DNA of 64,000 nt from JBDREC01 sp043820105 [NCBI: Pseudomonadota bacterium]. GTDB lineage: Bacteria > Bdellovibrionota_F > JAHFAK01. Each line of letters begins with the position of its first letter. The stretch's first letter is position 1. A program made the position numbers and the translations under genes. The stretch is taken from the NCBI GenBank assembly GCA_043820105.1, contig JBDREC010000076.1:1-64000 (forward strand). The letters run 5' to 3'. A model generated the notes under the pieces. The model was not told the origin of the DNA. It ran no database searches and saw nothing but the letters and a program-made list of their open reading frames with translations. Below, in pieces: positions 1-64,000 of this stretch.

Positions 1-112
1 AAGCCTTACTACCTCACAAAATAAAATCACCTCTTTAGTAATCAAAATATATTTAGCAAAGTCTTTTAAAATCAAAACAGAGCACCGCAATATGGTTTCA
101 TGAAAATACGGC

Positions 113-412
113 TTGCAAGATGGGTTTGCTAGCCGCTTACAGATTAACTCGCAACAAGCTTTTGCCAATGACATAAATGGGTTTAAAATTATAGGCTATG
201 TTCCTGATCAGGACACCTACTCCAGTGCTGCAGTTGATTGCTGGGATGGAGGAAGAGGACACAGTGAATCTGGACATTGCAGCGTTCAAATTATTAACGA
301 TTTGGATGCTGATGGAACAGTAGCAAGATATGACCAGGAATTTAAGAGAGATGTAAATAATACTGCCAATTGCTATAAAGATGGAGCTGTTATTACTATT
401 AATGAGGATTAA
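113..412 (+). CDS. hypothetical protein, probable gene fragment
   Basis: An open frame of about 100 codons ends at 412 and is closed upstream by a stop at 101-103, so only a TTG at 113 could start it and no ribosome binding site is visible. The product is acidic, has two or three cysteines and no signal peptide. An ATG at 100 lies in another frame and stops quickly, so the sequence may be the 3' part of a frameshifted gene. I do not recognise the family. Confidence 0.3.
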   Translation: MQDGFASRLQINSQQAFANDINGFKIIGYVPDQDTYSSAAVDCWDGGRGHSESGHCSVQIINDLDADGTVARYDQEFKRDVNNTANCYKDGAVITINED

Positions 413-762
413 ATAGAGAACTAGAGCGCAAGGGAATTAGCTTGTAGCTGGAAGCTGGTAGCTTGTAGGAAAATGCAGGCTGGCATCCGGACTTGATTCG
501 GGATCCTTTGAGCTAAATTCGTACAGCATACAGCCTACGGTGTCGTTTATTCTTCTTCCTACTCAATATAGTTTTATAATTTTAAAAATTCGCATATTAT
601 TTGACTTTTTTTAATAAGAATCTATTATAGTAAAACAAATATTGTGAATATCCCTGATTAAATACTTAAGTAAAGGTATTCTCTATGGGGAGCCTCCATC
701 CATACAATTTGAACTACCAACATCTGTTCTAAAACTGCAATATTTGTGCAAATAATGTTCTG
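413..762. other. intergenic region with degraded dispersed repeats
   Basis: No gene is supported. The left half holds a period-7 repeat (439-466), then a palindrome-like stretch with GGACTTGATTCGGGATCC (about 494-511) resembling the one inside hemC, then a degraded copy of the GTACAGC-type repeat near 519-536. The right half is plain AT-rich DNA running to the 3' end of hemG. Confidence 0.5.
439..466. repeat. heptamer tandem repeat, AGCTTGT/AGCTGGA type
   Basis: Four consecutive 7-base units: AGCTTGT, AGCTGGA, AGCTGGT, AGCTTGT. It has the same period and copy number as the other short repeats in this window but a different unit. Confidence 0.7.
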
Positions 763-2190
763 CTAAGATTTAATAAAATTTACAACTTTTTCAACTATTT
801 CCTGAGATGATTTTACGCAATCATTGATTCCAACACCACGCAAAACATTTCCAGTCAAAAATATTCCATGATTTCGGCTAGCTACTGTTTCCAAGTTATC
901 CACAAGCACTTCATGGCCCACTAAATATTGAGGTATAGCCTTTTCATGCTTGAAGATCTTTACAAACTCAGGCTTGCAAGCCTTTAAACCCATTGTTTTT
1001 TCCAAAGCTTCTAAGCTAATTTGAATAAGCTCATCATCAGGTTTTAAGGCAAGTTCATTTGCTCTGGCACCACCTAACATATTGCGAATATAGACTTTTT
1101 CAGCTTTAACTCTGTGTTTGAAAATCGATGAAGTCCACAATGTTCCAAGCATCTTCATTTTTTCTTTAGATGGTATCAAATATCCAAATCCATTTAGTGG
1201 GTGTGGAAAACTTTTTTTATCAAAACCCATTCCAACTATTGAAAGGGAAGCGTATGGAATCTTAGTAAAATCTTCAAAAGATTCATCTAAATATTTTAAT
1301 GCATCAAATGCAGCATAACCTGGGATTGCTGAGATTATAATATCAGCTTCGAAACTACCTCCGTCTTGAAAGGTGATTGTATAGTTGCTGCTTTCTGTTT
1401 GCTGCTTGCTGGTGATTTTCATTGCTCTGGCACCGAGCTTAGGCTTAATTTCTAGTTTATTTTCGAGGGCTTGTATAAGTTCTTCAAGACCACCTTTAAA
1501 TGAAACTAGTCTTCCTCCAGGGCCAGACGGACTTGATTGCATCTCCTTATCAAGCCCCTCTTTCTTTCTTTCCTTTGCTTTTTTCGAAGCTAACTTCATC
1601 ATAGCTTTGATGAGTGAACCATATTCATATTCGAGTTCATAAATTCTAGGAAAAGAAGATTTTAATGACATTGTCTCAGGATTTCCAGCAAAAACTCCTG
1701 AAACCATTGGATCAATTAATTTTTCATATAATTCTTTTCCTAACCTCCGTACTGCAAATTCTTTTAAGCTTTCATCGTTTTCAAAATGATATTTTTTAAC
1801 AAATGGTTCCCAGGCAACTCTGGCTTTTGCAAGAGGTGATAATAATGAACAGCTTAAGAACTGTGGAGCTGATTTTGGAAGTTTATGAAGCTTGCCTTTT
1901 GAATAAACAAATCGCTCTCTAGATTCATCATTTGATGATAATATATTTTCATAAATCCCTAAATCTTTACATAAATCAATTGTGTAAGGCTTTGAATTCA
2001 AAAAGCCATTTGTTCCATATTCACAAAGATATCCTTCCTCCGTCTTAAAGCTTTTGATTTTTCCACCAAGTCTATTATCAGATTCAAAAACATGGATTTG
2101 TGCTTTTATTTCGTCGTTTTTTAGTCTTTCTTGTAATAAAAAGGCTGTGGATAAACCAGAAATTCCACCACCTAGAACTGCTATTTTCAT
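763..2190 (-). CDS. hemG: protoporphyrinogen oxidase (FAD-dependent, HemG/HemY type)
   Basis: Oxidises protoporphyrinogen IX (or coproporphyrinogen III in Gram-positive-type pathways) in late haem synthesis. The N-terminus carries an FAD Rossmann fold (LGGGISGL, residues 6-13), and the C-terminus has the GN..GVGIND motif of this flavin oxidase family. The 475-residue length is usual. It is last in the minus-strand order hemC-hemE-hemH-hemG, and its ATG overlaps the hemH stop as ATGA, implying translational coupling. The hemE/hemH neighbours favour the protoporphyrin route. The family also contains other amine oxidases, but the context makes this call strong. Confidence 0.93.
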   Translation of the reverse strand: MKIAVLGGGISGLSTAFLLQERLKNDEIKAQIHVFESDNRLGGKIKSFKTEEGYLCEYGTNGFLNSKPYTIDLCKDLGIYENILSSNDESRERFVYSKGKLHKLPKSAPQFLSCSLLSPLAKARVAWEPFVKKYHFENDESLKEFAVRRLGKELYEKLIDPMVSGVFAGNPETMSLKSSFPRIYELEYEYGSLIKAMMKLASKKAKERKKEGLDKEMQSSPSGPGGRLVSFKGGLEELIQALENKLEIKPKLGARAMKITSKQQTESSNYTITFQDGGSFEADIIISAIPGYAAFDALKYLDESFEDFTKIPYASLSIVGMGFDKKSFPHPLNGFGYLIPSKEKMKMLGTLWTSSIFKHRVKAEKVYIRNMLGGARANELALKPDDELIQISLEALEKTMGLKACKPEFVKIFKHEKAIPQYLVGHEVLVDNLETVASRNHGIFLTGNVLRGVGINDCVKSSQEIVEKVVNFIKS

Positions 2191-3272
2191 TTTCTATTTT
2201 TCCTCTCTAGTGGGTTGAGTAATTTTGAATTTTGAATCTTGAATTTTGAATTAATTCTCCACCTCCGTACTGCATTCTTCCTGCATTCTTCTTCTCTGTT
2301 TTCCTTTTTTTGTTTACTTTTTCCTTCAATTTTTTCAATCACCAACTCACATAAAGCCTCAATAAACATCATTGAGTCATTTAAAGACTCAACACGAGCA
2401 AAATTCAAAATTCCACTTGCCCTTGCGACTTCTTTAAACTCAATATCAATTTCGTATAAAGTCTCAAAATGATCAGAAACAAAAGAAATTGGAACAACTA
2501 ACATATCCTTAAGGTTTTTATCCCCAAGCTGCTTTATTCTATCCTTTGTACTTGGTCCAACCCATTTTGCTGGTCCTGACCTACTTTGATATGTAAGTTC
2601 TGTATGGTAATCAGAATAATGATTTGATAAACTTCTAAAAGTTTTTTGAGTTTGAGAAATATAAGGATCCCCACCAGTCACAAAAGATTCAGGAATTGAA
2701 TGAGCTGAAAATAAAATAAATGGTTTATTTTTCATCTTAGAAATCGATGCATTTATCTTTTCAACCCAAGAGCTGATAAACAATTGATTATTATAATAAT
2801 TATCTACTATTTTTATTTTATTTGAGTTATCCACATGCTTTTTTAACTCAATTAAACAAGATCCTGTAGTTGTTTTTGAAAACTGTGGAAAAAGAGGCAA
2901 GATTACAACCTTGCCATATTTTTCAAAATCATTACAAACATCTTTGATAAATGGAGCTGAATATCTCATTGCATAAATTACATCTACTTCAATGTTTCTT
3001 TGTAATAATCTTTTTTCCAAAGCTTTAGCCTGACATTTGGTTTGTTCAAGAAGGGGAGATTTTCCACCAATTTTATTATATTTTGGAATAACCTCCCTAG
3101 ACCTTGTTTTTGCTATGAATCGAGCTAGATATTTTTGTAAAAAAGCAGGTCCAAGACGAATAATTTCACGATCAGAAAACAAATTGAACAAAAAAGCCTG
3201 AATCCCTTCAATACTTTCAGGAGCACCAAGATTTAGCAAAAGAACTGCAATTTTTTTATTATCATTTTTCAT
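2187..3272 (-). CDS. hemH: ferrochelatase
   Basis: Inserts ferrous iron into protoporphyrin IX to give haem. The N-terminus NLGAPES is typical. The catalytic histidine lies in FSAHSIPES (H191) and the second active-site motif SDHFETLYEID is at residues 266-276, with the acidic residues present. The start is 5 bases downstream of hemE, and the stop overlaps the hemG ATG. The last ~20 residues are encoded by a period-7 repeat (2221-2252) and are not part of the normal enzyme, so the native C-terminus was probably extended by repeat insertion. Confidence 0.95.
   Translation of the reverse strand: MKNDNKKIAVLLLNLGAPESIEGIQAFLFNLFSDREIIRLGPAFLQKYLARFIAKTRSREVIPKYNKIGGKSPLLEQTKCQAKALEKRLLQRNIEVDVIYAMRYSAPFIKDVCNDFEKYGKVVILPLFPQFSKTTTGSCLIELKKHVDNSNKIKIVDNYYNNQLFISSWVEKINASISKMKNKPFILFSAHSIPESFVTGGDPYISQTQKTFRSLSNHYSDYHTELTYQSRSGPAKWVGPSTKDRIKQLGDKNLKDMLVVPISFVSDHFETLYEIDIEFKEVARASGILNFARVESLNDSMMFIEALCELVIEKIEGKSKQKKENREEECRKNAVRRWRINSKFKIQNSKLLNPLERKNRK
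2221..2252. repeat. heptamer tandem repeat in the hemH 3' end
   Basis: Units AATTTTG, AATTTTG, AATCTTG, AATTTTG in tandem. Translated on the minus strand they give the repetitive KIQNSK-like tail of HemH. Confidence 0.75.
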
Positions 3273-3277
3273 GAAAA

Positions 3278-4354
3278 TTAATTATCTCTTATTATGTCTA
3301 TTAAATATTTCACTTTATCTGGATCCGTATTTGGCAAAATTCCATGCCCTAAATTAAATATATGACCTTTAGCCATTTTACCTTGCTCTATAATCTTTAA
3401 AACCCTATCTTTAATAATCTCTTCTGAAGCAAATAAAACTGTTGGATCCAAATTCCCTTGAATAACAACATCTTGACTAAGTCCGTCTTGTAATTTCTCA
3501 TTCGCCGTACGCTGTACGCTGTACGCTGTACGCACCGCAAGTTTCTCTAGTGCCAGGCTCAAATCTAGATGCCAGTCTACTCCATAGACATCAGGATTAA
3601 TTTCAGTGAAAGTTTCCAAAAGAGCATAAGAATGATTTGCATAATGAATTCCTGGGACTTTATTTACAGACTTAAATATCTTTTTTGTATATGGCAAAAC
3701 GTATTCTTTGTAATCTTGACTTGTTAAAATTCCTGCCCATGTATCAAAAACCTGAAAAAGATTTATTCCAGAATCGATTTGAGCATTTAGATAGGCTATC
3801 ACAGCTACAGTTAATTTATCCATCAAGCCATGAAAAGCCTGTGGATAACTATACATAAACTCCTTAATTTTAGCAAAATTCTTAGAAGATCCACCTTCAA
3901 GCATATAGGTTGCTAATGTAAATGGAGCTCCAGAAAAACCAATCAAAGCGGTTTCAGCAGGAAGATTTTCTCTTATCAATTCAATAGCTTGCATAACGTA
4001 TTCAAGCTCTTCATTAGGATTTATTTCCCTCAAAAGCTTAAGTCCGTCTTGTGTATTTAGTAGTGGATTTTTAAAGACAGGACCCTTGCCCTCGATAAAT
4101 TCCAAATCCATGCCCATTGCCTCAGGAATCACTAGAATATCTGAAAATAAAATTGAAGCATCAAAGCCAAATCTTCTAATTGGTTGTAATGTGACTTCAC
4201 ATGCAATTTCAGGATTTTTATACATTTCAGTGAAATTGTATTTCTTTCGAATTTCTCTGTATTCTGGCAAATATCTTCCAGCTTGTCTCATTATCCAAAT
4301 CGGAGGTGAATCAAGTTTTTCACCATTTATTGCTTTAATAATTTTATAATCCAT
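3278..4354 (-). CDS. hemE: uroporphyrinogen III decarboxylase
   Basis: Removes four carboxyl groups from uroporphyrinogen III to give coproporphyrinogen III. The signature RQAGRYLPEYR lies at residues 23-33, and the late motif QGNLDP and the GHGILP segment are present. Its length of 358 residues is slightly above the usual ~340-350. The excess is an in-frame insertion at about residues 270-292, just before QGNLDP, encoded by a four-unit heptamer repeat (3507-3534) and giving residues [11 protein letters not shown]. The insertion keeps the frame, so the enzyme may be functional. It lies 5 bases upstream of hemH in the haem operon. Confidence 0.95.
   Translation of the reverse strand: MDYKIIKAINGEKLDSPPIWIMRQAGRYLPEYREIRKKYNFTEMYKNPEIACEVTLQPIRRFGFDASILFSDILVIPEAMGMDLEFIEGKGPVFKNPLLNTQDGLKLLREINPNEELEYVMQAIELIRENLPAETALIGFSGAPFTLATYMLEGGSSKNFAKIKEFMYSYPQAFHGLMDKLTVAVIAYLNAQIDSGINLFQVFDTWAGILTSQDYKEYVLPYTKKIFKSVNKVPGIHYANHSYALLETFTEINPDVYGVDWHLDLSLALEKLAVRTAYSVQRTANEKLQDGLSQDVVIQGNLDPTVLFASEEIIKDRVLKIIEQGKMAKGHIFNLGHGILPNTDPDKVKYLIDIIRDN
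3507..3534. repeat. heptamer repeat (GTACGCT)4 inside hemE
   Basis: Four units GTACGCT, GTACGCT, GTACGCT, GTACGCA. Similar copies occur in hemC (5076-5100), upstream of gdhA (6758-6785, opposite orientation) and downstream of the peroxiredoxin gene (31522-31551). Confidence 0.85.
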
Positions 4355-4383
4355 CTATTTTTCCTTTAATTACAATATTTATT

Positions 4384-4447
4384 TGGTCACCAGATCGCCA
4401 GAGCACCAGTCACCAGGTAAATTAATTCAAAATTCAAAATTCAAAAT
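4384..4447. repeat. two period-7 repeats between hemC and hemE
   Basis: A degenerate CACCAG-type repeat (about 4385-4417, spacing 7-8) is followed by three AATTCAA units (4424-4444). The second runs into the hemC stop region and encodes its final residues. Confidence 0.6.
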
Positions 4448-5422
4448 CTCCTTAGCACCCTTATCAAATAACTTCTTTGCTAATTCAACTCCAAGAGATT
4501 GATAATAATTCATTTTTTTAACATCTGTTTTCCAATTTACAGCAATAGAATCCTCAATCATCTTCTTACCATCAATACTCAAAACTCTTGCTCTGGCACT
4601 AATATTTGAATCTTCTATTATAGCCAAACAGGCAACAGGAACTTGGCAAGAGCCACCAATTTCCTTCATAAATGCTCTTTCAATCAAAACTTCATTATAT
4701 GTTTTTTCATCATTCAAGTTATCCACAGCCTGTCTTATCTCATTGTTATCACACCTAATTTCTATACCTACTGCACCTTGAGCAGAAGCTGGAAGCAAAA
4801 TTTCAATTGGAACTGTGGATAAATTTAAATCCTTTAAACCAAGTCTATTTAATCCAGCTTGTGCAAGAACAATTGCATCAAGTCCGTCTTCTTTTAATTT
4901 CCTTAATCTTGTATTAACATTCCCTCTTAAATCACTTATTTCAAGATCAGGTCTGTAGCTTAGTAATTGGGCTTTCCTTCTTAGGCTACTAGTCCCTACT
5001 TTGGCATTTTTAGGTAATACCTCTAAACTACCATTCTTTGTGGATCCTGAATCAAGTTCAGGATGACAACACGCCGTACGCTGTACGTTGTACGCTGTAC
5101 TAAATACCAAAGCATCTCTTGTATCTTCTCTTTTTAAAATTGAAGCAATTTCCAGACCTTCGGGTAATTCTGATGGAACATCTTTCATGCTATGAACAGC
5201 TAAATCGATTTCTCCATTTAGCAAACAATCTTCAATTTCTTTAACAAAGAGCCCTTTTCCGCCAACTTTAGCCAAGGATACATCCAGAATTTTATCACCC
5301 TTTGTTTTGATAATTTTTAGGCTAATCCTGGCCTGTGGATAAACCTTTAGAATCAAGTCTTTTACTATTTCAGATTGTCTCAATGCCAATTTACTGCCAC
5401 GAGTTCCAATAGTTATGTTCAC
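4427..5422 (-). CDS. hemC: hydroxymethylbilane synthase (porphobilinogen deaminase)
   Basis: Polymerises four porphobilinogens into hydroxymethylbilane. The N-terminal IGTRGSKLAL, the central VGTSSLRR and the cofactor-binding cysteine in GGSCQVPVA are all present. I chose the GTG at 5422, preceded by AAAGG, because the family normally starts a few residues before IGTRGS; an ATG at 5443 is also in frame. Between LKREDTRDALVF and the VGTSSLRR region about 20 extra residues (STAYNVQRTA then CCHPELDSGST) are encoded by two repeats at 5041-5100. It is the first gene of the hemC-E-H-G set. Confidence 0.93.
   Translation of the reverse strand: MNITIGTRGSKLALRQSEIVKDLILKVYPQARISLKIIKTKGDKILDVSLAKVGGKGLFVKEIEDCLLNGEIDLAVHSMKDVPSELPEGLEIASILKREDTRDALVFSTAYNVQRTACCHPELDSGSTKNGSLEVLPKNAKVGTSSLRRKAQLLSYRPDLEISDLRGNVNTRLRKLKEDGLDAIVLAQAGLNRLGLKDLNLSTVPIEILLPASAQGAVGIEIRCDNNEIRQAVDNLNDEKTYNEVLIERAFMKEIGGSCQVPVACLAIIEDSNISARARVLSIDGKKMIEDSIAVNWKTDVKKMNYYQSLGVELAKKLFDKGAKEILNFEF
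5041..5100. repeat. composite repeat insertion inside hemC
   Basis: A palindrome-like unit (GGATCCTGAATC then AAGTTCAGGATGAC, about 5042-5066) abuts a GTACGCT heptamer repeat (5076-5100). Translated on the minus strand it gives the residues HPELDSGS, a peptide known from dispersed palindromic repeats in other bacteria. Confidence 0.75.
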
Positions 5423-5443
5423 TCTGTACCTTTTTTTCCTCAT

Positions 5444-5533
5444 TAATTATTATTTATTATTTATTAATTATTGATTATTTTGCCCTCTTCTTTAAAATAA
5501 ATAATAAGCAATAATTAATAATTAACAATTAAT
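5444..5533. repeat. AT-rich heptamer repeats flanking the hemC 5' side
   Basis: Two period-7 blocks: TAATTAT/TATTTAT units at 5444-5478, and AATAATA/ATTAATA-type units at about 5500-5533 in roughly inverted orientation. They fill the gap between hemC and the radical SAM gene and could pair as a hairpin. Confidence 0.6.
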
Positions 5534-5544
5534 CTACATTTTCC

Positions 5545-6597
5545 CTAAAGTGCTTTCCCATAATCGCAATAAGGCTCCTCTTCCAAATAATCCCCGCTTA
5601 TTGCATAAGCTCTTGCCCGACACCCACCACAAATATTTATATAGCGACAATGTCCACAATTTCCTTTATAATCTTTAAAATTTCTTAAGCTCTTAAAAAG
5701 CTCTGCATTTTCCCAAATATCCTTAATATTTTTTTCAAATACAGATCCAGCTGAGAGTGGAAAATATGAGCAAGGATAGACTTCACCTTTATAATTTACA
5801 AAACAAATTGATTGGGCACAAACACATCCTTTTCCGCCACCTGGGCCAAACATTAATGATTTTTTTTGGGTTTCAGCTCCATCTTTTGCCTCTTCTTCTT
5901 TTCTTATTCTATAATATTGAGGAGCACACGTTGGCCTTACAATCATTTCCTTTTCATTTTTCTCTATTTGATAATGCCAGCGTAGTATGTCTTCATAGTC
6001 ATCTTTTGAAATAAGTTCATTTAAAACCTCTTTGCCTCTTCCAGTTGGAACAATTAAAAACATATACCAAGCTATGGCTCCCAGATGCTTAGCCAACTTA
6101 TAGGTATTTTCTATTTCAGACTGATTTCTGGTTGTAAATGAGGAGTTAATTAAGAATTTAATATTATGTTTTTTAAATAATTCGGCTGCTTTTATTGAAG
6201 ATTCAAAAGCACCTTCAGATTTCCTAAAATCATCATGAATCAAAGCACTTGAAGCATCAAAAGATAATGAGGCTATTTTTATGCCAGATTTAATAATTTT
6301 TTCACAAATTTCATCACTGACTAATGTGCCATTAGTGGCCATAGCCATATTCAGCCCTTTTGAACTTCCATAAGATGCTATTTCAAAAATATCCTTTCTC
6401 AATAACGGCTCACCACCAGTTAACACCATTGTTGGATTTGAAAAAGATGATATGTCATCAATAAGCTTAAAGACATCAACCTTTGAAAAATGGCTATCAC
6501 TTGCCTCATCAAAAGAGGAAGACCTACAATGAATGCATTCTAAATTGCACCTACGGGTGGCTTCCCAGGCTATCCACTTTAATTCATAATCTTTCAT
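5545..6597 (-). CDS. radical SAM/SPASM protein, AhbD/NirJ-like
   Basis: The radical SAM cluster motif CNLECIHC (C17, C21, C24 from the start used here) is followed by TGGEPLLR. The C-terminus is a SPASM domain with cysteines in [30 protein letters not shown] and YCDYG. This arrangement is shared by haem-pathway enzymes AhbD and NirJ and by peptide-modifying enzymes. I start at the ATG at 6597; an upstream in-frame ATG (6654) would add 19 non-conserved residues. It lies ahead of hemC on the same strand, suggesting a role in tetrapyrrole synthesis. The exact reaction cannot be read from the sequence. Confidence 0.75.
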
Positions 6598-6660
6598 GCT
6601 TGTCCAATTACTTGGGAACACTAAAAAATACAAGCAAAATGTTTGCTCAAACAATTAATT

Positions 6661-8214
<1,554 letters not shown>

Positions 8215-8217
8215 TTA

Positions 8218-8358
8218 ATTCAAGATTCAAGATTCAAAATTCAAAATTCAAGATTACATTTCAAATTTGAAAATTCAAAATTATAATATACCAAATTCTA
8301 CAAAATATAAAAATCTAGACATCTTTTTTGTATTCAGTATTCTGTATTCAGTATTCAG
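8218..8358. repeat. two heptamer repeats downstream of gdhA
   Basis: Five ATTCAAG/ATTCAAA units (8218-8252) begin at the gdhA stop, and ATTCAGT, ATTCTGT, ATTCAGT, ATTCAG follow at 8332-8358. Same period, different unit sequences. Confidence 0.75.
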
Positions 8359-8393
8359 AAATTACTGTTATGAGTTAATATTAAGGCAAACAA

Positions 8394-11369
8394 ATGAAAG
8401 ATTTTAAAACATTATTGAAAGAACAGGGTTTTCAAAAGCGCTTTCAGGAATTCCATAATTTAATGAGATATAGAGTCAAAGAAGTTTTGATTGTTTCAAG
8501 TTTATATGACTCTTTTATTTTAGAAGAAGATGGTCAATTCTATGATCAAATCTTTTCTGAATATCATGATCTTAACCTAAGTCAGGCTCCTATTGTAACA
8601 AGAGTTTCTAATGCAAAAGAGGCTCTTAAAATGCTAAAAGAAGAAAAGCGCTTTGATCTTGTTATTACTACCTTGAATCTCAAAGATATGGAAGCAAAGG
8701 AGTTCGCAAATAAGGTTAAAACCTTAGGTCTTGATATACCTGTTGTTCTTCTTACTTATAATACAAGAGAGTTAAATGAAATCAGCAAAGAATCACAAAA
8801 CCACCTATTTGAGAAAGTATTTTTATGGCAAGGTGATTTTAGAATATTTATTGCCATCATAAAATTTATTGAAGATAAAAAAAATGTTGATCATGATACT
8901 AAGACCGTTGGTGTTCAAAGCATTATATTGATTGAAGATAATGTGCATTATTATTCTTCATTTTTACCTCTTATTTATGATCAGCTCTTTTTACACTCAC
9001 AGAGTTTAATTTCTGAAGGTATTAACGTAGCTCAAAAACTTCTAAGAATGAGAGCAAGACCTAAAATCCTTTTATGCAGCAACTATGAAGAAGCTGAAAA
9101 TTATTATAATAAATATGAATCATGCATTCTTGGTGTTATTTCTGATGTTGAATTTCCACGAAATGGTGTACTTGAAGAAGATGCAGGCCTTGTTTTTGGA
9201 AAACAAGTTAAATCATCACACTTTGATATACCAATACTTTTGCAATCAGACTCTCCGAAATGGAAGGAACATGCAAATAATATTGGTGCTTCATTTTTAT
9301 TAAAGTCTTCCAATACACTGCTTCACGAACTCCAGGAATTTATGAAAACACGTTTTGGTTTTGGTGATTTTGTTTTTCGAAAACCAGATGGCAAAGAAAT
9401 TTCAAATGCTCCAGACCTAAAAGCTTTAGAAAAAGAACTTTATGTAATATCAGATGAATCCTTAAGTTATCATGCAGCAAGAAATCATTTTTCTACCTGG
9501 TTAAAATCAAGAACAGAATTTTACCTGGCACTGAAACTAAGACCCCGTTCAGAAGATGATTTTGTAGACTTAGATTCAATGAGAAGGCATATTATTAGTT
9601 CTTTAAGAGACTACAGGCAGCAAAAATCAAGAAGCATAGTTTCAGATTTTGATCCAAAGACATTTGACATCTCATCAAGTGTTGCAAAAATTGGTGGTGG
9701 ATCTTTAGGTGGAAAAGCAAGAGGTCTCGCTTTTGTCAATACCCTAATTAGCAATTTTCATATAAGACATATTTATAAAGGAATTCAAATTTCCATCCCC
9801 CCTGCGATTGTACTGGGAACAGATGTGTTTGATCAATATATGCAAAACAACGATTTGCTTGATTATGCAATAGAGCAAAAAAAAGATGAAAAAATTCTCA
9901 AAAAATTTCTTAAAGCAAAATTTCCAAAACAAATTAAAAAACAGTTACAAAACTATTTAGAACTAATTGATTATCCATTAGCAGTTAGATCATCATCACT
10001 CTTAGAAGATTCTAAGCATCAACCATTTGCAGGAATTTATGAAACCTACATGATCCCCAATAACCACTATGACATTAATATTCGCTTAAAGCAGCTAGTT
10101 AGAGCTATAAAGCAAGTTTATGCATCTGCTTTTTCTTCAAGATCAAAAGCATATATAAAAGCAACTCACTACAGGCTTGAAGAAGAAAAAATGGCAGTTA
10201 TTATTCAAAAGCTAGTTGGCTCTAGGTTTAATGACAGATACTATCCTAATTTTTCAGGTGTAGCAAGGACTCACAATTTCTATCCAAGGCCTCCTGCCCT
10301 ATCTTCAGATGGAATAGTATCTATTAGTCTTGGCTTAGGTGAAATGGTTGTTGGTGGTGGACCTGTAATGAGATTCTGTCCCAAATATCCCAATCATGAC
10401 CTTCATTTTGCCAACATCGAAGACATGCTTGAATATTCACAAAAGGATTTTTTTGCTTTAAAACTTCCAGATCCAAAAGCTGAAATTGATCCTAATGAGC
10501 TCGAAACAATTAAGCTTGGAAAATATAGTTTAAAAGAAGCTGAAACTGACGGAAGCCTTTCATATATTGGATCCAGCTACTCTCCTGAAGATGATAGATT
10601 AAGTGAAGGAGTTTCACGAAATGGTGTTAGAGTCATCACTTTTGCACCAATTTTGAAAGGCAAAATGTTTCCTTTATCTGAAATTGTCCAATTAATTATG
10701 GACATGGGATCCTGGGGGCTTAATTCACCCGTTGAAATTGAATTCTCAGTTAATCTTTCAACTCCAGCAAATACCAACAAGAAATTTGCTATCCTACAAA
10801 TAAGACCACTTGTTAAAAGCCATGAAGCGGAAGAACTAAATGTTGAAGAAAAAGATAAATCCAAGATTCTATGCAAAAGTGCAAATGTTTTAGGAAATGG
10901 AAAAATTCAAGAAATTTATGATATAATAACAGTTGATCCTGAAAAATTTGATAGAGCAAAAACAAAAGAAGTTGCAACAGAAATAAGTCAACTAAATTCA
11001 AGACTTGCTTCTGAAAATATTCCTTATATGATTTTTGGTATGGGAAGATGGGGATCATCTGATCCATGGTTAGGTATTCCAGTGACATGGGAACAAATTA
11101 ATGGAGCCCATGTAATGATTGAAACAGGCTTTAAAGATATAAAAGTTGATCCCTCCCAGGGTAGCCATTTCTTTCAGAATCTAACATCTTTTCAAATTGG
11201 ATATTTTACAATTAGTCCCAAAACAACTGAGGACTTCGTTGATTGGAATTTTTTAACAAAAGAAAAATCAATATCAGAATTCCAATACATAAAACATTTA
11301 CGCTTTAAAAAACCATTAATTGTTAAAATGAATGGACAGACAAATAAAGGAATAATTTTAAAACCTTGA
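8394..11369 (+). CDS. receiver domains fused to a PEP/pyruvate-binding (PPDK_N) domain
   Basis: This 991-residue protein has two receiver-like domains (about 28-150 and 172-310) and then, from about residue 430, an ATP-grasp-like PEP synthase/PPDK N-terminal domain (GGGSLGGKARGL; later LAVRSSSLLEDS and FAGIYETY). The first receiver lacks an acceptor aspartate (DLVITTLNL); the second keeps an acidic pocket (IEDN) and a candidate acceptor in ISDVEFP. The swivelling phosphohistidine and PEP-binding domains are missing, so it is not a full PEP synthase. A regulatory phosphotransfer or ATP-dependent signalling role is inference. It follows gdhA after a repeat-filled gap. Confidence 0.75.
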   Translation: MKDFKTLLKEQGFQKRFQEFHNLMRYRVKEVLIVSSLYDSFILEEDGQFYDQIFSEYHDLNLSQAPIVTRVSNAKEALKMLKEEKRFDLVITTLNLKDMEAKEFANKVKTLGLDIPVVLLTYNTRELNEISKESQNHLFEKVFLWQGDFRIFIAIIKFIEDKKNVDHDTKTVGVQSIILIEDNVHYYSSFLPLIYDQLFLHSQSLISEGINVAQKLLRMRARPKILLCSNYEEAENYYNKYESCILGVISDVEFPRNGVLEEDAGLVFGKQVKSSHFDIPILLQSDSPKWKEHANNIGASFLLKSSNTLLHELQEFMKTRFGFGDFVFRKPDGKEISNAPDLKALEKELYVISDESLSYHAARNHFSTWLKSRTEFYLALKLRPRSEDDFVDLDSMRRHIISSLRDYRQQKSRSIVSDFDPKTFDISSSVAKIGGGSLGGKARGLAFVNTLISNFHIRHIYKGIQISIPPAIVLGTDVFDQYMQNNDLLDYAIEQKKDEKILKKFLKAKFPKQIKKQLQNYLELIDYPLAVRSSSLLEDSKHQPFAGIYETYMIPNNHYDINIRLKQLVRAIKQVYASAFSSRSKAYIKATHYRLEEEKMAVIIQKLVGSRFNDRYYPNFSGVARTHNFYPRPPALSSDGIVSISLGLGEMVVGGGPVMRFCPKYPNHDLHFANIEDMLEYSQKDFFALKLPDPKAEIDPNELETIKLGKYSLKEAETDGSLSYIGSSYSPEDDRLSEGVSRNGVRVITFAPILKGKMFPLSEIVQLIMDMGSWGLNSPVEIEFSVNLSTPANTNKKFAILQIRPLVKSHEAEELNVEEKDKSKILCKSANVLGNGKIQEIYDIITVDPEKFDRAKTKEVATEISQLNSRLASENIPYMIFGMGRWGSSDPWLGIPVTWEQINGAHVMIETGFKDIKVDPSQGSHFFQNLTSFQIGYFTISPKTTEDFVDWNFLTKEKSISEFQYIKHLRFKKPLIVKMNGQTNKGIILKP

Positions 11370-11809
11370 TTTGCTAGTCTTTTTAATCAGGAACTGGAAT
11401 AGAAATAGGAGAAGTCAGGTCATTTCTTGATATTATACTGATTTTACTAATAAAATCTATGAAATTGCTGTTTTGCGTGTTTATTTTAGCTTGCTTATGC
11501 ATCTTATTGTCCCCACAATTAAGTTTCTTTAGGTTTCATACAAGCAAGCCCCTAAATTTGAGGCTTTCTTGTAAATCTATAGATATAAAAAAGCAAGTTC
11601 TTTGCCAAAATTTCATGTTTTTTATTTTTCTTTCATTTCAACAGGTTATATCATGCTAGCCTGAAACTATTAATCTAAAGGTGGGAGTTTTGCCTTTTTA
11701 CGTAAATTTTTTCAGGGAAATTTCCTAAATTGTGACAATTATTGAATGTCTTTTACAATAAATATATGTTATAGTTAAATAAGTTACCTGATTTTAGGAA
11801 GGGATGGTA
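11370..11809. other. intergenic region with a hairpin, no supported gene
   Basis: A hydrophobic 66-codon frame (11459-11659) has no ribosome binding site and is not supported. A hairpin at 11539-11573 pairs TACAAG/CTTGTA and AAGCC/GGCTT. A possible promoter for the small genes (TTGAAT at about 11741, TATGTT 17 bases on) lies near the right edge. Confidence 0.4.
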
Positions 11810-11962
11810 ATGGAAAGAATTAAAAGTCCAAAACCCCAAAATATAACTGATGGCTTAATAAATTCAGATTATTCGCTAAATCGTCAACAAAATCCATACC
11901 TAAAAGAAAATCCCTTACAAAAGGAAGTGCCGAATAAAACCGGCAGGATCAGCAACAATTAA
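11810..11962 (+). CDS. small basic protein, paralogue A (50 aa)
   Basis: A short gene with GGAAGGG six bases before the ATG. The product is polar and rich in Lys, Asn and Pro, with no membrane segment. It contains DGLINSDYS, like VDGQFESEDDY and VNGLFKGEAPY in the next two small genes, and ends TGRISNN. It is first of three tandem small genes ahead of ssrA. The family is unknown. The ribosome binding site and the shared motif argue that it is real. Confidence 0.6.
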   Translation: MERIKSPKPQNITDGLINSDYSLNRQQNPYLKENPLQKEVPNKTGRISNN

Positions 11963-11987
11963 TAATGACCAGAAGGAGAGTGACAAA

Positions 11988-12146
11988 ATGTATAAACCAA
12001 AAGAAAAGCGTCCTGAAATTGAAAGTTTAGTAGATGGTCAATTTGAATCAGAAGATGACTATCATAAAACAGGACCTCAACCACAACTGAATAAAAGAAT
12101 ATTCAAAAAGAAAAAACCGAAATTACCCACAAAAGGGAGAGTCTAA
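11988..12146 (+). CDS. small basic protein, paralogue B (52 aa)
   Basis: Begins 25 bases after paralogue A with AAGGAGAG eight bases before the ATG. The product is highly charged, with an acidic centre (VDGQFESEDDY) and a lysine-rich end (KKKKPKLPTKGRV). It looks intrinsically disordered. It shares the central motif and terminal GR(I/V) with paralogue A. Nucleic-acid or ribosome binding is a guess from charge only. Confidence 0.65.
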   Translation: MYKPKEKRPEIESLVDGQFESEDDYHKTGPQPQLNKRIFKKKKPKLPTKGRV

Positions 12147-12273
12147 AAGCAAATTGCATGCTTATGAATTCTGGCTTGATTTAATTTTTTACTAAAAGAA
12201 ACCAATATGAATGTAAGAGATAGAAACAAATGGCATAATCAAAATTTAGCTTAAATAAAAAGGAGGATTAATT

Positions 12274-12444
12274 ATGGGTTCTAAAAGATCTAAGAAAAGC
12301 GAAGTTGCACCACTTGTCAATGGACTTTTTAAAGGCGAGGCACCTTATATCACCGATAGTGAACATACATTGGGAAACTCCTCACAACCAACCCGGGGTG
12401 CAAATGCAAAAATAGACATAAACGAAAGACCAAAAGCATTTTAA
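12274..12444 (+). CDS. small basic protein, paralogue C (56 aa)
   Basis: A strong AGGAGG precedes the ATG by eight bases. The product begins with a basic patch (GSKRSKKSE), carries APLVNGLFKGEAPY, parallel to ESLVDGQFESEDDY of paralogue B, and ends RPKAF. No signal or membrane segment is present. It is the last gene before the ssrA promoter. Confidence 0.65.
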   Translation: MGSKRSKKSEVAPLVNGLFKGEAPYITDSEHTLGNSSQPTRGANAKIDINERPKAF

Positions 12445-12575
12445 AAAAAAGGCAGGGTTAAAAAATAAGCAAGGTCTCTTTTTTTTATTATCTGGCTTGA
12501 TTTACCAGTATTAATCTTTTATATATTTAATGATATATTAAGATCGTTTTATTTTGATCAATAAAATAGATCCAG

Positions 12576-12604
12576 TTGTTAAAGGAAATATTTTATTTTA
12601 TAAA
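12576..12604 (+). promoter_or_regulatory. sigma-70 promoter of ssrA
   Basis: TTGTTA (12576-12581), a 17-base spacer, then TATAAA (12599-12604). The start would fall at 12611-12612, exactly the first base of the tmRNA acceptor stem. Confidence 0.75.
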
Positions 12605-12611
12605 ACTTTCA

Positions 12612-12963
<352 letters not shown>

Positions 12964-13061
12964 TCAGTGCTGATTATTTTCTATGCGAAAATAATCTACG
13001 GCGGGAATAAATCCCGCCTGCACTATAAGTCAAGGGGAGCTAGCTCCCCTTAACAATCCCC
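12964..13061. repeat. three-hairpin module, copy 1 (R1), abutting tmRNA
   Basis: Directly follows CCTCCATCAG at the tmRNA 3' end. Hairpin 1 pairs GATTATTTTC with GAAAATAATC (12972-12996). Hairpin 2 pairs GGCGGGA with TCCCGCC around ATAAA (13000-13018). Hairpin 3 pairs AAGGGGAGC with GCTCCCCTT (13032-13051). The module ends AACAATCCCC. Hairpin 3 may terminate ssrA. Copies recur at 15437, 17157 and 20030. Confidence 0.85.
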
Positions 13062-13085
13062 ATTTTTAGAAATCTTATTTTATAA

Positions 13086-13640
13086 TTAAAACAACTTATC
13101 TAGTTCTTTTTTGCTTAGCTCAAATACTTTTGCTTTTGTACCCTCTTTAATAAATTCATATGAAATTATTTCTTCTCCTATACATCTAATACATAGCTTT
13201 TCTTTCACTCGAATAGCTCCAATATTCTGAATAGGTGTTTTAAAAATAATTTTCTTTAATTTAAATCTGTAAAAAAATATTTTGAATGCGATAGGATATG
13301 TATATGTACAAATTCCCTTTCTACGAAATTCCTTTTTCCAAATGTGGGCATGAAAAATTGCAGAATCATCCTCTTTAGAAATATGAATTAGGTGCACTCC
13401 AATGGGTTTATCCTTGTATTGGATAGTTAAGTAAGTACTTTTGGAATCTGTAGTATTGTCGCCTTTTTCACATATATCTTGAAGCACTTTCTTTGTTTCT
13501 TTTTCTAGGCGCATTTTTGATGAATCTACACCCAAAGATTCAACATATCCAGCTTCTGAGCGATACCAATAATCAAGAACATATTGGACATCTTCTTTAT
13601 TAAAATCCCTAATTTCAATATTTTTGATATTTATTTTCAT
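13086..13640 (-). CDS. GNAT family N-acetyltransferase
   Basis: A 184-residue protein with the GNAT fold pattern: an N-terminal strand-helix, AIFHAHIWKKEFRRKGI as the acetyl-CoA-binding RxxG-type segment (about residues 90-108), and IGAIRVKEKLC corresponding to the late helix in which these enzymes usually have an N-x-x-A/S. The substrate is unknown. The 3' end faces module R1, as do most genes in the array. Confidence 0.8.
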   Translation of the reverse strand: MKINIKNIEIRDFNKEDVQYVLDYWYRSEAGYVESLGVDSSKMRLEKETKKVLQDICEKGDNTTDSKSTYLTIQYKDKPIGVHLIHISKEDDSAIFHAHIWKKEFRRKGICTYTYPIAFKIFFYRFKLKKIIFKTPIQNIGAIRVKEKLCIRCIGEEIISYEFIKEGTKAKVFELSKKELDKLF

Positions 13641-13725
13641 TTTATAATTCTCTTAGATTTTTCCATACAACTATTTAAAATTATGTTTTATTTTTGTGCT
13701 AGAATATTCAAATCAATTATTAAAC

Positions 13726-14574
13726 TTACTCCTTTTCTAAATTTTCAAAATAATCAATAATCCCCCTAAATGTCAAATCAAAATCTAAATCATCCTTTAA
13801 TCCTGCAATAGCACTTTTCCAACCAAGCTTTAATAATTCTACGTCTATATCTTTTAGAATAGAACTTAGATTTTCAGGTAATATGTCATTCCTGGCTTTG
13901 AAAGTGGCAGCGATGGCTTGGTTTAGAACATTTAAATTACACTTTGGCAAAAAATAATATAGATCAAAAATATCTTTTGACCTTGAATTATCATAACTTC
14001 GTGCAAATAGGGCATGAATTTTTTCAGCACATGTTGATTCAATCGTGTAAACTAACCATGACAAGGATTCTTCGCCTAATATAGATTTTGTCTCTATTTT
14101 TTTAGGAGCAGGAACAACAATATCTCCTGTCCCAATATCAAAGTGAATATTTTTAGCAATTTTAATGTTCTTTGGAATTTCACCAATTCCACTTCTAAAA
14201 TAAAATCTAATTCCTCCGCATTCTCCTGAAGTTACTAGGTCAGATTCTTTCTCATATTTATACCACACTCCATCATCAATATCAGCTTCAATAACTTTAA
14301 TTATTAAGGATGATATATTTTTAATATTTAAATTGTTTATGATAGCATCTATATCAATTGTATATCTAGGAGAATTATAAACTCGAAGCCCAACATATCC
14401 ACCTTTAAAAATAATTTTCCCTGCTAACTTTCTGTTTTTTATTAGCCTTGCAACCATCCTTTCAAGCAAAAATGTCATTTCAATATTATGATATGGAACG
14501 TTTTGATTATTAGCAATATTTGAAAGCCTTGCTTTGACTGAAATTGCGATATTTTGTTTATTTACTTTCTTCAT
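13726..14574 (-). CDS. AbiEii-type nucleotidyltransferase toxin
   Basis: A 282-residue protein of the AbiEii/DUF1814 family. Diagnostic is IFKGGYVGLRVYNSPRYTIDIDAI: KGG, then R-x-T-x-DID carrying the metal-binding acidic residues. A second conserved region SRSKDIFDLYYF lies near residue 195-210. Members are the toxic half of type IV abortive-infection systems. Its ATG overlaps the stop of the upstream AbiEi partner (14571-14574), the typical coupled order. A second, divergent pair lies at 20959-22466. Confidence 0.88.
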   Translation of the reverse strand: MKKVNKQNIAISVKARLSNIANNQNVPYHNIEMTFLLERMVARLIKNRKLAGKIIFKGGYVGLRVYNSPRYTIDIDAIINNLNIKNISSLIIKVIEADIDDGVWYKYEKESDLVTSGECGGIRFYFRSGIGEIPKNIKIAKNIHFDIGTGDIVVPAPKKIETKSILGEESLSWLVYTIESTCAEKIHALFARSYDNSRSKDIFDLYYFLPKCNLNVLNQAIAATFKARNDILPENLSSILKDIDVELLKLGWKSAIAGLKDDLDFDLTFRGIIDYFENLEKE

Positions 14575-15164
14575 AGATTAGTCTCAATTGATCCAATAAT
14601 TGTTTCCCAATATTTTTTAATAACATTTTCATAACCAAGTGCTTTTGCCATTTTCATGATTTTTGAAAGATTTGTTTTTTTCTCATTTATTGCTTTTAGA
14701 ATCGCTGAAATTGAAGTTCTTATACCTATCTTACTTGAATACCGTAGAGATTCTACAAGTGTTCTTTCAATATTTGTTATTTTGTAATATTTTTTATTTT
14801 CAACGCCTATCATAGATATTTTTTTAGCTCGTATAAGTCTATACTTTGAATCAGTAGTTTTTATATTATGAGGTACAGTTATCCATATCTGCGATGGAAC
14901 TTGTTCGATAAGCCCATGATAGAAAAGAGCTGTAAATCCAGCAATAATAGATTTATTACCAAATTTTTTGTATGAAGTGATAAAATCTCTTTCTTCTATA
15001 GATATATTATTACAACCTGGATGGATATAAAGCCCTCTTGAGAGCTTAATAATTTCCTCTTTTTGGTACATCCTGTAAAGAGTAGACCAAGATATTCCAA
15101 GCTTCTTGGCATCTTCTATACAAAAAACACCCAGATTTTTAAGTTTTTCTTTCTTGTTTTTCAT
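14571..15164 (-). CDS. AbiEi-type antitoxin (winged helix plus C-terminal domain)
   Basis: A 197-residue protein with an N-terminal winged-helix pattern (FCIEDAKKLGISWSTLYRMY, then LSRGLYIHPG) and a C-terminal domain with AFTALFYHGL and ERTLVESLRY, as in AbiEi antitoxin/transcription regulators. It is upstream of and overlaps the AbiEii toxin gene by 4 bases. The family usually represses its own promoter; the likely operator region is 15165-15263, between this gene and a MITE. Confidence 0.87.
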   Translation of the reverse strand: MKNKKEKLKNLGVFCIEDAKKLGISWSTLYRMYQKEEIIKLSRGLYIHPGCNNISIEERDFITSYKKFGNKSIIAGFTALFYHGLIEQVPSQIWITVPHNIKTTDSKYRLIRAKKISMIGVENKKYYKITNIERTLVESLRYSSKIGIRTSISAILKAINEKKTNLSKIMKMAKALGYENVIKKYWETIIGSIETNL

Positions 15165-15263
15165 AATTCCTAATTTTCAATATTATTTTCCGATGAACAT
15201 TTACAGACATTAATATAACAAAATGTCCAATATTGTTCAAGTAATTTTTTGCTTTTTGTAATT

Positions 15264-15435
15264 AAATTGTTCTCCACCCAATTTTACACAAAAAATTGTT
15301 CTCCACTTTAATTCAAGCGAAATTGGTTCTATAAAATTTTCATGATTTCTTTTAATGGATTTTAATGACTTTCTAAGCCGCTAATATTTCAGGGAAATAT
15401 TGGATGACCTCTTTTGAGAATTGGAGAACAATTTT
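15264..15435. mobile_element. MITE copy 1 (172 bp)
   Basis: Terminal inverted repeats: AAATTGTTCTCCA at 15264 and its complement TGGAGAACAATTT ending at 15435. A subterminal second TTGTTCTCCAC lies 28 bases inside the left end. No coding capacity. The left end matches the edge of the IS66 remnant at 22560, so it is probably a nonautonomous derivative. A near-identical copy lies at 16985-17154. Its right end touches the tmRNA-like sequence of module R2. Confidence 0.8.
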
Positions 15436-15436
15436 A

Positions 15437-15557
15437 GGGTTTGTTTCCCTTAGCCTCCATCAGCAAAAGTAATTTTCTTAACAAAAATTACTTACGGGTG
15501 AAGTAAATTCACCCTTTGCTATAAGTCAAGGGGAGCTAGCTCCCCTTAACAATCCCC
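15437..15557. repeat. tmRNA 3'-end remnant plus three-hairpin module, copy 2 (R2)
   Basis: The first 27 bases (15437-15463) match the tmRNA 3' end at 12941-12967 in 22 positions, including GCCTCCATCAG. Hairpin 1 is AAGTAATTTT/AAAATTACTT (15467-15493). Hairpin 2 is GGGTGAA/TTCACCC around GTAAA (15496-15514). Hairpin 3 is AAGGGGAGC/GCTCCCCTT (15528-15547). AACAATCCCC follows. The stem bases differ from R1 but remain paired. Confidence 0.85.
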
Positions 15558-15611
15558 TTTTTATTGTAAGATAAAAATATTCCGTTGTAATTAAATGTTC
15601 TGTCACTTATT

Positions 15612-16808
15612 TCAAATCTGTTTTCTTTTTATCACCATATTTGTCACTACTACTTTGTTTGCAAGCATATCGTTTTCTTCTTCTTGTTTTTTAATATAAT
15701 CTTCAAATAATCTTCGCTTGTCTGGATACTTTTCGATTAATTCGTTACAACGGTTTTTTAAATTTTCAAATATGAAATCATCTTGTTCTATTATATCGTC
15801 ATTTCTAATAATATCATCTTCTATTAATTGCATTTTGGCTAAATTTATCTGTTGAAGAATTTCATGTTGTTTAAACAATAATGGATGTGTGAAATCACTT
15901 TGGTCTTCAATATATGCATCATCTATGATTATAATTCCAGATTTTTTCAGATAATTTGATAATTCTAAGAAATTTTTCAGAAATTTATCCCAGTTTTCCA
16001 TTTTCATAATTATCTGCTTTTCAGCTCTGTTTTCTGCTAAATCAAGATATGCTCCAACAATCCTGTTTAATTCTTTGATATGATTTTCACTTAAATAGTT
16101 TTTGGCAATTGTCACATCGGACTTTAATATCTTTCCATCAGGAGCTTGCTTCCAGTTTGTTAATCCTAAATAAAGTTTATTAGTATCACAAGATTCATAT
16201 ATTATTTCAGCTGCTGTTTTTCCAGTAATTGCCCAGTGCAGTTTGTTTTGAACAGTTGCAAAAAACTCTTTCGTAATCGGTGCATTTTTATCATAATCTG
16301 CTGATAAGGAATAAATATCTGTGATTTTTTGGTAAAACCTTCTCTCACTTGCCCGAATTTCTCTGATTCGTTCAAGTAACTCATCGAAATAATCTTTTCC
16401 AAATAACTGATTGCCTTGCTTTAATCTTTCATCATCAAGAACAAATCCTTTAATTATAAATTCCTTTAAAGTTTTTGTAGCCCAGATTCGAAATTGCGTG
16501 GCTTGATAGGAATTGACTCGATAACCAACAGAGATAATTGCATCAAGATTGTAAAATTTTACAGGTTTGTCTGAATTTGGAATGTGCATTTTTTGCACAT
16601 TGCTTTTTTCTTCTAATTCGTTACTTTCAAATATATTTTTCAAATGTTTTGTAATCACACTTCTATCAACTTGAAAAAGCTCCCCCATCGCTTTTTGTGT
16701 TAACCATAAATTTTCATCTTTTATTAATGTCTCAACATTAATATGTCCCTCAGCTGAAGTATAAAGTAGAAAGTTTGCTTGATTTGGTATAACTTCCTTT
16801 TGTTCCAT
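15612..16808 (-). CDS. RhuM-family (virulence RhuM-like) protein
   Basis: About 398 residues. The N-terminus resembles a phage-antirepressor/helix-turn-helix region (NLWLTQKAMGELFQVDRSVITKHLKNI), followed by the conserved YNLDAIISVGYRVNSYQATQFRIWATKTLKEF. The C-terminal part has a Fic/DOC-like stretch (ITGKTAAEIIY) and a coiled coil. RhuM proteins were first described from a Salmonella pathogenicity island and are common in mobile and defence regions; their activity is not established. I use the ATG at 16808 because the longer frame would start at TTG. Its 3' end faces module R2. Confidence 0.85.
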   Translation of the reverse strand: MEQKEVIPNQANFLLYTSAEGHINVETLIKDENLWLTQKAMGELFQVDRSVITKHLKNIFESNELEEKSNVQKMHIPNSDKPVKFYNLDAIISVGYRVNSYQATQFRIWATKTLKEFIIKGFVLDDERLKQGNQLFGKDYFDELLERIREIRASERRFYQKITDIYSLSADYDKNAPITKEFFATVQNKLHWAITGKTAAEIIYESCDTNKLYLGLTNWKQAPDGKILKSDVTIAKNYLSENHIKELNRIVGAYLDLAENRAEKQIIMKMENWDKFLKNFLELSNYLKKSGIIIIDDAYIEDQSDFTHPLLFKQHEILQQINLAKMQLIEDDIIRNDDIIEQDDFIFENLKNRCNELIEKYPDKRRLFEDYIKKQEEENDMLANKVVVTNMVIKRKQI

Positions 16809-16984
16809 TTTAATAGTTATCTCCAAAGGTATAAATGGTGATTAATTGTTTAGATATTTATTAGATCAATAGGCATAATTTTTCAACAACTTTATTTTAT
16901 ATAACTTACTTTTATTCAATTCTCACATGTTTTAAATTTAATTCCTGAATTCTAGAATTTAAATAATATCCATCCTTAATTATT

Positions 16985-17154
16985 AATTGTTCTCCACCCA
17001 ATTTAACACTAAAAATTGTTCTCCACTATAAATCTATCTAATTTGGTTCTATTAATTTTCGGTATTTCTTTTTATGGGATTTTCATGGCTTTCTAAGCTG
17101 CTAATATTTCGGGAAAATATCGGATGACTTCTTTTGAGAATTGGAGAACAATTT
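16985..17154. mobile_element. MITE copy 2 (170 bp)
   Basis: Same ends as copy 1 (AATTGTTCTCCACCCA at 16985; GGAGAACAATTT ending at 17154) and near-identical interior, including CTAATATTTC and GGATGACTTCTTTTGAG. It again abuts a tmRNA-like sequence and a hairpin module, so MITE and module may have duplicated together. Confidence 0.8.
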
Positions 17155-17156
17155 TT

Positions 17157-17277
17157 GGAGCTGTTTCCCTTAGCCTCCATCCGCAAAAGTAATTTTCTTA
17201 ACAAAAATTACTTACGGGCGAAATAAATTCGCCCTTTGCTATAGGTCAAGGGGAGCCAGCTCCCCTTAACAATCCCC
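17157..17277. repeat. tmRNA 3'-end remnant plus three-hairpin module, copy 3 (R3)
   Basis: Contains GTTTCCCTTAGCCTCCATC as in R2. Hairpin 1 is identical to R2 (17187-17213). Hairpin 2 is GGGCGAA/TTCGCCC around ATAAA (17216-17234), a compensated change from R2. Hairpin 3 is AAGGGGAGC/GCTCCCCTT with loop CA (17248-17267). Confidence 0.85.
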
Positions 17278-17378
17278 ATTACAATAAGCTAAAAGTACTT
17301 TTAATTTTTCAAATGACAAATCAAAATATATGAATTAATTTAAATAAAAGATGACTCATCAATCTAAATGGAGATAAA

Positions 17379-18224
17379 ATGCAAATTACAGTACTAACAG
17401 ATAATAATGTGTTAAACAATAAGCCATGTTTTGGAGAAGCGGGATTATCTTTTTTTATTGAATTAGATGATAAAAAGCTTCTATTTGATTTTGCTTATTC
17501 AGATATTTTTCTTAAAAATGCAATTACATTAGGTATTGACCTGAAACAACTTGATTACGCAGTTGTTTCGCACGGTCACCTAGACCATATGTGGGGTATT
17601 GGGCATTATTTGCAATATTTAACTAACAAAAAATTACTTGGAGATAAAATTAACAACCCTATATTTATAGCCCATCCTGATGTTTTTATCTCAAAGAAAT
17701 TTGACAAGATAAATTTAAATGAAATTGGCTCTTTAATATCAAAGGAAAAACTGAATCTACATTTTGAATATAATCTAACAAAAGAACCTTTTTGGATTAC
17801 AGATAAGCTTGTTTTTTTAGGAGAAATAGAAAAAAAATATTCATTTGAAGGTAAAATTCCAATTGGAAAGAAATTCATTGATGGTCAGATGGTTGATGAT
17901 TATATGCCTGATGATTCCGCCTTGGCCTATAAATCATCAAATGGTGTTATTGTAATTACTGGATGTTCCCATTCTGGAATATGCAATATTATTGATTATG
18001 CAAAAAAAGTCTGCAATGACAATAGAGTCAATGACGTTATCGGGGGATTCCATTTACAAAATCCTAAGGATGAACTCTTGGAAGGTACTTTAGAATATTT
18101 TAAAAATTCAAATATCCCGGTAATACACCCATGCCACTGCACAGATTTAAAATCGAAAATAAAATTATCTGAAATTATAAATGTAGAAGAAGTTGGTAGT
18201 GGTTTCAAAATGATTGTCGAGTAG
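17379..18224 (+). CDS. MBL-fold metallo-hydrolase
   Basis: A 281-residue metallo-beta-lactamase-fold protein. The metal motif SHGHLDHMWG lies near residue 63-72, with further metal ligands in GCSHSGI, GGFHL and HPCHCTD. It resembles the archaeal/bacterial family annotated by similarity to dihydropterin phosphate synthase or general MBL hydrolases; the substrate is not predictable. Start ATG at 17379 with a weak GGAGA upstream. It is the only plus-strand gene in the array. Confidence 0.85.
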   Translation: MQITVLTDNNVLNNKPCFGEAGLSFFIELDDKKLLFDFAYSDIFLKNAITLGIDLKQLDYAVVSHGHLDHMWGIGHYLQYLTNKKLLGDKINNPIFIAHPDVFISKKFDKINLNEIGSLISKEKLNLHFEYNLTKEPFWITDKLVFLGEIEKKYSFEGKIPIGKKFIDGQMVDDYMPDDSALAYKSSNGVIVITGCSHSGICNIIDYAKKVCNDNRVNDVIGGFHLQNPKDELLEGTLEYFKNSNIPVIHPCHCTDLKSKIKLSEIINVEEVGSGFKMIVE

Positions 18225-18283
18225 AAATATAATTAAATCTAATAGAGATAATCTAAGATACTAGCCCATAATTCAAACCACCA

Positions 18284-18331
18284 AGCTCAACTCCATCTCC
18301 ACGGGTTCTACAATTGAAACTGCGCCTCCAT
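18284..18331. repeat. att-like repeat A resembling the tmRNA 3' end
   Basis: GGGTTCTACAATT followed by CTGCGCCTCCAT (18303-18331), inside a longer stretch shared with repeat B at 20896-20945 (23 of 29 bases across the core). The ending GCGCCTCCAT equals the last bases of tmRNA. It separates the MBL gene from the AlbA_2 pseudogene. No three-hairpin module follows it. Confidence 0.5.
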
Positions 18332-18447
18332 AAAATTAATTTCACTAAGTTGTATCGAACTAATATAGTTTGTAATATTAAGCGGTTATCTGTTGGCATA
18401 AAAAGTTCGATGATGAATTTTTAAAAAATTTTTCTGTATTACAAATT

Positions 18448-19786
18448 CTATTTCCTTATTTTCCAATGACCTGTTTTCTTACTACCAATAAATTCAATTT
18501 TATTTTCATTCTTTAATTGAGTAATAGCTCGTTCTATGGTTTTTTCATTAACTTTCAACTCTTTTGCTAATGATTTATTTGTGAAGGATTCTTTATTTTT
18601 TATTTTTTTATATATTATTTCCAATCTTTCTTTTTTACCGACATTTTTACCGACATTTTTACCGACATTTTCATCTATTATACTTCTTTTAAAAACAACT
18701 AAAAACCCTGTTTTTATTTCTTTGAAATCAACCTTAACATTCTGTTTTTTGCATTCTTCATATATTCTCTTTAATCCAGAACCCCATTTTTCTATTTCTC
18801 CTGATTTATAAAGAACTTCAGCTATTAAAGGATTTCTTAAAACAGAACGTTCATTGCCTTTGATAAAATCCTTGGGGCTTAATCCTTCAGGAAATTCACC
18901 AGGATTATAGATCTCTAACCTATCTTTAAATATTGCAATTTCATTTCCTTTGGGATTATTATAATCTCTATGACATAAAGAATTAACAAGTGCTTCTCTA
19001 ATTGCTCTTATTGGAAATTTCTGGAATCTCTTCTCGATTCAGTTTTCCAAACTGAACATTCCAATTTATGTGTTCTTTGATATAAGATTCAGATTGCTCA
19101 AGCAAATTAAAAAGATTACCTTTAAGTTGTTTAATATCAATAAATGTAAGTTTATCAGCACCCGCAAATACAGCTGCTTGAACATCCAAGAAATTGTCTT
19201 TTATAAATAATATTTCAGCAGCTTTTAAAATCTTCTTACCTTTTAAAAGATCTAATTTATTTAATGTGATATTTATATTTGTAAATTTAAAACTAATTCT
19301 TCCAGCATTATTAGCTTTTTCAATATAATTCTTAAGATCCTCTTTATTTATACTTTGAATACTTTTCTCAGATATTTTCCTATCCCAACTCAGCTCTTTT
19401 TGATTTTTCTTTAAAATAAGTTTTTCTAATTCTCTGGCACTTAATTGTCTATCCTCATCAGATACTCTCATATAAGCTCTACCATAAGCGAGATAGGGTA
19501 TTTCATTTCCAGAAAACTCAATCCTTATACAGTTTTTGCCTTCAATCACTTCTTTTCTAATTTCAGGATAAATCTTTGGTTCAATATGATCCGATATGGA
19601 CTTAGATATGTCTCTTAATGTTTTATCTGTTATTTCTTGACCTACAACAGTTCCATCATTTTTTATACCAAAATACAGTTCTCCCTTATTATGCTTATTC
19701 AATATTGAAACAATTGATATTATTCCTTCCTTTAATTCAGATGATGATTTTTTAAGCTCCAATTTTTCTGCTTCTTTTAATTTCAT
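18448..19786 (-). pseudogene. AlbA_2/Schlafen-type ATP-binding HTH protein, frameshifted
   Basis: The N-terminal half (from ATG 19786, preceded by AAAGG) has the AlbA_2 pattern: ELKKSSSELKEGIISIVSIL, GELYFGIKNDGTVVGQE, then YLAYGRAYMRVSDEDRQLS. It stops at 18998. The frame shifted by one base continues RFQKFPIRAIREALVNSL then CHRDY, and the ATPase and wHTH part ends at 18448. The C-terminal half contains an imperfect NVGK repeat. The junction is near 19015-19040. Either a decayed gene, a sequencing error or recoding. Family members occur in defence and regulatory loci. Confidence 0.8.
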
Positions 19787-19902
19787 ATTAACCTTTATCA
19801 ATCATTAAATTATTAAATAAAAGTATAACATAACAATTATTTTATCAATCTTTTCTGACGAATTAGATAATTGTAAAAAAACAAATATGTTAAAATAATA
19901 TT

Positions 19903-20022
19903 AGGGAGGAAAAATCTTTCCTCCCTGTTCCTCCCCTTTGAAAATCAAGCAGCAATCAACCTCTTAATATCATTGAACTCTACAAACTCATTTTGAAGGA
20001 GGAAAGTTCGATATGCGTGTAC
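19903..20022 (-). pseudogene. gene remnant with its terminator, cut at the module R4 boundary
   Basis: A minus-strand frame of about 23 codons ends in DIKRLIAA and a TGA near 19948. It has no start and runs back only to the GCCTCCATCAG core of module R4. Beyond the stop, AGGGAGGAAA pairs with TTTCCTCCCT (19903-19926), a strong 10-bp hairpin suited to a terminator. I read it as the end of a gene truncated by integration. The family is unknown. Confidence 0.4.
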
Positions 20023-20029
20023 TTGCCTC

Positions 20030-20130
20030 CATCAGTTTGGATAATTTTCTGAACGAAAATCATCTACGGCAGAAGTAAATTCTGCCTAAACTATCAGTCA
20101 AGGGGAGAGCTTCTCCCCTTAACAATCCCC
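20030..20130. repeat. three-hairpin module, copy 4 (R4)
   Basis: Starts with CCTCCATCAG. Hairpin 1 is GATAATTTTC/GAAAATCATC with one mismatch (20040-20064). Hairpin 2 is GGCAGAA/TTCTGCC around GTAAA (20068-20086). Hairpin 3 is AAGGGGAGA/TCTCCCCTT (20100-20120). AACAATCCCC follows. Unlike R2, the sequence left of the core is not tmRNA-like but a truncated reading frame. Confidence 0.85.
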
Positions 20131-20193
20131 ATTAAAGATATCGAGTACTGTTCTGTAGGATTTGGTCCAATTGAAGCGGCTTTTCCTCTGCAC

Positions 20194-20763
20194 TTATAGC
20201 TTAATTTCCAATTGATACAATCTAGCTGAGCAAATGCATGGCTGTTTTTTACACCCTGGACATTCAAAAGGATGTTCTTCTGTATCCTTCTTATAGAATC
20301 CAACAACTTCTTTGATTTCCTTAAAACCGAGTTTTCGAAAAACTCTATCGGATGTGTGTTGTAAATTGCTTAGCCAAGCAACACCTAAAATAATATTGCA
20401 TTTTTCAGTTTCTAGCCACTTTATCCGTTTTTTTGATAACATTTGCCCAATTCCCTTGCTCTGTAAATTCTCTCGAACACACAGAGAACATAAAGAACCG
20501 ACTTTCTTTTTATTTAATCGAGATTCAATATTTTTATCAAAGGGTAAGTAGTAGGAAAAATTATTTATTATTTCTGCACAGCCAATTCCTACAAGTTCTT
20601 TGCCTAAGAAAGCACCTAAAACAAGAGCAGACTTGCTCTTAATCATGCTTTTAAGGTAATTTATATTAAATAAGCCTATGCCTTGGGTCCTATTCATTAA
20701 CTCAATCGCTTGTTTTAACAACTGAGATTCGTTTGAGGTTAGTTCTCGTATCTCTACGTTCAT
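20194..20763 (-). CDS. GNAT family N-acetyltransferase with C-terminal cysteine cluster
   Basis: About 189 residues. GNAT motif A is visible as GSLCSLCVRENLQSKGIGQML (Q/R-x-x-G-x-G/A), and the late motif as SDRVFRKLGFKE. The C-terminus has FECPGCKKQPCICS, four cysteines that could bind zinc, as in some ArgA-like acetyltransferases. I start at the second of two in-frame ATGs (20763) because GGGGG lies too close to the first. The 3' end faces module R4. Confidence 0.82.
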   Translation of the reverse strand: MNVEIRELTSNESQLLKQAIELMNRTQGIGLFNINYLKSMIKSKSALVLGAFLGKELVGIGCAEIINNFSYYLPFDKNIESRLNKKKVGSLCSLCVRENLQSKGIGQMLSKKRIKWLETEKCNIILGVAWLSNLQHTSDRVFRKLGFKEIKEVVGFYKKDTEEHPFECPGCKKQPCICSARLYQLEIKL

Positions 20764-20895
20764 TTTCATCCCCCATTACTATGTAAAATTTCTATAAAAA
20801 TAATCATTGAGAAACTATAATGTTTACCTAATGTGAAATCAAGTTGAACTATTTTATCAATAACAATGAACCAAAAACATAAAATATTAAACCAC

Positions 20896-20945
20896 CATCT
20901 TCAATTTCAATCCCACGGGTTCTACAATTCGTCCTGCATCTCCAT
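20896..20945. repeat. att-like repeat B
   Basis: GGGTTCTACAATT then CTGCATCTCCAT (20917-20945), the second copy of repeat A with the same flanking AAACCACC start. It lies just downstream of the second AbiEii gene. Confidence 0.5.
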
Positions 20946-20958
20946 AATAATTTGATTT

Positions 20959-21870
20959 TTATATCCAATCTTGATTCTTAACTTCCCATGTTTTATTAAA
21001 TAATGATTTTATAATTAACGATTCTACAATTGGCAGAAGAAATTGTTTTATTTTTTTCATAACATTTAAAAATGAATCATCAGATTCCAGTTTTGATTTT
21101 CTTAAAAATGCTTTCCATTGGATTTGTTTATTTCCATCAGATGTAAAAACATCTTCAAACAACGACATTGCATCTTCGATATTAAGTTTTCTTTTCTTAA
21201 AAGTAGCACTCATTGCTTCTTTTAATTTAATACTATTAAAAGATACATTTTGAGAAAGATATAAAATATCATAAAAATCTTTAAGGCGACTATTAAACAA
21301 ATATAGTTTCACCATAGCTTCAAATTTCTCAGCTACAACAGTTTCCCAGCTATAAGCTACAATTTTAGGAGCTTTTAAATCAAGAATCGTTGGATAGTTA
21401 AATACTATTGGCTTTGGTTTAACTGAATCTTTAAATCCAATATCAATTTGCATTTTTGATCTCGCTGAACCAAGGCTTGCATTAAATTTAACTCTAAGCG
21501 AATTAATTAAATTATCTTCTCTAATATTCATAGAACTTATAGTTTCAGAAAGAAAAATCACACCATCTTCTACTGGAATTTCACAAATTGCTTTGATCAT
21601 TCTTTTTGCTGTCTCATGGTCAAGATTTTCCCGCTTTAATAAAAAATCAATGTCTTGTGTTGGTCTTGATTTTGCGATATTTAAACTAAGAAGTAATGCT
21701 CCGCCTTTTAAAATTAGATCGTTTTTATATTTAGAAATAGAAACTCGATATAAAAATCTTTCTTGAAAATAATATATTAATATCCGATTAAAAATGATTC
21801 CATGTTGTTTTGAATAATTTAAAAGTTTAGCTCTGACAGAAGCAGCATGGTCTTTTATTTCTTTTTTCAT
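20959..21870 (-). CDS. AbiEii-type nucleotidyltransferase toxin, second pair
   Basis: A 303-residue AbiEii-family protein: LILKGGALLLSLNIAKSRPTQDIDFLL carries the KGG and R-x-T-x-DID motif, and SRLKDFYDILYLS is the second conserved block. It is only distantly like the protein at 13726-14574, so the two pairs are independent acquisitions rather than a recent duplication. The ATG shares one base with the stop of the antitoxin gene (TAATG), indicating coupling. Confidence 0.88.
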   Translation of the reverse strand: MKKEIKDHAASVRAKLLNYSKQHGIIFNRILIYYFQERFLYRVSISKYKNDLILKGGALLLSLNIAKSRPTQDIDFLLKRENLDHETAKRMIKAICEIPVEDGVIFLSETISSMNIREDNLINSLRVKFNASLGSARSKMQIDIGFKDSVKPKPIVFNYPTILDLKAPKIVAYSWETVVAEKFEAMVKLYLFNSRLKDFYDILYLSQNVSFNSIKLKEAMSATFKKRKLNIEDAMSLFEDVFTSDGNKQIQWKAFLRKSKLESDDSFLNVMKKIKQFLLPIVESLIIKSLFNKTWEVKNQDWI

Positions 21871-22466
21871 TAAAGATTTGCCTCAATATATGGTTTCATA
21901 ATATTAGCCATTTTACATATCCTGGCTTGATCCATGAGTTTTTTTAGGTTCATTTTTTCTGTCTTAAGATAATTATATAGAACTTCCTTTGCAGTATCAT
22001 CGCCTAGTTTTCTCCTAAATCTAAAAGCGTCACATATAGATTTTTCAGGAGAATAAATTCTAAAACTGTTATTTTTTATTGAAACTTTTTCTATGCCCGC
22101 CTCATATTGTTTTTTGGAAAAATGAAAAACCTGAACAGGAGGAAAATTTAGTTGCGGAGTATGATAACCCTGAGGAATTGCGATCATAACATCTATTGGA
22201 ACAAATGTTGTTAGCTCATAATAATGAAGAGCTGAATATAGACAAATAACTGATTTTGGTATTGCTTTACACACATCCATAAAATCTTGATCATTAGAAT
22301 ATATATCATTCTTTATTCTATAAAGACCTCTTTTAATTTGCTCAATCTGTCCTGTCTTAATGTGAAATTTAATCTGGCTATAGGAAATACCATTTCTCAG
22401 AATTTCAGTTGTGGTAGCATAACCATTATTTAGTTTCATGAATTTTATTAGAATTGATTCTTTCAT
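21870..22466 (-). CDS. AbiEi-type antitoxin, second pair
   Basis: A 198-residue protein with an N-terminal winged helix (YATTTEILRNGISYSQIKFHI, then IKRGLYRIKND) and the C-terminal AbiEi domain (ICLYSALHYYELT, PEKSICDAFRFRRKLG). It precedes the AbiEii toxin gene with a one-base overlap. It is probably an autorepressor, as is usual in the family. Confidence 0.86.
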   Translation of the reverse strand: MKESILIKFMKLNNGYATTTEILRNGISYSQIKFHIKTGQIEQIKRGLYRIKNDIYSNDQDFMDVCKAIPKSVICLYSALHYYELTTFVPIDVMIAIPQGYHTPQLNFPPVQVFHFSKKQYEAGIEKVSIKNNSFRIYSPEKSICDAFRFRRKLGDDTAKEVLYNYLKTEKMNLKKLMDQARICKMANIMKPYIEANL

Positions 22467-22559
22467 ATCACAATTTCCAGCTATATTTATTAATAAGTAT
22501 AGCCTGTTTATGACTATATGTAAAGTATAAAATACTAAATTTTAGCAATATCCAATTAC

Positions 22560-22932
22560 AAATTGTTCTCCACCCAATTTTGTACAAAAAAATGTTCTCC
22601 ACTTATAATTCACTCAAGTTGACATTTAAGCTTTTATGGGTAATAGAATTTGGACCTCCGTACAGAGTTATCATCACGTCGTTTGTAAGCTTTTTGGGCC
22701 ACTTAAACTTATCTTCTTCCAGGCGCTTGTACCAAAGTGCAAACCCCGTTTGATCCCAATAAAGCACCTTTAATCTTGAACGATTCTTGTTGCAAAATAT
22801 AAACAAGTACGCTGCAAAGATATCCAGCTTCATCTCTTCTGCAACTATACATGAAAGTCCATTTATCGACTTCCGAAAATCAACATAATGTTTGTATAAA
22901 TAAATTTTCCTGAACTTCCCTAGGTGTAACAT
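22560..22932 (-). mobile_element. tnpB: IS66-family remnant with truncated tnpB (Orf2)
   Basis: The frame at 22603-22932 (109 codons) matches IS66 Orf2/TnpB: YKHYVDFRKSINGL at the start, AAYLFIFCNKNRSRLKVLYWDQTGFALWYKRLE, then KFKWPKK. The C-terminus diverges after that. TnpA and TnpC are absent. The left edge (22560) carries AAATTGTTCTCCACCCA plus a second TGTTCTCCAC, the same end as the two MITEs. It is therefore a deletion derivative and the likely parent type of the MITEs. Confidence 0.8.
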
Positions 22933-23030
22933 GCTTACCTTCCTTGTGCTATCAAGTTATAGAGAAATTCAGCTAACCATCTTACCTCCAAATAAAGCTT
23001 GAAGGTCAATATGCTTAAAAAATAATTAGC

Positions 23031-23071
23031 AAAAAACAAAAAAGGACCTACAGGCAACCTGCAAGTCCTTT
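23031..23071 (-). terminator. rho-independent terminator of tRNA-Phe
   Basis: On the minus strand AAAGGAC pairs with GTCCTTT and CAGG with CCTG, followed by a T-rich run (23031-23040). It lies just past the tRNA 3' end. Confidence 0.85.
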
Positions 23072-23079
23072 AACTTCAA

Positions 23080-23152
23080 TGCCGAGGGACAGAATCGAAC
23101 TGCCCACACGGGGATTTTCAGTCCCCTGCTCTACCGACTGAGCTACCTCGGC
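23080..23152 (-). tRNA. tRNA-Phe (GAA)
   Basis: A 73-base cloverleaf: acceptor GCCGAGG/CCTCGGC, D-arm with AGCTCAGTCGGTAGAGC, anticodon stem GGGGA/TCCCC with loop CTGAAAA (anticodon GAA), T-arm with GTTCGAT. CCA is not encoded. It marks the right border of the accessory region. Confidence 0.96.
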
Positions 23153-23304
23153 ACTTAACTTTTTATTATTTAATAAAAAGAATGCGCGCAATATGGTAAA
23201 TTTTTGAAGGCGTGTCAAATAAAATGTTAACTTAAGTCACCTTGACTTTAATTTTTTGTTTATATATATGCATTAAACTTTAAATTTATATTAAAAGGTT
23301 GAAA

Positions 23305-24975
23305 ATGAGAAGCCTGAATAAAGGAATTATAACTTTTATTATATTAATTTTTTATATTGGATCCGTATTTTCTCAAAGTTACTACTCAACAAACAAAGGA
23401 TCTCAAAGCACAAATGAGCATCAAGCAAATGCAAATCCCTCGACATATAGACCAAAAGCATTAGGCTCACAACCATTTTCAATGCAAGACTCAACAAAGT
23501 CAGACTCTGTTTTTGATAATGCTACTGGTTTAGAATATACCCCACTTGAAAAACCCATTGATCCTGATAAATATAAAGTAGGCGTTGGTGATAGACTTGA
23601 GCTTCATCTTTGGGGAAAAACAAATATTAAGGGATTATTAATTGTAGGTCCTGATGGCAAAATTCGTTTGCCCAAAGGTGGTTATGTTATAGCTTGTGGA
23701 GAAACACCCGAATCACATAAAACTTTAAGCCAGATAAATCTCGAAGTAAAAAAAATACTTTCAAAATATTATATTGATGTTAATTTTGAACTTTCGCTAA
23801 ATATGCCAAGAACTTTCTTGGTAAAAGTTGTTGGCGCCATAGTAGATCCGGGCATTTATCAGGCGCTTCCTGTTGAAAGAGCCAGTGAAGTAATATTTAG
23901 AGCAGGTGGCCTGAGCCCAAATGGATCCATGAAATATATTGAACTAAGAAGGAATGGTCATAGTGAAATAATAGATTTAGAAGCTTTTAACTTTGGAGCT
24001 AAAACGGCATATAATCCTTATATTCAGGAAGGTGATATCATCTATGTTCCAATAATGGCAAACGTTGTGTCTTTATATGGGGAAATAAATCGCCCTGGCA
24101 ATTTTGAATTTGAAGGAGAAATGAGACTATCCACAATTGTTGAAAGAGCTGGTGGCACCAGCACAAGACTATCTCACCTAAAACCCATTAAAATATCAAG
24201 ACTCTGGTCAGACAGAAAAGAAAGACAAATTATTGAAATTGATACAGCCTTGTTTTTATCAGGTGACCCTAAATATGATTCCTTTGTAAAAGCCAATGAT
24301 AGAATTATTTTTCCTTCTTCTGAAGCCATCCAAAGAATGGTTGCAGTAAATGGAGCTATTTTAGGAGGCATCAGCTTTGAGGAAAAAGCTTCCGGAAACT
24401 ATGAGGGAAAGCCTGGGGAAGAAAGAGAAGGCCTCTATCCGCTTGATGATGGTGAGACTGTAACAGATATTATTAAAAAAGCGGGAGGCATTACTCCTTA
24501 TGCAGACCTAGAGAATGCTTTTATAGTAAGACGCGAAATACAAGGTGATAATATTGAAGTAAAGACTATAAAAGTAGATTTACATAAGATTTATATTGAA
24601 AAAGATTATACATATGATCCTCTGCTTGAACCAGGAGATATCCTAACAATCCCTTCAAAGAGGAGTCACATCTATGTAACGGGAGAGGTAAAGAGCCCAA
24701 AACCTATTCCTTATAGACAACAACTTACAGCTATGGAGTATATTGGGGCTGCAGGAGGACTCACAAACAGAGCAAAGTTTGGTGCTGCCGTTGTAATTAA
24801 AGTAGATGGAACAGAAATCGACCTGGATGATAATCCAGTCTTAGAACCTGGAGATGTAATCTTTATTCCGGAACAATTATTTAAATTCTGGCAAGACTGG
24901 ATAGCAATTACAACTTCTCTGACCTCCCTGGCTCTGTCAATTTTAGCTATTACAAATTCGATTTCTTCTAATTAA
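23305..24975 (+). CDS. polysaccharide export protein with SLBB domains (Wza-like)
   Basis: About 556 residues. A signal peptide (hydrophobic TFIILIFYIGSVFS, cleavage near S/Q) precedes a poly-export domain (YKVGVGDRLELHLWGKTN) and several SLBB repeats (VVGAIVDPGIYQAL, LYGEINRPGNFEF, VTGEVKSPKPIPYR). A hydrophobic segment ends the protein (SLTSLALSILAITN). Such proteins form outer-membrane or periplasmic export channels for capsule or exopolysaccharide. The ATG at 23305 follows AAAAGG. No glycosyltransferases or Wzc-like kinase adjoin it, so its polymer is unknown. Confidence 0.88.
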   Translation: MRSLNKGIITFIILIFYIGSVFSQSYYSTNKGSQSTNEHQANANPSTYRPKALGSQPFSMQDSTKSDSVFDNATGLEYTPLEKPIDPDKYKVGVGDRLELHLWGKTNIKGLLIVGPDGKIRLPKGGYVIACGETPESHKTLSQINLEVKKILSKYYIDVNFELSLNMPRTFLVKVVGAIVDPGIYQALPVERASEVIFRAGGLSPNGSMKYIELRRNGHSEIIDLEAFNFGAKTAYNPYIQEGDIIYVPIMANVVSLYGEINRPGNFEFEGEMRLSTIVERAGGTSTRLSHLKPIKISRLWSDRKERQIIEIDTALFLSGDPKYDSFVKANDRIIFPSSEAIQRMVAVNGAILGGISFEEKASGNYEGKPGEEREGLYPLDDGETVTDIIKKAGGITPYADLENAFIVRREIQGDNIEVKTIKVDLHKIYIEKDYTYDPLLEPGDILTIPSKRSHIYVTGEVKSPKPIPYRQQLTAMEYIGAAGGLTNRAKFGAAVVIKVDGTEIDLDDNPVLEPGDVIFIPEQLFKFWQDWIAITTSLTSLALSILAITNSISSN

Positions 24976-26644
24976 AATCTGGATCAATTTTCCTTATCTC
25001 CTTTAAAACATAACGACGATTATCTTTAAGTTTATCAATAATAGGAGAATATGTATATTTAGCAATAGCCTCATTTATTAAATAATAAATTTCAATAAGC
25101 TCTTTGAGCTTCTTTTTTGCATCAGTAATTCTTTCACTTGCTAAAAATCTTTTGGCAGCGCTTGTTCTAATATCTTTAGTAATCTTATCATCTAGCTTAA
25201 ACATTATATTTTTTGCGTCACTTTCAAAATCTGTACCAATTAGTAATTCCACTCTATTCCTAACATTAATAAGTTCATCCATATTTTTAAAATTATCAAT
25301 TTTCATGGAAGCTTCTTCAATAAGCTCATAAGCCTCATCACTTGACACTTGCACATCTTTAACGCTTTTTCCCTTTTCTATAATTGATTGCACTTGATTT
25401 TCAAGGGCTTTTGATGGCCAAATATATGCATATTTATCTGCAAGATCTTTAGCTTTGCTAATTCTATGTTTTATATCCTTAATCGAATTAAGTTCTTTTA
25501 TTTCATTATTAATTTCATTTGTTAATAATGGATTAATCTTTTCTAATATGCTTTTTGCTTTTTGTGAATAAGCACTACTTGGATAGTCGTCAATAATTTC
25601 ATAACAAGCAAGTGCTGAAGACAACAAATCCTTTCCTGAAATAGCTGCAATTTCAGCCTCAGACAGCTTCATAGCAGCCTTATAATCGCTGATATCACTT
25701 TCACTGATTTGGGTGTTTTTATGAAGCTTGTCAATTATATCATTTGTAATTTTTATATTATAATTCTGCAGCTTCATCATATCTTTGAAGTTTGTATTGA
25801 TCTTTCTTCTATCGTCGCTTTCTAAAGAAAGGTAAACAAGGTAATAATAAATTAGTACAGAGTTCAAATTATAGTTGGTAGAATACGTTGAATTTTTTAA
25901 CCACTTATATGCTTCTTCAGAACTTCCATTTTTAGAAAGTGAAATCCCGTACATAATAATAATATCAGAAGGTAAAATTGGTAAAAGTTCATTTATTTTT
26001 TTGTCATTAAAATATCTTATAAATTCTTGATAATTATTAGTACCATATATTGATCTTAGCTTAAATAAATCAGCTTGCATTTTCTCAGAAAAGGCAAAAT
26101 AGTCATCTTCAACAATCATCTTCCTAGATACAGTCGCGCTATCTTTGTTTTCAATATTTAATCTAAATTTTTTGGCTAGTTCTACAAAAGAATCGTCATA
26201 AATTACTTTTGAAGATTGAGTCAGTAGAGATAATAAAGTTCGAGGTTCTAAGTAATTTTTTCGAAGACTGCCTTCAAGCAATTCACTGATCTTAGTTAAA
26301 TGATCTATCCGATTTTGCAAATCTTTTACAAGCAAACCAATCTCTTGAAAATCAGAGCGTGAATAAGCAACATCACTAACTAGCATTTCTTCTAAAACTA
26401 AATATTCTTTTTTTAATTTGCCAATTTGTTCCTCAAGCATGGCTTTATTAATTAAAAACTCTTTTGTATATCCTAAAGAAAAAGCCTCTTTTTGTTTAGA
26501 TTTTTTTTCTTCGCGAACCTCTGGCTTTGTAACCACTGGAGGCTTATAAAAGCACGAAGTAAAAAATAGTATAAAAATAAGATTAATAGGTAGAAATAAA
26601 TTCTTTATAAATCGGCGTAAATAGCCTTTTAGGTTTTTTTTCAT
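24968..26644 (-). CDS. predicted lipoprotein, helical/coiled coil, unknown function
   Basis: About 558 residues from the second of two adjacent ATGs at 26644-26647. A type II signal peptide ends in the lipobox FTSC. The mature protein is rich in Lys, Glu and Leu with long helical stretches and SEEAYKWL / SALACYEIIDDYPSS segments that resemble TPR-type repeats. Its start overlaps the end of the PBP1A gene by about 60 bases, so the two are probably co-translated, suggesting a cell-wall role. The stop overlaps the convergent SLBB gene by 8 bases. No specific family is recognised. Confidence 0.65.
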   Translation of the reverse strand: MKKNLKGYLRRFIKNLFLPINLIFILFFTSCFYKPPVVTKPEVREEKKSKQKEAFSLGYTKEFLINKAMLEEQIGKLKKEYLVLEEMLVSDVAYSRSDFQEIGLLVKDLQNRIDHLTKISELLEGSLRKNYLEPRTLLSLLTQSSKVIYDDSFVELAKKFRLNIENKDSATVSRKMIVEDDYFAFSEKMQADLFKLRSIYGTNNYQEFIRYFNDKKINELLPILPSDIIIMYGISLSKNGSSEEAYKWLKNSTYSTNYNLNSVLIYYYLVYLSLESDDRRKINTNFKDMMKLQNYNIKITNDIIDKLHKNTQISESDISDYKAAMKLSEAEIAAISGKDLLSSALACYEIIDDYPSSAYSQKAKSILEKINPLLTNEINNEIKELNSIKDIKHRISKAKDLADKYAYIWPSKALENQVQSIIEKGKSVKDVQVSSDEAYELIEEASMKIDNFKNMDELINVRNRVELLIGTDFESDAKNIMFKLDDKITKDIRTSAAKRFLASERITDAKKKLKELIEIYYLINEAIAKYTYSPIIDKLKDNRRYVLKEIRKIDPDFN

Positions 26645-29600
26645 CATTATCACAATCGCCATAATATTCCTCATATACATTAGCCTCAGTTTTTGGGTCC
26701 ATAAATTGACCATTAATAATATTGACAGGCAACTTACAACGATCAGAAGACAATGGCAAGAATTCAATTTCTCGTGCCCCCTCAAAAGCATAATCATAAG
26801 GATTAATATTTTTTGAATAATTATCTGATGAAACTACATAATTTGCAAAATTTCCCCATATAGGCATTGCTCCTGTGGCGCCACTTATTTTAAGTTTTTT
26901 ATTTGCCATTCTTTTATTGTTATCATAACCCATATAAGAAGCAACAACCAGGGTTTCATTGGCATTTAAACTGTTTTTTGATTTTAAATAGGGGATAAAC
27001 CCTGCAAAGGTAGAATTAATATAATTATTAGTTGTTCCTGTTTTTCCAAAAAATGGAACACTTATAAATAGGCTGCTATCTGCATCATCCAGGGAAAGTT
27101 TAATTTTATTTTGCCTATCAAGCCTTATTCCTGTGCCATATTTAACAACATTTCCAAGGATTTGGTTTATTAGGTCCACCAAACGATAATCAACAACATT
27201 TACTGATCTTTCTTGATTTCTATATATTACATTACCATTCCTATCTTCAATTTTACTAATTAAAGTTAATGACCAATCAATATCATCAGCAGTAAAATAA
27301 CGAACCCCTCTTGTCATCGTTTGATATGCTAAAGCAATTTCATCTAAACTAACTGAGTTAGAACCAAGCGGAAAAGATAAAACTTCATCAAGCCTTGTTT
27401 TAATACCAAGTCTATAAGCAAGATTTACCACATACTTAAGAGCAAGATAAGTTCTAAAATCTTGATGATAATAAAGAGCTTTAAGAGAATAATAATCATC
27501 ATTTATTAAGTCCGCGAAGAGGGTTTTTAAATTTTCGTCTATTGTAAAAATGCTTGAAAGTTTTACTCTGCCATCAATATAGATATCCTCAACATTATAT
27601 TCGTCTAAAACCTGCTGTATGGAAATTGGATAGGAAGTCACAATATTTAAAACCTTAGTTTCTTTGCGAAGTTTATCATAAAAATCTGTTTTAAATATAA
27701 TGTTTCTTTGCAAGTCATCATCAACAGCAATCTCAAGCTTTAATTGCTTATTATTTGATTTTTCAGATTTATAATCTTGAATTGCCTTTACAATTTCATT
27801 TGCAGCGTTTTTATATCTTATATAATTATCTAAAAGGAAGGGTATTTTTTCACTAGATTTATTATATTTTTCTTCATATTTTTTTTGCTTTAACTTTCCT
27901 CTAACAGATAATTTTTTTAAAGCATCTAGTTCTGCTAAAATATTTTCAATTTCTTCATTAAAACCTGTGCCATAAGCTAAAGACTTTATATATCTAGCCT
28001 CTTTTTCCCTGCCATCAAACACATATTCAGGATATAATTCTCTAATGGCTATATTAAATAGCTTTGGAGTGAATTTTTCTTTAGAAATTAAAATTCCATG
28101 TTTATCTCTTAGTCTATTAAAATATTCTCGATCAGATTCGGTATTATTTTTTGCCAGATCTAAAAGTCCACAAAGCTTGATAAATTCGTCAAAGTTTAAG
28201 TAATCTAATAAATTATACAAAAGGTAAACTGTTGCCAAATTTTCAGATTTAACACCAGCCCATGAAATTGAAACCTCATCAGTTTGTGGAGCGTGATCTG
28301 GCTTGGGAATGTAAAATTGATTTTGAAATGGAAAAACCGTGCGAATATTTGGAATCATATCTATATTTGACCACCCAAGTTGAAAGGCAGCTAAGTAAAC
28401 TAAAAGTTTAAAAACAGATCCTGGCTGGCGTTTAGCCATTATAGCGCGGTTGAAATCCTTATTATCGTAGCCTCCAGCTATAGAAACTATTTTATTTCCA
28501 TCTATAGCTATCAATCCACCATCAAGTTTTGTATCCATCCTTAAATTATAAAAAGGAAGTTCGCCCTCAGTGTTATGCCTTGCAAGCGATACAAGTATAT
28601 TGTCACCCTTTTTAAATTTCTTTAGAAAACTTTTGAAATTATGTTCATTAGCACTAACCCAAATGCCATTCTTATTCTCCAAATCACTTTGGGTGAATTC
28701 TAGTAAAGATTCTGGATCAATTAATCCCTGCTCATCATCTAAGTTAAATAGTATAGTCTTTTTATCTTCTTTTTGATCTAGCACATAGTTATTATTTAAA
28801 ACAGTTGCGATTTTTATTTCTGCAAGCCTGGGCTTATAATCTTTTATTGGTTTTTCATAAGAGTTTAGTTTTACTTCAGCCAATTCTAAACCCTTTCTCA
28901 AACTTTCAACAGCAGCTTGTTGTAAATTATAATCAATTGTGGTGAATATTTTTATTCCAGAAGTTGAGATATTTTCAATGCCTGCTTCATTCAAGAAATC
29001 TTTGATTTTATCAGATTCTAATTCCTTAGAAACCATATCAATTAAAATATTGTTTTCATAAGAAAATCTACCAAAATTAAAATCAATCTCTGCCTTTAAA
29101 GCCTCTTCCATTTCTGCTTTTGAAATAGCATTTACTTTATACATATTTCGAATTACATAATTTTTTCTTTCAACGGCTCTAACATAAGCTTTTTTTTTAT
29201 TTTCTTCAGTGGAATAAAAATCAGGATTATATCTATTCGGACCCTTAAAGGCTCCGGCAATAAAGGCTGCTTCAACTAAGGTAAGATCTTTTGCTTCCTT
29301 GGAGAAAAAATATTTAGATGCAATATGCAAACCGCGACCATTACTATTTACAAAGAACTGATTAATAATGAATTCCAGGATTTCATCTTTTGAATAAATA
29401 TGCTCCATCCTTATGGCGTTGATCATCTCCATAATTTTTGGCGTAAAATCTCTTTTACTTCTAAAAGTAATATTCCTTATTGCAAGCTGTGTTAGTGTAC
29501 TTGCACCCTGTACGACTTTTCTTGCTTTAAAATTAACCACAGCAGCTCTAACCATGCCTTTAAAATCAAGGCCAAAATGAGAATAGAAATTTTTATCTTC

Positions 29601-29897
29601 AGATGCAATTAAAGCTTTTTTAAAAACATCCGGTATTTCATCAAATGATAAATACTTTCTGTGGCTTTTACTAAAATATACTCCCATCAAATTATGACCA
29701 TCATTAAAATAAATTGGGCTTTCACTTGAAATTGTGGACATAATATAGCTTCTTTCCAAAACTTCAGGCTTTGCCTTTATTATGAAGATATAATAAGATA
29801 AAATAGATGCTAAAATTAATAAAAACAGAAATATGGAGCCTAAAAGTGATAATCTAATAATCCATTTTTTAAATTTCTTTTTTGTTTGTATTTTCAT
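26583..29897 (-). CDS. class A penicillin-binding protein (PBP1A-like)
   Basis: Polymerises and cross-links peptidoglycan at the inner membrane. One N-terminal membrane segment (LSLLGSIFLFLLILASILSYYIF) precedes the GT51 glycosyltransferase domain (ASEDKNFYSHFGLD, QGASTLTQLAIRN). The transpeptidase has the active serine in RQPGSVFK and the KTGTT box. At 1104 residues it is longer than the usual ~800-850. The excess is mainly charged, lysine-rich sequence between the SxxK region and the KTGTT box (roughly residues 600-800). It sits between a lipoprotein gene and the giant RNA gene. Confidence 0.93.
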   Translation of the reverse strand: MKIQTKKKFKKWIIRLSLLGSIFLFLLILASILSYYIFIIKAKPEVLERSYIMSTISSESPIYFNDGHNLMGVYFSKSHRKYLSFDEIPDVFKKALIASEDKNFYSHFGLDFKGMVRAAVVNFKARKVVQGASTLTQLAIRNITFRSKRDFTPKIMEMINAIRMEHIYSKDEILEFIINQFFVNSNGRGLHIASKYFFSKEAKDLTLVEAAFIAGAFKGPNRYNPDFYSTEENKKKAYVRAVERKNYVIRNMYKVNAISKAEMEEALKAEIDFNFGRFSYENNILIDMVSKELESDKIKDFLNEAGIENISTSGIKIFTTIDYNLQQAAVESLRKGLELAEVKLNSYEKPIKDYKPRLAEIKIATVLNNNYVLDQKEDKKTILFNLDDEQGLIDPESLLEFTQSDLENKNGIWVSANEHNFKSFLKKFKKGDNILVSLARHNTEGELPFYNLRMDTKLDGGLIAIDGNKIVSIAGGYDNKDFNRAIMAKRQPGSVFKLLVYLAAFQLGWSNIDMIPNIRTVFPFQNQFYIPKPDHAPQTDEVSISWAGVKSENLATVYLLYNLLDYLNFDEFIKLCGLLDLAKNNTESDREYFNRLRDKHGILISKEKFTPKLFNIAIRELYPEYVFDGREKEARYIKSLAYGTGFNEEIENILAELDALKKLSVRGKLKQKKYEEKYNKSSEKIPFLLDNYIRYKNAANEIVKAIQDYKSEKSNNKQLKLEIAVDDDLQRNIIFKTDFYDKLRKETKVLNIVTSYPISIQQVLDEYNVEDIYIDGRVKLSSIFTIDENLKTLFADLINDDYYSLKALYYHQDFRTYLALKYVVNLAYRLGIKTRLDEVLSFPLGSNSVSLDEIALAYQTMTRGVRYFTADDIDWSLTLISKIEDRNGNVIYRNQERSVNVVDYRLVDLINQILGNVVKYGTGIRLDRQNKIKLSLDDADSSLFISVPFFGKTGTTNNYINSTFAGFIPYLKSKNSLNANETLVVASYMGYDNNKRMANKKLKISGATGAMPIWGNFANYVVSSDNYSKNINPYDYAFEGAREIEFLPLSSDRCKLPVNIINGQFMDPKTEANVYEEYYGDCDNDEKKPKRLFTPIYKEFISTY

Positions 29898-29989
29898 TTT
29901 GGAGATTTTTCAATTTTTTTAATGTGGGTATTAATATTAAGGTATGATTAAAATGTAAAGAAATAAGAGAGTAAGGGAACAAGGGAACA

Positions 29990-30025
29990 AAAAAAGCTGA
30001 CTGGCGAATTTGCCAATCAGCTTTT
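29990..30025 (-). terminator. rho-independent terminator of the giant RNA
   Basis: On the minus strand AGCTGATTGGC pairs fully with GCCAGTCAGCT (one G-U), followed by seven Ts. On the plus strand the same position is a C-A mismatch, so the hairpin is better formed as minus-strand RNA, though it may also act for PBP1A's far side. Confidence 0.88.
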
Positions 30026-31167
30026 TATTCTTTACAAATTATAAAGGCAGGAAAAAATAACTTAAGTAGCATTTCCTCTTCAAAGATCATCCTTTATTAA
30101 GCTATTTAATTTTTTCCTTTGTAGTTTGACCCACTAAGGTAATTTTAAATCCTCTCACAGAGTTATAAGGCTCTTTAGAGTTTTATATGTAAACAAAGTA
30201 TATAATTTTCTGGTTAATTATCACCCTATTTGGTGTTTTAACACCTGTTAGGGTTTCCCTTGTTTACCGTCTGCTAGATGTTTAACCACCTAACTATCCT
30301 CTTATGAGCTTTTACTCTCTCTCAGAGTGTTTGCCTAACAAAGTCTCAAAGCCTCGCAGCTTCTTTGACCTTTCATCGAGGTTTGCGGCCTTATAACGTT
30401 TTCAGTATTTTAAGGACTAACTTACAAGCAAGTTTACCTGGCTTACTTTTTGTAGCTTCCATAGGTTTTGACTAACCTTTCGAAGTTTAATCTTTCCTTA
30501 AAAGACCGCTTAGTGTTATCGCAACTAAGCTACGCTTATAGGCTTTACCTTTCAAAGCTTTGCCAATTAATAAGTCAAGTTAGTTCATCACTAACTTATG
30601 CCCTTACGCTGTTATTCTCAATATTTGCAAAAAACTAGTTGCCCGGTTTTTTGAATATCAATGCATCAACCATAAGGCTTTAAACCGATTAACAAGCTTC
30701 ATACCTCAATTAGCTTCTGGCTAATTAAAACATGATTGCTTTCTTAGGCTTTTCCTCTTTAAGGTTTTCGAAATAAGTCCTTATAGATTAGCCTGTTAAG
30801 CTTATCCTCCTCTTGTGGTCTTTTCAACAAGCTATATCGCTATAACTTCCTAACATGTAACCTTTAGAGTTTTACATAACTCATTTCTAGTTAGCTTATT
30901 TTGTATTTCTACAAAATAAAACTAACACCCTTTTTGAGGTTTTTGGCCTCCTAAAACCTAACATGCTCAAATATGCTAAAGTCCAAAGATCATTTTTTCT
31001 CCAGGTCGTATTAATAAGTATTGCTACTTACCATTGACTGCCTTTAAGGACTTTACTTAGCAGCTTTCTGACACATTTTATTTTGATAGTCCTAAAAGAA
31101 CAATCAAAACCAGTCAGGCTGTTTAGGGTTGGCTCACTCTACCATTGGCTATTTTTCCCTGCCTTGT
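29990..31167 (-). ncRNA. giant structured non-coding RNA candidate (about 1.18 kb)
   Basis: No coding frame of useful length exists here. A consensus promoter fires just before 31167 and a strong terminator ends at about 29990. The first bases of the RNA (31165-31150) pair with 30059-30044 in a continuous 16-bp helix (AAGGCAGGGAAAAATA with TATTTTTTCCTGCCTT, one G-U), closing a 1.1-kb core. Internal hairpins include a multi-segment arm at 31061-31121, a 10-bp stem with GAAA loop at 30896-30919, and stems at 30708-30726, 30577-30597, 30508-30530 and 30223-30254. Size and style recall GOLLD, ROOL and OLE RNAs, but I see no decisive match to any of them. Function unknown. Confidence 0.85.
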
Positions 31168-31174
31168 AAGAAAG

Positions 31175-31203
31175 CTTATAAAGAAGCAAAACTCTTTTGT
31201 CAA
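31175..31203 (-). promoter_or_regulatory. consensus sigma-70 promoter of the giant RNA
   Basis: TTGACA (31203-31198), 17-base spacer, TATAAG (31180-31175). The predicted start is the A at 31167, two bases before the closing helix. It is one of the two strongest promoter matches seen in the window. Confidence 0.85.
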
Positions 31204-31554
31204 TAATTATTTCAAAATAATTTCACATTTTTGTCACATCTTAATAATTCCAAGAACTTATCATATAATATTTTTTTAACAAATTCGTGACTTTAAAATC
31301 ATATTGCAAATTCATAATCTCAATTCCTCCACACACATCGCAGCAAACGACAGTATGTCAAGCAACATCACACACAACACAGGCCTACAACACCAGAAAC
31401 ACGGACAACCAGATCAATCATTACCTGATTCTCTGCATCTACAACATATTACAAAAAAACACAAAACCATATATGTTTTAATTTTTTTTTCAGATAAGCA
31501 ATACTAAAAAAACAGGCCGTGCCCTGTACCCTGTACGCTGTACGCTGTACGCAA
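31204..31554. other. intergenic region with a C/A-skewed stretch and a heptamer repeat
   Basis: Between about 31320 and 31470 the plus strand is rich in A and C and poor in G, unlike its surroundings. Overlapping plus-strand frames here lack ribosome binding sites. On the minus strand, GGAGG about ten bases before an ATG near 31318 could start a 24-codon peptide, but this is weak. A CCCTGTA/CGCTGTA heptamer repeat lies at 31522-31551. Confidence 0.4.
31522..31551. repeat. heptamer repeat (CCCTGTA/CGCTGTA)
   Basis: Four units CCCTGTA, CCCTGTA, CGCTGTA, CGCTGTA followed by CGC. Same family as the hemE, hemC and gdhA-upstream copies, 25 kb away. Confidence 0.8.
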
Positions 31555-32208
31555 CTAAGATCTAACTAACTTTTTATAAGAAAACCACCAATCATAGCTA
31601 TTAGCCCCAAGGATTGTACCCTTAACAGAATCTTCATCAGATGGTGGATGGAGCAAAACGCCCTCTCCAACCAATTCATTAATCGGCCAATTAGCAGGCA
31701 TATCAACCTTATTAGCATCTACCACTGTCAGAGCCTTAACAGCTCTATAGATTTCTTCAACATTTCTGCCTAATTCTTTAGGATAATGAAAGATAGCCCT
31801 AACCTTTGCTATTGGGTCAATAATAATTACTGATCTTGTTGCTATTTTATTATCTGCTTCTGTTATAAAACCCAAATCCCTGGACACATCAGCAAAGGGA
31901 TCAGAAAGAATTGGAATTGTGATATCTGTTTTTAATTTATCCCTCATCCACCCTGTCCATTTAAGGATTGATGTCATCTTGCTACTACAAACACCTAGCA
32001 AAGAACATCGAATAGCATTAAATTCTGGCAGTCTCTTTTGAAAAGAATAAAGTTCCGTAGTGCAAACAGGATCAAATTCAGAAATAAAGTTTACGACAAC
32101 TCCCCACTTAGCATGGAATACATTAGGAAGTTGAACCATGCCAGTTGTAGTTTCAGACCTTATGCCTGGAAATCTTGATCCAATTTTTACAATCGTTTTT
32201 TCGTCCAT
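31555..32208 (-). CDS. 1-Cys peroxiredoxin (Prx6-like)
   Basis: A 217-residue thiol peroxidase reducing peroxides in the cytoplasm. The peroxidatic cysteine is in SEFDPVCTTEL, with the family's P-x-x-x-T/S-x-x-C spacing adjusted to the Prx6 form. The C-terminal extension (LLHPPSDEDSVKG) is typical of Prx6-type proteins. The conserved helix-1 arginine partner appears further on in ATRSVIIIDP. It lies 15 bases after a sensor-like gene on the same strand, probably one transcript. A short heptamer repeat abuts its 3' end. Confidence 0.9.
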   Translation of the reverse strand: MDEKTIVKIGSRFPGIRSETTTGMVQLPNVFHAKWGVVVNFISEFDPVCTTELYSFQKRLPEFNAIRCSLLGVCSSKMTSILKWTGWMRDKLKTDITIPILSDPFADVSRDLGFITEADNKIATRSVIIIDPIAKVRAIFHYPKELGRNVEEIYRAVKALTVVDANKVDMPANWPINELVGEGVLLHPPSDEDSVKGTILGANSYDWWFSYKKLVRS

Positions 32209-32223
32209 AATTTTTATCCTTTG

Positions 32224-33330
32224 TTATTTTTCACTTTTTGTTAAGTATTTGTTTAAAAAGGAAACCTCATCAATCTGGGCTATAAACTCTGAGACAGAAA
32301 GCCCCTCTTCAGGATAATTCCATATTATCTTAATATAATCTGGCAGAATATCCAGATTATTCTTCACTCTATTTAAAGCCATTTCAGCGTCTTCAGAAGT
32401 AACATCCCTAAAAAAAACTAAAAAAGTATCATCAGCAATTTCAATAAGCTGATCTCTAGGATATCTAATAATGTTCTTTAGGACTTTAAAACGGCTTGGC
32501 AAGTTATCATTATTTTCAAGAAGATTCCTAGACCAAGAAATTTCAAGAATAGAAAAACACATGTGTAAACGTGATGCTCTTTCTATTTCAGAATTTAATA
32601 TATCCTTTATAAAGTTTTTATCCAAATGATTTGGAATTTCAAAAATAAAGCTAAAGCCTATGTCATCTTTAATATCAACAATACCACCATGAGTCCTTAC
32701 AAGCTTATAAGCGTTATAGAAATTAAGTCCCATCTCACCCTTTGTAACATTAGGAGAAGTAAATTTTTCAAGTAGTTTTTCCTTTAAGCTTTTATCTATA
32801 TCAATATCTAGACTTGATATAGCAAAAATCCATGATTCTTTTTTAATGTCTTCAGTACAATTTATTTTTATTTTTGCACTATCATTAACAGTATATATAA
32901 AAGTATCAAGAACTTTTGAAAATATATCAGTTAATATTGTAAGGTCTGCAAAGAGTAAGCCAGCTGTTTTTTGCACATTAATATCAATTTCAATATTTTT
33001 ATTTTTGATCTGATTTTTGAATTTATCCAGGGCTCTATTAATAAGAAAATGTATATCAATACTTTCTTTTCTTGGCAAACTTGCTTGAGTTTTTAAATAA
33101 TCAGAATCAAAAACAGAATCAATTGCGCTTGTTAATATATCAATGCTTGCTCTTGCAATTTTAAGATATCTTTCAAAAACATCCTTATCAGTTGGATTAA
33201 TTGCACCATCTACAAGGCCATCAACAAATGATTTCAATTTTGTTACAGGAGTTCTAAACTGGTGAGATACCTGAGCAATAAATTCATCCTTCAATTTTTC
33301 AAATTCTTCATTTGCTTTTTGATCAGGCAT
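32224..33330 (-). CDS. HisKA protein with degenerate ATPase and GGDEF-like C-terminus
   Basis: A 368-residue soluble protein with no membrane segment. The dimerisation helix has an H-box (FIAQVSHQFRTPVTKLKSF, histidine near residue 24). The following HATPase region is poorly conserved: no clear N-box, and EMGLNFYNAYKLVRTHGG in place of the G2 region. The C-terminal third (RLHMCFSILEISWSRN, IADDTFLVFFRDVTSEDA) has the spacing of a GGDEF domain without the GGDEF residues. It probably signals through protein contact rather than full catalysis. Upstream of and probably co-transcribed with the peroxiredoxin. Confidence 0.7.
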   Translation of the reverse strand: MPDQKANEEFEKLKDEFIAQVSHQFRTPVTKLKSFVDGLVDGAINPTDKDVFERYLKIARASIDILTSAIDSVFDSDYLKTQASLPRKESIDIHFLINRALDKFKNQIKNKNIEIDINVQKTAGLLFADLTILTDIFSKVLDTFIYTVNDSAKIKINCTEDIKKESWIFAISSLDIDIDKSLKEKLLEKFTSPNVTKGEMGLNFYNAYKLVRTHGGIVDIKDDIGFSFIFEIPNHLDKNFIKDILNSEIERASRLHMCFSILEISWSRNLLENNDNLPSRFKVLKNIIRYPRDQLIEIADDTFLVFFRDVTSEDAEMALNRVKNNLDILPDYIKIIWNYPEEGLSVSEFIAQIDEVSFLNKYLTKSEK

Positions 33331-33484
33331 TTTTAAACAATTTAGCTATTAATAAAAAATGATTTTACTCTGATTTTAGCTTTAATGTCAATTTAAAGAT
33401 AGTTAAAGCTAGCCCTATAAAGCCTTGACACATTTTCTTGTTTAAGTTTTAAATTTTTTATTCTAATTTTACAAAGTAAATACA

Positions 33485-34738
33485 ATGATAGATTTTTTTA
33501 AAATTATTTTAATGGACTATGGACTTGATAAACTGTTAGCTGATATAATTGTGAGATCTTGTGCCTTTGTATTAATCATTATTATCTCATTTATTGCTGA
33601 CATGCTTTCTAAAAAATTTATTGGCTCTATGACTGCAAAGCTTGCACAAACAACGGAGAATAAGTGGGATGACATCCTGATTAAAAGAAAAGTATTTAAC
33701 CGTTTATCTCATATGGCTCCAGCATTTATTCTATACATGGCCATGCCTTTTATTCTCAAAGGATATCCAACATTCATATCAGCATTAAATGTGCTAGTTT
33801 TAATTTATGTTATATTAGTTTCAATATTTGTCATTGATTCTTTATTGAATGCACTCCTTGATATCTATTCACATTTTAAAGTTTCAAAAGAAATTCCACT
33901 AAAAGGTTTAATTCAGATCTCAAAAATAATTATATTTTTTCTTGGCGCTATATTAATAATTTCAATAATAATTGGTAAATCACCATTTTACCTGCTTAGT
34001 GGCCTAGGCGCACTAACTGCTGTCTTATTATTAATATTTAAAGATTCCATTCTTGGATTTATTGCAGGAATTCAACTCGCTACAAACAAAATGATCGCTG
34101 TAGGTGACTGGATTTCAATGCCGCAATATGAGGCTGATGGAGATGTAATTGATGTATCTTTAACAACTATAAAAGTTCAAAACTGGGATAAAACAATTAC
34201 AACAATTCCGGCTTATGCACTTATTAGCGAATCCTTTAAGAACTGGAAAGGCATGGAAGCCTCTGGTGGCAGAAGAATTAAAAGAAAAATAAATATTGAT
34301 GTTAATACTATTAAGTTTTGCACTGAAAAAATGTTTACAAAATTTAAGCAAATAGAACATCTAAAGCCCTATCTTGAAAAAAAAGAAAAAGAAATAATTC
34401 AATATAATACTGACAACAAAGTTGACTTATCTTGTAGTGTTAATGGCAGAAGACTTACAAATATTGGCACCTTAAGAGCCTATATTGGAGAATATCTAAA
34501 AAAACATCCAATGATAAATCAAGATATGACTTTTTTGATACGACATCTTCCTGTTGAAGAAAATGGCTTACCCCTTGAAGTTTATGTTTTCTGCAAAGAC
34601 AAAGCCTGGGCAAATTATGAAAGCATAATTGCTGATATTTTTGATCATATATTGGCTGTTATCCCAGAATTTGATTTAAGAATTTTTCAAACTCCGAGTG
34701 GTTTTGATTTTAAAGCAGCGCTAAGTGGTAAGCAGTAG
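33485..34738 (+). CDS. mechanosensitive channel, YbdG-like MscS family
   Basis: A 417-residue inner-membrane channel that opens under membrane tension during osmotic down-shock. N-terminal membrane helices precede the pore helix and beta domain: LLSGLGALTAVLLLIFKDSILGFIAGIQL, then GDWISMPQYEADGDVIDVSLTTIKVQNWD, as in YbdG, including the specific FKNWKGMEASGGRRIKR stretch. It is transcribed away from the sensor/peroxiredoxin genes. A second, shorter MscS protein is at 42949. Confidence 0.9.
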   Translation: MIDFFKIILMDYGLDKLLADIIVRSCAFVLIIIISFIADMLSKKFIGSMTAKLAQTTENKWDDILIKRKVFNRLSHMAPAFILYMAMPFILKGYPTFISALNVLVLIYVILVSIFVIDSLLNALLDIYSHFKVSKEIPLKGLIQISKIIIFFLGAILIISIIIGKSPFYLLSGLGALTAVLLLIFKDSILGFIAGIQLATNKMIAVGDWISMPQYEADGDVIDVSLTTIKVQNWDKTITTIPAYALISESFKNWKGMEASGGRRIKRKINIDVNTIKFCTEKMFTKFKQIEHLKPYLEKKEKEIIQYNTDNKVDLSCSVNGRRLTNIGTLRAYIGEYLKKHPMINQDMTFLIRHLPVEENGLPLEVYVFCKDKAWANYESIIADIFDHILAVIPEFDLRIFQTPSGFDFKAALSGKQ

Positions 34739-34837
34739 ATATTAAGCGGTAAGTGTGAATCCCTACAGTTTCTGATCGCCAAGCATGGGGCATACATCAC
34801 TAAATCCACACCTCAACAATAGTACCAAAGAATTCAT

Positions 34838-34866
34838 TTGACATAAACACACACCTCCTGTATATT
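34838..34866 (+). promoter_or_regulatory. sigma-70 promoter upstream of a secreted protein gene
   Basis: TTGACA (34838-34843), a 17-base spacer and TATATT (34861-34866). Predicted start near 34873, giving a leader of about 50 bases to the ATG at 34926. Confidence 0.75.
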
Positions 34867-34925
34867 GCGCCGTGTCATCAAGGTTTTTATCCTTTATGGC
34901 GCGAATTAAAATTGGGAGAAATATT

Positions 34926-37262
34926 ATGAACAATTATAAATCTATAACCTATCTTATTATTATTTTCATTTTTTTTGCCTTAAATAATATATTAATTGCA
35001 GACACGAACTGTTTTGAACTAGTAAAAGATATCTTTTCTGTACATGCAGGACAGCGTACAGCAGATGATTTTGGTTTGAATAAGGGAAAAATAAATAAAT
35101 TTCTTCAAGACCCAAATTATTTCAAAGAAATAAATAATAATAAATATCCTGAACTTCAAAATTGCCAAAACTCAGTATTACTTGATAATTTATATTCCCT
35201 TGTGCAGGACAAATTAAGCATTTGGATAAGGCTCGCAGAAGAATGTGAAAAAGAACCTTGGTATTCTTATTGCAGTCACCTGGAAACTTATATTGATACA
35301 GATTTAAATCTACAAAATAAAATAGCACAAAATAGAAATAGTGAGGAGTTTAATGAGATATTTGATAAACTAGATATATATGAGGAAGAAATTGCAATAG
35401 TGGATACATATAAAGAAGAAGCGACCCTTAATGATATAGAACCAATAAAAATAACCTTAGAAGAACTTGAAATAGTACCACAAAAAATTGAAGATAATAT
35501 AGAAACAATTTTCACTCAAGCAGAAATTGTTGATGATATGAACTTTGAGCTTTGTCTGGCAGAAGCGAAGGACAAAGGACTTTTTGGAAGTCATAAATAT
35601 AGTTTTGGTAGCAAGGTTTTTGACGAAATAAATTGGTTTAAGATTCTTGGCACAGACAAAGAAACAAAATCAAAAACCCATTATACTCCAGAAATCATTA
35701 ATCTGCATCCGTATTGTTATACACCAATAATTAAGTATTTAACCAGCAGAAGTCTTGAATGGCACAATTATAAAAGCAAAGTATGCCTAAGCAAAAAAGC
35801 TAATGGTGATTCCTATTATTCAATAACACATGATCGAAATGGCGGGTATATAATTGGAGCTGACTTAAAAGATGTGCAGGTTGATAATTCTAAAATAAAC
35901 AATGTTTACAAAGGATCTGAGTTTGATTATCACTGCGGATATTTAAATATGGGAATTGAATTCCTCAAAGACATAAATGCAAACCCAATTAAAACCATTA
36001 CTAATTCATTTTTGTTGGAGATTGATAATAAGTATGCAGATTCAAAATTCCCATTAATTGATTTTTTAAGCACAAATATATTTTTTGATAAATTTAATTT
36101 TGAATACTATGATTTTGGAAATAAATTATTAAGAAAAATAATGCTTTTTAAGTTTGATCAGCTTGTTGGTAATAACTATAACAGCCTTAAACTTGAACTT
36201 AATGAAGCACAGTTTTTAAAGACAAGTTTTAATGAATGTCTGTATGAAAACGATTCTATTGAAAATCAAAAAAACTGTCTTGCTGGGATTAAAACTTTAT
36301 TATCAAAAGAAAACAAGCCAACTATGATAGCAAAAGCACTTGCCAACAATGGCGAAAACATACTTATTGCAGTAAATAAATTCAACATCCAATATCCCGA
36401 ACAAACTAACAATCTTTTATTATTATCAAATGATACCAATGAAAATTCACAAATCTATTTTAAATTATTAAAATATGATCCTATTAGTGCAAATGAATAT
36501 TATAAAATTTCAGAAACAGATACTGCTGCAGCAACTGTCTATTTAGATCTCTTGGAAAGAGAATTTACTAACCAGGCTAATGTCTTTAGTACATATGGCT
36601 TTTATGAAGAATTGAAAAAATATCATGACTTATTGATAAATAGAAATAATCCCTTAGCTGCTTCGAGCTTTATGAAGATATTTATTCAGAATCTTGAATT
36701 TAGTGAAACAGCTTCTTTTGCAGCTGGTTATTACACAGCAGTAACACATTCAGAATTACAGGGTAATGACCTAATTGAAAAGCATTACTATGAGCTATTT
36801 TTTCATAAAGCAAGCCTTGATTATTTAAGTTTACTATTAGGAAACGAACACGGAAATCGAAACTATCAAATCTACTTAGCTGAAACTTATTACGATTTAA
36901 TTGTGATAGACAAAGACAAGTTAAGAGCTAACAGATATTTCATTGCACTTACAAATGGGATTGTAGTGGAAATGCCATACAAACTAAATCATGAAGAATT
37001 ATCACTAATAAATAACCTTGCACAGACCTATAAACGTGATTTTTGGTCAACATATGATGAGCAATGGACTATAAGCAATCCAGATATACACAAAAAAATT
37101 ATAGTTTCGTTTTGCAATGAAGGCAACCTAAATGCAAGTAAAATTGAAAAAATAGAAATGGGTTATGAAATCATTTTTTATAAAAAAGCTTTTAAAGATT
37201 TTGCCTATTATTACCAAAAAGCCCTTAACAAAATAACTAAGCGAATCACAGCAAGCCTTTAA
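34926..37262 (+). CDS. secreted protein of unknown function (778 aa)
   Basis: The ATG at 34926 follows GGGAGAA. A signal peptide (ITYLIIIFIFFALNNILIADT) is followed by a cysteine-containing N-terminal half (about 10 cysteines, several spaced as pairs) and a long alpha-helical C-terminal half with segments resembling TPR or Sel1-like helices (AASSFMKIF, YLSLLLGNEHGNRNYQIYLAETYYD). No known family is recognised. The next gene, convergent at 37288, is another secreted cysteine-rich protein. A periplasmic scaffold role is conceivable but unproven. Confidence 0.6.
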   Translation: MNNYKSITYLIIIFIFFALNNILIADTNCFELVKDIFSVHAGQRTADDFGLNKGKINKFLQDPNYFKEINNNKYPELQNCQNSVLLDNLYSLVQDKLSIWIRLAEECEKEPWYSYCSHLETYIDTDLNLQNKIAQNRNSEEFNEIFDKLDIYEEEIAIVDTYKEEATLNDIEPIKITLEELEIVPQKIEDNIETIFTQAEIVDDMNFELCLAEAKDKGLFGSHKYSFGSKVFDEINWFKILGTDKETKSKTHYTPEIINLHPYCYTPIIKYLTSRSLEWHNYKSKVCLSKKANGDSYYSITHDRNGGYIIGADLKDVQVDNSKINNVYKGSEFDYHCGYLNMGIEFLKDINANPIKTITNSFLLEIDNKYADSKFPLIDFLSTNIFFDKFNFEYYDFGNKLLRKIMLFKFDQLVGNNYNSLKLELNEAQFLKTSFNECLYENDSIENQKNCLAGIKTLLSKENKPTMIAKALANNGENILIAVNKFNIQYPEQTNNLLLLSNDTNENSQIYFKLLKYDPISANEYYKISETDTAAATVYLDLLEREFTNQANVFSTYGFYEELKKYHDLLINRNNPLAASSFMKIFIQNLEFSETASFAAGYYTAVTHSELQGNDLIEKHYYELFFHKASLDYLSLLLGNEHGNRNYQIYLAETYYDLIVIDKDKLRANRYFIALTNGIVVEMPYKLNHEELSLINNLAQTYKRDFWSTYDEQWTISNPDIHKKIIVSFCNEGNLNASKIEKIEMGYEIIFYKKAFKDFAYYYQKALNKITKRITASL

Positions 37263-37287
37263 TCTGACCTACAAAAACTTACTATTG

Positions 37288-38208
37288 CTATGGATACAAA
37301 TAAATATGATCAAACATAAGTCCTGAGCATTCCATTTCACCATTTTCAATAGCTTCAAAATATGCATAAAAATCACCGCACTCTGAATACTCTGAACTTG
37401 GATAAAGCCAAGAATTAGGAATTATCGCGATTCTTAAATAATCATCTGTATCAACATAACAAGATGGAATATTTGAAAACATTTTTCGATTTGTAACAGG
37501 AATTCTATCACTTGATAAAGCTGGTAAAATCATATCAACAGGCAAAAGTCTACTTCCCCCTGTAAATCTATCAATATCTTTGCTCAACTTATTAAGACAT
37601 TTCATTTCAAGATTTTGAGCTATACAAACTTTTTGTTTTTTTCTACATTCCTTGTAGAATTCCTGGCCTTGGTTTAAAGATTTAGCAATACAAAATTTTG
37701 CATCTGCATGACATTTATTATAACCATCAACAGATTTAATTAAAGAGTGTCCATCCCCTCTTGTTAGAGGAATCTCAACAAGATAACTTTCAGCCCCATA
37801 CAAATAATCTATATAATCTGAATATAATACATGAGTTTGAATATATTTTAATTCATCATCCAAAAGTTCATTAGGCAAATAACGTGGGTAAACAGGAGGT
37901 TTTTCAGCATTAGAAACTTCTTCTTCATAATCATAATAATCCTCATCATAATCCAAAACCTTAATATTTTTTATTCTACTAAAATCAATTTCAGGACCTG
38001 CCCCTGGATCTGAAAAGGAATCTCCATCAAAAGGTATAGAAACATCGTCACTATTAAAAAATCGAGTCTTAGAGTTAAGTTGAATACCTGTTAATTTTGC
38101 TTCAAATAGATCCACATCATCTGCAAGAATTTTTTCCTGAAAACTTATTAATGTAATAAAAATGAAGATAACAAGAGTAACAATAACGTGAATTGAATTT
38201 TGCTTCAT
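37288..38208 (-). CDS. secreted cysteine-rich protein of unknown function
   Basis: About 306 residues from the ATG at 38208, with GGGGG upstream. A signal peptide (VIVTLVIFIFITLISFQEKILA) is followed by an acidic stretch (YDEDYYDYEEEVSN) and a central block of regularly spaced cysteines (KCHADAKFCIAKS, ECRKKQKVCIAQN, KCLNKL). Two more cysteines lie near the end. It should fold in the periplasm with disulphides. No family is recognised. It is convergent with the unknown secreted protein at 34926. Confidence 0.6.
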   Translation of the reverse strand: MKQNSIHVIVTLVIFIFITLISFQEKILADDVDLFEAKLTGIQLNSKTRFFNSDDVSIPFDGDSFSDPGAGPEIDFSRIKNIKVLDYDEDYYDYEEEVSNAEKPPVYPRYLPNELLDDELKYIQTHVLYSDYIDYLYGAESYLVEIPLTRGDGHSLIKSVDGYNKCHADAKFCIAKSLNQGQEFYKECRKKQKVCIAQNLEMKCLNKLSKDIDRFTGGSRLLPVDMILPALSSDRIPVTNRKMFSNIPSCYVDTDDYLRIAIIPNSWLYPSSEYSECGDFYAYFEAIENGEMECSGLMFDHIYLYP

Positions 38209-38513
38209 TCTTGCCCCCAGCAATGCATCATTTCATAATATAACCATTTATTGCAGTTTTTATGCCATTTTTATATTATTAAATTCATTTATTATTTCAA
38301 GGTTTTAAATATTAGCGATTTTTAAAGGTGAGATACCGAATTCCCATTTTTTTATATTTTGGGGATCTTAAAACCTCAAATAATCAAGATCCGGGATGCT
38401 TTAAAAATTTAAAAAAAACATTACAAAGACAAATTTATTTCCCTATTTTATTCCTTGCCAGAAAAGATATAAATAGTTAAGTTCACCTAAGTTCAACTAT
38501 TTGAATCAAATAA
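38209..38513. other. divergent promoter region
   Basis: AT-rich spacer between divergent genes. It holds a weak hairpin (GGATCTT near 38365, AAGATCC near 38388) but no gene or RNA I can support. Confidence 0.4.
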
Positions 38514-39269
38514 ATGAAAATTACTATTCTAGGTTGTGGTACAAGCACAGGCGTTCCAATGCTTGGCTGCAATTGCAATATTTGCTCATCAAATAATTCT
38601 AAAAATAAAAGAACCAGGTCTTCTGTTCTGATTCAAAATAATAATAAAAATATATTAATAGACACAGCCCCAGATCTTCGTTTTCAGGCAATTGCAAATA
38701 AAATTCTTAACATTCACGCTGTTCTTTATACACATGATCATGCTGACCATACACATGGAATTGATGATTTAAGATCATTTAACTTTATTCATAAAAGCAT
38801 GATTGGCTGTTATGCTTCAAAGAAAACAATTTTAACAATTAAAAATAGGTTTTCTTATATTTTTGATAAAAGATTTGACCCATTAAAGCCTAATCTAAAA
38901 ATGATAGCCATTGATAAGCACTTTGAACTTTTTGATCTTAAGATAACTCCAATTCCACTTCAGCATGGGGATGATAATATCTTTGGTTTTAGAATAAATA
39001 ACTTTGCCTATTTAACAGATTGCTCAGGCATAAATGAATCATCTCTAAAGCTCTTACAAAACCTTGAGTTGGTAATTATTAGCGGCCTTCGTTTAAAACC
39101 ACACAAAAAGCATTTTAGTATAGAGCAAGCCACAAATATGATAAAAAAATTAGGTGCTAAAAAAGGTCTTATAACACACTTAAGTCACACTTTAGATTAT
39201 AATGAGATTAGCAAGACCCTTCCTGAGAATATTAATCTTGCCTATGATGGCTTAGTCATCAAGCTTTGA
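38514..39269 (+). CDS. MBL-fold hydrolase, PhnP-like
   Basis: A 251-residue protein opening with LGCGTSTGVPMLGCNC and the PhnP-type cysteine set (CNCNICSS). The metal site is YTHDHADHTHGIDDLR. Later metal ligands are PLQHGD, LTDCSGI and THLSHT. PhnP hydrolyses cyclic phosphodiesters, but this subfamily is common outside phosphonate loci and its substrate is uncertain. It overlaps the convergent NfeD gene by 18 bases. Confidence 0.87.
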   Translation: MKITILGCGTSTGVPMLGCNCNICSSNNSKNKRTRSSVLIQNNNKNILIDTAPDLRFQAIANKILNIHAVLYTHDHADHTHGIDDLRSFNFIHKSMIGCYASKKTILTIKNRFSYIFDKRFDPLKPNLKMIAIDKHFELFDLKITPIPLQHGDDNIFGFRINNFAYLTDCSGINESSLKLLQNLELVIISGLRLKPHKKHFSIEQATNMIKKLGAKKGLITHLSHTLDYNEISKTLPENINLAYDGLVIKL

Positions 39270-39737
39270 AACAAGTATTTTAGTGCCTTCTACTTTTATA
39301 ACTTTAATTTTTGTGCCTACTTCTAAAAATTCTGATTCTGAGATAACATCATATCTGTTTCCATCAATTTCAGCGATTCCAGATGGTCTTAAAAAAGAAG
39401 TAACAATGCCTTCCTTTTTTAAAAGCAGTTCAAGACCTGGTTTTCCAAGCTTATCGGCGCATTTTGCTTCTTGTCTTTGCTCAAGAACAAATTTCTTACT
39501 AGCTCGAGACTTTAAAAATATTACAACAAATCCAATGGATAAAACTATTGAACAAAAAGTTAATAAAATACCTGGCAACTGACCGAATTCAGTCCAGGTA
39601 AAAAAGCAGCCCACAGAAACAGCCATTATTCCTCCGACTCCAAAAAAGCCAAAACCAGGGATTAAAAAGACCTCTAAAAATAAAAGAGCGAAACCAAAGA
39701 CAAGAATTATTGCAATAAAAAAAGCCATATCAAACAT
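39252..39737 (-). CDS. NfeD-like membrane protein (short form)
   Basis: A 161-residue protein with two or three membrane helices (FFIAIILVFGFALLFLEVFLIPGFGFFGVGGIMAVSVG) and a C-terminal OB-fold NfeD domain (GIAEIDGNRYDVISESEFLEVGTKIKVIKVEG). It duplicates the C-terminal half of the next protein. Its start overlaps the upstream long-form gene by 8 bases, so they form a pair, as is often seen for NfeD1a/b. Confidence 0.88.
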   Translation of the reverse strand: MFDMAFFIAIILVFGFALLFLEVFLIPGFGFFGVGGIMAVSVGCFFTWTEFGQLPGILLTFCSIVLSIGFVVIFLKSRASKKFVLEQRQEAKCADKLGKPGLELLLKKEGIVTSFLRPSGIAEIDGNRYDVISESEFLEVGTKIKVIKVEGTKILVSKLDD

Positions 39738-41127
39738 TATTTATTCTCCTTTTTCTTACAACAAATTTTGTTCCTTCAATTTTTATTAATTCTATTTCTG
39801 ATCCTTCTTCAATAAAATCACCTTCTGTAACAACAGAATATTTCTTTTTATTAAATATAGCTGTTCCAGCTGGTCTCAAAATTGTTTTTGCTCTTCCTAT
39901 ATCACCAACTTCTATTGCTTCTATACCTTCTATTTCCATATTTTGATTATCTAGATCTTTTGCCTTATCAGCATTTCTTGATAAAATTCCAGCCTGCAAA
40001 ACAAGCCTTTTTCCAAAACCTGTTTTGGGAAAATATTTTATTATTAACAACATTCCAATAAAGGTAAAGATTACTGCAAAACCCACTTGCAAAAAAGCAG
40101 CTGAAATATCAGGCATTGAAACAGGAAATTTAGTGTCCATTAAACTTAAAATTAAACTTATAACAACACAAAATATTCCTGATATTCCTGCGATTCCAAA
40201 TCCAGGAATAAAGAATATTTCAGCAAGCAACAAAGCCACTCCTAATAAAAACAAAAGAATCTCTTCCCAGCCAACAAGGTTAATTGTATAATGCCCAAAG
40301 AAAAATAAAATTAAAGCTATAGTTCCAGCAGTGCCAGCTATCCCCCAACCAGCTGTTTTAAACTCTAAAAAAAGTCCAAGAAAACCAATGCTCATTAACA
40401 GGGAACTAACTAGAGGATGTGTAATAAAGCGAATAAACTCTTCTGCCCAATTTGTTTTATTTTCTTTAATAATTCCATTTTCAAAGCCAAGATTTGTTAA
40501 AACTTCCTGCTTTGTTTCAGCTATAGTATCAATAAATTTAATTTTGATAGCATCCTGGGTGGTTAAGGTTAATAGCTTTTCCTTTTCTATAACATCCTTT
40601 ATTTCAACATCAGAATCAACCATTGCTTCAGCGATTTTTGGATCCCTGCCCTTTTTCTCTGCTGTGGCTCGCATTTCTGATCTAAAATAAGAAACCATTT
40701 TCTCGCCAACTGGTTTTGCCTCCTGGCTAGGTCCTGTCATAATTGGAGTAGCAGCTCCAATCGTACCCCCGGATGTCATTGCTATTTTATCACAGGCTAT
40801 TGAAATTAAAGCTCCAGCAGAAATAGCCCTTGGATTAATAAAAGCAATAGTAGTTAGCTTTGTATCCATTATTGCATCTCGAATTTCAACAGCGGCGTCT
40901 AACCTTCCACCAAAAGTATTAATGTCAAAAATGAGTCCTTTTGCACCCTCTTCCTGAGCCACTTGAATAGTTCTTTTAATAAAAGGCAAAAGCCCTCTAT
41001 CAATCATTCCATCAACTTTTATTAAATAAAAAACTTCTTGAGAATTTTGAGCATAAGAATGCTTAATTAAATTAAGGGAAAAAATAATAAGAAAGGTACA
41101 AAAAAGAAACTTAAAATATTTTTTCAT
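39730..41127 (-). CDS. NfeD1-type membrane serine protease (ClpP-like plus NfeD)
   Basis: A 465-residue protein. A signal anchor (FLFCTFLIIFSLNLIKHSYA) is followed by a ClpP/SppA-fold domain in the periplasm (LIFDINTFGGRLDAAVEI; catalytic serine in PRAISAGALISIA), several membrane helices (residues ~235-380) and a cytoplasmic OB-fold (LRPAGTAIFNKKKYSVVTEGDFIEEGSEI). Characterised relatives cut stomatin-like proteins, though none is encoded next to it here. It is first in a two-gene unit with the short NfeD protein. Confidence 0.9.
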   Translation of the reverse strand: MKKYFKFLFCTFLIIFSLNLIKHSYAQNSQEVFYLIKVDGMIDRGLLPFIKRTIQVAQEEGAKGLIFDINTFGGRLDAAVEIRDAIMDTKLTTIAFINPRAISAGALISIACDKIAMTSGGTIGAATPIMTGPSQEAKPVGEKMVSYFRSEMRATAEKKGRDPKIAEAMVDSDVEIKDVIEKEKLLTLTTQDAIKIKFIDTIAETKQEVLTNLGFENGIIKENKTNWAEEFIRFITHPLVSSLLMSIGFLGLFLEFKTAGWGIAGTAGTIALILFFFGHYTINLVGWEEILLFLLGVALLLAEIFFIPGFGIAGISGIFCVVISLILSLMDTKFPVSMPDISAAFLQVGFAVIFTFIGMLLIIKYFPKTGFGKRLVLQAGILSRNADKAKDLDNQNMEIEGIEAIEVGDIGRAKTILRPAGTAIFNKKKYSVVTEGDFIEEGSEIELIKIEGTKFVVRKRRINNV

Positions 41128-41295
41128 TCTTACATACTTACTAAAAAAATGGATATTACAATATTATTAGCAATAGAATAAATTAAAAAGCAAATATTAA
41201 AACCTAGCCAAATTGACACCATTTTTGAAAAATGAAAAGTTAATGCTATTTATAATTATACAATAATTTCTACATATTATGCTAAAAACTATATC

Positions 41296-41311
41296 TGGCA
41301 CATATCTTGTA
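41296..41311 (+). promoter_or_regulatory. sigma-54-like promoter upstream of an outer-membrane protein
   Basis: TGGCACATATCTTGT: a perfect -24 element with correct spacing, but GT instead of GC at -12. It shares 14 bases with the fuller promoter at 54284 and lies about 40 bases before the ATG at 41353. Confidence 0.55.
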
Positions 41312-41352
41312 AACCTTAAAAACCATATAAAATAACATAAAGAACCATAATT

Positions 41353-42693
41353 ATGAAAAAGCTTGGAGCATACTTAATTTCCTTATTTCTCATTTTTTCA
41401 AATCTGGTTTTAGCTGAAACTGGTTTTGAAAATGCAGAAGTCTCAACTGAACACATCTTCACACAAGATGAATTATTAATTACCAGTACCATGATATTAG
41501 AAGCTGTAAAAAATAAGCACTCTGCTTCTGTTGAATTTGATAATGGCTTACTGGTTCAAGTCCTTTATAGCCGAGATTTCATGACTCTGAATATGACTCA
41601 TTCTTTTGATTTTGTGAGTGACTTTTTTGAACTAACTTTCAATGCTGAAGCTCACAGCCTATTTCAAACAGAAAGATTTGCAGTGCTTGTTTCATATCCA
41701 ATAATGGGACACTTTATTGTGGGAGCAGGACAAGGCCTCGCTACCCATAAAACTTATTATGAAATTCACAATATGAATGATATGTATGGCCTACTAACAT
41801 CACCCTTAATACCACAAGATATTAAAGATTCTTTAGAAGCTGAAGGGGTTTTTGATTATATTTCTCTTCCAGACAACAATGAGCTTTCAAGCAAAAACCC
41901 AGTTACCTACTTTGGTCTTGGAGTAAGGTTTAATGAAAATAATCAGATTTATATTCAGCCTGGTTTTGTTTTTGGAGATAAAACTCGAATTGATACAATT
42001 GACTTAAACATAAAACTTGGTGGCGAAAAGGCAGGTTTCATTTTTGATTTTCAAAGAACTGAAATGGCTCACAGAGTGAGGGAAATTTTCCCAACAGAAG
42101 ATCTACCTGCAGGAAAACTTTTTAACTATGCTGACCTAAAGCTTTCTACAATGACCATGGATACATCAATTTTCTTTGAAAACAAGAATAAAACAAGAGT
42201 GACCTTAGGCTTTTATGGAGATTATTATCCTGATTTTGCAAAAGCCCGTATTTATGTAAAATCACGAATTCGAGATAAAGTTACTTTTCAGGTAGGCATG
42301 AAGTTTATTTTCAACTATATGCCAATCCCAACAAGCATTGACTTTACAGGTGAATCAGGGACTCAAGTTTTTGTAGAAAATCCAACGCCTAAATGGTTAA
42401 ATTATGACAGCCACCTTTTTGTTGGAGGCGGCTACAATTTTAACATCAATCCTAACTTTAGAATAGAACCCTCAGGCTTGTTAATTTTCCAAGGTCCAAA
42501 CAATTTTGATGCAGAACCTGGAAAACCTATTGGTGGGGGTGGAAGCCTTGATCTTGCCTTCCGTCCAAATGGAAGAAATTGGTGCTCAGGTGGTATTGAT
42601 GTAATAGCTTTTGATCCTGCTGCAAATGGAAAAGCAAATGTGGCTGTAATTGGACAATTTTCTGTTCAATTTGGGAAGAGTCCGAATAGCTAA
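41353..42693 (+). CDS. predicted outer-membrane beta-barrel protein
   Basis: A 446-residue protein with a clear Sec signal (LGAYLISLFLIFSNLVLA, cut before E). The mature part shows alternating hydrophobic/polar strands with many aromatic residues (FAVLVSYPIMGHFIVGAGQ, RVTLGFYGDYYPDF, VTFQVGMKFIFNYM) and a C-terminus ending in a strand (ANVAVIGQFSVQFG). This is typical of a barrel, but no family is recognised. A sigma-54-like promoter lies upstream, suggesting that it belongs to the regulon of the activator at 52776. Confidence 0.6.
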   Translation: MKKLGAYLISLFLIFSNLVLAETGFENAEVSTEHIFTQDELLITSTMILEAVKNKHSASVEFDNGLLVQVLYSRDFMTLNMTHSFDFVSDFFELTFNAEAHSLFQTERFAVLVSYPIMGHFIVGAGQGLATHKTYYEIHNMNDMYGLLTSPLIPQDIKDSLEAEGVFDYISLPDNNELSSKNPVTYFGLGVRFNENNQIYIQPGFVFGDKTRIDTIDLNIKLGGEKAGFIFDFQRTEMAHRVREIFPTEDLPAGKLFNYADLKLSTMTMDTSIFFENKNKTRVTLGFYGDYYPDFAKARIYVKSRIRDKVTFQVGMKFIFNYMPIPTSIDFTGESGTQVFVENPTPKWLNYDSHLFVGGGYNFNINPNFRIEPSGLLIFQGPNNFDAEPGKPIGGGGSLDLAFRPNGRNWCSGGIDVIAFDPAANGKANVAVIGQFSVQFGKSPNS

Positions 42694-42702
42694 ATTTTTG
42701 GC

Positions 42703-42934
42703 TCATCTCCAATTTGAGTACCCACAAAGAATAATTTTTTTAAAAAAATATAAAACATTGTTCCAACTATTCTATGATATTCAAATTAAAATAAATATTT
42801 CTATATATGAAACCACTGGATTAATCTTAGAATTATGATTAGGATTAAGATGAGGCTAATGATTTTTGCGCTCTTCTTCTCAGATTTAACTGAAAACTGC
42901 TGCTCTATTGTTTAAGTACTCAAATTGGAGATGA
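42703..42934. repeat. 232-bp element bounded by a perfect 19-bp inverted repeat
   Basis: TCATCTCCAATTTGAGTAC at 42703-42721 and its exact reverse complement at 42916-42934. The interior is AT-rich and non-coding. It could be a MITE or a structured RNA or terminator-like region; I see no target duplication and no second copy in the window. Confidence 0.65.
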
Positions 42935-42948
42935 ACTTTAATTATTAT

Positions 42949-43824
42949 CTATTCATTAGGCATCTTGTTCCCAAAATACAAAGTTGTATGTGGAAAAGGA
43001 ATTTCTATGCCTTCTTTATCAAATCTATTTTTAACTCTCCTTCTAAATTCTCTGGCCACTTCCCATTGAGTCATTTGCTCTGTTTTAAATTTGCATCTTA
43101 TTATAACAGCAGAATCAGCAAAATCATTAACACCCATTACTTCAAAAGGCTCAATGATTTTATCTTTAAATTTTTCATCGGTTTTCAACTCATCACCGAT
43201 TTCCTGCAACACAAGCATAACATGATCAACATCTTCTTTATAAGCAACTCCTATATCCAAAATTGATGAGGACCATTCCTTGGTCATGTTTGTGACCTGC
43301 TCAATAGATCCATTTGGAATTATATGAACATTACCATGGAGATCTCTTAAAATAGTTAATCTTAAGCTCATGCTTTGGACCTGACCACCCAGGTCACCGA
43401 TTTTCACAATATCTCCAACACTAAAATGATTTTCAAACAAGATAAAAAATCCGCTAATAATATCTTTAACAAGGCTCTGTGCTCCAAAACCAACTGCTAA
43501 ACCAACGACTCCGGCACCAGCCAGTATTGGTGCTATGTTTATTCCCATTTGCCCAAGCACAATTATTATTGCTAAAAAGATAAAGGTAACAGTAACAACA
43601 TTTGTAATTATTTTTGTTAAGGTAGTAATTCTTTTTTTTCGTTCAGCTTTTGCTTTTTCTGTTTTTTTAATAAGTAACTTTTCAATTTTTCTGGACAAAA
43701 GCTTAATTAAAAAAATTAAAACAAAGAAAAACAAAAATGCAAATATTGCCTTTATCCCATACTCAACAAGCCAGGTTACTAGCTTTTCGTAATTTAAAAG
43801 CTCCAGTATTTTTTGAAAGTTCAT
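42949..43824 (-). CDS. mscS: small-conductance mechanosensitive channel (MscS)
   Basis: A 291-residue protein, the standard MscS length. Three membrane helices lead to the pore sequence (APILAGAGVVGLAVGFGAQSLVKDIISGFFILFENHFSVGD), then the beta domain and FPHTTLYFGN at the end. It protects against hypo-osmotic lysis. It lies 9 bases after corA on the same strand, in a run with an SLC12-like transporter, suggesting joint ion and osmotic control. Confidence 0.93.
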   Translation of the reverse strand: MNFQKILELLNYEKLVTWLVEYGIKAIFAFLFFFVLIFLIKLLSRKIEKLLIKKTEKAKAERKKRITTLTKIITNVVTVTFIFLAIIIVLGQMGINIAPILAGAGVVGLAVGFGAQSLVKDIISGFFILFENHFSVGDIVKIGDLGGQVQSMSLRLTILRDLHGNVHIIPNGSIEQVTNMTKEWSSSILDIGVAYKEDVDHVMLVLQEIGDELKTDEKFKDKIIEPFEVMGVNDFADSAVIIRCKFKTEQMTQWEVAREFRRRVKNRFDKEGIEIPFPHTTLYFGNKMPNE

Positions 43825-43833
43825 TATATTCTC

Positions 43834-44904
43834 CTATAACCATTTTTTTTTCTTAAAATAACAAATCATGCCTGCAAAACATATTATCATGATTGTCCAG
43901 ACTCCAAAATATCCATATTTCCACTTAAGCTCAGGCATAAATTCAAAATTCATACCATAGATCCCAGCAATAAAAGTCAATGGTATAAAAATGGTTGCTA
44001 TAATAGTCAACACTTTCATGACCTGATTCATTTTATTAGAAACAGCTGACATATAAATATCAAAAATATTGGATAAAAGATCTCTAAAAGAATCAAGTGT
44101 ATCTAAAACTGAATTTGTATGATCATAAAGATCTCTCAGATAATGTTCAACATCAATAACAATAAAATCGAGCTCAGATTTATTAAAAGAATGAACAAGT
44201 TCACGAATAGGAGCGGATACTTTTCTTAAATATAAAACATCTCTTCGATATTTGTGAATTTGGCTAAGGTTTTTTTCAGAACATGAAGATGATATTTCTT
44301 CTTCTAAAAGTTCTAACTTGTCGCCGATTTTTTCAAGCACAAGAAAATAGTGATCAACAATAGAGTCCAGCAAAGCATAAGCAAGATAATTTGTTCCCAT
44401 TTTTCTTATCTTACCCTTGCTGTTTTTAATTCTGTTTCTTACATATCCAAAAACATCTTCTTTTTCTTCCTGAAAAGTAATAACAAATTGCTCCCCGCAA
44501 ATAATACTGAGCTGTTCTGATTTCAACTCTTCTGAGATTTTATCAAAACTAACAATTTTTAATACTGCATAAAAATAATTTTCATATTCTTCAAACTTTG
44601 CCCTTTGATTAGTGCTTAAAATATCTTCAAGAACAAGGTTATTTAAATTAAAAATTGATCCCAATTTTTCAATAAGTGGAACATCATGAATACCATTAAT
44701 ATTTATCCAGGAAACTGTTTTACTATTTTTATATTGTGCAATAGCTCCAATATCATCAATTTCAATTTCTTCATATTTTTCCTGATCGTAATCAACAAGT
44801 GTAAGAGAAACCCTAGGCTTTTCCTCTGTTTGCTTTCCAAAGTGGACCAGGCTACCTGGTGGTAGACCTATTTTTTTGGAAACACGTTTATATAGTTTTG
44901 GCAT
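43834..44904 (-). CDS. corA: CorA-type Mg2+/Co2+ transporter
   Basis: A 356-residue protein with an acidic, helical cytoplasmic domain and two C-terminal membrane helices. The selectivity motif is intact as IAGIYGMNFEFMPE (GMN), and the end is basic (YFKKKKWL). It is a pentameric magnesium channel of the inner membrane. It sits between the SLC12-like gene (12 bases) and mscS (9 bases), in one probable operon. No Mg-sensing leader is visible because the gap is so short. Confidence 0.95.
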   Translation of the reverse strand: MPKLYKRVSKKIGLPPGSLVHFGKQTEEKPRVSLTLVDYDQEKYEEIEIDDIGAIAQYKNSKTVSWININGIHDVPLIEKLGSIFNLNNLVLEDILSTNQRAKFEEYENYFYAVLKIVSFDKISEELKSEQLSIICGEQFVITFQEEKEDVFGYVRNRIKNSKGKIRKMGTNYLAYALLDSIVDHYFLVLEKIGDKLELLEEEISSSCSEKNLSQIHKYRRDVLYLRKVSAPIRELVHSFNKSELDFIVIDVEHYLRDLYDHTNSVLDTLDSFRDLLSNIFDIYMSAVSNKMNQVMKVLTIIATIFIPLTFIAGIYGMNFEFMPELKWKYGYFGVWTIMIICFAGMICYFKKKKWL

Positions 44905-44916
44905 AAAACCTCCTAA

Positions 44917-47130
44917 CTATTTTGAAACAAACATTTTGTAAAACTCGATATCTTCTGAGGCTAAAGTAATCATCGTAGGCGGGAAATATTTAGTCTTCTC
45001 AATTAAATTGTCATAATAGATGCTATATTCCTGATCAGTTTCTTCAGGGCCTGGTTCACGCATACCAATAAATACGAGTGAAGCACCAACTGTAGATTCT
45101 TGCATAAGATGAAATACATCTGTATCTTTTTTTATGATTACCTCTGAACTTCCTTCTATCCTGGCTGTTTCCAAAAACTCATTCAATCTTTTTTCAGCCT
45201 CTACAATTTCTTCTTCTGTATTTACTATTGTTTTTAAAACAAGTGGACAATCTTCCCATTCTGGATCTTGTTTTAGCAAATATGCGATCGCCAGCATTAA
45301 ACCAGCGTTTTGTTTTTGCAAACCCCACCATATTTCAATCCTGGTATTCTCCTTTTCTTCAATAGATTGAATATCACCCTTTCTGAATATTAAAAGATTT
45401 CTTTGTCGTTTATTAATTAATCGTATTAATTTGGCATATTCAAGAAAGTTTTCTTCTTTTTCAGTCTCACCCATAATAAATGTATTAGGCATCAGTGGTC
45501 CAAAGCCAAAGGTTTTAACAATTTCCTTTGCACCTTCAATATATGAATCTGCTAAATGAATACTAACAAGGGCTGAAATTCCCTTTTCCTTCAAATACTG
45601 CCTTACAGTATCTCTTCCTGTTTCTATTCTTTCCAAAGTCATCTCATTTTCAGGCAATATGGTAACAAGGGTTAAAAAGCCTTTGCCATGAGTAATATTA
45701 TCAGCCATTTCAATTAAATGCCACCGTGCGGTTGGAGATCCGGATAGAGCCAACATATTAGGTCTCCAGGTTCGCTTGTCTACCTGTTTATCAGCGAGTT
45801 TTGTAACTGCATATTGAGCAAGCAACATTAATATGCCTCGCTTTAAATCACCCCAATAAGATTTTATTCTTCTTCTTTTCATTAAGGAAAAAACTACTAA
45901 AGCAATCAATATTGCCATAAAAGTCGCCCCAGGATTAATCATGAACATTACAGCAAAACATGAAAATCCACCTATAAAAGATAAAATCCAGTGAACGCGA
46001 AACTTTGGCCTCCATGATGGAGAACCAATTAGATTTTCTAAAGATGCTGAAACATTAAGCAGTCCATAGGATGTCAGGAAAAACATTGATAAAACAGGAG
46101 CAATCAAGTTTAAATCACCCAAAACAATCCCTATTAAAGCAACAAAAAATGTAATGCCTGTAGCTATTCTTGGATCATTTCCCTGTCCATATCCTCGTCC
46201 AACTATTGCAGGTACTACTTTGTCTTTTGCAAGGGCCTGCATTGTCCTTGGAGCACCAAGCAGCGAGCCCATTGCACTTGATAAAGTTGCACCCCATACT
46301 CCCAGGAGAATCAACAGTGGCCACCTTGAAATGTCTTTCATTACAAAGGAATTAGTTAATAATAGATCCCTGTCTTTTACAATAATATATAAAAAAATCG
46401 GAATAGCTATGTAAACAAGATAACTTGACACAATCGCAGACAAAGTTCCGCGGGGAAGACTTTTAGATGGATCCTTTAAATCTCCACTCATAGAAAGTCC
46501 AGCCTCTATACCTGTGACCGCTGGAAAAAACACAGCAAAAACTACCCAAAAAGATTTTGTTTTTGGCACAATAGCCTCAGCTGAAACAGCAGGTATCTGC
46601 TCAAAACCAGCAAAAAAAGATATAAGAGCCAAAATAATAACAGCAAATATTATAAACTGAGATTTCAGAGCAAGACTTGCTGAAAAATATGCAAGGGCTG
46701 TTAATATTATGAGAGTAATTATTCCAATTAACCTTAATGGCAAAAAGGGAAAAACTGCATTTAAAGCTTCAGAAAAACCTGAAATATAAAAGGATATTCC
46801 TACTGCTTGTGCAAAGTATAAAGGAAGCCCAATGGCAGCACCTGCTTCAAGACCAAGGGATCTTGAAATTATAAAATAGGCGCCACCACCACCAACCTTC
46901 ATATTTGTAGCCATAGCTGAAATTGATAAACCAGTTAAAAAGGTAATTGAAGTGGCTAGGGTTACAATAATTAAAGTCTTAAAAAGACCCACATTTCCCA
47001 AAACCCAGCCAAAGCGCAAAAACATAATTACTCCAAGTATGGTCAAAATACTTGGAATAAAAACGCCTTTAATGGTTCCAAACTGATAGCCTCTGGTTTT
47101 CGTTTCAGAGACGTTTATAGGTGCTGTCAT
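44917..47130 (-). CDS. SLC12-like cation-chloride cotransporter (APC superfamily)
   Basis: About 737 residues. Twelve or so membrane helices start with GTIKGVFIPSILTILGVIMFLRFGWVLG and GGGGAYFIISRSLGLEAGAAIG, characteristic of Na-K-Cl and K-Cl cotransporters. The C-terminal ~300 residues are cytoplasmic, with segments like ALSGSPTARWHLIEMADNI typical of SLC12 regulatory domains. I start at MTAPINVSE (47130), which removes an overlap with clpB. Substrate ions are inferred from family only. It is followed by corA and mscS. Confidence 0.87.
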   Translation of the reverse strand: MTAPINVSETKTRGYQFGTIKGVFIPSILTILGVIMFLRFGWVLGNVGLFKTLIIVTLATSITFLTGLSISAMATNMKVGGGGAYFIISRSLGLEAGAAIGLPLYFAQAVGISFYISGFSEALNAVFPFLPLRLIGIITLIILTALAYFSASLALKSQFIIFAVIILALISFFAGFEQIPAVSAEAIVPKTKSFWVVFAVFFPAVTGIEAGLSMSGDLKDPSKSLPRGTLSAIVSSYLVYIAIPIFLYIIVKDRDLLLTNSFVMKDISRWPLLILLGVWGATLSSAMGSLLGAPRTMQALAKDKVVPAIVGRGYGQGNDPRIATGITFFVALIGIVLGDLNLIAPVLSMFFLTSYGLLNVSASLENLIGSPSWRPKFRVHWILSFIGGFSCFAVMFMINPGATFMAILIALVVFSLMKRRRIKSYWGDLKRGILMLLAQYAVTKLADKQVDKRTWRPNMLALSGSPTARWHLIEMADNITHGKGFLTLVTILPENEMTLERIETGRDTVRQYLKEKGISALVSIHLADSYIEGAKEIVKTFGFGPLMPNTFIMGETEKEENFLEYAKLIRLINKRQRNLLIFRKGDIQSIEEKENTRIEIWWGLQKQNAGLMLAIAYLLKQDPEWEDCPLVLKTIVNTEEEIVEAEKRLNEFLETARIEGSSEVIIKKDTDVFHLMQESTVGASLVFIGMREPGPEETDQEYSIYYDNLIEKTKYFPPTMITLASEDIEFYKMFVSK

Positions 47131-47146
47131 AATTTTCCGATTAAGT

Positions 47147-49723
47147 TTATTTAATAACAATTAGTTCACTTTCTGTATTATAGTCAACTGAAAGATTGGA
47201 TTTGTTTGATAAGTTATTACTAATAATCTCAATTGCCAGCTTATTCTCAATTTCCTTTTCAATGAGTCGTTTAAGTGGTCTTGCTCCATAGCTTGGATCA
47301 TAGCCTTTGTCTGAAAGATAATTAATGAGGTCTTGACCAAAGGATATGGTCAGATCTTGTTCACGTAATCTCAGAGCAAGCTTTGCAAGCTGAAAATTCA
47401 CAATTTCTTTAATATTATCTTTTGAAAGTTTGTCAAAAATTAATATATCATCAATTCTGTTTAGAAATTCAGGTTTAAAATTTGCTTCTACAATTTTCAT
47501 AACATCTTTTTTTATGTTAGATAAAGTTTCATGCATGTTTTCTTTTATAAGTTGAGATCCAATATTTGACGTCATAATTATAACAGTATTTTTGAAATTA
47601 ACTGTCCTACCCTTACCATCTGTTAAACGACCATCATCAAGAATTTGCAGAAACACATTAAAAACTTCATGGCTGGCTTTTTCAACTTCATCAATCAATA
47701 TCACAGAATATGGTTTGCGTCTTACTGCTTCAGTTAAATAACCACCTTCTTCATAGCCCACATATCCTGGAGGGGCGCCAATTAAGCGGGCAACTGAATG
47801 CTTTTCCATAAATTCAGACATATCAATTCTCACTAAAGCATTTTCATTATCAAACAAATTTTCAGCAAGGGCTTTAGCTAGCTCTGTTTTTCCTACACCA
47901 GTGGGCCCTAAAAATAAAAATGAGCCAATTGGACGGTTTGGATCACCAATTGAAGCCCTGGCCCGCCTTACAGCATTTGAAACAGATGCAATCGCATGAC
48001 TTTGGCCTATAACCCGCCTTGAAAGATTTTCTTCCATCTTTAAAAGCTTATCAGACTCTGCTTCAACCAAGCTGGATACCGGAATTTTTGTCCACTTAGA
48101 AACAATGCTTGCAATTTCGTGTTCATCAACCTCATCTTTTAAATATTTTGATATGCTTTGCACTTCTTCAAGCTTTTCAGATACTCCTTTTAATTTTTTT
48201 TCTAAATTAACAAGCTGACCGTATTTAATTTCTGCCGCTTTTTCAAGGTTTCCGCTTCTTTGGCAGCTTTCCATTTCCTGTTTTGAGCTTTCCATTTTTT
48301 CTTTAATGCCTGAAATATTATTAATAAGTTCCTTTTCATTTTGCCACTTCACTTTCATGGCATTTACTTTTTCTGTTTCTTCTTTTATTTCCTGATTTAT
48401 TTCATCCAATCTAATTTTAGCTTTTTTATCCTTTTCCTTTGAAATAGCTGCTTTTTCAATATTTAAATTCTGCAGTTTTCTGTCTATAAGATCAATTTCA
48501 TGGGGAACAGAATCAATTTCAATTTTTAATTTACTCGCTGCTTCATCAATTAAATCAATTGCCTTATCAGGCAAAAACCGGTCTGAAATATATCTATCAG
48601 AAAGCTTGCAGGCAGCCACAATGGCAGAATCCTTTATCTTAATACCATGATGAACTTCATATTTTTCCTTAAGGCCTCTCAATATGGCAATGCTATCATC
48701 TAAACCTGGTTCTTCTACCTCAATGGGCTGAAACCTTCTTTCAAGAGCAGCATCTTTTTCGATATATTTTCTGTATTCATCCAATGTTGTTGCTCCGATA
48801 CAATGCAACTCTCCACGAGCGAGCATTGGTTTAAGCATATTCGATGCATCCACCGCACCTTCGGCTGCCCCAGCGCCAACAATTGTATGCAATTCATCAA
48901 TAAACAAAATCACATTGCCATCTGCGTCTTTTATCTCTTTTAAAAGTGCCTTTAGTCTGTCTTCAAACTCACCTCTGAATTTAGCTCCAGCAAGCAAGGC
49001 TCCAATATCCAGGGAAACAATTCTTTTGTTTTTCAATGCCCCAGGAATATCATCTTGAACTATCCTCATTGCAATGCCTTCAACAATGGCTGTTTTTCCA
49101 ACTCCAGGATCACCAAGTAAAACCGGATTATTTTTTCTCCGCCTGGAAAGAACCTGTATGGTTCTTAGAATTTCCTCATCCCTTCCAATGACAGGATCAA
49201 GCTTTGACAATCGAGCCCTTTCACATAAATCAATAGCGTACTTATCAAGAGCCTGATATTTTTCTTCTGGATTTTGATCCTTTACCTGATGAGAACCTCT
49301 AATATCTATTAAGGTTTTAAAAACTTCTTCCTGCGACAAGCCCAGGTCCTTAAAAATATTATCACTAAATTCCAATAAAGCTAAAAACATATGTTCTGTT
49401 GAAACAAAAGAATCTTTTAATCGATCACGTGAGTTATTAGCAAATTCCAATACTTTCCCGCTTTTTCTGGATAAATGAATATTAGTTAATGAAGATGAGG
49501 CAGCGGATGGTAATTTGTCTAATTTATCAGACACCTTTTTTAATAATTCTAGCCTGCTAATCCCAAACTTTTCTAATATTTGAGAAACTATTCCATCTTT
49601 TTGTTCAACTAAAGCATATAGCAAATGATCAGGTTCAATCTCCGGATTCTTCCGATATTGTGCTATTTCATTAGCTTTAATTATAACTTCTTGCGCCTTT
49701 ATAGTTAACTTGTTAAAATCCAT
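47147..49723 (-). CDS. clpB: ClpB disaggregase
   Basis: An 858-residue AAA+ chaperone that works with DnaK to dissolve aggregates. The double Clp-N domain ([19 protein letters not shown]) leads to AAA1 (Walker A GDPGVGKT; Walker B LFIDELHT), the long coiled-coil middle domain (about 400-530), and AAA2 ([28 protein letters not shown]). The C-terminus is complete. It shares a strand with the ion-transport genes after a 16-base gap. No heat-shock promoter was confidently identified. Confidence 0.97.
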
Positions 49724-49801
49724 AGTCTTTCCTTTTTAGCTAAACATTGACATATATAATCTAAGTACATTATTGATTTTTTCAAGATGCTTTTGAATAT
49801 T

Positions 49802-51346
49802 TTATTTATCTTCACTAATATTTATTTGATTTTTACCCTCTTTTTTAGATTTATGAAGCATTTCGTCTGCTTTTTTTATAACCTGATTTAACTCACAACC
49901 CTGTTTATAAGCTGAGAGGCCAAAACTAAGTGTTAAATTTATTTCATTATTATGATAAGAGAAGCTATAGTTGGCAATGATTTCTCTTACTTTTTCCAAA
50001 ACTTTATAAGAGCTAGCAATATAAGTATCAGGAAGAGCGATTAAAAATTCCTCACCGCCCCACCTGGAAATCAAATCAATATTTCTGAAATTTTCTAAAA
50101 AAATATCAGCTATTTTCTTTAAAACATAATCACCAGCTTCATGACCATATTTTGTGTTAATGCCTTTGAAGTCATCAATATCTCCAAGAGCAATTGATAT
50201 AGTTTTTCCAGTTCTTGAGACCCTATTTATTTCATGCTTTAATTTATCCAAAAATGACCTTCTGTTTAAAAGTTTTGTTAGAGGGTCAGTATTGGCGAAT
50301 TCAAGAAGAGTCTGTTCATATTCATGCCCCTTTAATTTATAAAAAGTAATAATTAAAGATAAAACAAAGATGAAAAAAGTGATAAAATAAAAGGAATAAA
50401 ATAGTCTCTTGCTTTTTTGAAAAAATATTTCTTTAACTTTATTCCCTGGAATATAATAAATAAAATGCCAGTTATTTTGACTTGTAACAATATTGCTTAA
50501 ATTAATTTCAACAAAAGGATTAATTTTTTCGTTGATAAAAATGTCGTTGAAAAAGGTATCTGTAATTTCAATAATTTTAATTTTAGATTTAATTTCTTTT
50601 AAGTCATACACTTCCCTTGCATCATTATAAATAATTTTACTGTTTTCATTTAAAATTAATAGTCTCCCATGATAATCTTTTGTAATTCTAGCCAATTTCT
50701 TATAAGCTTGAATATCTTCATATAAAAGGTCTACATTAAATCTAAAAATTGTTGTTATATTCTCTTTTAGAACGGGATCCAAGGTAAATGTATAAAAATA
50801 TAACCATTTAACTTCATCAAAATGAATATTACTATCTTCTGCAAGATCTTCACTATAAAAAAAGACCTTATCAAAACAAAGCTCCTTATTAGAATTTTTA
50901 ATAAATTTGTTCAAAAAATCAAACTCAAGTTGTGCATTTGAAAAAACAGGGATTCCTTCTTTATAGTGAATAGACAATATTTCTTCATTGCTTGCAAACA
51001 GCTGAGAAATAAGATCAATATTAGTATTTTCTATTAAAAAGTGCGAAAAAGTATTCTTTAATATTTCATACCTCACCTTTGTATTTTTAATATTCTTCAT
51101 AAGAACATTTTGTTCTTTTACTAAATACCCAAGTTCAAAAACAGTTTTTTTAAATTTATTATTTATTAGAATTTGAATTGAGCCTTTTAGATTTTCTGTT
51201 CGAGACCTAATTAATTCAAGTTCTAAGCTACTCTTTTGATATATAGTATATGAAAAAAACAAAAGGCTTAGAAGCATAATTGGTAGAAATATTTTAAAAA
51301 ATACTATTATATTTTTAAAAAGTTTAACAATATATGATTTGTACAT
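49802..51346 (-). CDS. membrane-bound diguanylate cyclase
   Basis: A 514-residue protein. Two membrane helices (residues ~12-33 and ~330-350) flank a periplasmic sensor domain with a Cache-like strand pattern. The C-terminal GGDEF domain is intact: FANTDPLTKLLNRR, then the active site RWGGEEFLIALPD, so it should make cyclic di-GMP. It lies 14 bases after the UspA gene on the same strand, probably one transcript from the sigma-54-like promoter at 52562. Confidence 0.92.
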   Translation of the reverse strand: MYKSYIVKLFKNIIVFFKIFLPIMLLSLLFFSYTIYQKSSLELELIRSRTENLKGSIQILINNKFKKTVFELGYLVKEQNVLMKNIKNTKVRYEILKNTFSHFLIENTNIDLISQLFASNEEILSIHYKEGIPVFSNAQLEFDFLNKFIKNSNKELCFDKVFFYSEDLAEDSNIHFDEVKWLYFYTFTLDPVLKENITTIFRFNVDLLYEDIQAYKKLARITKDYHGRLLILNENSKIIYNDAREVYDLKEIKSKIKIIEITDTFFNDIFINEKINPFVEINLSNIVTSQNNWHFIYYIPGNKVKEIFFQKSKRLFYSFYFITFFIFVLSLIITFYKLKGHEYEQTLLEFANTDPLTKLLNRRSFLDKLKHEINRVSRTGKTISIALGDIDDFKGINTKYGHEAGDYVLKKIADIFLENFRNIDLISRWGGEEFLIALPDTYIASSYKVLEKVREIIANYSFSYHNNEINLTLSFGLSAYKQGCELNQVIKKADEMLHKSKKEGKNQINISEDK

Positions 51347-51360
51347 TGTTACTATCCTGC

Positions 51361-52503
51361 TTAAAAATGTCGTCTAGAATCATTTTCCACCATTTTTTCC
51401 CACAACATTTGTCTTATGTCTTTTATTCTATTTTGGCTTCTTTCCTGCTCTTTAGTATTTCCAGCTTTTCTATAGACTTCTTCTAGTTTAATTAGTGCTG
51501 GCAAATATAATGGATTTTTTGTTAAGCATAATTGAAATTGGACAATTGCTTCATCGAAAAAACCTTCTTTTAATAATTCCATTGCTTGTTTGAAAATATC
51601 TGCAATATTGTTCAATTGTAATTCGAGTCTAAGTCTTAAAGCTTGCTCTGATTTCATCGCTATTATAGAACAGGGCAAAGTTCTTATTACTTTTTCAGCA
51701 ACAGATCCAATAATCATTGTTGGATCTAGAGTCTGCCCTAACAAACCCAAGATTAGCAAATCATGTTTGTTTTCTTTAATTTCCCTAACTATTTCAAATG
51801 AAGGCTTTCCAAAAATGAGTTTATTTTCTACATCAAGGTCTTCCAATATAATATTTGTTAAAAATTCATTTAATTTTGCTTTTGTTTCCTCTTTTATATT
51901 TTCTTTAGATTTAGTTATAAATTCATTTATATGGTCCCCCAGGTAGTCTAAAATATTTTTTTCAATAACAGTCAAAATAGTAAGTTTGGCTTTAAATTTT
52001 CTAGAAAGAAATATTCCACTTTTTAAAGCCCTTTTAGATGATTCTGATAAATCAACTGGTACGAGTATACTCTTAATTCCTTGATCATAATCATCTTTTA
52101 CTACCCACACTGGTTTATAGGCGTTTCTTACTAACTTTTCAGCTGTTAAACCAAGATTAAGAAAACTTTTTGTATCATGATTCCCTGAGCCGACAATTAT
52201 AATATCGATATCATTAATATCTGCTTCGTGACATATATGAAAAATTATTTTTCCTTCTTTAATAATGATATTATTAAAATTAACACCATTTGCTTCAATT
52301 ATATCCCTAATATTTGTTAGCTTATCAAAAGCAACTTCAGATACTTTGTTTTTATCATACCTGTTTCCATCTAATTTTGGCAAAACATGTATCAAATAAA
52401 TCTCTGAATCAAATTTCTTAGCTAGAGCAATAGCATGCTTCATAGCAATTGTTGAAGATTCTGAAAAATCTGTAGCTAGTAATATTTTACTTAACACTTT
52501 CAT
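51361..52503 (-). CDS. tandem universal stress protein with C-terminal TPR-like helices
   Basis: A 380-residue protein with two UspA domains (KILLATDFSESSTIAMKHAIALAKKFDSEIYLIHVLP and ILVPVDLSESSKRALKSGIFLSRKFKAKLTILTV), each with glycine-rich nucleotide-binding ends (VGSGNH; GLLGQTLDPTMIIGSVAEKV). The last ~60 residues (LKEGFFDEAIVQFQLCLTKNP) form TPR-like helices. It is upstream of a diguanylate cyclase and probably under sigma-54 control, pointing to a stress or nutrient signal. Confidence 0.88.
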   Translation of the reverse strand: MKVLSKILLATDFSESSTIAMKHAIALAKKFDSEIYLIHVLPKLDGNRYDKNKVSEVAFDKLTNIRDIIEANGVNFNNIIIKEGKIIFHICHEADINDIDIIIVGSGNHDTKSFLNLGLTAEKLVRNAYKPVWVVKDDYDQGIKSILVPVDLSESSKRALKSGIFLSRKFKAKLTILTVIEKNILDYLGDHINEFITKSKENIKEETKAKLNEFLTNIILEDLDVENKLIFGKPSFEIVREIKENKHDLLILGLLGQTLDPTMIIGSVAEKVIRTLPCSIIAMKSEQALRLRLELQLNNIADIFKQAMELLKEGFFDEAIVQFQLCLTKNPLYLPALIKLEEVYRKAGNTKEQERSQNRIKDIRQMLWEKMVENDSRRHF

Positions 52504-52561
52504 TTTTTTATCCTTTTAACATAAGAAATTATTTAATTTGCAGTAAGACATTTTATCGTGT

Positions 52562-52577
52562 TGCGAAAACTGTGCCA
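52562..52577 (-). promoter_or_regulatory. sigma-54-like promoter of the UspA/GGDEF genes
   Basis: Minus strand TGGCACAGTTTTCGCA: GG and GC are correctly spaced (10 bases between). It lies about 60 bases before the UspA ATG and is divergent from the sigma-54 activator gene. Confidence 0.6.
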
Positions 52578-52775
52578 AAATAAAAACATCAACAGTTTGT
52601 TTTTATAAGATCTTAATTTTGTTTAATTTATTTTATCTTTAATATACCAGAAGTCATTAAAATAACTTTGTCAATTGCGTTTAATATTCATTTTTTGTAA
52701 AATAAGAAATTTGACTTCTTAATTTTAAAATTATATTGTAAATTCATTATTGAAATTATATGGTTACTAAAATCC

Positions 52776-54194
52776 ATGAAAGAAATCCTCTGTGCAATCA
52801 AAGATGAAGAAGCTAAAAAACAAATAGCTGATATTTTAAAAGATACTTATCACATTGATTTTGCTACAAATAAAGAAACAAGTGTTAATAAATTTAAAAA
52901 GAAAAAATATGATCTGCTTTTCATAGATATTGAATTTTTAACTGCAACAATTGAACGCCCAATAAAAGAATATTATATAGATGAAATTCAGGAATTTTTT
53001 AATATAATCCCTGCAATTGGAATAATTGTTTTTGCTTCTCAAAGCAATACAAGAAAAGCTGTATATGCTGTCAGAGGTGGGGCAAGTGATTATATTAATT
53101 ATCCGATAGAAAAAGGTGAGCTTAAACTTGTAGTTGATAGTATACTTGAAACCCATAGAAGAGACGAAGAACTTGACTATTTAAGAGACCAATTCTGGCA
53201 AAATGAACAATCAAGCATTATTAAAACTAAAAGTCCAAAAGTAAAAGAAGTTTTGTCGAAACTGACAGCTGTAGCTCCAACTATTTCAACTGTTTTATTA
53301 ACCGGTGAAACAGGTACTGGTAAAGGAGAAATGGCAAAACTCATTCATAAACACAGCAACCGAAAAGATGGACCTTTTATAGCTATTCATTGTGGAGCCA
53401 TTCCTGATACTTTATTGGAAAGTGAGCTCTTTGGACATGAAAAAGGAGCTTTTACAGGAGCACAAGAAAAAAAAATTGGAAAATTTGAGATTGCAAAAGG
53501 TGGAACAATTTTCCTTGATGAAATTGGAACCATCTCTTACCAGGCTCAAATAAAGTTATTACAAGTGCTGCAAGATAAAATTTTCACAAGAATTGGTGGA
53601 ACAGGTGAGATTAAAACTGATGTTAGAATTATAACAGCCACAAATATTGACCTTAAAAAACTAAGTGAAAATGGTAAATTTAGAACAGATTTATATTATA
53701 GAATTAATATTTTTCCATTGGAAATACCTCCGTTAAGGCTAAGAAAAGAAGATATTCCTTCACTAATAAGCTGCTTTTTAGAAAGACTTAATTCGCGGAG
53801 TGCAAAAACCATTAAAAAATATCATCCTCAGGTTTTAGAAGCTTGTGTTGACTATTCCTGGCCAGGAAATATAAGAGAACTGGAAAACATGATTGAAAGA
53901 TCTTATATTTTGGAAAATTCAGATACCTTAAGACCTGAAAATCTACCAATAGAACTTTTTCCATCTCATAATTTAAAAACAGAAACTAAGTTAAACACCC
54001 AAATACCATTAAATATGCTTAGAGAAAAAGCCACAGATGATATTGAAAAACAATATATCAAGGAAATATTAGATGAAACAAAAGGTAAAATTGCTCTAGC
54101 ATCTCAAAAGGCACAACTCACAACAAGACAATTTTATAATTTAATGCAAAAACACCAAATTAACAAAGAAGAGTTCAAATTCAAGAAATTATAA
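52776..54194 (+). CDS. sigma-54-dependent response regulator (NtrC family)
   Basis: A 472-residue activator: receiver-like domain (DLLFIDIEF with the acceptor aspartate), AAA+ domain (GETGTGKGE Walker [16 protein letters not shown] with the sigma-54 contact loop [16 protein letters not shown]alker B), and a Fis-type helix-turn-helix at the C-terminus ([22 protein letters not shown]). Sigma-54-type promoters lie on both sides, at 52562 (minus) and 54284 (plus), so it probably controls both flanking units. Its kinase partner is not obvious. Confidence 0.93.
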
Positions 54195-54283
54195 TTCCTA
54201 AATTTTAATTAAACATTGAGAAATCACATTTCTGTTTTACCTATACCCTGAAATTTTTGCCAATAAAAACCAACCATTATCTT

Positions 54284-54299
54284 TGGCACATATCTTGCT
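54284..54299 (+). promoter_or_regulatory. consensus sigma-54 promoter
   Basis: TGGCAC, five bases, TTGCT: a full match to the -24/-12 consensus. It lies just after the sigma-54 activator gene and about 150 bases before the small lipoprotein gene. Confidence 0.8.
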
Positions 54300-54434
54300 G
54301 TTAATAATATTAGTTGTTGCAAGGTTTAAGTGAAATCCCTCCCCGGTCTTGCAGCCTTAATTTTGTGAAAGCACTTTTTTAAAAAGTGTTACACTAAATT
54401 TTGCAACAACTGCATAAATTAAGGAGTTAATAAT

Positions 54435-54584
54435 ATGCATCCACTAGTAAAAATTTTTTCGCTTTATTTGTTATTTATATTTTTAATTGCATCTTCAATA
54501 ATAACTTTTACTAATTGTAAAACAACAAATGATAAAAGTGATAATTGGCTTAACCCTAAAATGCAAAATTACATGCATAAATAA
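54435..54584 (+). CDS. small predicted lipoprotein (49 aa)
   Basis: AAGGAG lies eight bases before the ATG at 54435. The product has a hydrophobic signal segment (FSLYLLFIFLIASSIITF) ending in the lipobox-like FTNC, then about 22 polar residues. It is the first gene after the sigma-54 promoter, so it is probably induced by the adjacent activator. A hairpin upstream (54371-54392, GCACTTTTT/AAAAAGTG) may modulate it. Role unknown. Confidence 0.6.
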   Translation: MHPLVKIFSLYLLFIFLIASSIITFTNCKTTNDKSDNWLNPKMQNYMHK

Positions 54585-54595
54585 ATTAGGAAATT

Positions 54596-54868
54596 ATGCT
54601 TTTTTTAAACCTTATAAAAAATAATAGGCAAAAAACAAAAAGCGTTATTGGACTTGTGATACCAAGCAATTGGGATGCAAACAATAATATAACAGGAGTA
54701 AGCATTCTGACTGATTTGGAAGAAGAATATATCGTAAATAATCAAAACACAAATCTTTTAAATGAAACTAATAATAAAATAAAAGCAAAAGGCTTAATAA
54801 CACCCATAGGTGCAGGTAAATCTAAAATAAATATAATTAAGTATAAATTAATCCGAAAATTTAAATGA
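54596..54868 (+). CDS. small conserved-type protein, OB-fold-like (90 aa)
   Basis: The pattern VIGLVIPSNWDANNNITGVSILTDLEEEYIV, then KGLITPIGAGKSKINIIKYKLI resembles small OB-fold proteins of the form 'V.G.V....D..G....V.I.T.DEEEY.V', often found with metabolic genes. A weak TTAGGA precedes the ATG. Eleven bases separate it from the lipoprotein gene and 34 from the PLP enzyme, so all may be one transcript. No membrane segment. Confidence 0.55.
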   Translation: MLFLNLIKNNRQKTKSVIGLVIPSNWDANNNITGVSILTDLEEEYIVNNQNTNLLNETNNKIKAKGLITPIGAGKSKINIIKYKLIRKFK

Positions 54869-54902
54869 GATAAAAGAAGAAATGAAGGAGGCGTTAAATC
54901 CA

Positions 54903-56003
54903 ATGAATAAATATAATGATGAGATTACCAATGAACAAACAAATAATTTACTAGATGGAGCAAGTGGGAATTTCATCTCCCTGGAAAATGATATAGATTT
55001 AATAAAAAAAATCGCAGCTGATAAAAACTTACCCTTAGATGAACGAATTGAAGCCTTTGAAGATATTTTTGAATCTGAAGTTGGAGACACAAGCATGGTA
55101 AGAGCCAGAAATCTTGAAAGAGAATTTGGACTCCGACAAATTTATTTAAAATTTGAAGGAAACAATCCTTCTGGAACACAAAAAGACAGAATAGCTTTTG
55201 CACAAGTCATGGATGCCTTAAGAAGAGGTTTTGATGCTATAACTGTCGCTACATGTGGCAATTATGGAGTGGCTGTTGCTTTTCCATCCTCTTTAATCGG
55301 CATAAAATGTATTGTGTTTATCCCTCAAAACTATCACAGCAAAAGACTTTTTGAAATAGAAAAATATGGGGCTGAAATAATAAGAGTAGATGGTGATTAC
55401 GAAATGACTGTAGAAGCTTCCCAAAAATATGCTCAGGACCATGAAATCTATGATGCTAATCCAGGAGGAGCTAATACTCTGCTTCAGCTAAAATCATATG
55501 GAGAAATTTCATACGAAATATATGATGAATTGCGTGATGCTCCAAGCATTGTTGCTTGCCCTGTGTCCAATGGCACCACTGTGGCTGGCATATATAAGGG
55601 TTTTGTAAGTTTGTTTAGAAGGGGCAAAACCTCAAAACTACCTAGAATTGTAGTTGGATCTTCTTATAAAAAAAATCCAATTATTCAGGCTTTTCTCAGT
55701 AACAAAGAAAAGTGTGAAGACCTAATTCCAGTTAGGATAAAAAGCACTCAAGTAAATGAGGCCTTAATAAATTGGCACTCAATTGATGGAGACTATGCAC
55801 TGGAGGCAATTAGAACTTCTTCTGGATGGGCGGGAAATGTTTCAGATAAAAGCTTAATAAAGCATTCAAAATTAATAAGAGAGCTGGAAGGACTTAATGT
55901 ATTACCAGCTTCTTGCGCTGGCTTAGTAAGTTTAATAGAAAGTCACAATATTAAACCATTAAGAAACGATAGATATGTTGTCGTTTTAACGGGAAGGAAA
56001 TAA
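54903..56003 (+). CDS. threonine-synthase-like PLP enzyme (fold type II)
   Basis: About 366 residues. The PLP lysine is in GNNPSGTQKDRIAFAQ, the phosphate-binding loop in ATCGNYGVAVAFPSSL, and SNGTTVAGIYKGF matches the fold II core of threonine synthase. It is shorter than ThrC (~420+) and lacks ThrC's N-terminal extension, so it may act on another substrate (a beta- or gamma-replacement or lyase). I start at MNKYND (54903), preceded by GGAGG. It is the first of four tightly packed genes. Confidence 0.75.
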   Translation: MNKYNDEITNEQTNNLLDGASGNFISLENDIDLIKKIAADKNLPLDERIEAFEDIFESEVGDTSMVRARNLEREFGLRQIYLKFEGNNPSGTQKDRIAFAQVMDALRRGFDAITVATCGNYGVAVAFPSSLIGIKCIVFIPQNYHSKRLFEIEKYGAEIIRVDGDYEMTVEASQKYAQDHEIYDANPGGANTLLQLKSYGEISYEIYDELRDAPSIVACPVSNGTTVAGIYKGFVSLFRRGKTSKLPRIVVGSSYKKNPIIQAFLSNKEKCEDLIPVRIKSTQVNEALINWHSIDGDYALEAIRTSSGWAGNVSDKSLIKHSKLIRELEGLNVLPASCAGLVSLIESHNIKPLRNDRYVVVLTGRK

Positions 56004-56007
56004 GTTT

Positions 56008-57111
56008 ATGAACAATAGAATCCCAAATACAATTATTTACTGTGAAAAGGCACTTAAAACAACAAATGGTAAAACTGCACATGGATTACTCAGAAGATCT
56101 AACAGATACAATATCGTAGCAGTTGTAGATTCCTTGTGCAAAGGCAAAGATTCAGGAATTATCCTTGCTGGAATTAAGAATGACATTCCAGTTTTTGCAA
56201 CCATTCAGGATGCTTACAATTATTCTTTTGAAAAGCAAAAAAAAGCCTCGCATATGGTAATTGGTTTGGCACCTGATGGGGGACGATTTGCAAAAGAAAA
56301 TATCCAGGACATTTTTGAAGCGATAAAATTAAAATTAAATATTCATTCAGGATTACATGATTACATCTCTGAAAACAAGGAAATGAATAAATTTGCCCTT
56401 GAACATGGTGTAATCCTTTATGATATCAGAAAACCAAAACCAATAAATGAACTGCACTTTTTTGATGGAAGAATTAATGAGGTTGATTCTCTTAAAATTG
56501 CAATCTTAGGAACCGATTCGGCCATTGGCAAAAGAACCAGCGCCTGGATAATCCACGATAAGTTGAATCAATTAGGAATAAAAACCGAAATGATCGGCAC
56601 TGGGCAAACTTCATGGATGCAGGGGGCAAACCACTGTATTATAATTGATTCTTTAGTTAGTGATTTTATGTCCGGGGAGATTGAAAATGTAGTCTGGACA
56701 GCCTGGAAAAAAGCAAAACCAGAAATCATCTTAATTGAAGGACAGGGAAGTCTTTTAAATCCAGCATATCCAGGTGGCTTCGAAATATTAGCAGCTGGCA
56801 GACCTGATATAATAATTTTACAGGAAGCTCCAGCGAGAATAATTTACGATGGCTTCCCGGATTATAAAAAGCATGAACTAGCAAGACAAATAGAAGCTAT
56901 TGAAATTATATCAGGCAAGCGCGTTGTGGCAATCACAATTAATCATGAGAATATAAAAACAGAAGATATACCTTCTGTTTGTCAGGTAATTCAAAATGAG
57001 ACCCAGCTGCCAACATTTGATGTATTGGAAAACGGGGCAGAAGCTATAGCACAAGAAATTGAAAAATATTTAATAGCACATAAAAGGAAAAACAATGAAG
57101 GCCTTAAGTGA
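56008..57111 (+). CDS. DUF1611 P-loop protein
   Basis: A 367-residue protein of the DUF1611 family (COG3367). The N-terminal half is Rossmann-like (VAVVDSLCKGKDSG, HMVIGLAPDGG) and the C-terminal half carries a P-loop variant (IAILGTDSAIGKRTS) and the conserved GTGQTSWMQG, IEGQGSLLNPAYPGG, DGFPDYKKHELA. The family is known from structural genomics and often lies beside dipeptide epimerases, as here, but its reaction is not known to me. Start 4 bases after the PLP gene; its end overlaps the next gene by 17 bases. Confidence 0.85.
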   Translation: MNNRIPNTIIYCEKALKTTNGKTAHGLLRRSNRYNIVAVVDSLCKGKDSGIILAGIKNDIPVFATIQDAYNYSFEKQKKASHMVIGLAPDGGRFAKENIQDIFEAIKLKLNIHSGLHDYISENKEMNKFALEHGVILYDIRKPKPINELHFFDGRINEVDSLKIAILGTDSAIGKRTSAWIIHDKLNQLGIKTEMIGTGQTSWMQGANHCIIIDSLVSDFMSGEIENVVWTAWKKAKPEIILIEGQGSLLNPAYPGGFEILAAGRPDIIILQEAPARIIYDGFPDYKKHELARQIEAIEIISGKRVVAITINHENIKTEDIPSVCQVIQNETQLPTFDVLENGAEAIAQEIEKYLIAHKRKNNEGLK

Positions 57112-59422
57112 TTTTGTAAATCTGGATCAATTAACAATAGAAGCTCCAGTGATAGAAGATAATAGGGTTTGGTCAAATTATAATATTACAGATGGCTCAA
57201 AAACCGATACAATTAAATTATGCTATAAATATGAAAATAAAAAGCAGTTTTTGAATCTTGAAAATGCGAATACCCATAATCTTGCCTCAATGATCACTGC
57301 TCAAGTTGCTATTAATTATGGTCTGTTTTTCAAAACTATCTTTTTTAAGGGTCTTTTTGATGAGACAGATAAAAAGTTTATTTTAGATGTTTTTGAAAAC
57401 ACATCCAGGGAAATTTACGTTAACAAACTATTAAAAGGAAATTTGTTTTTAACAGAAAGCTTTAAACATGTTGAATGTCAAAAACTGAAAAAATATACAC
57501 AGGCGAAAATTGTTTTTGAATCTGATGCAAAGAAAGACTCTAAGCTCTCATGGCAATTATGGAACACAGACAAATCAAAGTACGCCATTTTATCAAGTGG
57601 TGGTAAAGACAGTTTGCTCACCTATGGAATTCTTAATGAATTAAACAAGGAAACTTATCCCATATTCATAAATGAATCCGGAAGGCATTGGTATACTGCA
57701 ATAAATGCATACAAACACTTCAAAGAAAATATTCCAAATACCCAAAGAGTCTGGACGAATGCAGATAGAGTTTATAATTGGGTTTTAAGACACCTTAGCT
57801 TTATTAAGAAAGACTTTGCAAACATTAGATCCGATGGCTATCCGATCAGGCTTTGGACAGTAGCTGTTTTTTTATTTGGAGCTTTACCAATCTTACATAA
57901 TAATAATGTTGGGAGACTTTTAATAGGCGATGAATATGATACAACTATGAAATCAAAATACAAAGGTATCACGCATTACGCAGGCTTATTTGACCAAAGC
58001 CGATATTTTGATATTTTACTTTCCAGATACTTTTTAAGAAAAGGATGGATGATTAGTCAGTTTTCAATTCTTAGAAATCTTTCTGAAATTTTAATTCAGG
58101 GAATTTTATATAAAAGATATCCCTTGCTTTGCGAAAAACAGGTATCCTGCCACGCAGCTTCAATAATGAACAATATTGCATGTCCCTGTGGCAAATGTGA
58201 AAAATGCAGAAGAATTATCAGTATGCTTTTATCAGTTGATGAAAATCCAGAAAAACTAGGCTATACCAAAGAACAAATTAAAAGATGTTTGAAATCAGTA
58301 AATCTAAATTCAATCCATCAAGAAAAAGAGGCAGTAAAACAGCTTATAATAGATCTAGAAAAGAAAAATATCATAAAATTCAATGCTAAAAACTTAAAAG
58401 CTCATCCTGAAGTATTTAAACTTAGGTTTGATCCTGATAAATCTCCAATCGAAACTATCCCAAATGATTTGCGAAAAGATGTATTCAAAATATTTCTTAA
58501 ATATTCAAATGGGGTTTGTAAAAAAGCAAATAAAACCTGGGATAATTTTGATCTTTTTAATGACTCTGGCTTTAATAAAAGATATCCGTTTGAATCTGTA
58601 TTTAAAACAAAGAAAGAAAAAATATATGTTAAATTAAAAAAAGAATCTTATTTATTAGGAGAATTAACCTGGCTTGAAGCAAAGCTTCGATTTCTCAAAG
58701 TTGATATTGCTTTATTACCAGTAGGAGCCATTGAACAGCATGGCCCTCATCTTCCACTTGACACTGACTCTTTTGATGCAAATTACCTGGCAAATGAAGT
58801 TGCGAATTCCTGTTCTGATCCCAAACCCCTGGTGCTACCCTTAATCCCATATGGCATTTCATATCATCATGATGACTTTCCAGGAACAATAAGCATTTCA
58901 AACAGAACATTATCAAATTTAGTTTATGATATCGGAATAAGCCTTGTAAAAAATGGAATTAAAAAACTAATTATAATTAATGGTCATGGAGGGAACACCC
59001 CTTCCTTAAATTATGCAGCTCAACAGTTAAACAAAAAAACAAAGGCCTTTGTTTGTGTTGATTCTGGTGAATCAAGCGATGTCGATATTTATAAATTAAT
59101 CGAAACACCCAATGATGTTCACTCAGGTGAAGTGGAAACCAGCACATCATTAGTAACAAGGCCCCACTTAATTAACAGGAAACTATTTAAAAAATCCATA
59201 CCCAGGTTTACTACAAATTATTTAGATTTTACAAATAACAGGTCTGTAAGGTGGTATGCTCATACAAAAAAATTCTCCGAAAATGGTGTAATCGGTGATC
59301 CAACTAAAGCCAGTGAAGAAAAGGGAAAAAAGATTTGGCAGATTATGATTTCTCACTTAGTTTCAATTGTTGAAAATGTAAAAAAAATACCTTTAGATGA
59401 AATATATCAAAAGAAATACTAA
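57095..59422 (+). CDS. PP-loop ATPase (MurL-like?) fused to creatininase domain
   Basis: A 775-residue two-domain protein. The N-terminal part has the PP-loop signature YAILSSGGKDSLLTY near residue 163-177 and a cysteine cluster CPCGKCEKCRR near 365, as in N-type ATP pyrophosphatases (QueC-like, and possibly the UDP-MurNAc-dipeptide epimerase MurL). From about residue 525 it has the creatininase family: PVGAIEQHGPHLPLDTD, NGHGGN and DVHSGEVETS with all metal ligands. Adenylation by the first domain coupled to amide chemistry by the second is inference. I do not know this fusion from characterised enzymes. Confidence 0.8.
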   Translation: MKALSDFVNLDQLTIEAPVIEDNRVWSNYNITDGSKTDTIKLCYKYENKKQFLNLENANTHNLASMITAQVAINYGLFFKTIFFKGLFDETDKKFILDVFENTSREIYVNKLLKGNLFLTESFKHVECQKLKKYTQAKIVFESDAKKDSKLSWQLWNTDKSKYAILSSGGKDSLLTYGILNELNKETYPIFINESGRHWYTAINAYKHFKENIPNTQRVWTNADRVYNWVLRHLSFIKKDFANIRSDGYPIRLWTVAVFLFGALPILHNNNVGRLLIGDEYDTTMKSKYKGITHYAGLFDQSRYFDILLSRYFLRKGWMISQFSILRNLSEILIQGILYKRYPLLCEKQVSCHAASIMNNIACPCGKCEKCRRIISMLLSVDENPEKLGYTKEQIKRCLKSVNLNSIHQEKEAVKQLIIDLEKKNIIKFNAKNLKAHPEVFKLRFDPDKSPIETIPNDLRKDVFKIFLKYSNGVCKKANKTWDNFDLFNDSGFNKRYPFESVFKTKKEKIYVKLKKESYLLGELTWLEAKLRFLKVDIALLPVGAIEQHGPHLPLDTDSFDANYLANEVANSCSDPKPLVLPLIPYGISYHHDDFPGTISISNRTLSNLVYDIGISLVKNGIKKLIIINGHGGNTPSLNYAAQQLNKKTKAFVCVDSGESSDVDIYKLIETPNDVHSGEVETSTSLVTRPHLINRKLFKKSIPRFTTNYLDFTNNRSVRWYAHTKKFSENGVIGDPTKASEEKGKKIWQIMISHLVSIVENVKKIPLDEIYQKKY

Positions 59423-59435
59423 TTAAGGATTAGCA

Positions 59436-60506
59436 ATGATAATAACTGACATTGAAATAATACCATATAATTTTAGACTAAAAGAGCCTTATGAAATAGC
59501 TTATGAAAAAATTGAATCCACAGATAATATTTTTCTATTATTAAAAACAAATAAAAATATAACAGGTTATGGTTGTGCTGCTCCCGATTTAGCAATAACA
59601 AAAGAAACTAAAGAAACAGTTGTGAACTTTTTAAATGGTAAAGCTCGAGATTTCCTTAAAAACAAAGATCCTTTAAGATATGCCTTTTTAATGGATAGCT
59701 TAAAAAATATGGATAAGAATAATTCATCTGCTTTAGCTTCTGTTGATATGGCTTTATTGGATATCTTGGGTAAAATTTCTAACCTGCCCTTATTTAAACT
59801 ATTTGGAGCATACAGAACAAGCTTTCCAACAAGTGTTACAATTGGCATAATGAACATCCCTGACACCTTAAAAAAAGCAACTGGCTTTATTAAGGATGGC
59901 TTTAAAATTATTAAATTAAAGGGGGGTAAAAATATTGAAGAAGATATTGAAAAAATTATTAAAATAAGAGAGCTTGCAAAAGATAAAATTGCGATAAGAT
60001 TTGATGCTAATCAGGGTTATTCATTAGAAGATGTTAAGACTTTTTTTAATAAAACAAAAAATGCAAAAGTTCAATTAATCGAACAACCATCCCCAAAACA
60101 CAATGATTATCAGCTTGGGGAATCTACGAGAAGTGTTGATATTCCTATTATGGCTGATGAGAGTCTTATGTCCTTAAAAGATGCGTTCCGTCTAGCCAGG
60201 AAAGATATTGTAGATATGATAAATATAAAATTAATGAAAGTTGGGGGAATTATTGAAGCTGTAAACATCAATGCTGTAGCCAAATCAGCTGGATTAGAAG
60301 CGATGATTGGCTGCATGGATGAATCTTGCTTATCAATTTCCGCGGCTTTGCATTTTGCTCTTTCAAGACCAAATGTAATTTACGCTGACTTAGATGGACA
60401 TCTGGATTTACTAAAGGATCCTTTTGCAAATTCTATTATCCTTAAGCATGGGATATTATATCCCACGGATAAACCAGGACTTGGCTTGAATATAAGCGAT
60501 TTTTAA
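59436..60506 (+). CDS. dipeptide epimerase (enolase superfamily, Ala-Glu type)
   Basis: A 356-residue muconate-lactonizing-subgroup enolase protein. Metal ligands are in RFDANQGY, LIEQPSP and MADESL; catalytic lysines are in IKLKGG and NIKLMKVGG; and the IGCMDES motif that recognises the dipeptide is present. Likely epimerises L-Ala-D/L-Glu or a related dipeptide, in murein peptide metabolism or a peptide-making path. It ends the four-gene operon, 13 bases after the fusion protein. The precise dipeptide specificity cannot be read. Confidence 0.88.
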   Translation: MIITDIEIIPYNFRLKEPYEIAYEKIESTDNIFLLLKTNKNITGYGCAAPDLAITKETKETVVNFLNGKARDFLKNKDPLRYAFLMDSLKNMDKNNSSALASVDMALLDILGKISNLPLFKLFGAYRTSFPTSVTIGIMNIPDTLKKATGFIKDGFKIIKLKGGKNIEEDIEKIIKIRELAKDKIAIRFDANQGYSLEDVKTFFNKTKNAKVQLIEQPSPKHNDYQLGESTRSVDIPIMADESLMSLKDAFRLARKDIVDMINIKLMKVGGIIEAVNINAVAKSAGLEAMIGCMDESCLSISAALHFALSRPNVIYADLDGHLDLLKDPFANSIILKHGILYPTDKPGLGLNISDF

Positions 60507-60617
60507 TCATTTGGTTTAGACAATGATACATTTACATTTAATTAGCTTCTTTGCTTTATAATTTTTATCATATATAGTGTTTTCGAATATATTTTTATTT
60601 TAAAGGAGGTAATAATT

Positions 60618-62975
60618 ATGACAGATACAAAATCAAATTATGAAATTTTGCTTATGGATAAATATTGGCGGGCTGCAAATTATTTATCAGTTGGACAAAT
60701 ATATCTTTATGACAATCCTTTATTAAAAGAGGAGCTTAAACTTGAACATATTAAACCTAGATTACTGGGACATTGGGGAACAACACCTGGGCTCAATTTT
60801 ATTTATGTACACTTAAATAGAATTATTAAAAAATATGATCAGGACATGATATATATTGCTGGCCCAGGTCATGGTGGACCAGCGCTTGTGGCTAATACTT
60901 ATCTAGAGGGAACATATTCAGAATATTATCCGAAGATTAGCCAAGACACTTTAGGCATGAAAAAATTATTTAAACAGTTTTCATTTCCAGGTGGAATACC
61001 AAGTCATGTTTCACCAGAAACTCCTGGCTCTATTCATGAAGGTGGTGAACTTGGTTATTGCTTAAGTCATGCATTTGGGGCAGCCTTTGATAATCCAGAT
61101 TTAATTGTAGCCTGTGTTGTTGGAGATGGTGAAGCAGAAACTGGACCTTTAGCAACAAGTTGGCATTCCAATAAGTTTTTAAATCCAAACATTGATGGCA
61201 CAGTGTTGCCAATATTGCATCTAAATGGGTATAAAATTCACAACCCTTGCATTTTAGCCAGGCTTCCACAAGATGAGCTTGAAAAGCTTATGCAGGGCTA
61301 TGGATACAAACCTTATTTTGTTGAAGGTGAAGATCCCATAACAATGCACAATTTAATGTATGAAACATTAGATAAAATCATGCATGAAATAAATACTATA
61401 AAAAAAGAAGCGAAAACTTCGTTAAAAATTAAAAGACCTCAATGGCCAATGATTATTATGAAAACTCCAAAAGGTTGGACTGGGCCTAAAGAGATCGATG
61501 GAAAAATGTCAGAAAATTCTTTTAGATCTCACCAGGTTCCTTTTTCAGAGATGAGTAAAAAGCCAGAGCAAATAAAGCTCTTAAAAGATTGGATGCAAAG
61601 TTATAAACCTGACCAACTTTTTGATGATAATGGATCTTTAAATAGTGCAATTGCGAAGCTCGCTCCAACTGGTGAAAAACGAATGGGTGATATTCCACAT
61701 ACCAATGGTGGCCGACTTTTAAAAGACCTCAAAATGCCTGACTTCAGGGAATATGCAATTTCTATGGAAAACCCGGGTCAAACCCTTGGCGAAGCAACCA
61801 AAGAAATGGGAAAATTCTTAAGAGATATTATGAAATTGAATAAAAATAATTTTAGAATATTTGGGCCAGATGAAACTCAATCAAATAGACTTGGCTCTTT
61901 ATTTGAAGTTACAAACAGAACCTGGATAGATGATATAAGAGATTATGATGAGCATTTATCCTCTGATGGAAGAGTAATGGAGATTTTGAGTGAGCATACC
62001 TGTCAGGGATGGCTAGAAGGCTACTTATTAACTGGAAGACATGGCTTGTTTTCCTGTTATGAAGCTTTTATTCATATTATTGATTCAATGTTTAACCAGC
62101 ATGCTAAGTGGCTTAAGGTTACTAATGATGAAATACCATGGCGAAGGCCAATTGCTTCCTTAAATTATCTATTAACTAGCCATGTCTGGAGACAGGATCA
62201 CAATGGCTTTAGTCACCAGGACCCCGGATTTATTGACCATGTTATTAATAAAAAAGCTGACATTGTTAGAGTCTACTTACCACCTGATGCAAATACCTTA
62301 TTATCAGTTACAGATCATTGTTTGAAAAGTAAAAATTATATAAATGTAATTGTTGCAGGAAAACAACCTGCATTACAATATTTGAATATAGAGGATGCAA
62401 TTAAACATTGCACAAAAGGAATTGGAATTTGGAAATGGGCCAGTAATGATATAGGTTGTGATCCTGATGTAGTCTTAGCGTGTGCTGGCGATGTTCCAAC
62501 TCTTGAAACTTTAGCAGCAACTTCAATTTTGAGAAACAAGTTTCCTGAATTAAAAGTTAGAGTAGTTAATGTAGTTGACCTGATGACTCTGCAACATGAA
62601 AAAGAACATCCCCATGGATTGTCTGACACAGAATTCGATTCGATTTTCACAAAAGATAAGCCTATAATATTTGCTTATCATGGCTATCCATGGTTAATCC
62701 ACAGACTTACATATAAAAGAAACAACCATAAAAACTTACATGTAAGAGGTTATGTTGAAGAAGGAAAAACAACAACTCCTTTTGACATGTGTGTCTTGAA
62801 TCACATAGACAGATTTCACCTGGCAGATGATGTAATAGATAGAGTTCCTAAACTTGAAACAAAAGGAGCTTATTTAAAACAAGAAATTGATAATAAGCTT
62901 ATCGAACATAATGATTATATAATAAAACATGGGGTAGATATGCCTGAAATTAGCCAATGGAAATTTGATATTTAA
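60618..62975 (+). CDS. xfp: phosphoketolase
   Basis: A 785-residue thiamine-diphosphate enzyme cleaving xylulose-5-phosphate and/or fructose-6-phosphate to acetyl phosphate. The family motifs are plain: [65 protein letters not shown] (ThDP-binding GDG), and the late region [27 protein letters not shown] precedes the ATG with normal spacing. It stands alone after an AT-rich 111-base gap and is convergent with the next gene. Its presence implies a phosphoketolase shunt yielding acetyl phosphate. Confidence 0.96.
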
Positions 62976-62999
62976 TAAAAACAGCAAGAACAAAAATAC

Positions 63000-63770
63000 T
63001 CAGGAAACTTGAGTTTTAATACTTAAGATCGCCACTTTTAATATTTCTTTTAGACGATTTAATTTATTGTCAAACATTTCACCTGTCCATTCGTCCATAA
63101 ATATCTTTTTAAACTCAATAGAAATAGAGCAGCAATTATTAGGAAAATTTTTATGTATCCACTGAGACATATAACCACCCATAAATATTTTATTTTCAGC
63201 TACAACTAAATTTCTTTCAAAAAAACTTTCGTTTTTTAAGGTGCTAATAAATGGATCAAGAAGGTGGCTCCAGTTATTCCTATTCATTGAAGCAGTGCCA
63301 ATATTAATATCTGGATACTTTTCTCCCTGTAAATACTCATAAGATTCGTGATTTCTTCGATAATTATATGAATGAATATCTAAAATAATAACTTTTCCGT
63401 GCTCTTTAATCTTCTTCTTAAGAAAATTTGCTAATTTATCATAAAAATATATATGCTTATCATAAGATAATTTGAGCAATTTTTGAGGCATGCTTTTCTT
63501 CCAAACATCCAGTCCCCACGAATCATGAGAAGTCTTATAAACACAATTTTCAAGGGGTCTGTTTAAATCAACTTCAAATCGTGACGTGTTTACTAAAACT
63601 CTATTCAGGCAAAGATCAGTAAATAGATTAGTAAAAGGATCCTCTTCTCTTAATCTATCTTCTTCAGATATTTGTAGATATGGCCACAATTCTCTTCTAA
63701 TGTGGTGCCCTGAATGAATTGCTGTAGCGATAAATATTGATGGAGAAGATTTAAATTCAAAATCTTTCAT
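63000..63770 (-). CDS. N-formylglutamate amidohydrolase family protein
   Basis: A 256-residue zinc-dependent amidohydrolase-like protein: FIATAIHSGHHIRREL opens the fold, NRVLVNTSRFEVDLNRP and KVIILDIHSYNYRR carry the conserved R/D/H residues, and NIGTASMNRN follows. Family members in histidine degradation release glutamate from formylglutamate, but this variant is usually found beside a glutathione-synthetase-like ATP-grasp gene, as here. Its ATG overlaps that gene's stop by 4 bases. The true substrate is uncertain. Confidence 0.82.
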   Translation of the reverse strand: MKDFEFKSSPSIFIATAIHSGHHIRRELWPYLQISEEDRLREEDPFTNLFTDLCLNRVLVNTSRFEVDLNRPLENCVYKTSHDSWGLDVWKKSMPQKLLKLSYDKHIYFYDKLANFLKKKIKEHGKVIILDIHSYNYRRNHESYEYLQGEKYPDINIGTASMNRNNWSHLLDPFISTLKNESFFERNLVVAENKIFMGGYMSQWIHKNFPNNCCSISIEFKKIFMDEWTGEMFDNKLNRLKEILKVAILSIKTQVS

Positions 63771-64000
63771 AAAGTTGCCATTTCAACATTGTCAAAATTT
63801 CTTTTGTAATATTTCATATATTGAGCTTTTTGTTCTAATACATGTATAAGCTCAATTGAAAAATTTACTTTTTCAAATTTTTGAGCTGAACCAAAACCAC
63901 CTGGAGAAAAAACATTTATTTCCATTAGCTTATCACCAACAATATCAAGGCCAACCATGAACATACCATCAAAAACCAACTTTGGTCTAACAATATCCAC
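63767..64000 (-). CDS. glutathione-synthetase-like ATP-grasp protein, C-terminal part
   Basis: Only the last ~77 residues lie in the window; the 5' part is beyond position 64000. FDGMFMVGLDIVGDKLMEINVFSPGGFG matches the metal- and ATP-binding end of GshB-type ATP-grasp ligases (D...E.N..SP.G). It overlaps the amidohydrolase gene by 4 bases. In many genomes this pair is joined by a tyrosine/phenylalanine-carboxypeptidase-like (DUF1704/QEGLA) gene, so one may lie just outside. Confidence 0.8.
   Translation of the reverse strand: MDIVRPKLVFDGMFMVGLDIVGDKLMEINVFSPGGFGSAQKFEKVNFSIELIHVLEQKAQYMKYYKRNFDNVEMATL

What the first reader, a model, noticed from the sequence alone, without database searches (positions are those of the whole stretch)
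29990..31167. A giant, highly structured non-coding RNA gene with its own promoter and terminator
Seen directly: about 1.2 kb without a coding frame; TTGACA-17-TATAAG promoter on the minus strand; a terminator hairpin that pairs perfectly only as minus-strand RNA; and a 16-bp helix joining the first bases of the transcript to bases just before the terminator. Many GC-containing local stems lie between, including a multi-segment arm and a GAAA-capped 10-bp hairpin. Known bacterial RNAs of this style (GOLLD, ROOL, OLE) are large and rare. I cannot match this one to any, and its place between PBP1A and a CA-rich spacer is not a phage setting.
Basis: partly seen in the sequence, partly recalled or inferred. 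Interest (0 to 1): 0.93.

Follow-up and report, generated by a model that had tools for sequence, protein, structure and literature searches.

The report
Giant five-module bacterial RNA gene
This stretch encodes a roughly 1,180-base RNA that makes no protein and is built from five look-alike folded modules, and related RNAs in dozens of other bacterial genomes show that it belongs to an apparently undescribed family of giant RNAs.

Summary
Confirmed. On the minus strand, window 31167-29986 holds an intact giant RNA gene with a promoter-like start (TTGACA-17-TATAAG) and a terminator-like end. Fold z is -9.7 (50 shuffles); the longest ORF on its strand is 24 aa.

Covariance models of its 3' domain find relatives in 34 of 377 genomes of one phylum (30 at E<=1e-6) and 9 of 195 of another, only at chance level in three more. 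51 of 55 model pairs change on both sides in 37 sequences; over whole RNAs of eight relatives, 144 of 330 (alignment not fitted to structure, window not included). No Rfam match.

Six loop positions covary as A.A<->G.G, hardly ever A.G.

Most likely a free-standing modular scaffold for a multi-copy partner or itself. Transcription and function are inferred. A new family, kin in kind to GOLLD, ROOL and OLE.

The parts
31198..31203 (-). -35 box TTGACA
   Evidence: sequence; 17-nt spacer to the -10 box
31175..31180 (-). -10 box TATAAG; expected transcription start about 31167
   Evidence: sequence; start inferred from spacing
29986..31167 (-). giant structured RNA gene, transcript about 1,180 nt (inferred)
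   Evidence: fold z -9.7; covarying relatives; no ORF beyond 24 aa on its strand
31148..31165 (-). P1 closing helix, 5' strand (18 bp with 30044-30061)
   Evidence: score 39 against a maximum of 30 in 10 shuffles and 26 in 20 shuffles
30044..30061 (-). P1 closing helix, 3' strand
30944..31136 (-). module A, shape [[][[][]]]; five relatives with the clearest plan have a 43-nt hairpin here
30754..30939 (-). module B, shape [[][[][]]]
   Evidence: model R2 hits 30739-30956 at 13.4 bits, E 0.017
30547..30749 (-). module C, shape [[][[][]]]
   Evidence: no model hit of its own
30388..30543 (-). module D, shape [[][[][]]]; tandem relative of the E core
   Evidence: R1 hit 30370-30557 at 33.4 bits, R2 20 bits
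30075..30381 (-). module E with its extra outer stem and hairpins, shape [[][[[][[][]]][]]]
30152..30327 (-). E core, the part used for models R1-R3
29991..30026 (-). terminator-like hairpin, 15 bp, followed by a T-run to about 29986
26583..29897 (-). flanking gene: penicillin-binding protein 1A type (Transgly, Transpeptidase)
31555..32208 (-). flanking gene: 1-Cys peroxiredoxin

Best explanation
A free-standing RNA gene makes an RNA of about 1,180 nt. Shown by fold and, for relatives and the E core, by covariation: a long P1 helix closes a central junction from which modules radiate, each an outer stem with an internal loop (mostly 3x3), then a three-way junction with a 5' hairpin, then a second three-way junction whose 5' arm carries a further loop of that kind. 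Shown for D against E, and by shared fold for window A-E: the modules repeat one plan. Inferred: the recurrent homopurine (A.A or G.G) loops are equivalent docking surfaces, so the RNA acts in trans as a multivalent scaffold that gathers several copies of one partner, most likely an RNA-binding protein or further copies of itself. The window RNA with five modules looks like an enlarged version of a four-module plan seen in relatives. Identity as a giant RNA of an undescribed family: about 0.95. Scaffold mechanism: about 0.5.
For: Fold z -9.7. E-core covariation: 46 of 56 pairs doubly changed in 10 sequences, 51 of 55 in 37, 0 of 500 shuffles as high; both alignments include the window and are fitted to the structure. 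Whole-RNA covariation on a plain MAFFT alignment of 8 relatives (window not among them) with the fold of one of them: 144 of 330 pairs doubly changed, 81.1% paired against 38.9-44.8% when slid. Same domain plan and similar domain sizes in folds: window 193/186/203/156/307; L150 43/157/191/153/336; L151 43/156/191/150/330; L152 43/155/193/153/330; L112 43/165/209/150/307 and L128 43/160/200/156/305, each of the last two with one deviating module. Window modules A-D and the E core each fold alone to [[]]; 5, 2, 2, 1 and 4 of 200 shuffles do so. Beside 41 main hits R3 gives 33 extra hits at E<=0.5 in 401,297 b: 32 lie upstream on the same strand as the E core, 17 of them nearly full length and 43-104 nt away, the other 16 (one of them downstream) pieces of 28-122 nt. 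Homopurine covariation at six loop positions. Terminator-like hairpins behind the core in 25 of 47 loci, 0 of 47 on the opposite strand. Neighbour genes differ between loci, which fits a trans-acting gene.
Against: No expression data. No partner protein or generally conserved neighbour was found, so the docking role is inference from the fold. Module C of the window gets no model hit of its own and B only a weak one; homology of A, B and C to E rests on shared shape and loops. R3 finds only the E core in the window at E<=0.5. R1 scores 46 bits on the reverse complement of its own source, so structure alone scores generously with that model. The window fold holds six 3x3 loops against a shuffle mean of 1.3, but at least one of 60 shuffles also reached six. 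The helix test supports P1 in 16 of 47 loci (17 beat all 20 shuffles, one a 30-nt artefact, L133; two or so are expected by chance), so P1 is not shown for most members. Folds of many relatives (for example L130, L118, L131) do not show the plan. Shuffles do not keep relatedness.
Confidence: 0.6

Rival explanations
1. RNA-only assembly: several copies associate into a ring or cage, as reported for GOLLD, ROOL and OLE, with the repeated modules as contact surfaces.
For: Size, ornate fold and lack of a known partner are as in those RNAs (PMC12286853, abstract, two sections and passages); recurrent loop surfaces.
Against: No sign of kissing loops or palindromic loop covariation is on record because none was looked for; no Rfam match; no phage copy found in the searches made; only 2 of 40 loci hold a tRNA, unlike GOLLD and ROOL.
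Confidence: 0.3
2. Protein sponge: the RNA titrates a regulator by presenting many equal sites, as CsrB/CsrC do for CsrA (recalled).
For: Six 3x3 loops in the window fold, eight like loops in B-E by eye; A.A<->G.G exchange may keep a surface shape. HIV Rev response element is a recalled precedent for exchange of homopurine pairs in protein binding.
Against: Sponges known to me are simple arrays of hairpins (recalled), not closed junctions with conserved domain sizes; no regulator gene in common nearby among the scanned neighbours.
Confidence: 0.2
3. Catalytic RNA or intron derivative (group II-like).
For: Size and multi-domain fold.
Against: No intron or ribozyme family among matches at E<=5; no intron-encoded protein among the scanned neighbours; stands between genes with its own terminator-like hairpin.
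Confidence: 0.04
4. Cis-acting leader of the downstream PBP1A gene.
For: Same strand; terminator end and PBP1A start are about 95 bases apart.
Against: A terminator-like hairpin stands between them; relatives stand beside other genes: aminopeptidase P, convergent, in L087, L097 and L099; a cation-chloride cotransporter by L101; HD-domain proteins upstream of the RNA in L112 and L130.
Confidence: 0.03
5. Chance fold of intergenic DNA.
For: No expression data; most single 200-nt stretches inside have modest z.
Against: z -9.7 for the whole and covariation in relatives.
Confidence: 0.01

Closest known systems
GOLLD RNA
   Same: Giant, ornate, non-coding, function unknown; conserved 3' region and less conserved 5' region (PMC12286853, passages); here too the models rest on the 3' E domain
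   Different: GOLLD lies in phages and prophages, often near tRNA islands; the loci seen here lie among ordinary genes, have repeated modules, and match no Rfam family in the searches made
ROOL RNA
   Same: Large ornate RNA without known protein partner
   Different: No Rfam match; no phage or tRNA-island setting seen; internal module repeats
OLE RNA
   Same: Large ornate RNA
   Different: No Rfam match; OLE-associated protein genes are not among the Pfam-scanned neighbours (not searched for by name); larger (839-1,122 nt between P1 ends in the ten RNAs, against a recalled 600 or so)
smtA motif ('Soda Lake RNA')
   Same: Large structured RNA of unknown function found by comparative genomics (PMC11109978, abstract and passages)
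   Different: Over 350 nt and exclusive to Thioalkalivibrio; the words myxococc- and deltaproteobacteria do not occur in the main text (supplement not seen)

Membership tests
GOLLD / ROOL / OLE | match to the family's covariance model | tested here: not met
   whole window at gathering scores gives only tmRNA and tRNA; the RNA itself at E<=5, L087 8500-12000 at E<=1 and 17 relative loci at gathering scores give none of these. That these families are in the library is recalled
GOLLD / ROOL | carried by phages or prophages, often near tRNA islands | tested here: not met
   2 of 40 relative loci hold any tRNA; the window's tRNA-Phe is about 7 kb away; blastn of the RNA gives only matches of at most 4% of the query in phages and 3% in plasmids; 0 matches of two exact stretches and one degenerate pattern in viral contigs. 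Prophage genes around the relatives were not searched for systematically
GOLLD / ROOL / OLE | homo-oligomeric assembly | not testable with these tools
   needs biochemistry
group II intron | domain V and intron family match | tested here: not met
   no intron family among matches at E<=5; no reverse transcriptase among the scanned neighbours
cis-regulatory leader / riboswitch | constant association with one downstream gene | tested here: not met
   neighbours differ
undescribed family around this RNA | E-core model match and covariation | tested here: met
   R1, from the window alone, hits L087 at 54.4 bits; covariation; window 133.8 bits with R3, which it helped to build
undescribed family around this RNA | P1 plus repeated [[][[][]]] modules plus E | tested here: met
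   window; L150, L151 and L152 exact, L112 and L128 with one deviating module; not shown by folding for most other members

The most novel reading that the evidence does not exclude
An RNA counterpart of repeat proteins: a gene that grew by tandem duplication of a double three-way-junction module into a closed, pseudo-symmetric five-module RNA, whose modules are held to shape by a new kind of signature, A.A<->G.G covariation in 3x3 and 1x1 loops, and which assembles a multi-copy partner or its own copies; a further giant-RNA class, chromosomal and present in at least two phyla.
Probability: 0.45. Interest if true: 0.93.

Novelty: new variant of a known kind. Interest (0 to 1): 0.87.

Why it matters
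Few giant structured bacterial RNAs are known and the functions of GOLLD, ROOL and OLE remain poorly understood (PMC12286853, section Main). This one stands among ordinary genes, has matches at E<=1e-6 in 39 genomes searched here (30 of 377 plus 9 of 195), and is visibly built from repeated modules, so it offers a way to study how large RNAs evolve by duplication and how modules and loops make contacts. The homopurine loop covariation is a testable structural rule and could help RNA structure prediction.

Tried and rejected
Own genome: none held. PBP1A found nothing in genome contigs; 20 of 21 mixed genomes have a match, best per genome 28-34% identical; the best-scoring match in 140 genomes of the phylum of G013 and in 71 of the class of G160 is 37% over 10-670. 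Of ten genomes that carry the RNA match one, G141, has the long PBP1A match at E<=1e-60. Peroxiredoxin in viral contigs: none. Window proteins in 45 relative loci: only two matches, neither to a gene next to the RNA in the window.

Weak Rfam matches (L20 leader, SpF36 and nine others) are all below gathering score; several lie on the terminator hairpin: taken as chance. R3 at E 0.0066 (1 of 218 genomes) and 0.0072 (1 of 199) is what so many genomes give by chance; 0 of 40 in the phylum of G003. Tree of 49 E cores (187 columns): window with L130 at support 0.24, in a 13-member clade at 0.67: placement weak. P1 search: 2 of 49 loci too short, L133 an artefact.

Rows left out: A5 holds 10 of 11 sources (L105 below the cut-off), A7 37 of 47, A9 49 of 51; four of 49 rows drop out at the outer loop and two each at the inner loop and one 1x1 mismatch because the loop size differs; one search uses 47 of 49 loci. 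Literature: searches show no description of this RNA; only open-licence PMC papers are searched, so absence in print is not shown. No search was made for the homopurine signature.

Full report
What is there. The minus strand of window 31167-29986 carries a gene for an RNA of about 1,180 nt between a PBP1A-type gene (29897-26583, minus) and a 1-Cys peroxiredoxin gene (32208-31555, minus). A TTGACA box (31203-31198), a 17-nt spacer and a TATAAG box (31180-31175) precede the expected start at about 31167; a 15-bp hairpin with a T-run (30026-29991) ends it. The fold is -335.6 kcal/mol against -250.9 +/- 8.7 in 50 shuffles (z -9.7) on the minus strand and z -4.8 on the plus strand. Of 640 stretches of 200 nt the strongest z is inside it and the next overlaps the tmRNA gene; the other five minus-strand stretches inside it are at -1.2 to -3.3. 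The longest ORF is 24 aa on its strand and 56 aa on the other.

Architecture. The minimum-energy fold is an 18-bp P1 (31165-31148 with 30061-30044) that, with a short inner helix, closes a junction of five branches: A 31136-30944, B 30939-30754, C 30749-30547, D 30543-30388 and E 30381-30075. Branches A to D have the shape [[]]: an outer stem, a three-way junction with a 5' hairpin, and a second three-way junction with two hairpins. E contains the same unit inside an extra stem. Folded alone, A, B, C, D and the E core each give this shape; 5, 2, 2, 1 and 4 of 200 shuffles do. Module borders were taken from the fold, so these frequencies are a guide, not a test fixed beforehand. The fold has 13 multiloops against 8.4 +/- 1.5 in 60 shuffles, and six 3x3 loops against 1.3 +/- 1.2, with at least one shuffle also at six.

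Relatives. No genome is held for the window, and blastn in phages and plasmids gave only matches of at most 4% of the query. A model of the E core of the window alone (R1) found one place in 377 genomes of the phylum of G013, in G141 at 54.4 bits. That place is an intergenic stretch with a terminator-like end whose own fold has the same E topology. On the structure-fitted pair 26 of 56 pairs change on both sides and 97.3% of cells pair. R2 (two sequences) found 6 of 71 genomes of that class at E<=1. R3 (ten sequences) found 34 of 377 genomes of the phylum at E<=0.1, 30 of them at E<=1e-6; six of these genomes had given sequences to the model. It found 9 of 195 of the phylum of G012, whose genomes bore new handles and so are taken as another phylum; 1 of 218 at E 0.0066; 0 of 40; and 1 of 199 at E 0.0072. 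G027 has six matches; G160 has three, one of which is the inner repeat described below. The records that led to the two phyla are titled Deltaproteobacteria (L034, G013) and Myxococcales (L032, G012).

Proof of structure. In 10 E cores 46 of 56 pairs, and in 37 E cores 51 of 55 pairs, change on both sides, with 0 of 500 shuffles as high on any measure and 34-43% of cells paired when partners are slid. Those alignments include the window and are fitted to the structure. As an unfitted check, eight whole RNAs of the window's architectural group, the window not among them, were aligned by MAFFT and the fold of L151 alone was laid on them: 144 of 330 pairs change on both sides, 81.1% of cells pair, against 38.9-44.8% when slid. 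Folds of L150, L151 and L152 give a 43-nt hairpin, three [[]] modules and E, with sizes within six bases of one another; L112 and L128 give the same with one module deviating. The window is 35% G+C between its P1 ends and the nine relatives are 53-67%, so shared base composition is not the cause. The window has a full module A where these five have the hairpin. Most other members do not show the plan when folded alone, and P1 beats all 20 shuffles in 16 of 47 loci only, one further case being an artefact.

Repeats. Beside 41 main hits R3 gives 33 extra hits at E<=0.5 in the same 41 sources; 32 lie upstream of the main hit on the same strand. 17 of the 41 sources have one that is nearly full length and 43-104 nt upstream; the other 16 extra hits are pieces of 28-122 nt. 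In the window R1 and R2 hit module D (33.4 and 20 bits) and R2 weakly hits B (13.4 bits, E 0.017); R3 hits neither. So D is taken as a tandem relative of the E core in many members, and B and C share its plan.

Loops. In 49 E cores the outer loop is 3x3 in 45 and the inner in 47. At the first and third positions of the outer loop, the first and third of the inner loop and two 1x1 mismatches the facing bases are homopurine in 43 of 45, 44 of 45, 41 of 47, 41 of 47, 44 of 49 and 44 of 47; mixed A.G is 0, 0, 1, 1, 0 and 1; none of 2,000 shuffles reaches these homopurine counts (the shuffles do not keep relatedness). The middle positions show no such rule. For example the inner first position is A.A in 20 and G.G in 21. 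I recall no RNA family described with this signature and did not search for one; the exchange of G.G and A.A in the HIV Rev response element is recalled. By eye, both loops of B, C, D and E in the window fit the rule, if the 4x3 outer loop of B and the inner loop of D, which the fold closes with a middle pair, are counted.

Context. Neighbours differ: aminopeptidase P, convergent, with L087, L097 and L099; a MopE-repeat protein on the other side of L087 and L097; a cation-chloride cotransporter by L101; HD-domain proteins upstream of L112 and L130. 2 of 40 loci hold a tRNA. This looks like a chromosomal, free-standing gene, kept beside the same gene in three genomes (G141, G160, G027), without a mobile-element setting among the proteins scanned. 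It looks intact, not decayed.

Mechanism. Shown: a conserved, closed, modular fold with repeated loop surfaces, and promoter- and terminator-like signals (terminator-like hairpins in 25 of 47 loci, 0 of 47 on the opposite strand). Inferred: transcription, stability, and a role as multivalent scaffold for a multi-copy partner or for self-assembly. Deciding between a protein partner and RNA-only assembly needs the bench.

Comparison. GOLLD, ROOL and OLE are the known giant ornate RNAs; cryo-EM shows them as RNA-only assemblies (PMC12286853: abstract, sections Main and Discussion, and passages read). The present RNA is like them in size and ornateness but matches no Rfam family in the searches made, is not phage-linked as far as searched, and is built of repeats. 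The smtA motif (PMC11109978: abstract and passages read) is smaller and limited to Thioalkalivibrio. Literature searches found no description of this family.

Noticed in passing
window 12612-22603: Behind the tmRNA gene (12612-12966) a 126-nt direct repeat that begins inside the tmRNA 3' end recurs at 15437, 17157 and 20009 (65-76% identity), with a 296-nt repeat at 15265/16985 (88%); the cargo includes two AbiEi/AbiEii pairs, a RhuM protein and a Schlafen AlbA_2 protein. It looks like tandem integrations or a cassette array at the tmRNA end.
   Followed up: partly
window 4427-5443: The hydroxymethylbilane synthase-like ORF (name recalled, not scanned) seems to carry an in-frame repeat-like insertion, CHPELDSGSTKNGS.
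   Followed up: no
window 31515-31555 and 29960-29990: Short low-complexity repeats (CTGTACG units; GGGAACAA units) flank the RNA gene on both sides.
   Followed up: no
L121, L123, L124, L126, L129: Closely similar E cores of this family in five different genomes, in one tight clade, possibly closely related species or transfer.
   Followed up: no
window 26583-29897: The PBP1A-type protein matches best (37%) a long type found in 23 of 71 genomes of one class at E<=1e-100; of ten RNA carriers tested at E<=1e-60 only G141, of that class, has it.
   Followed up: partly
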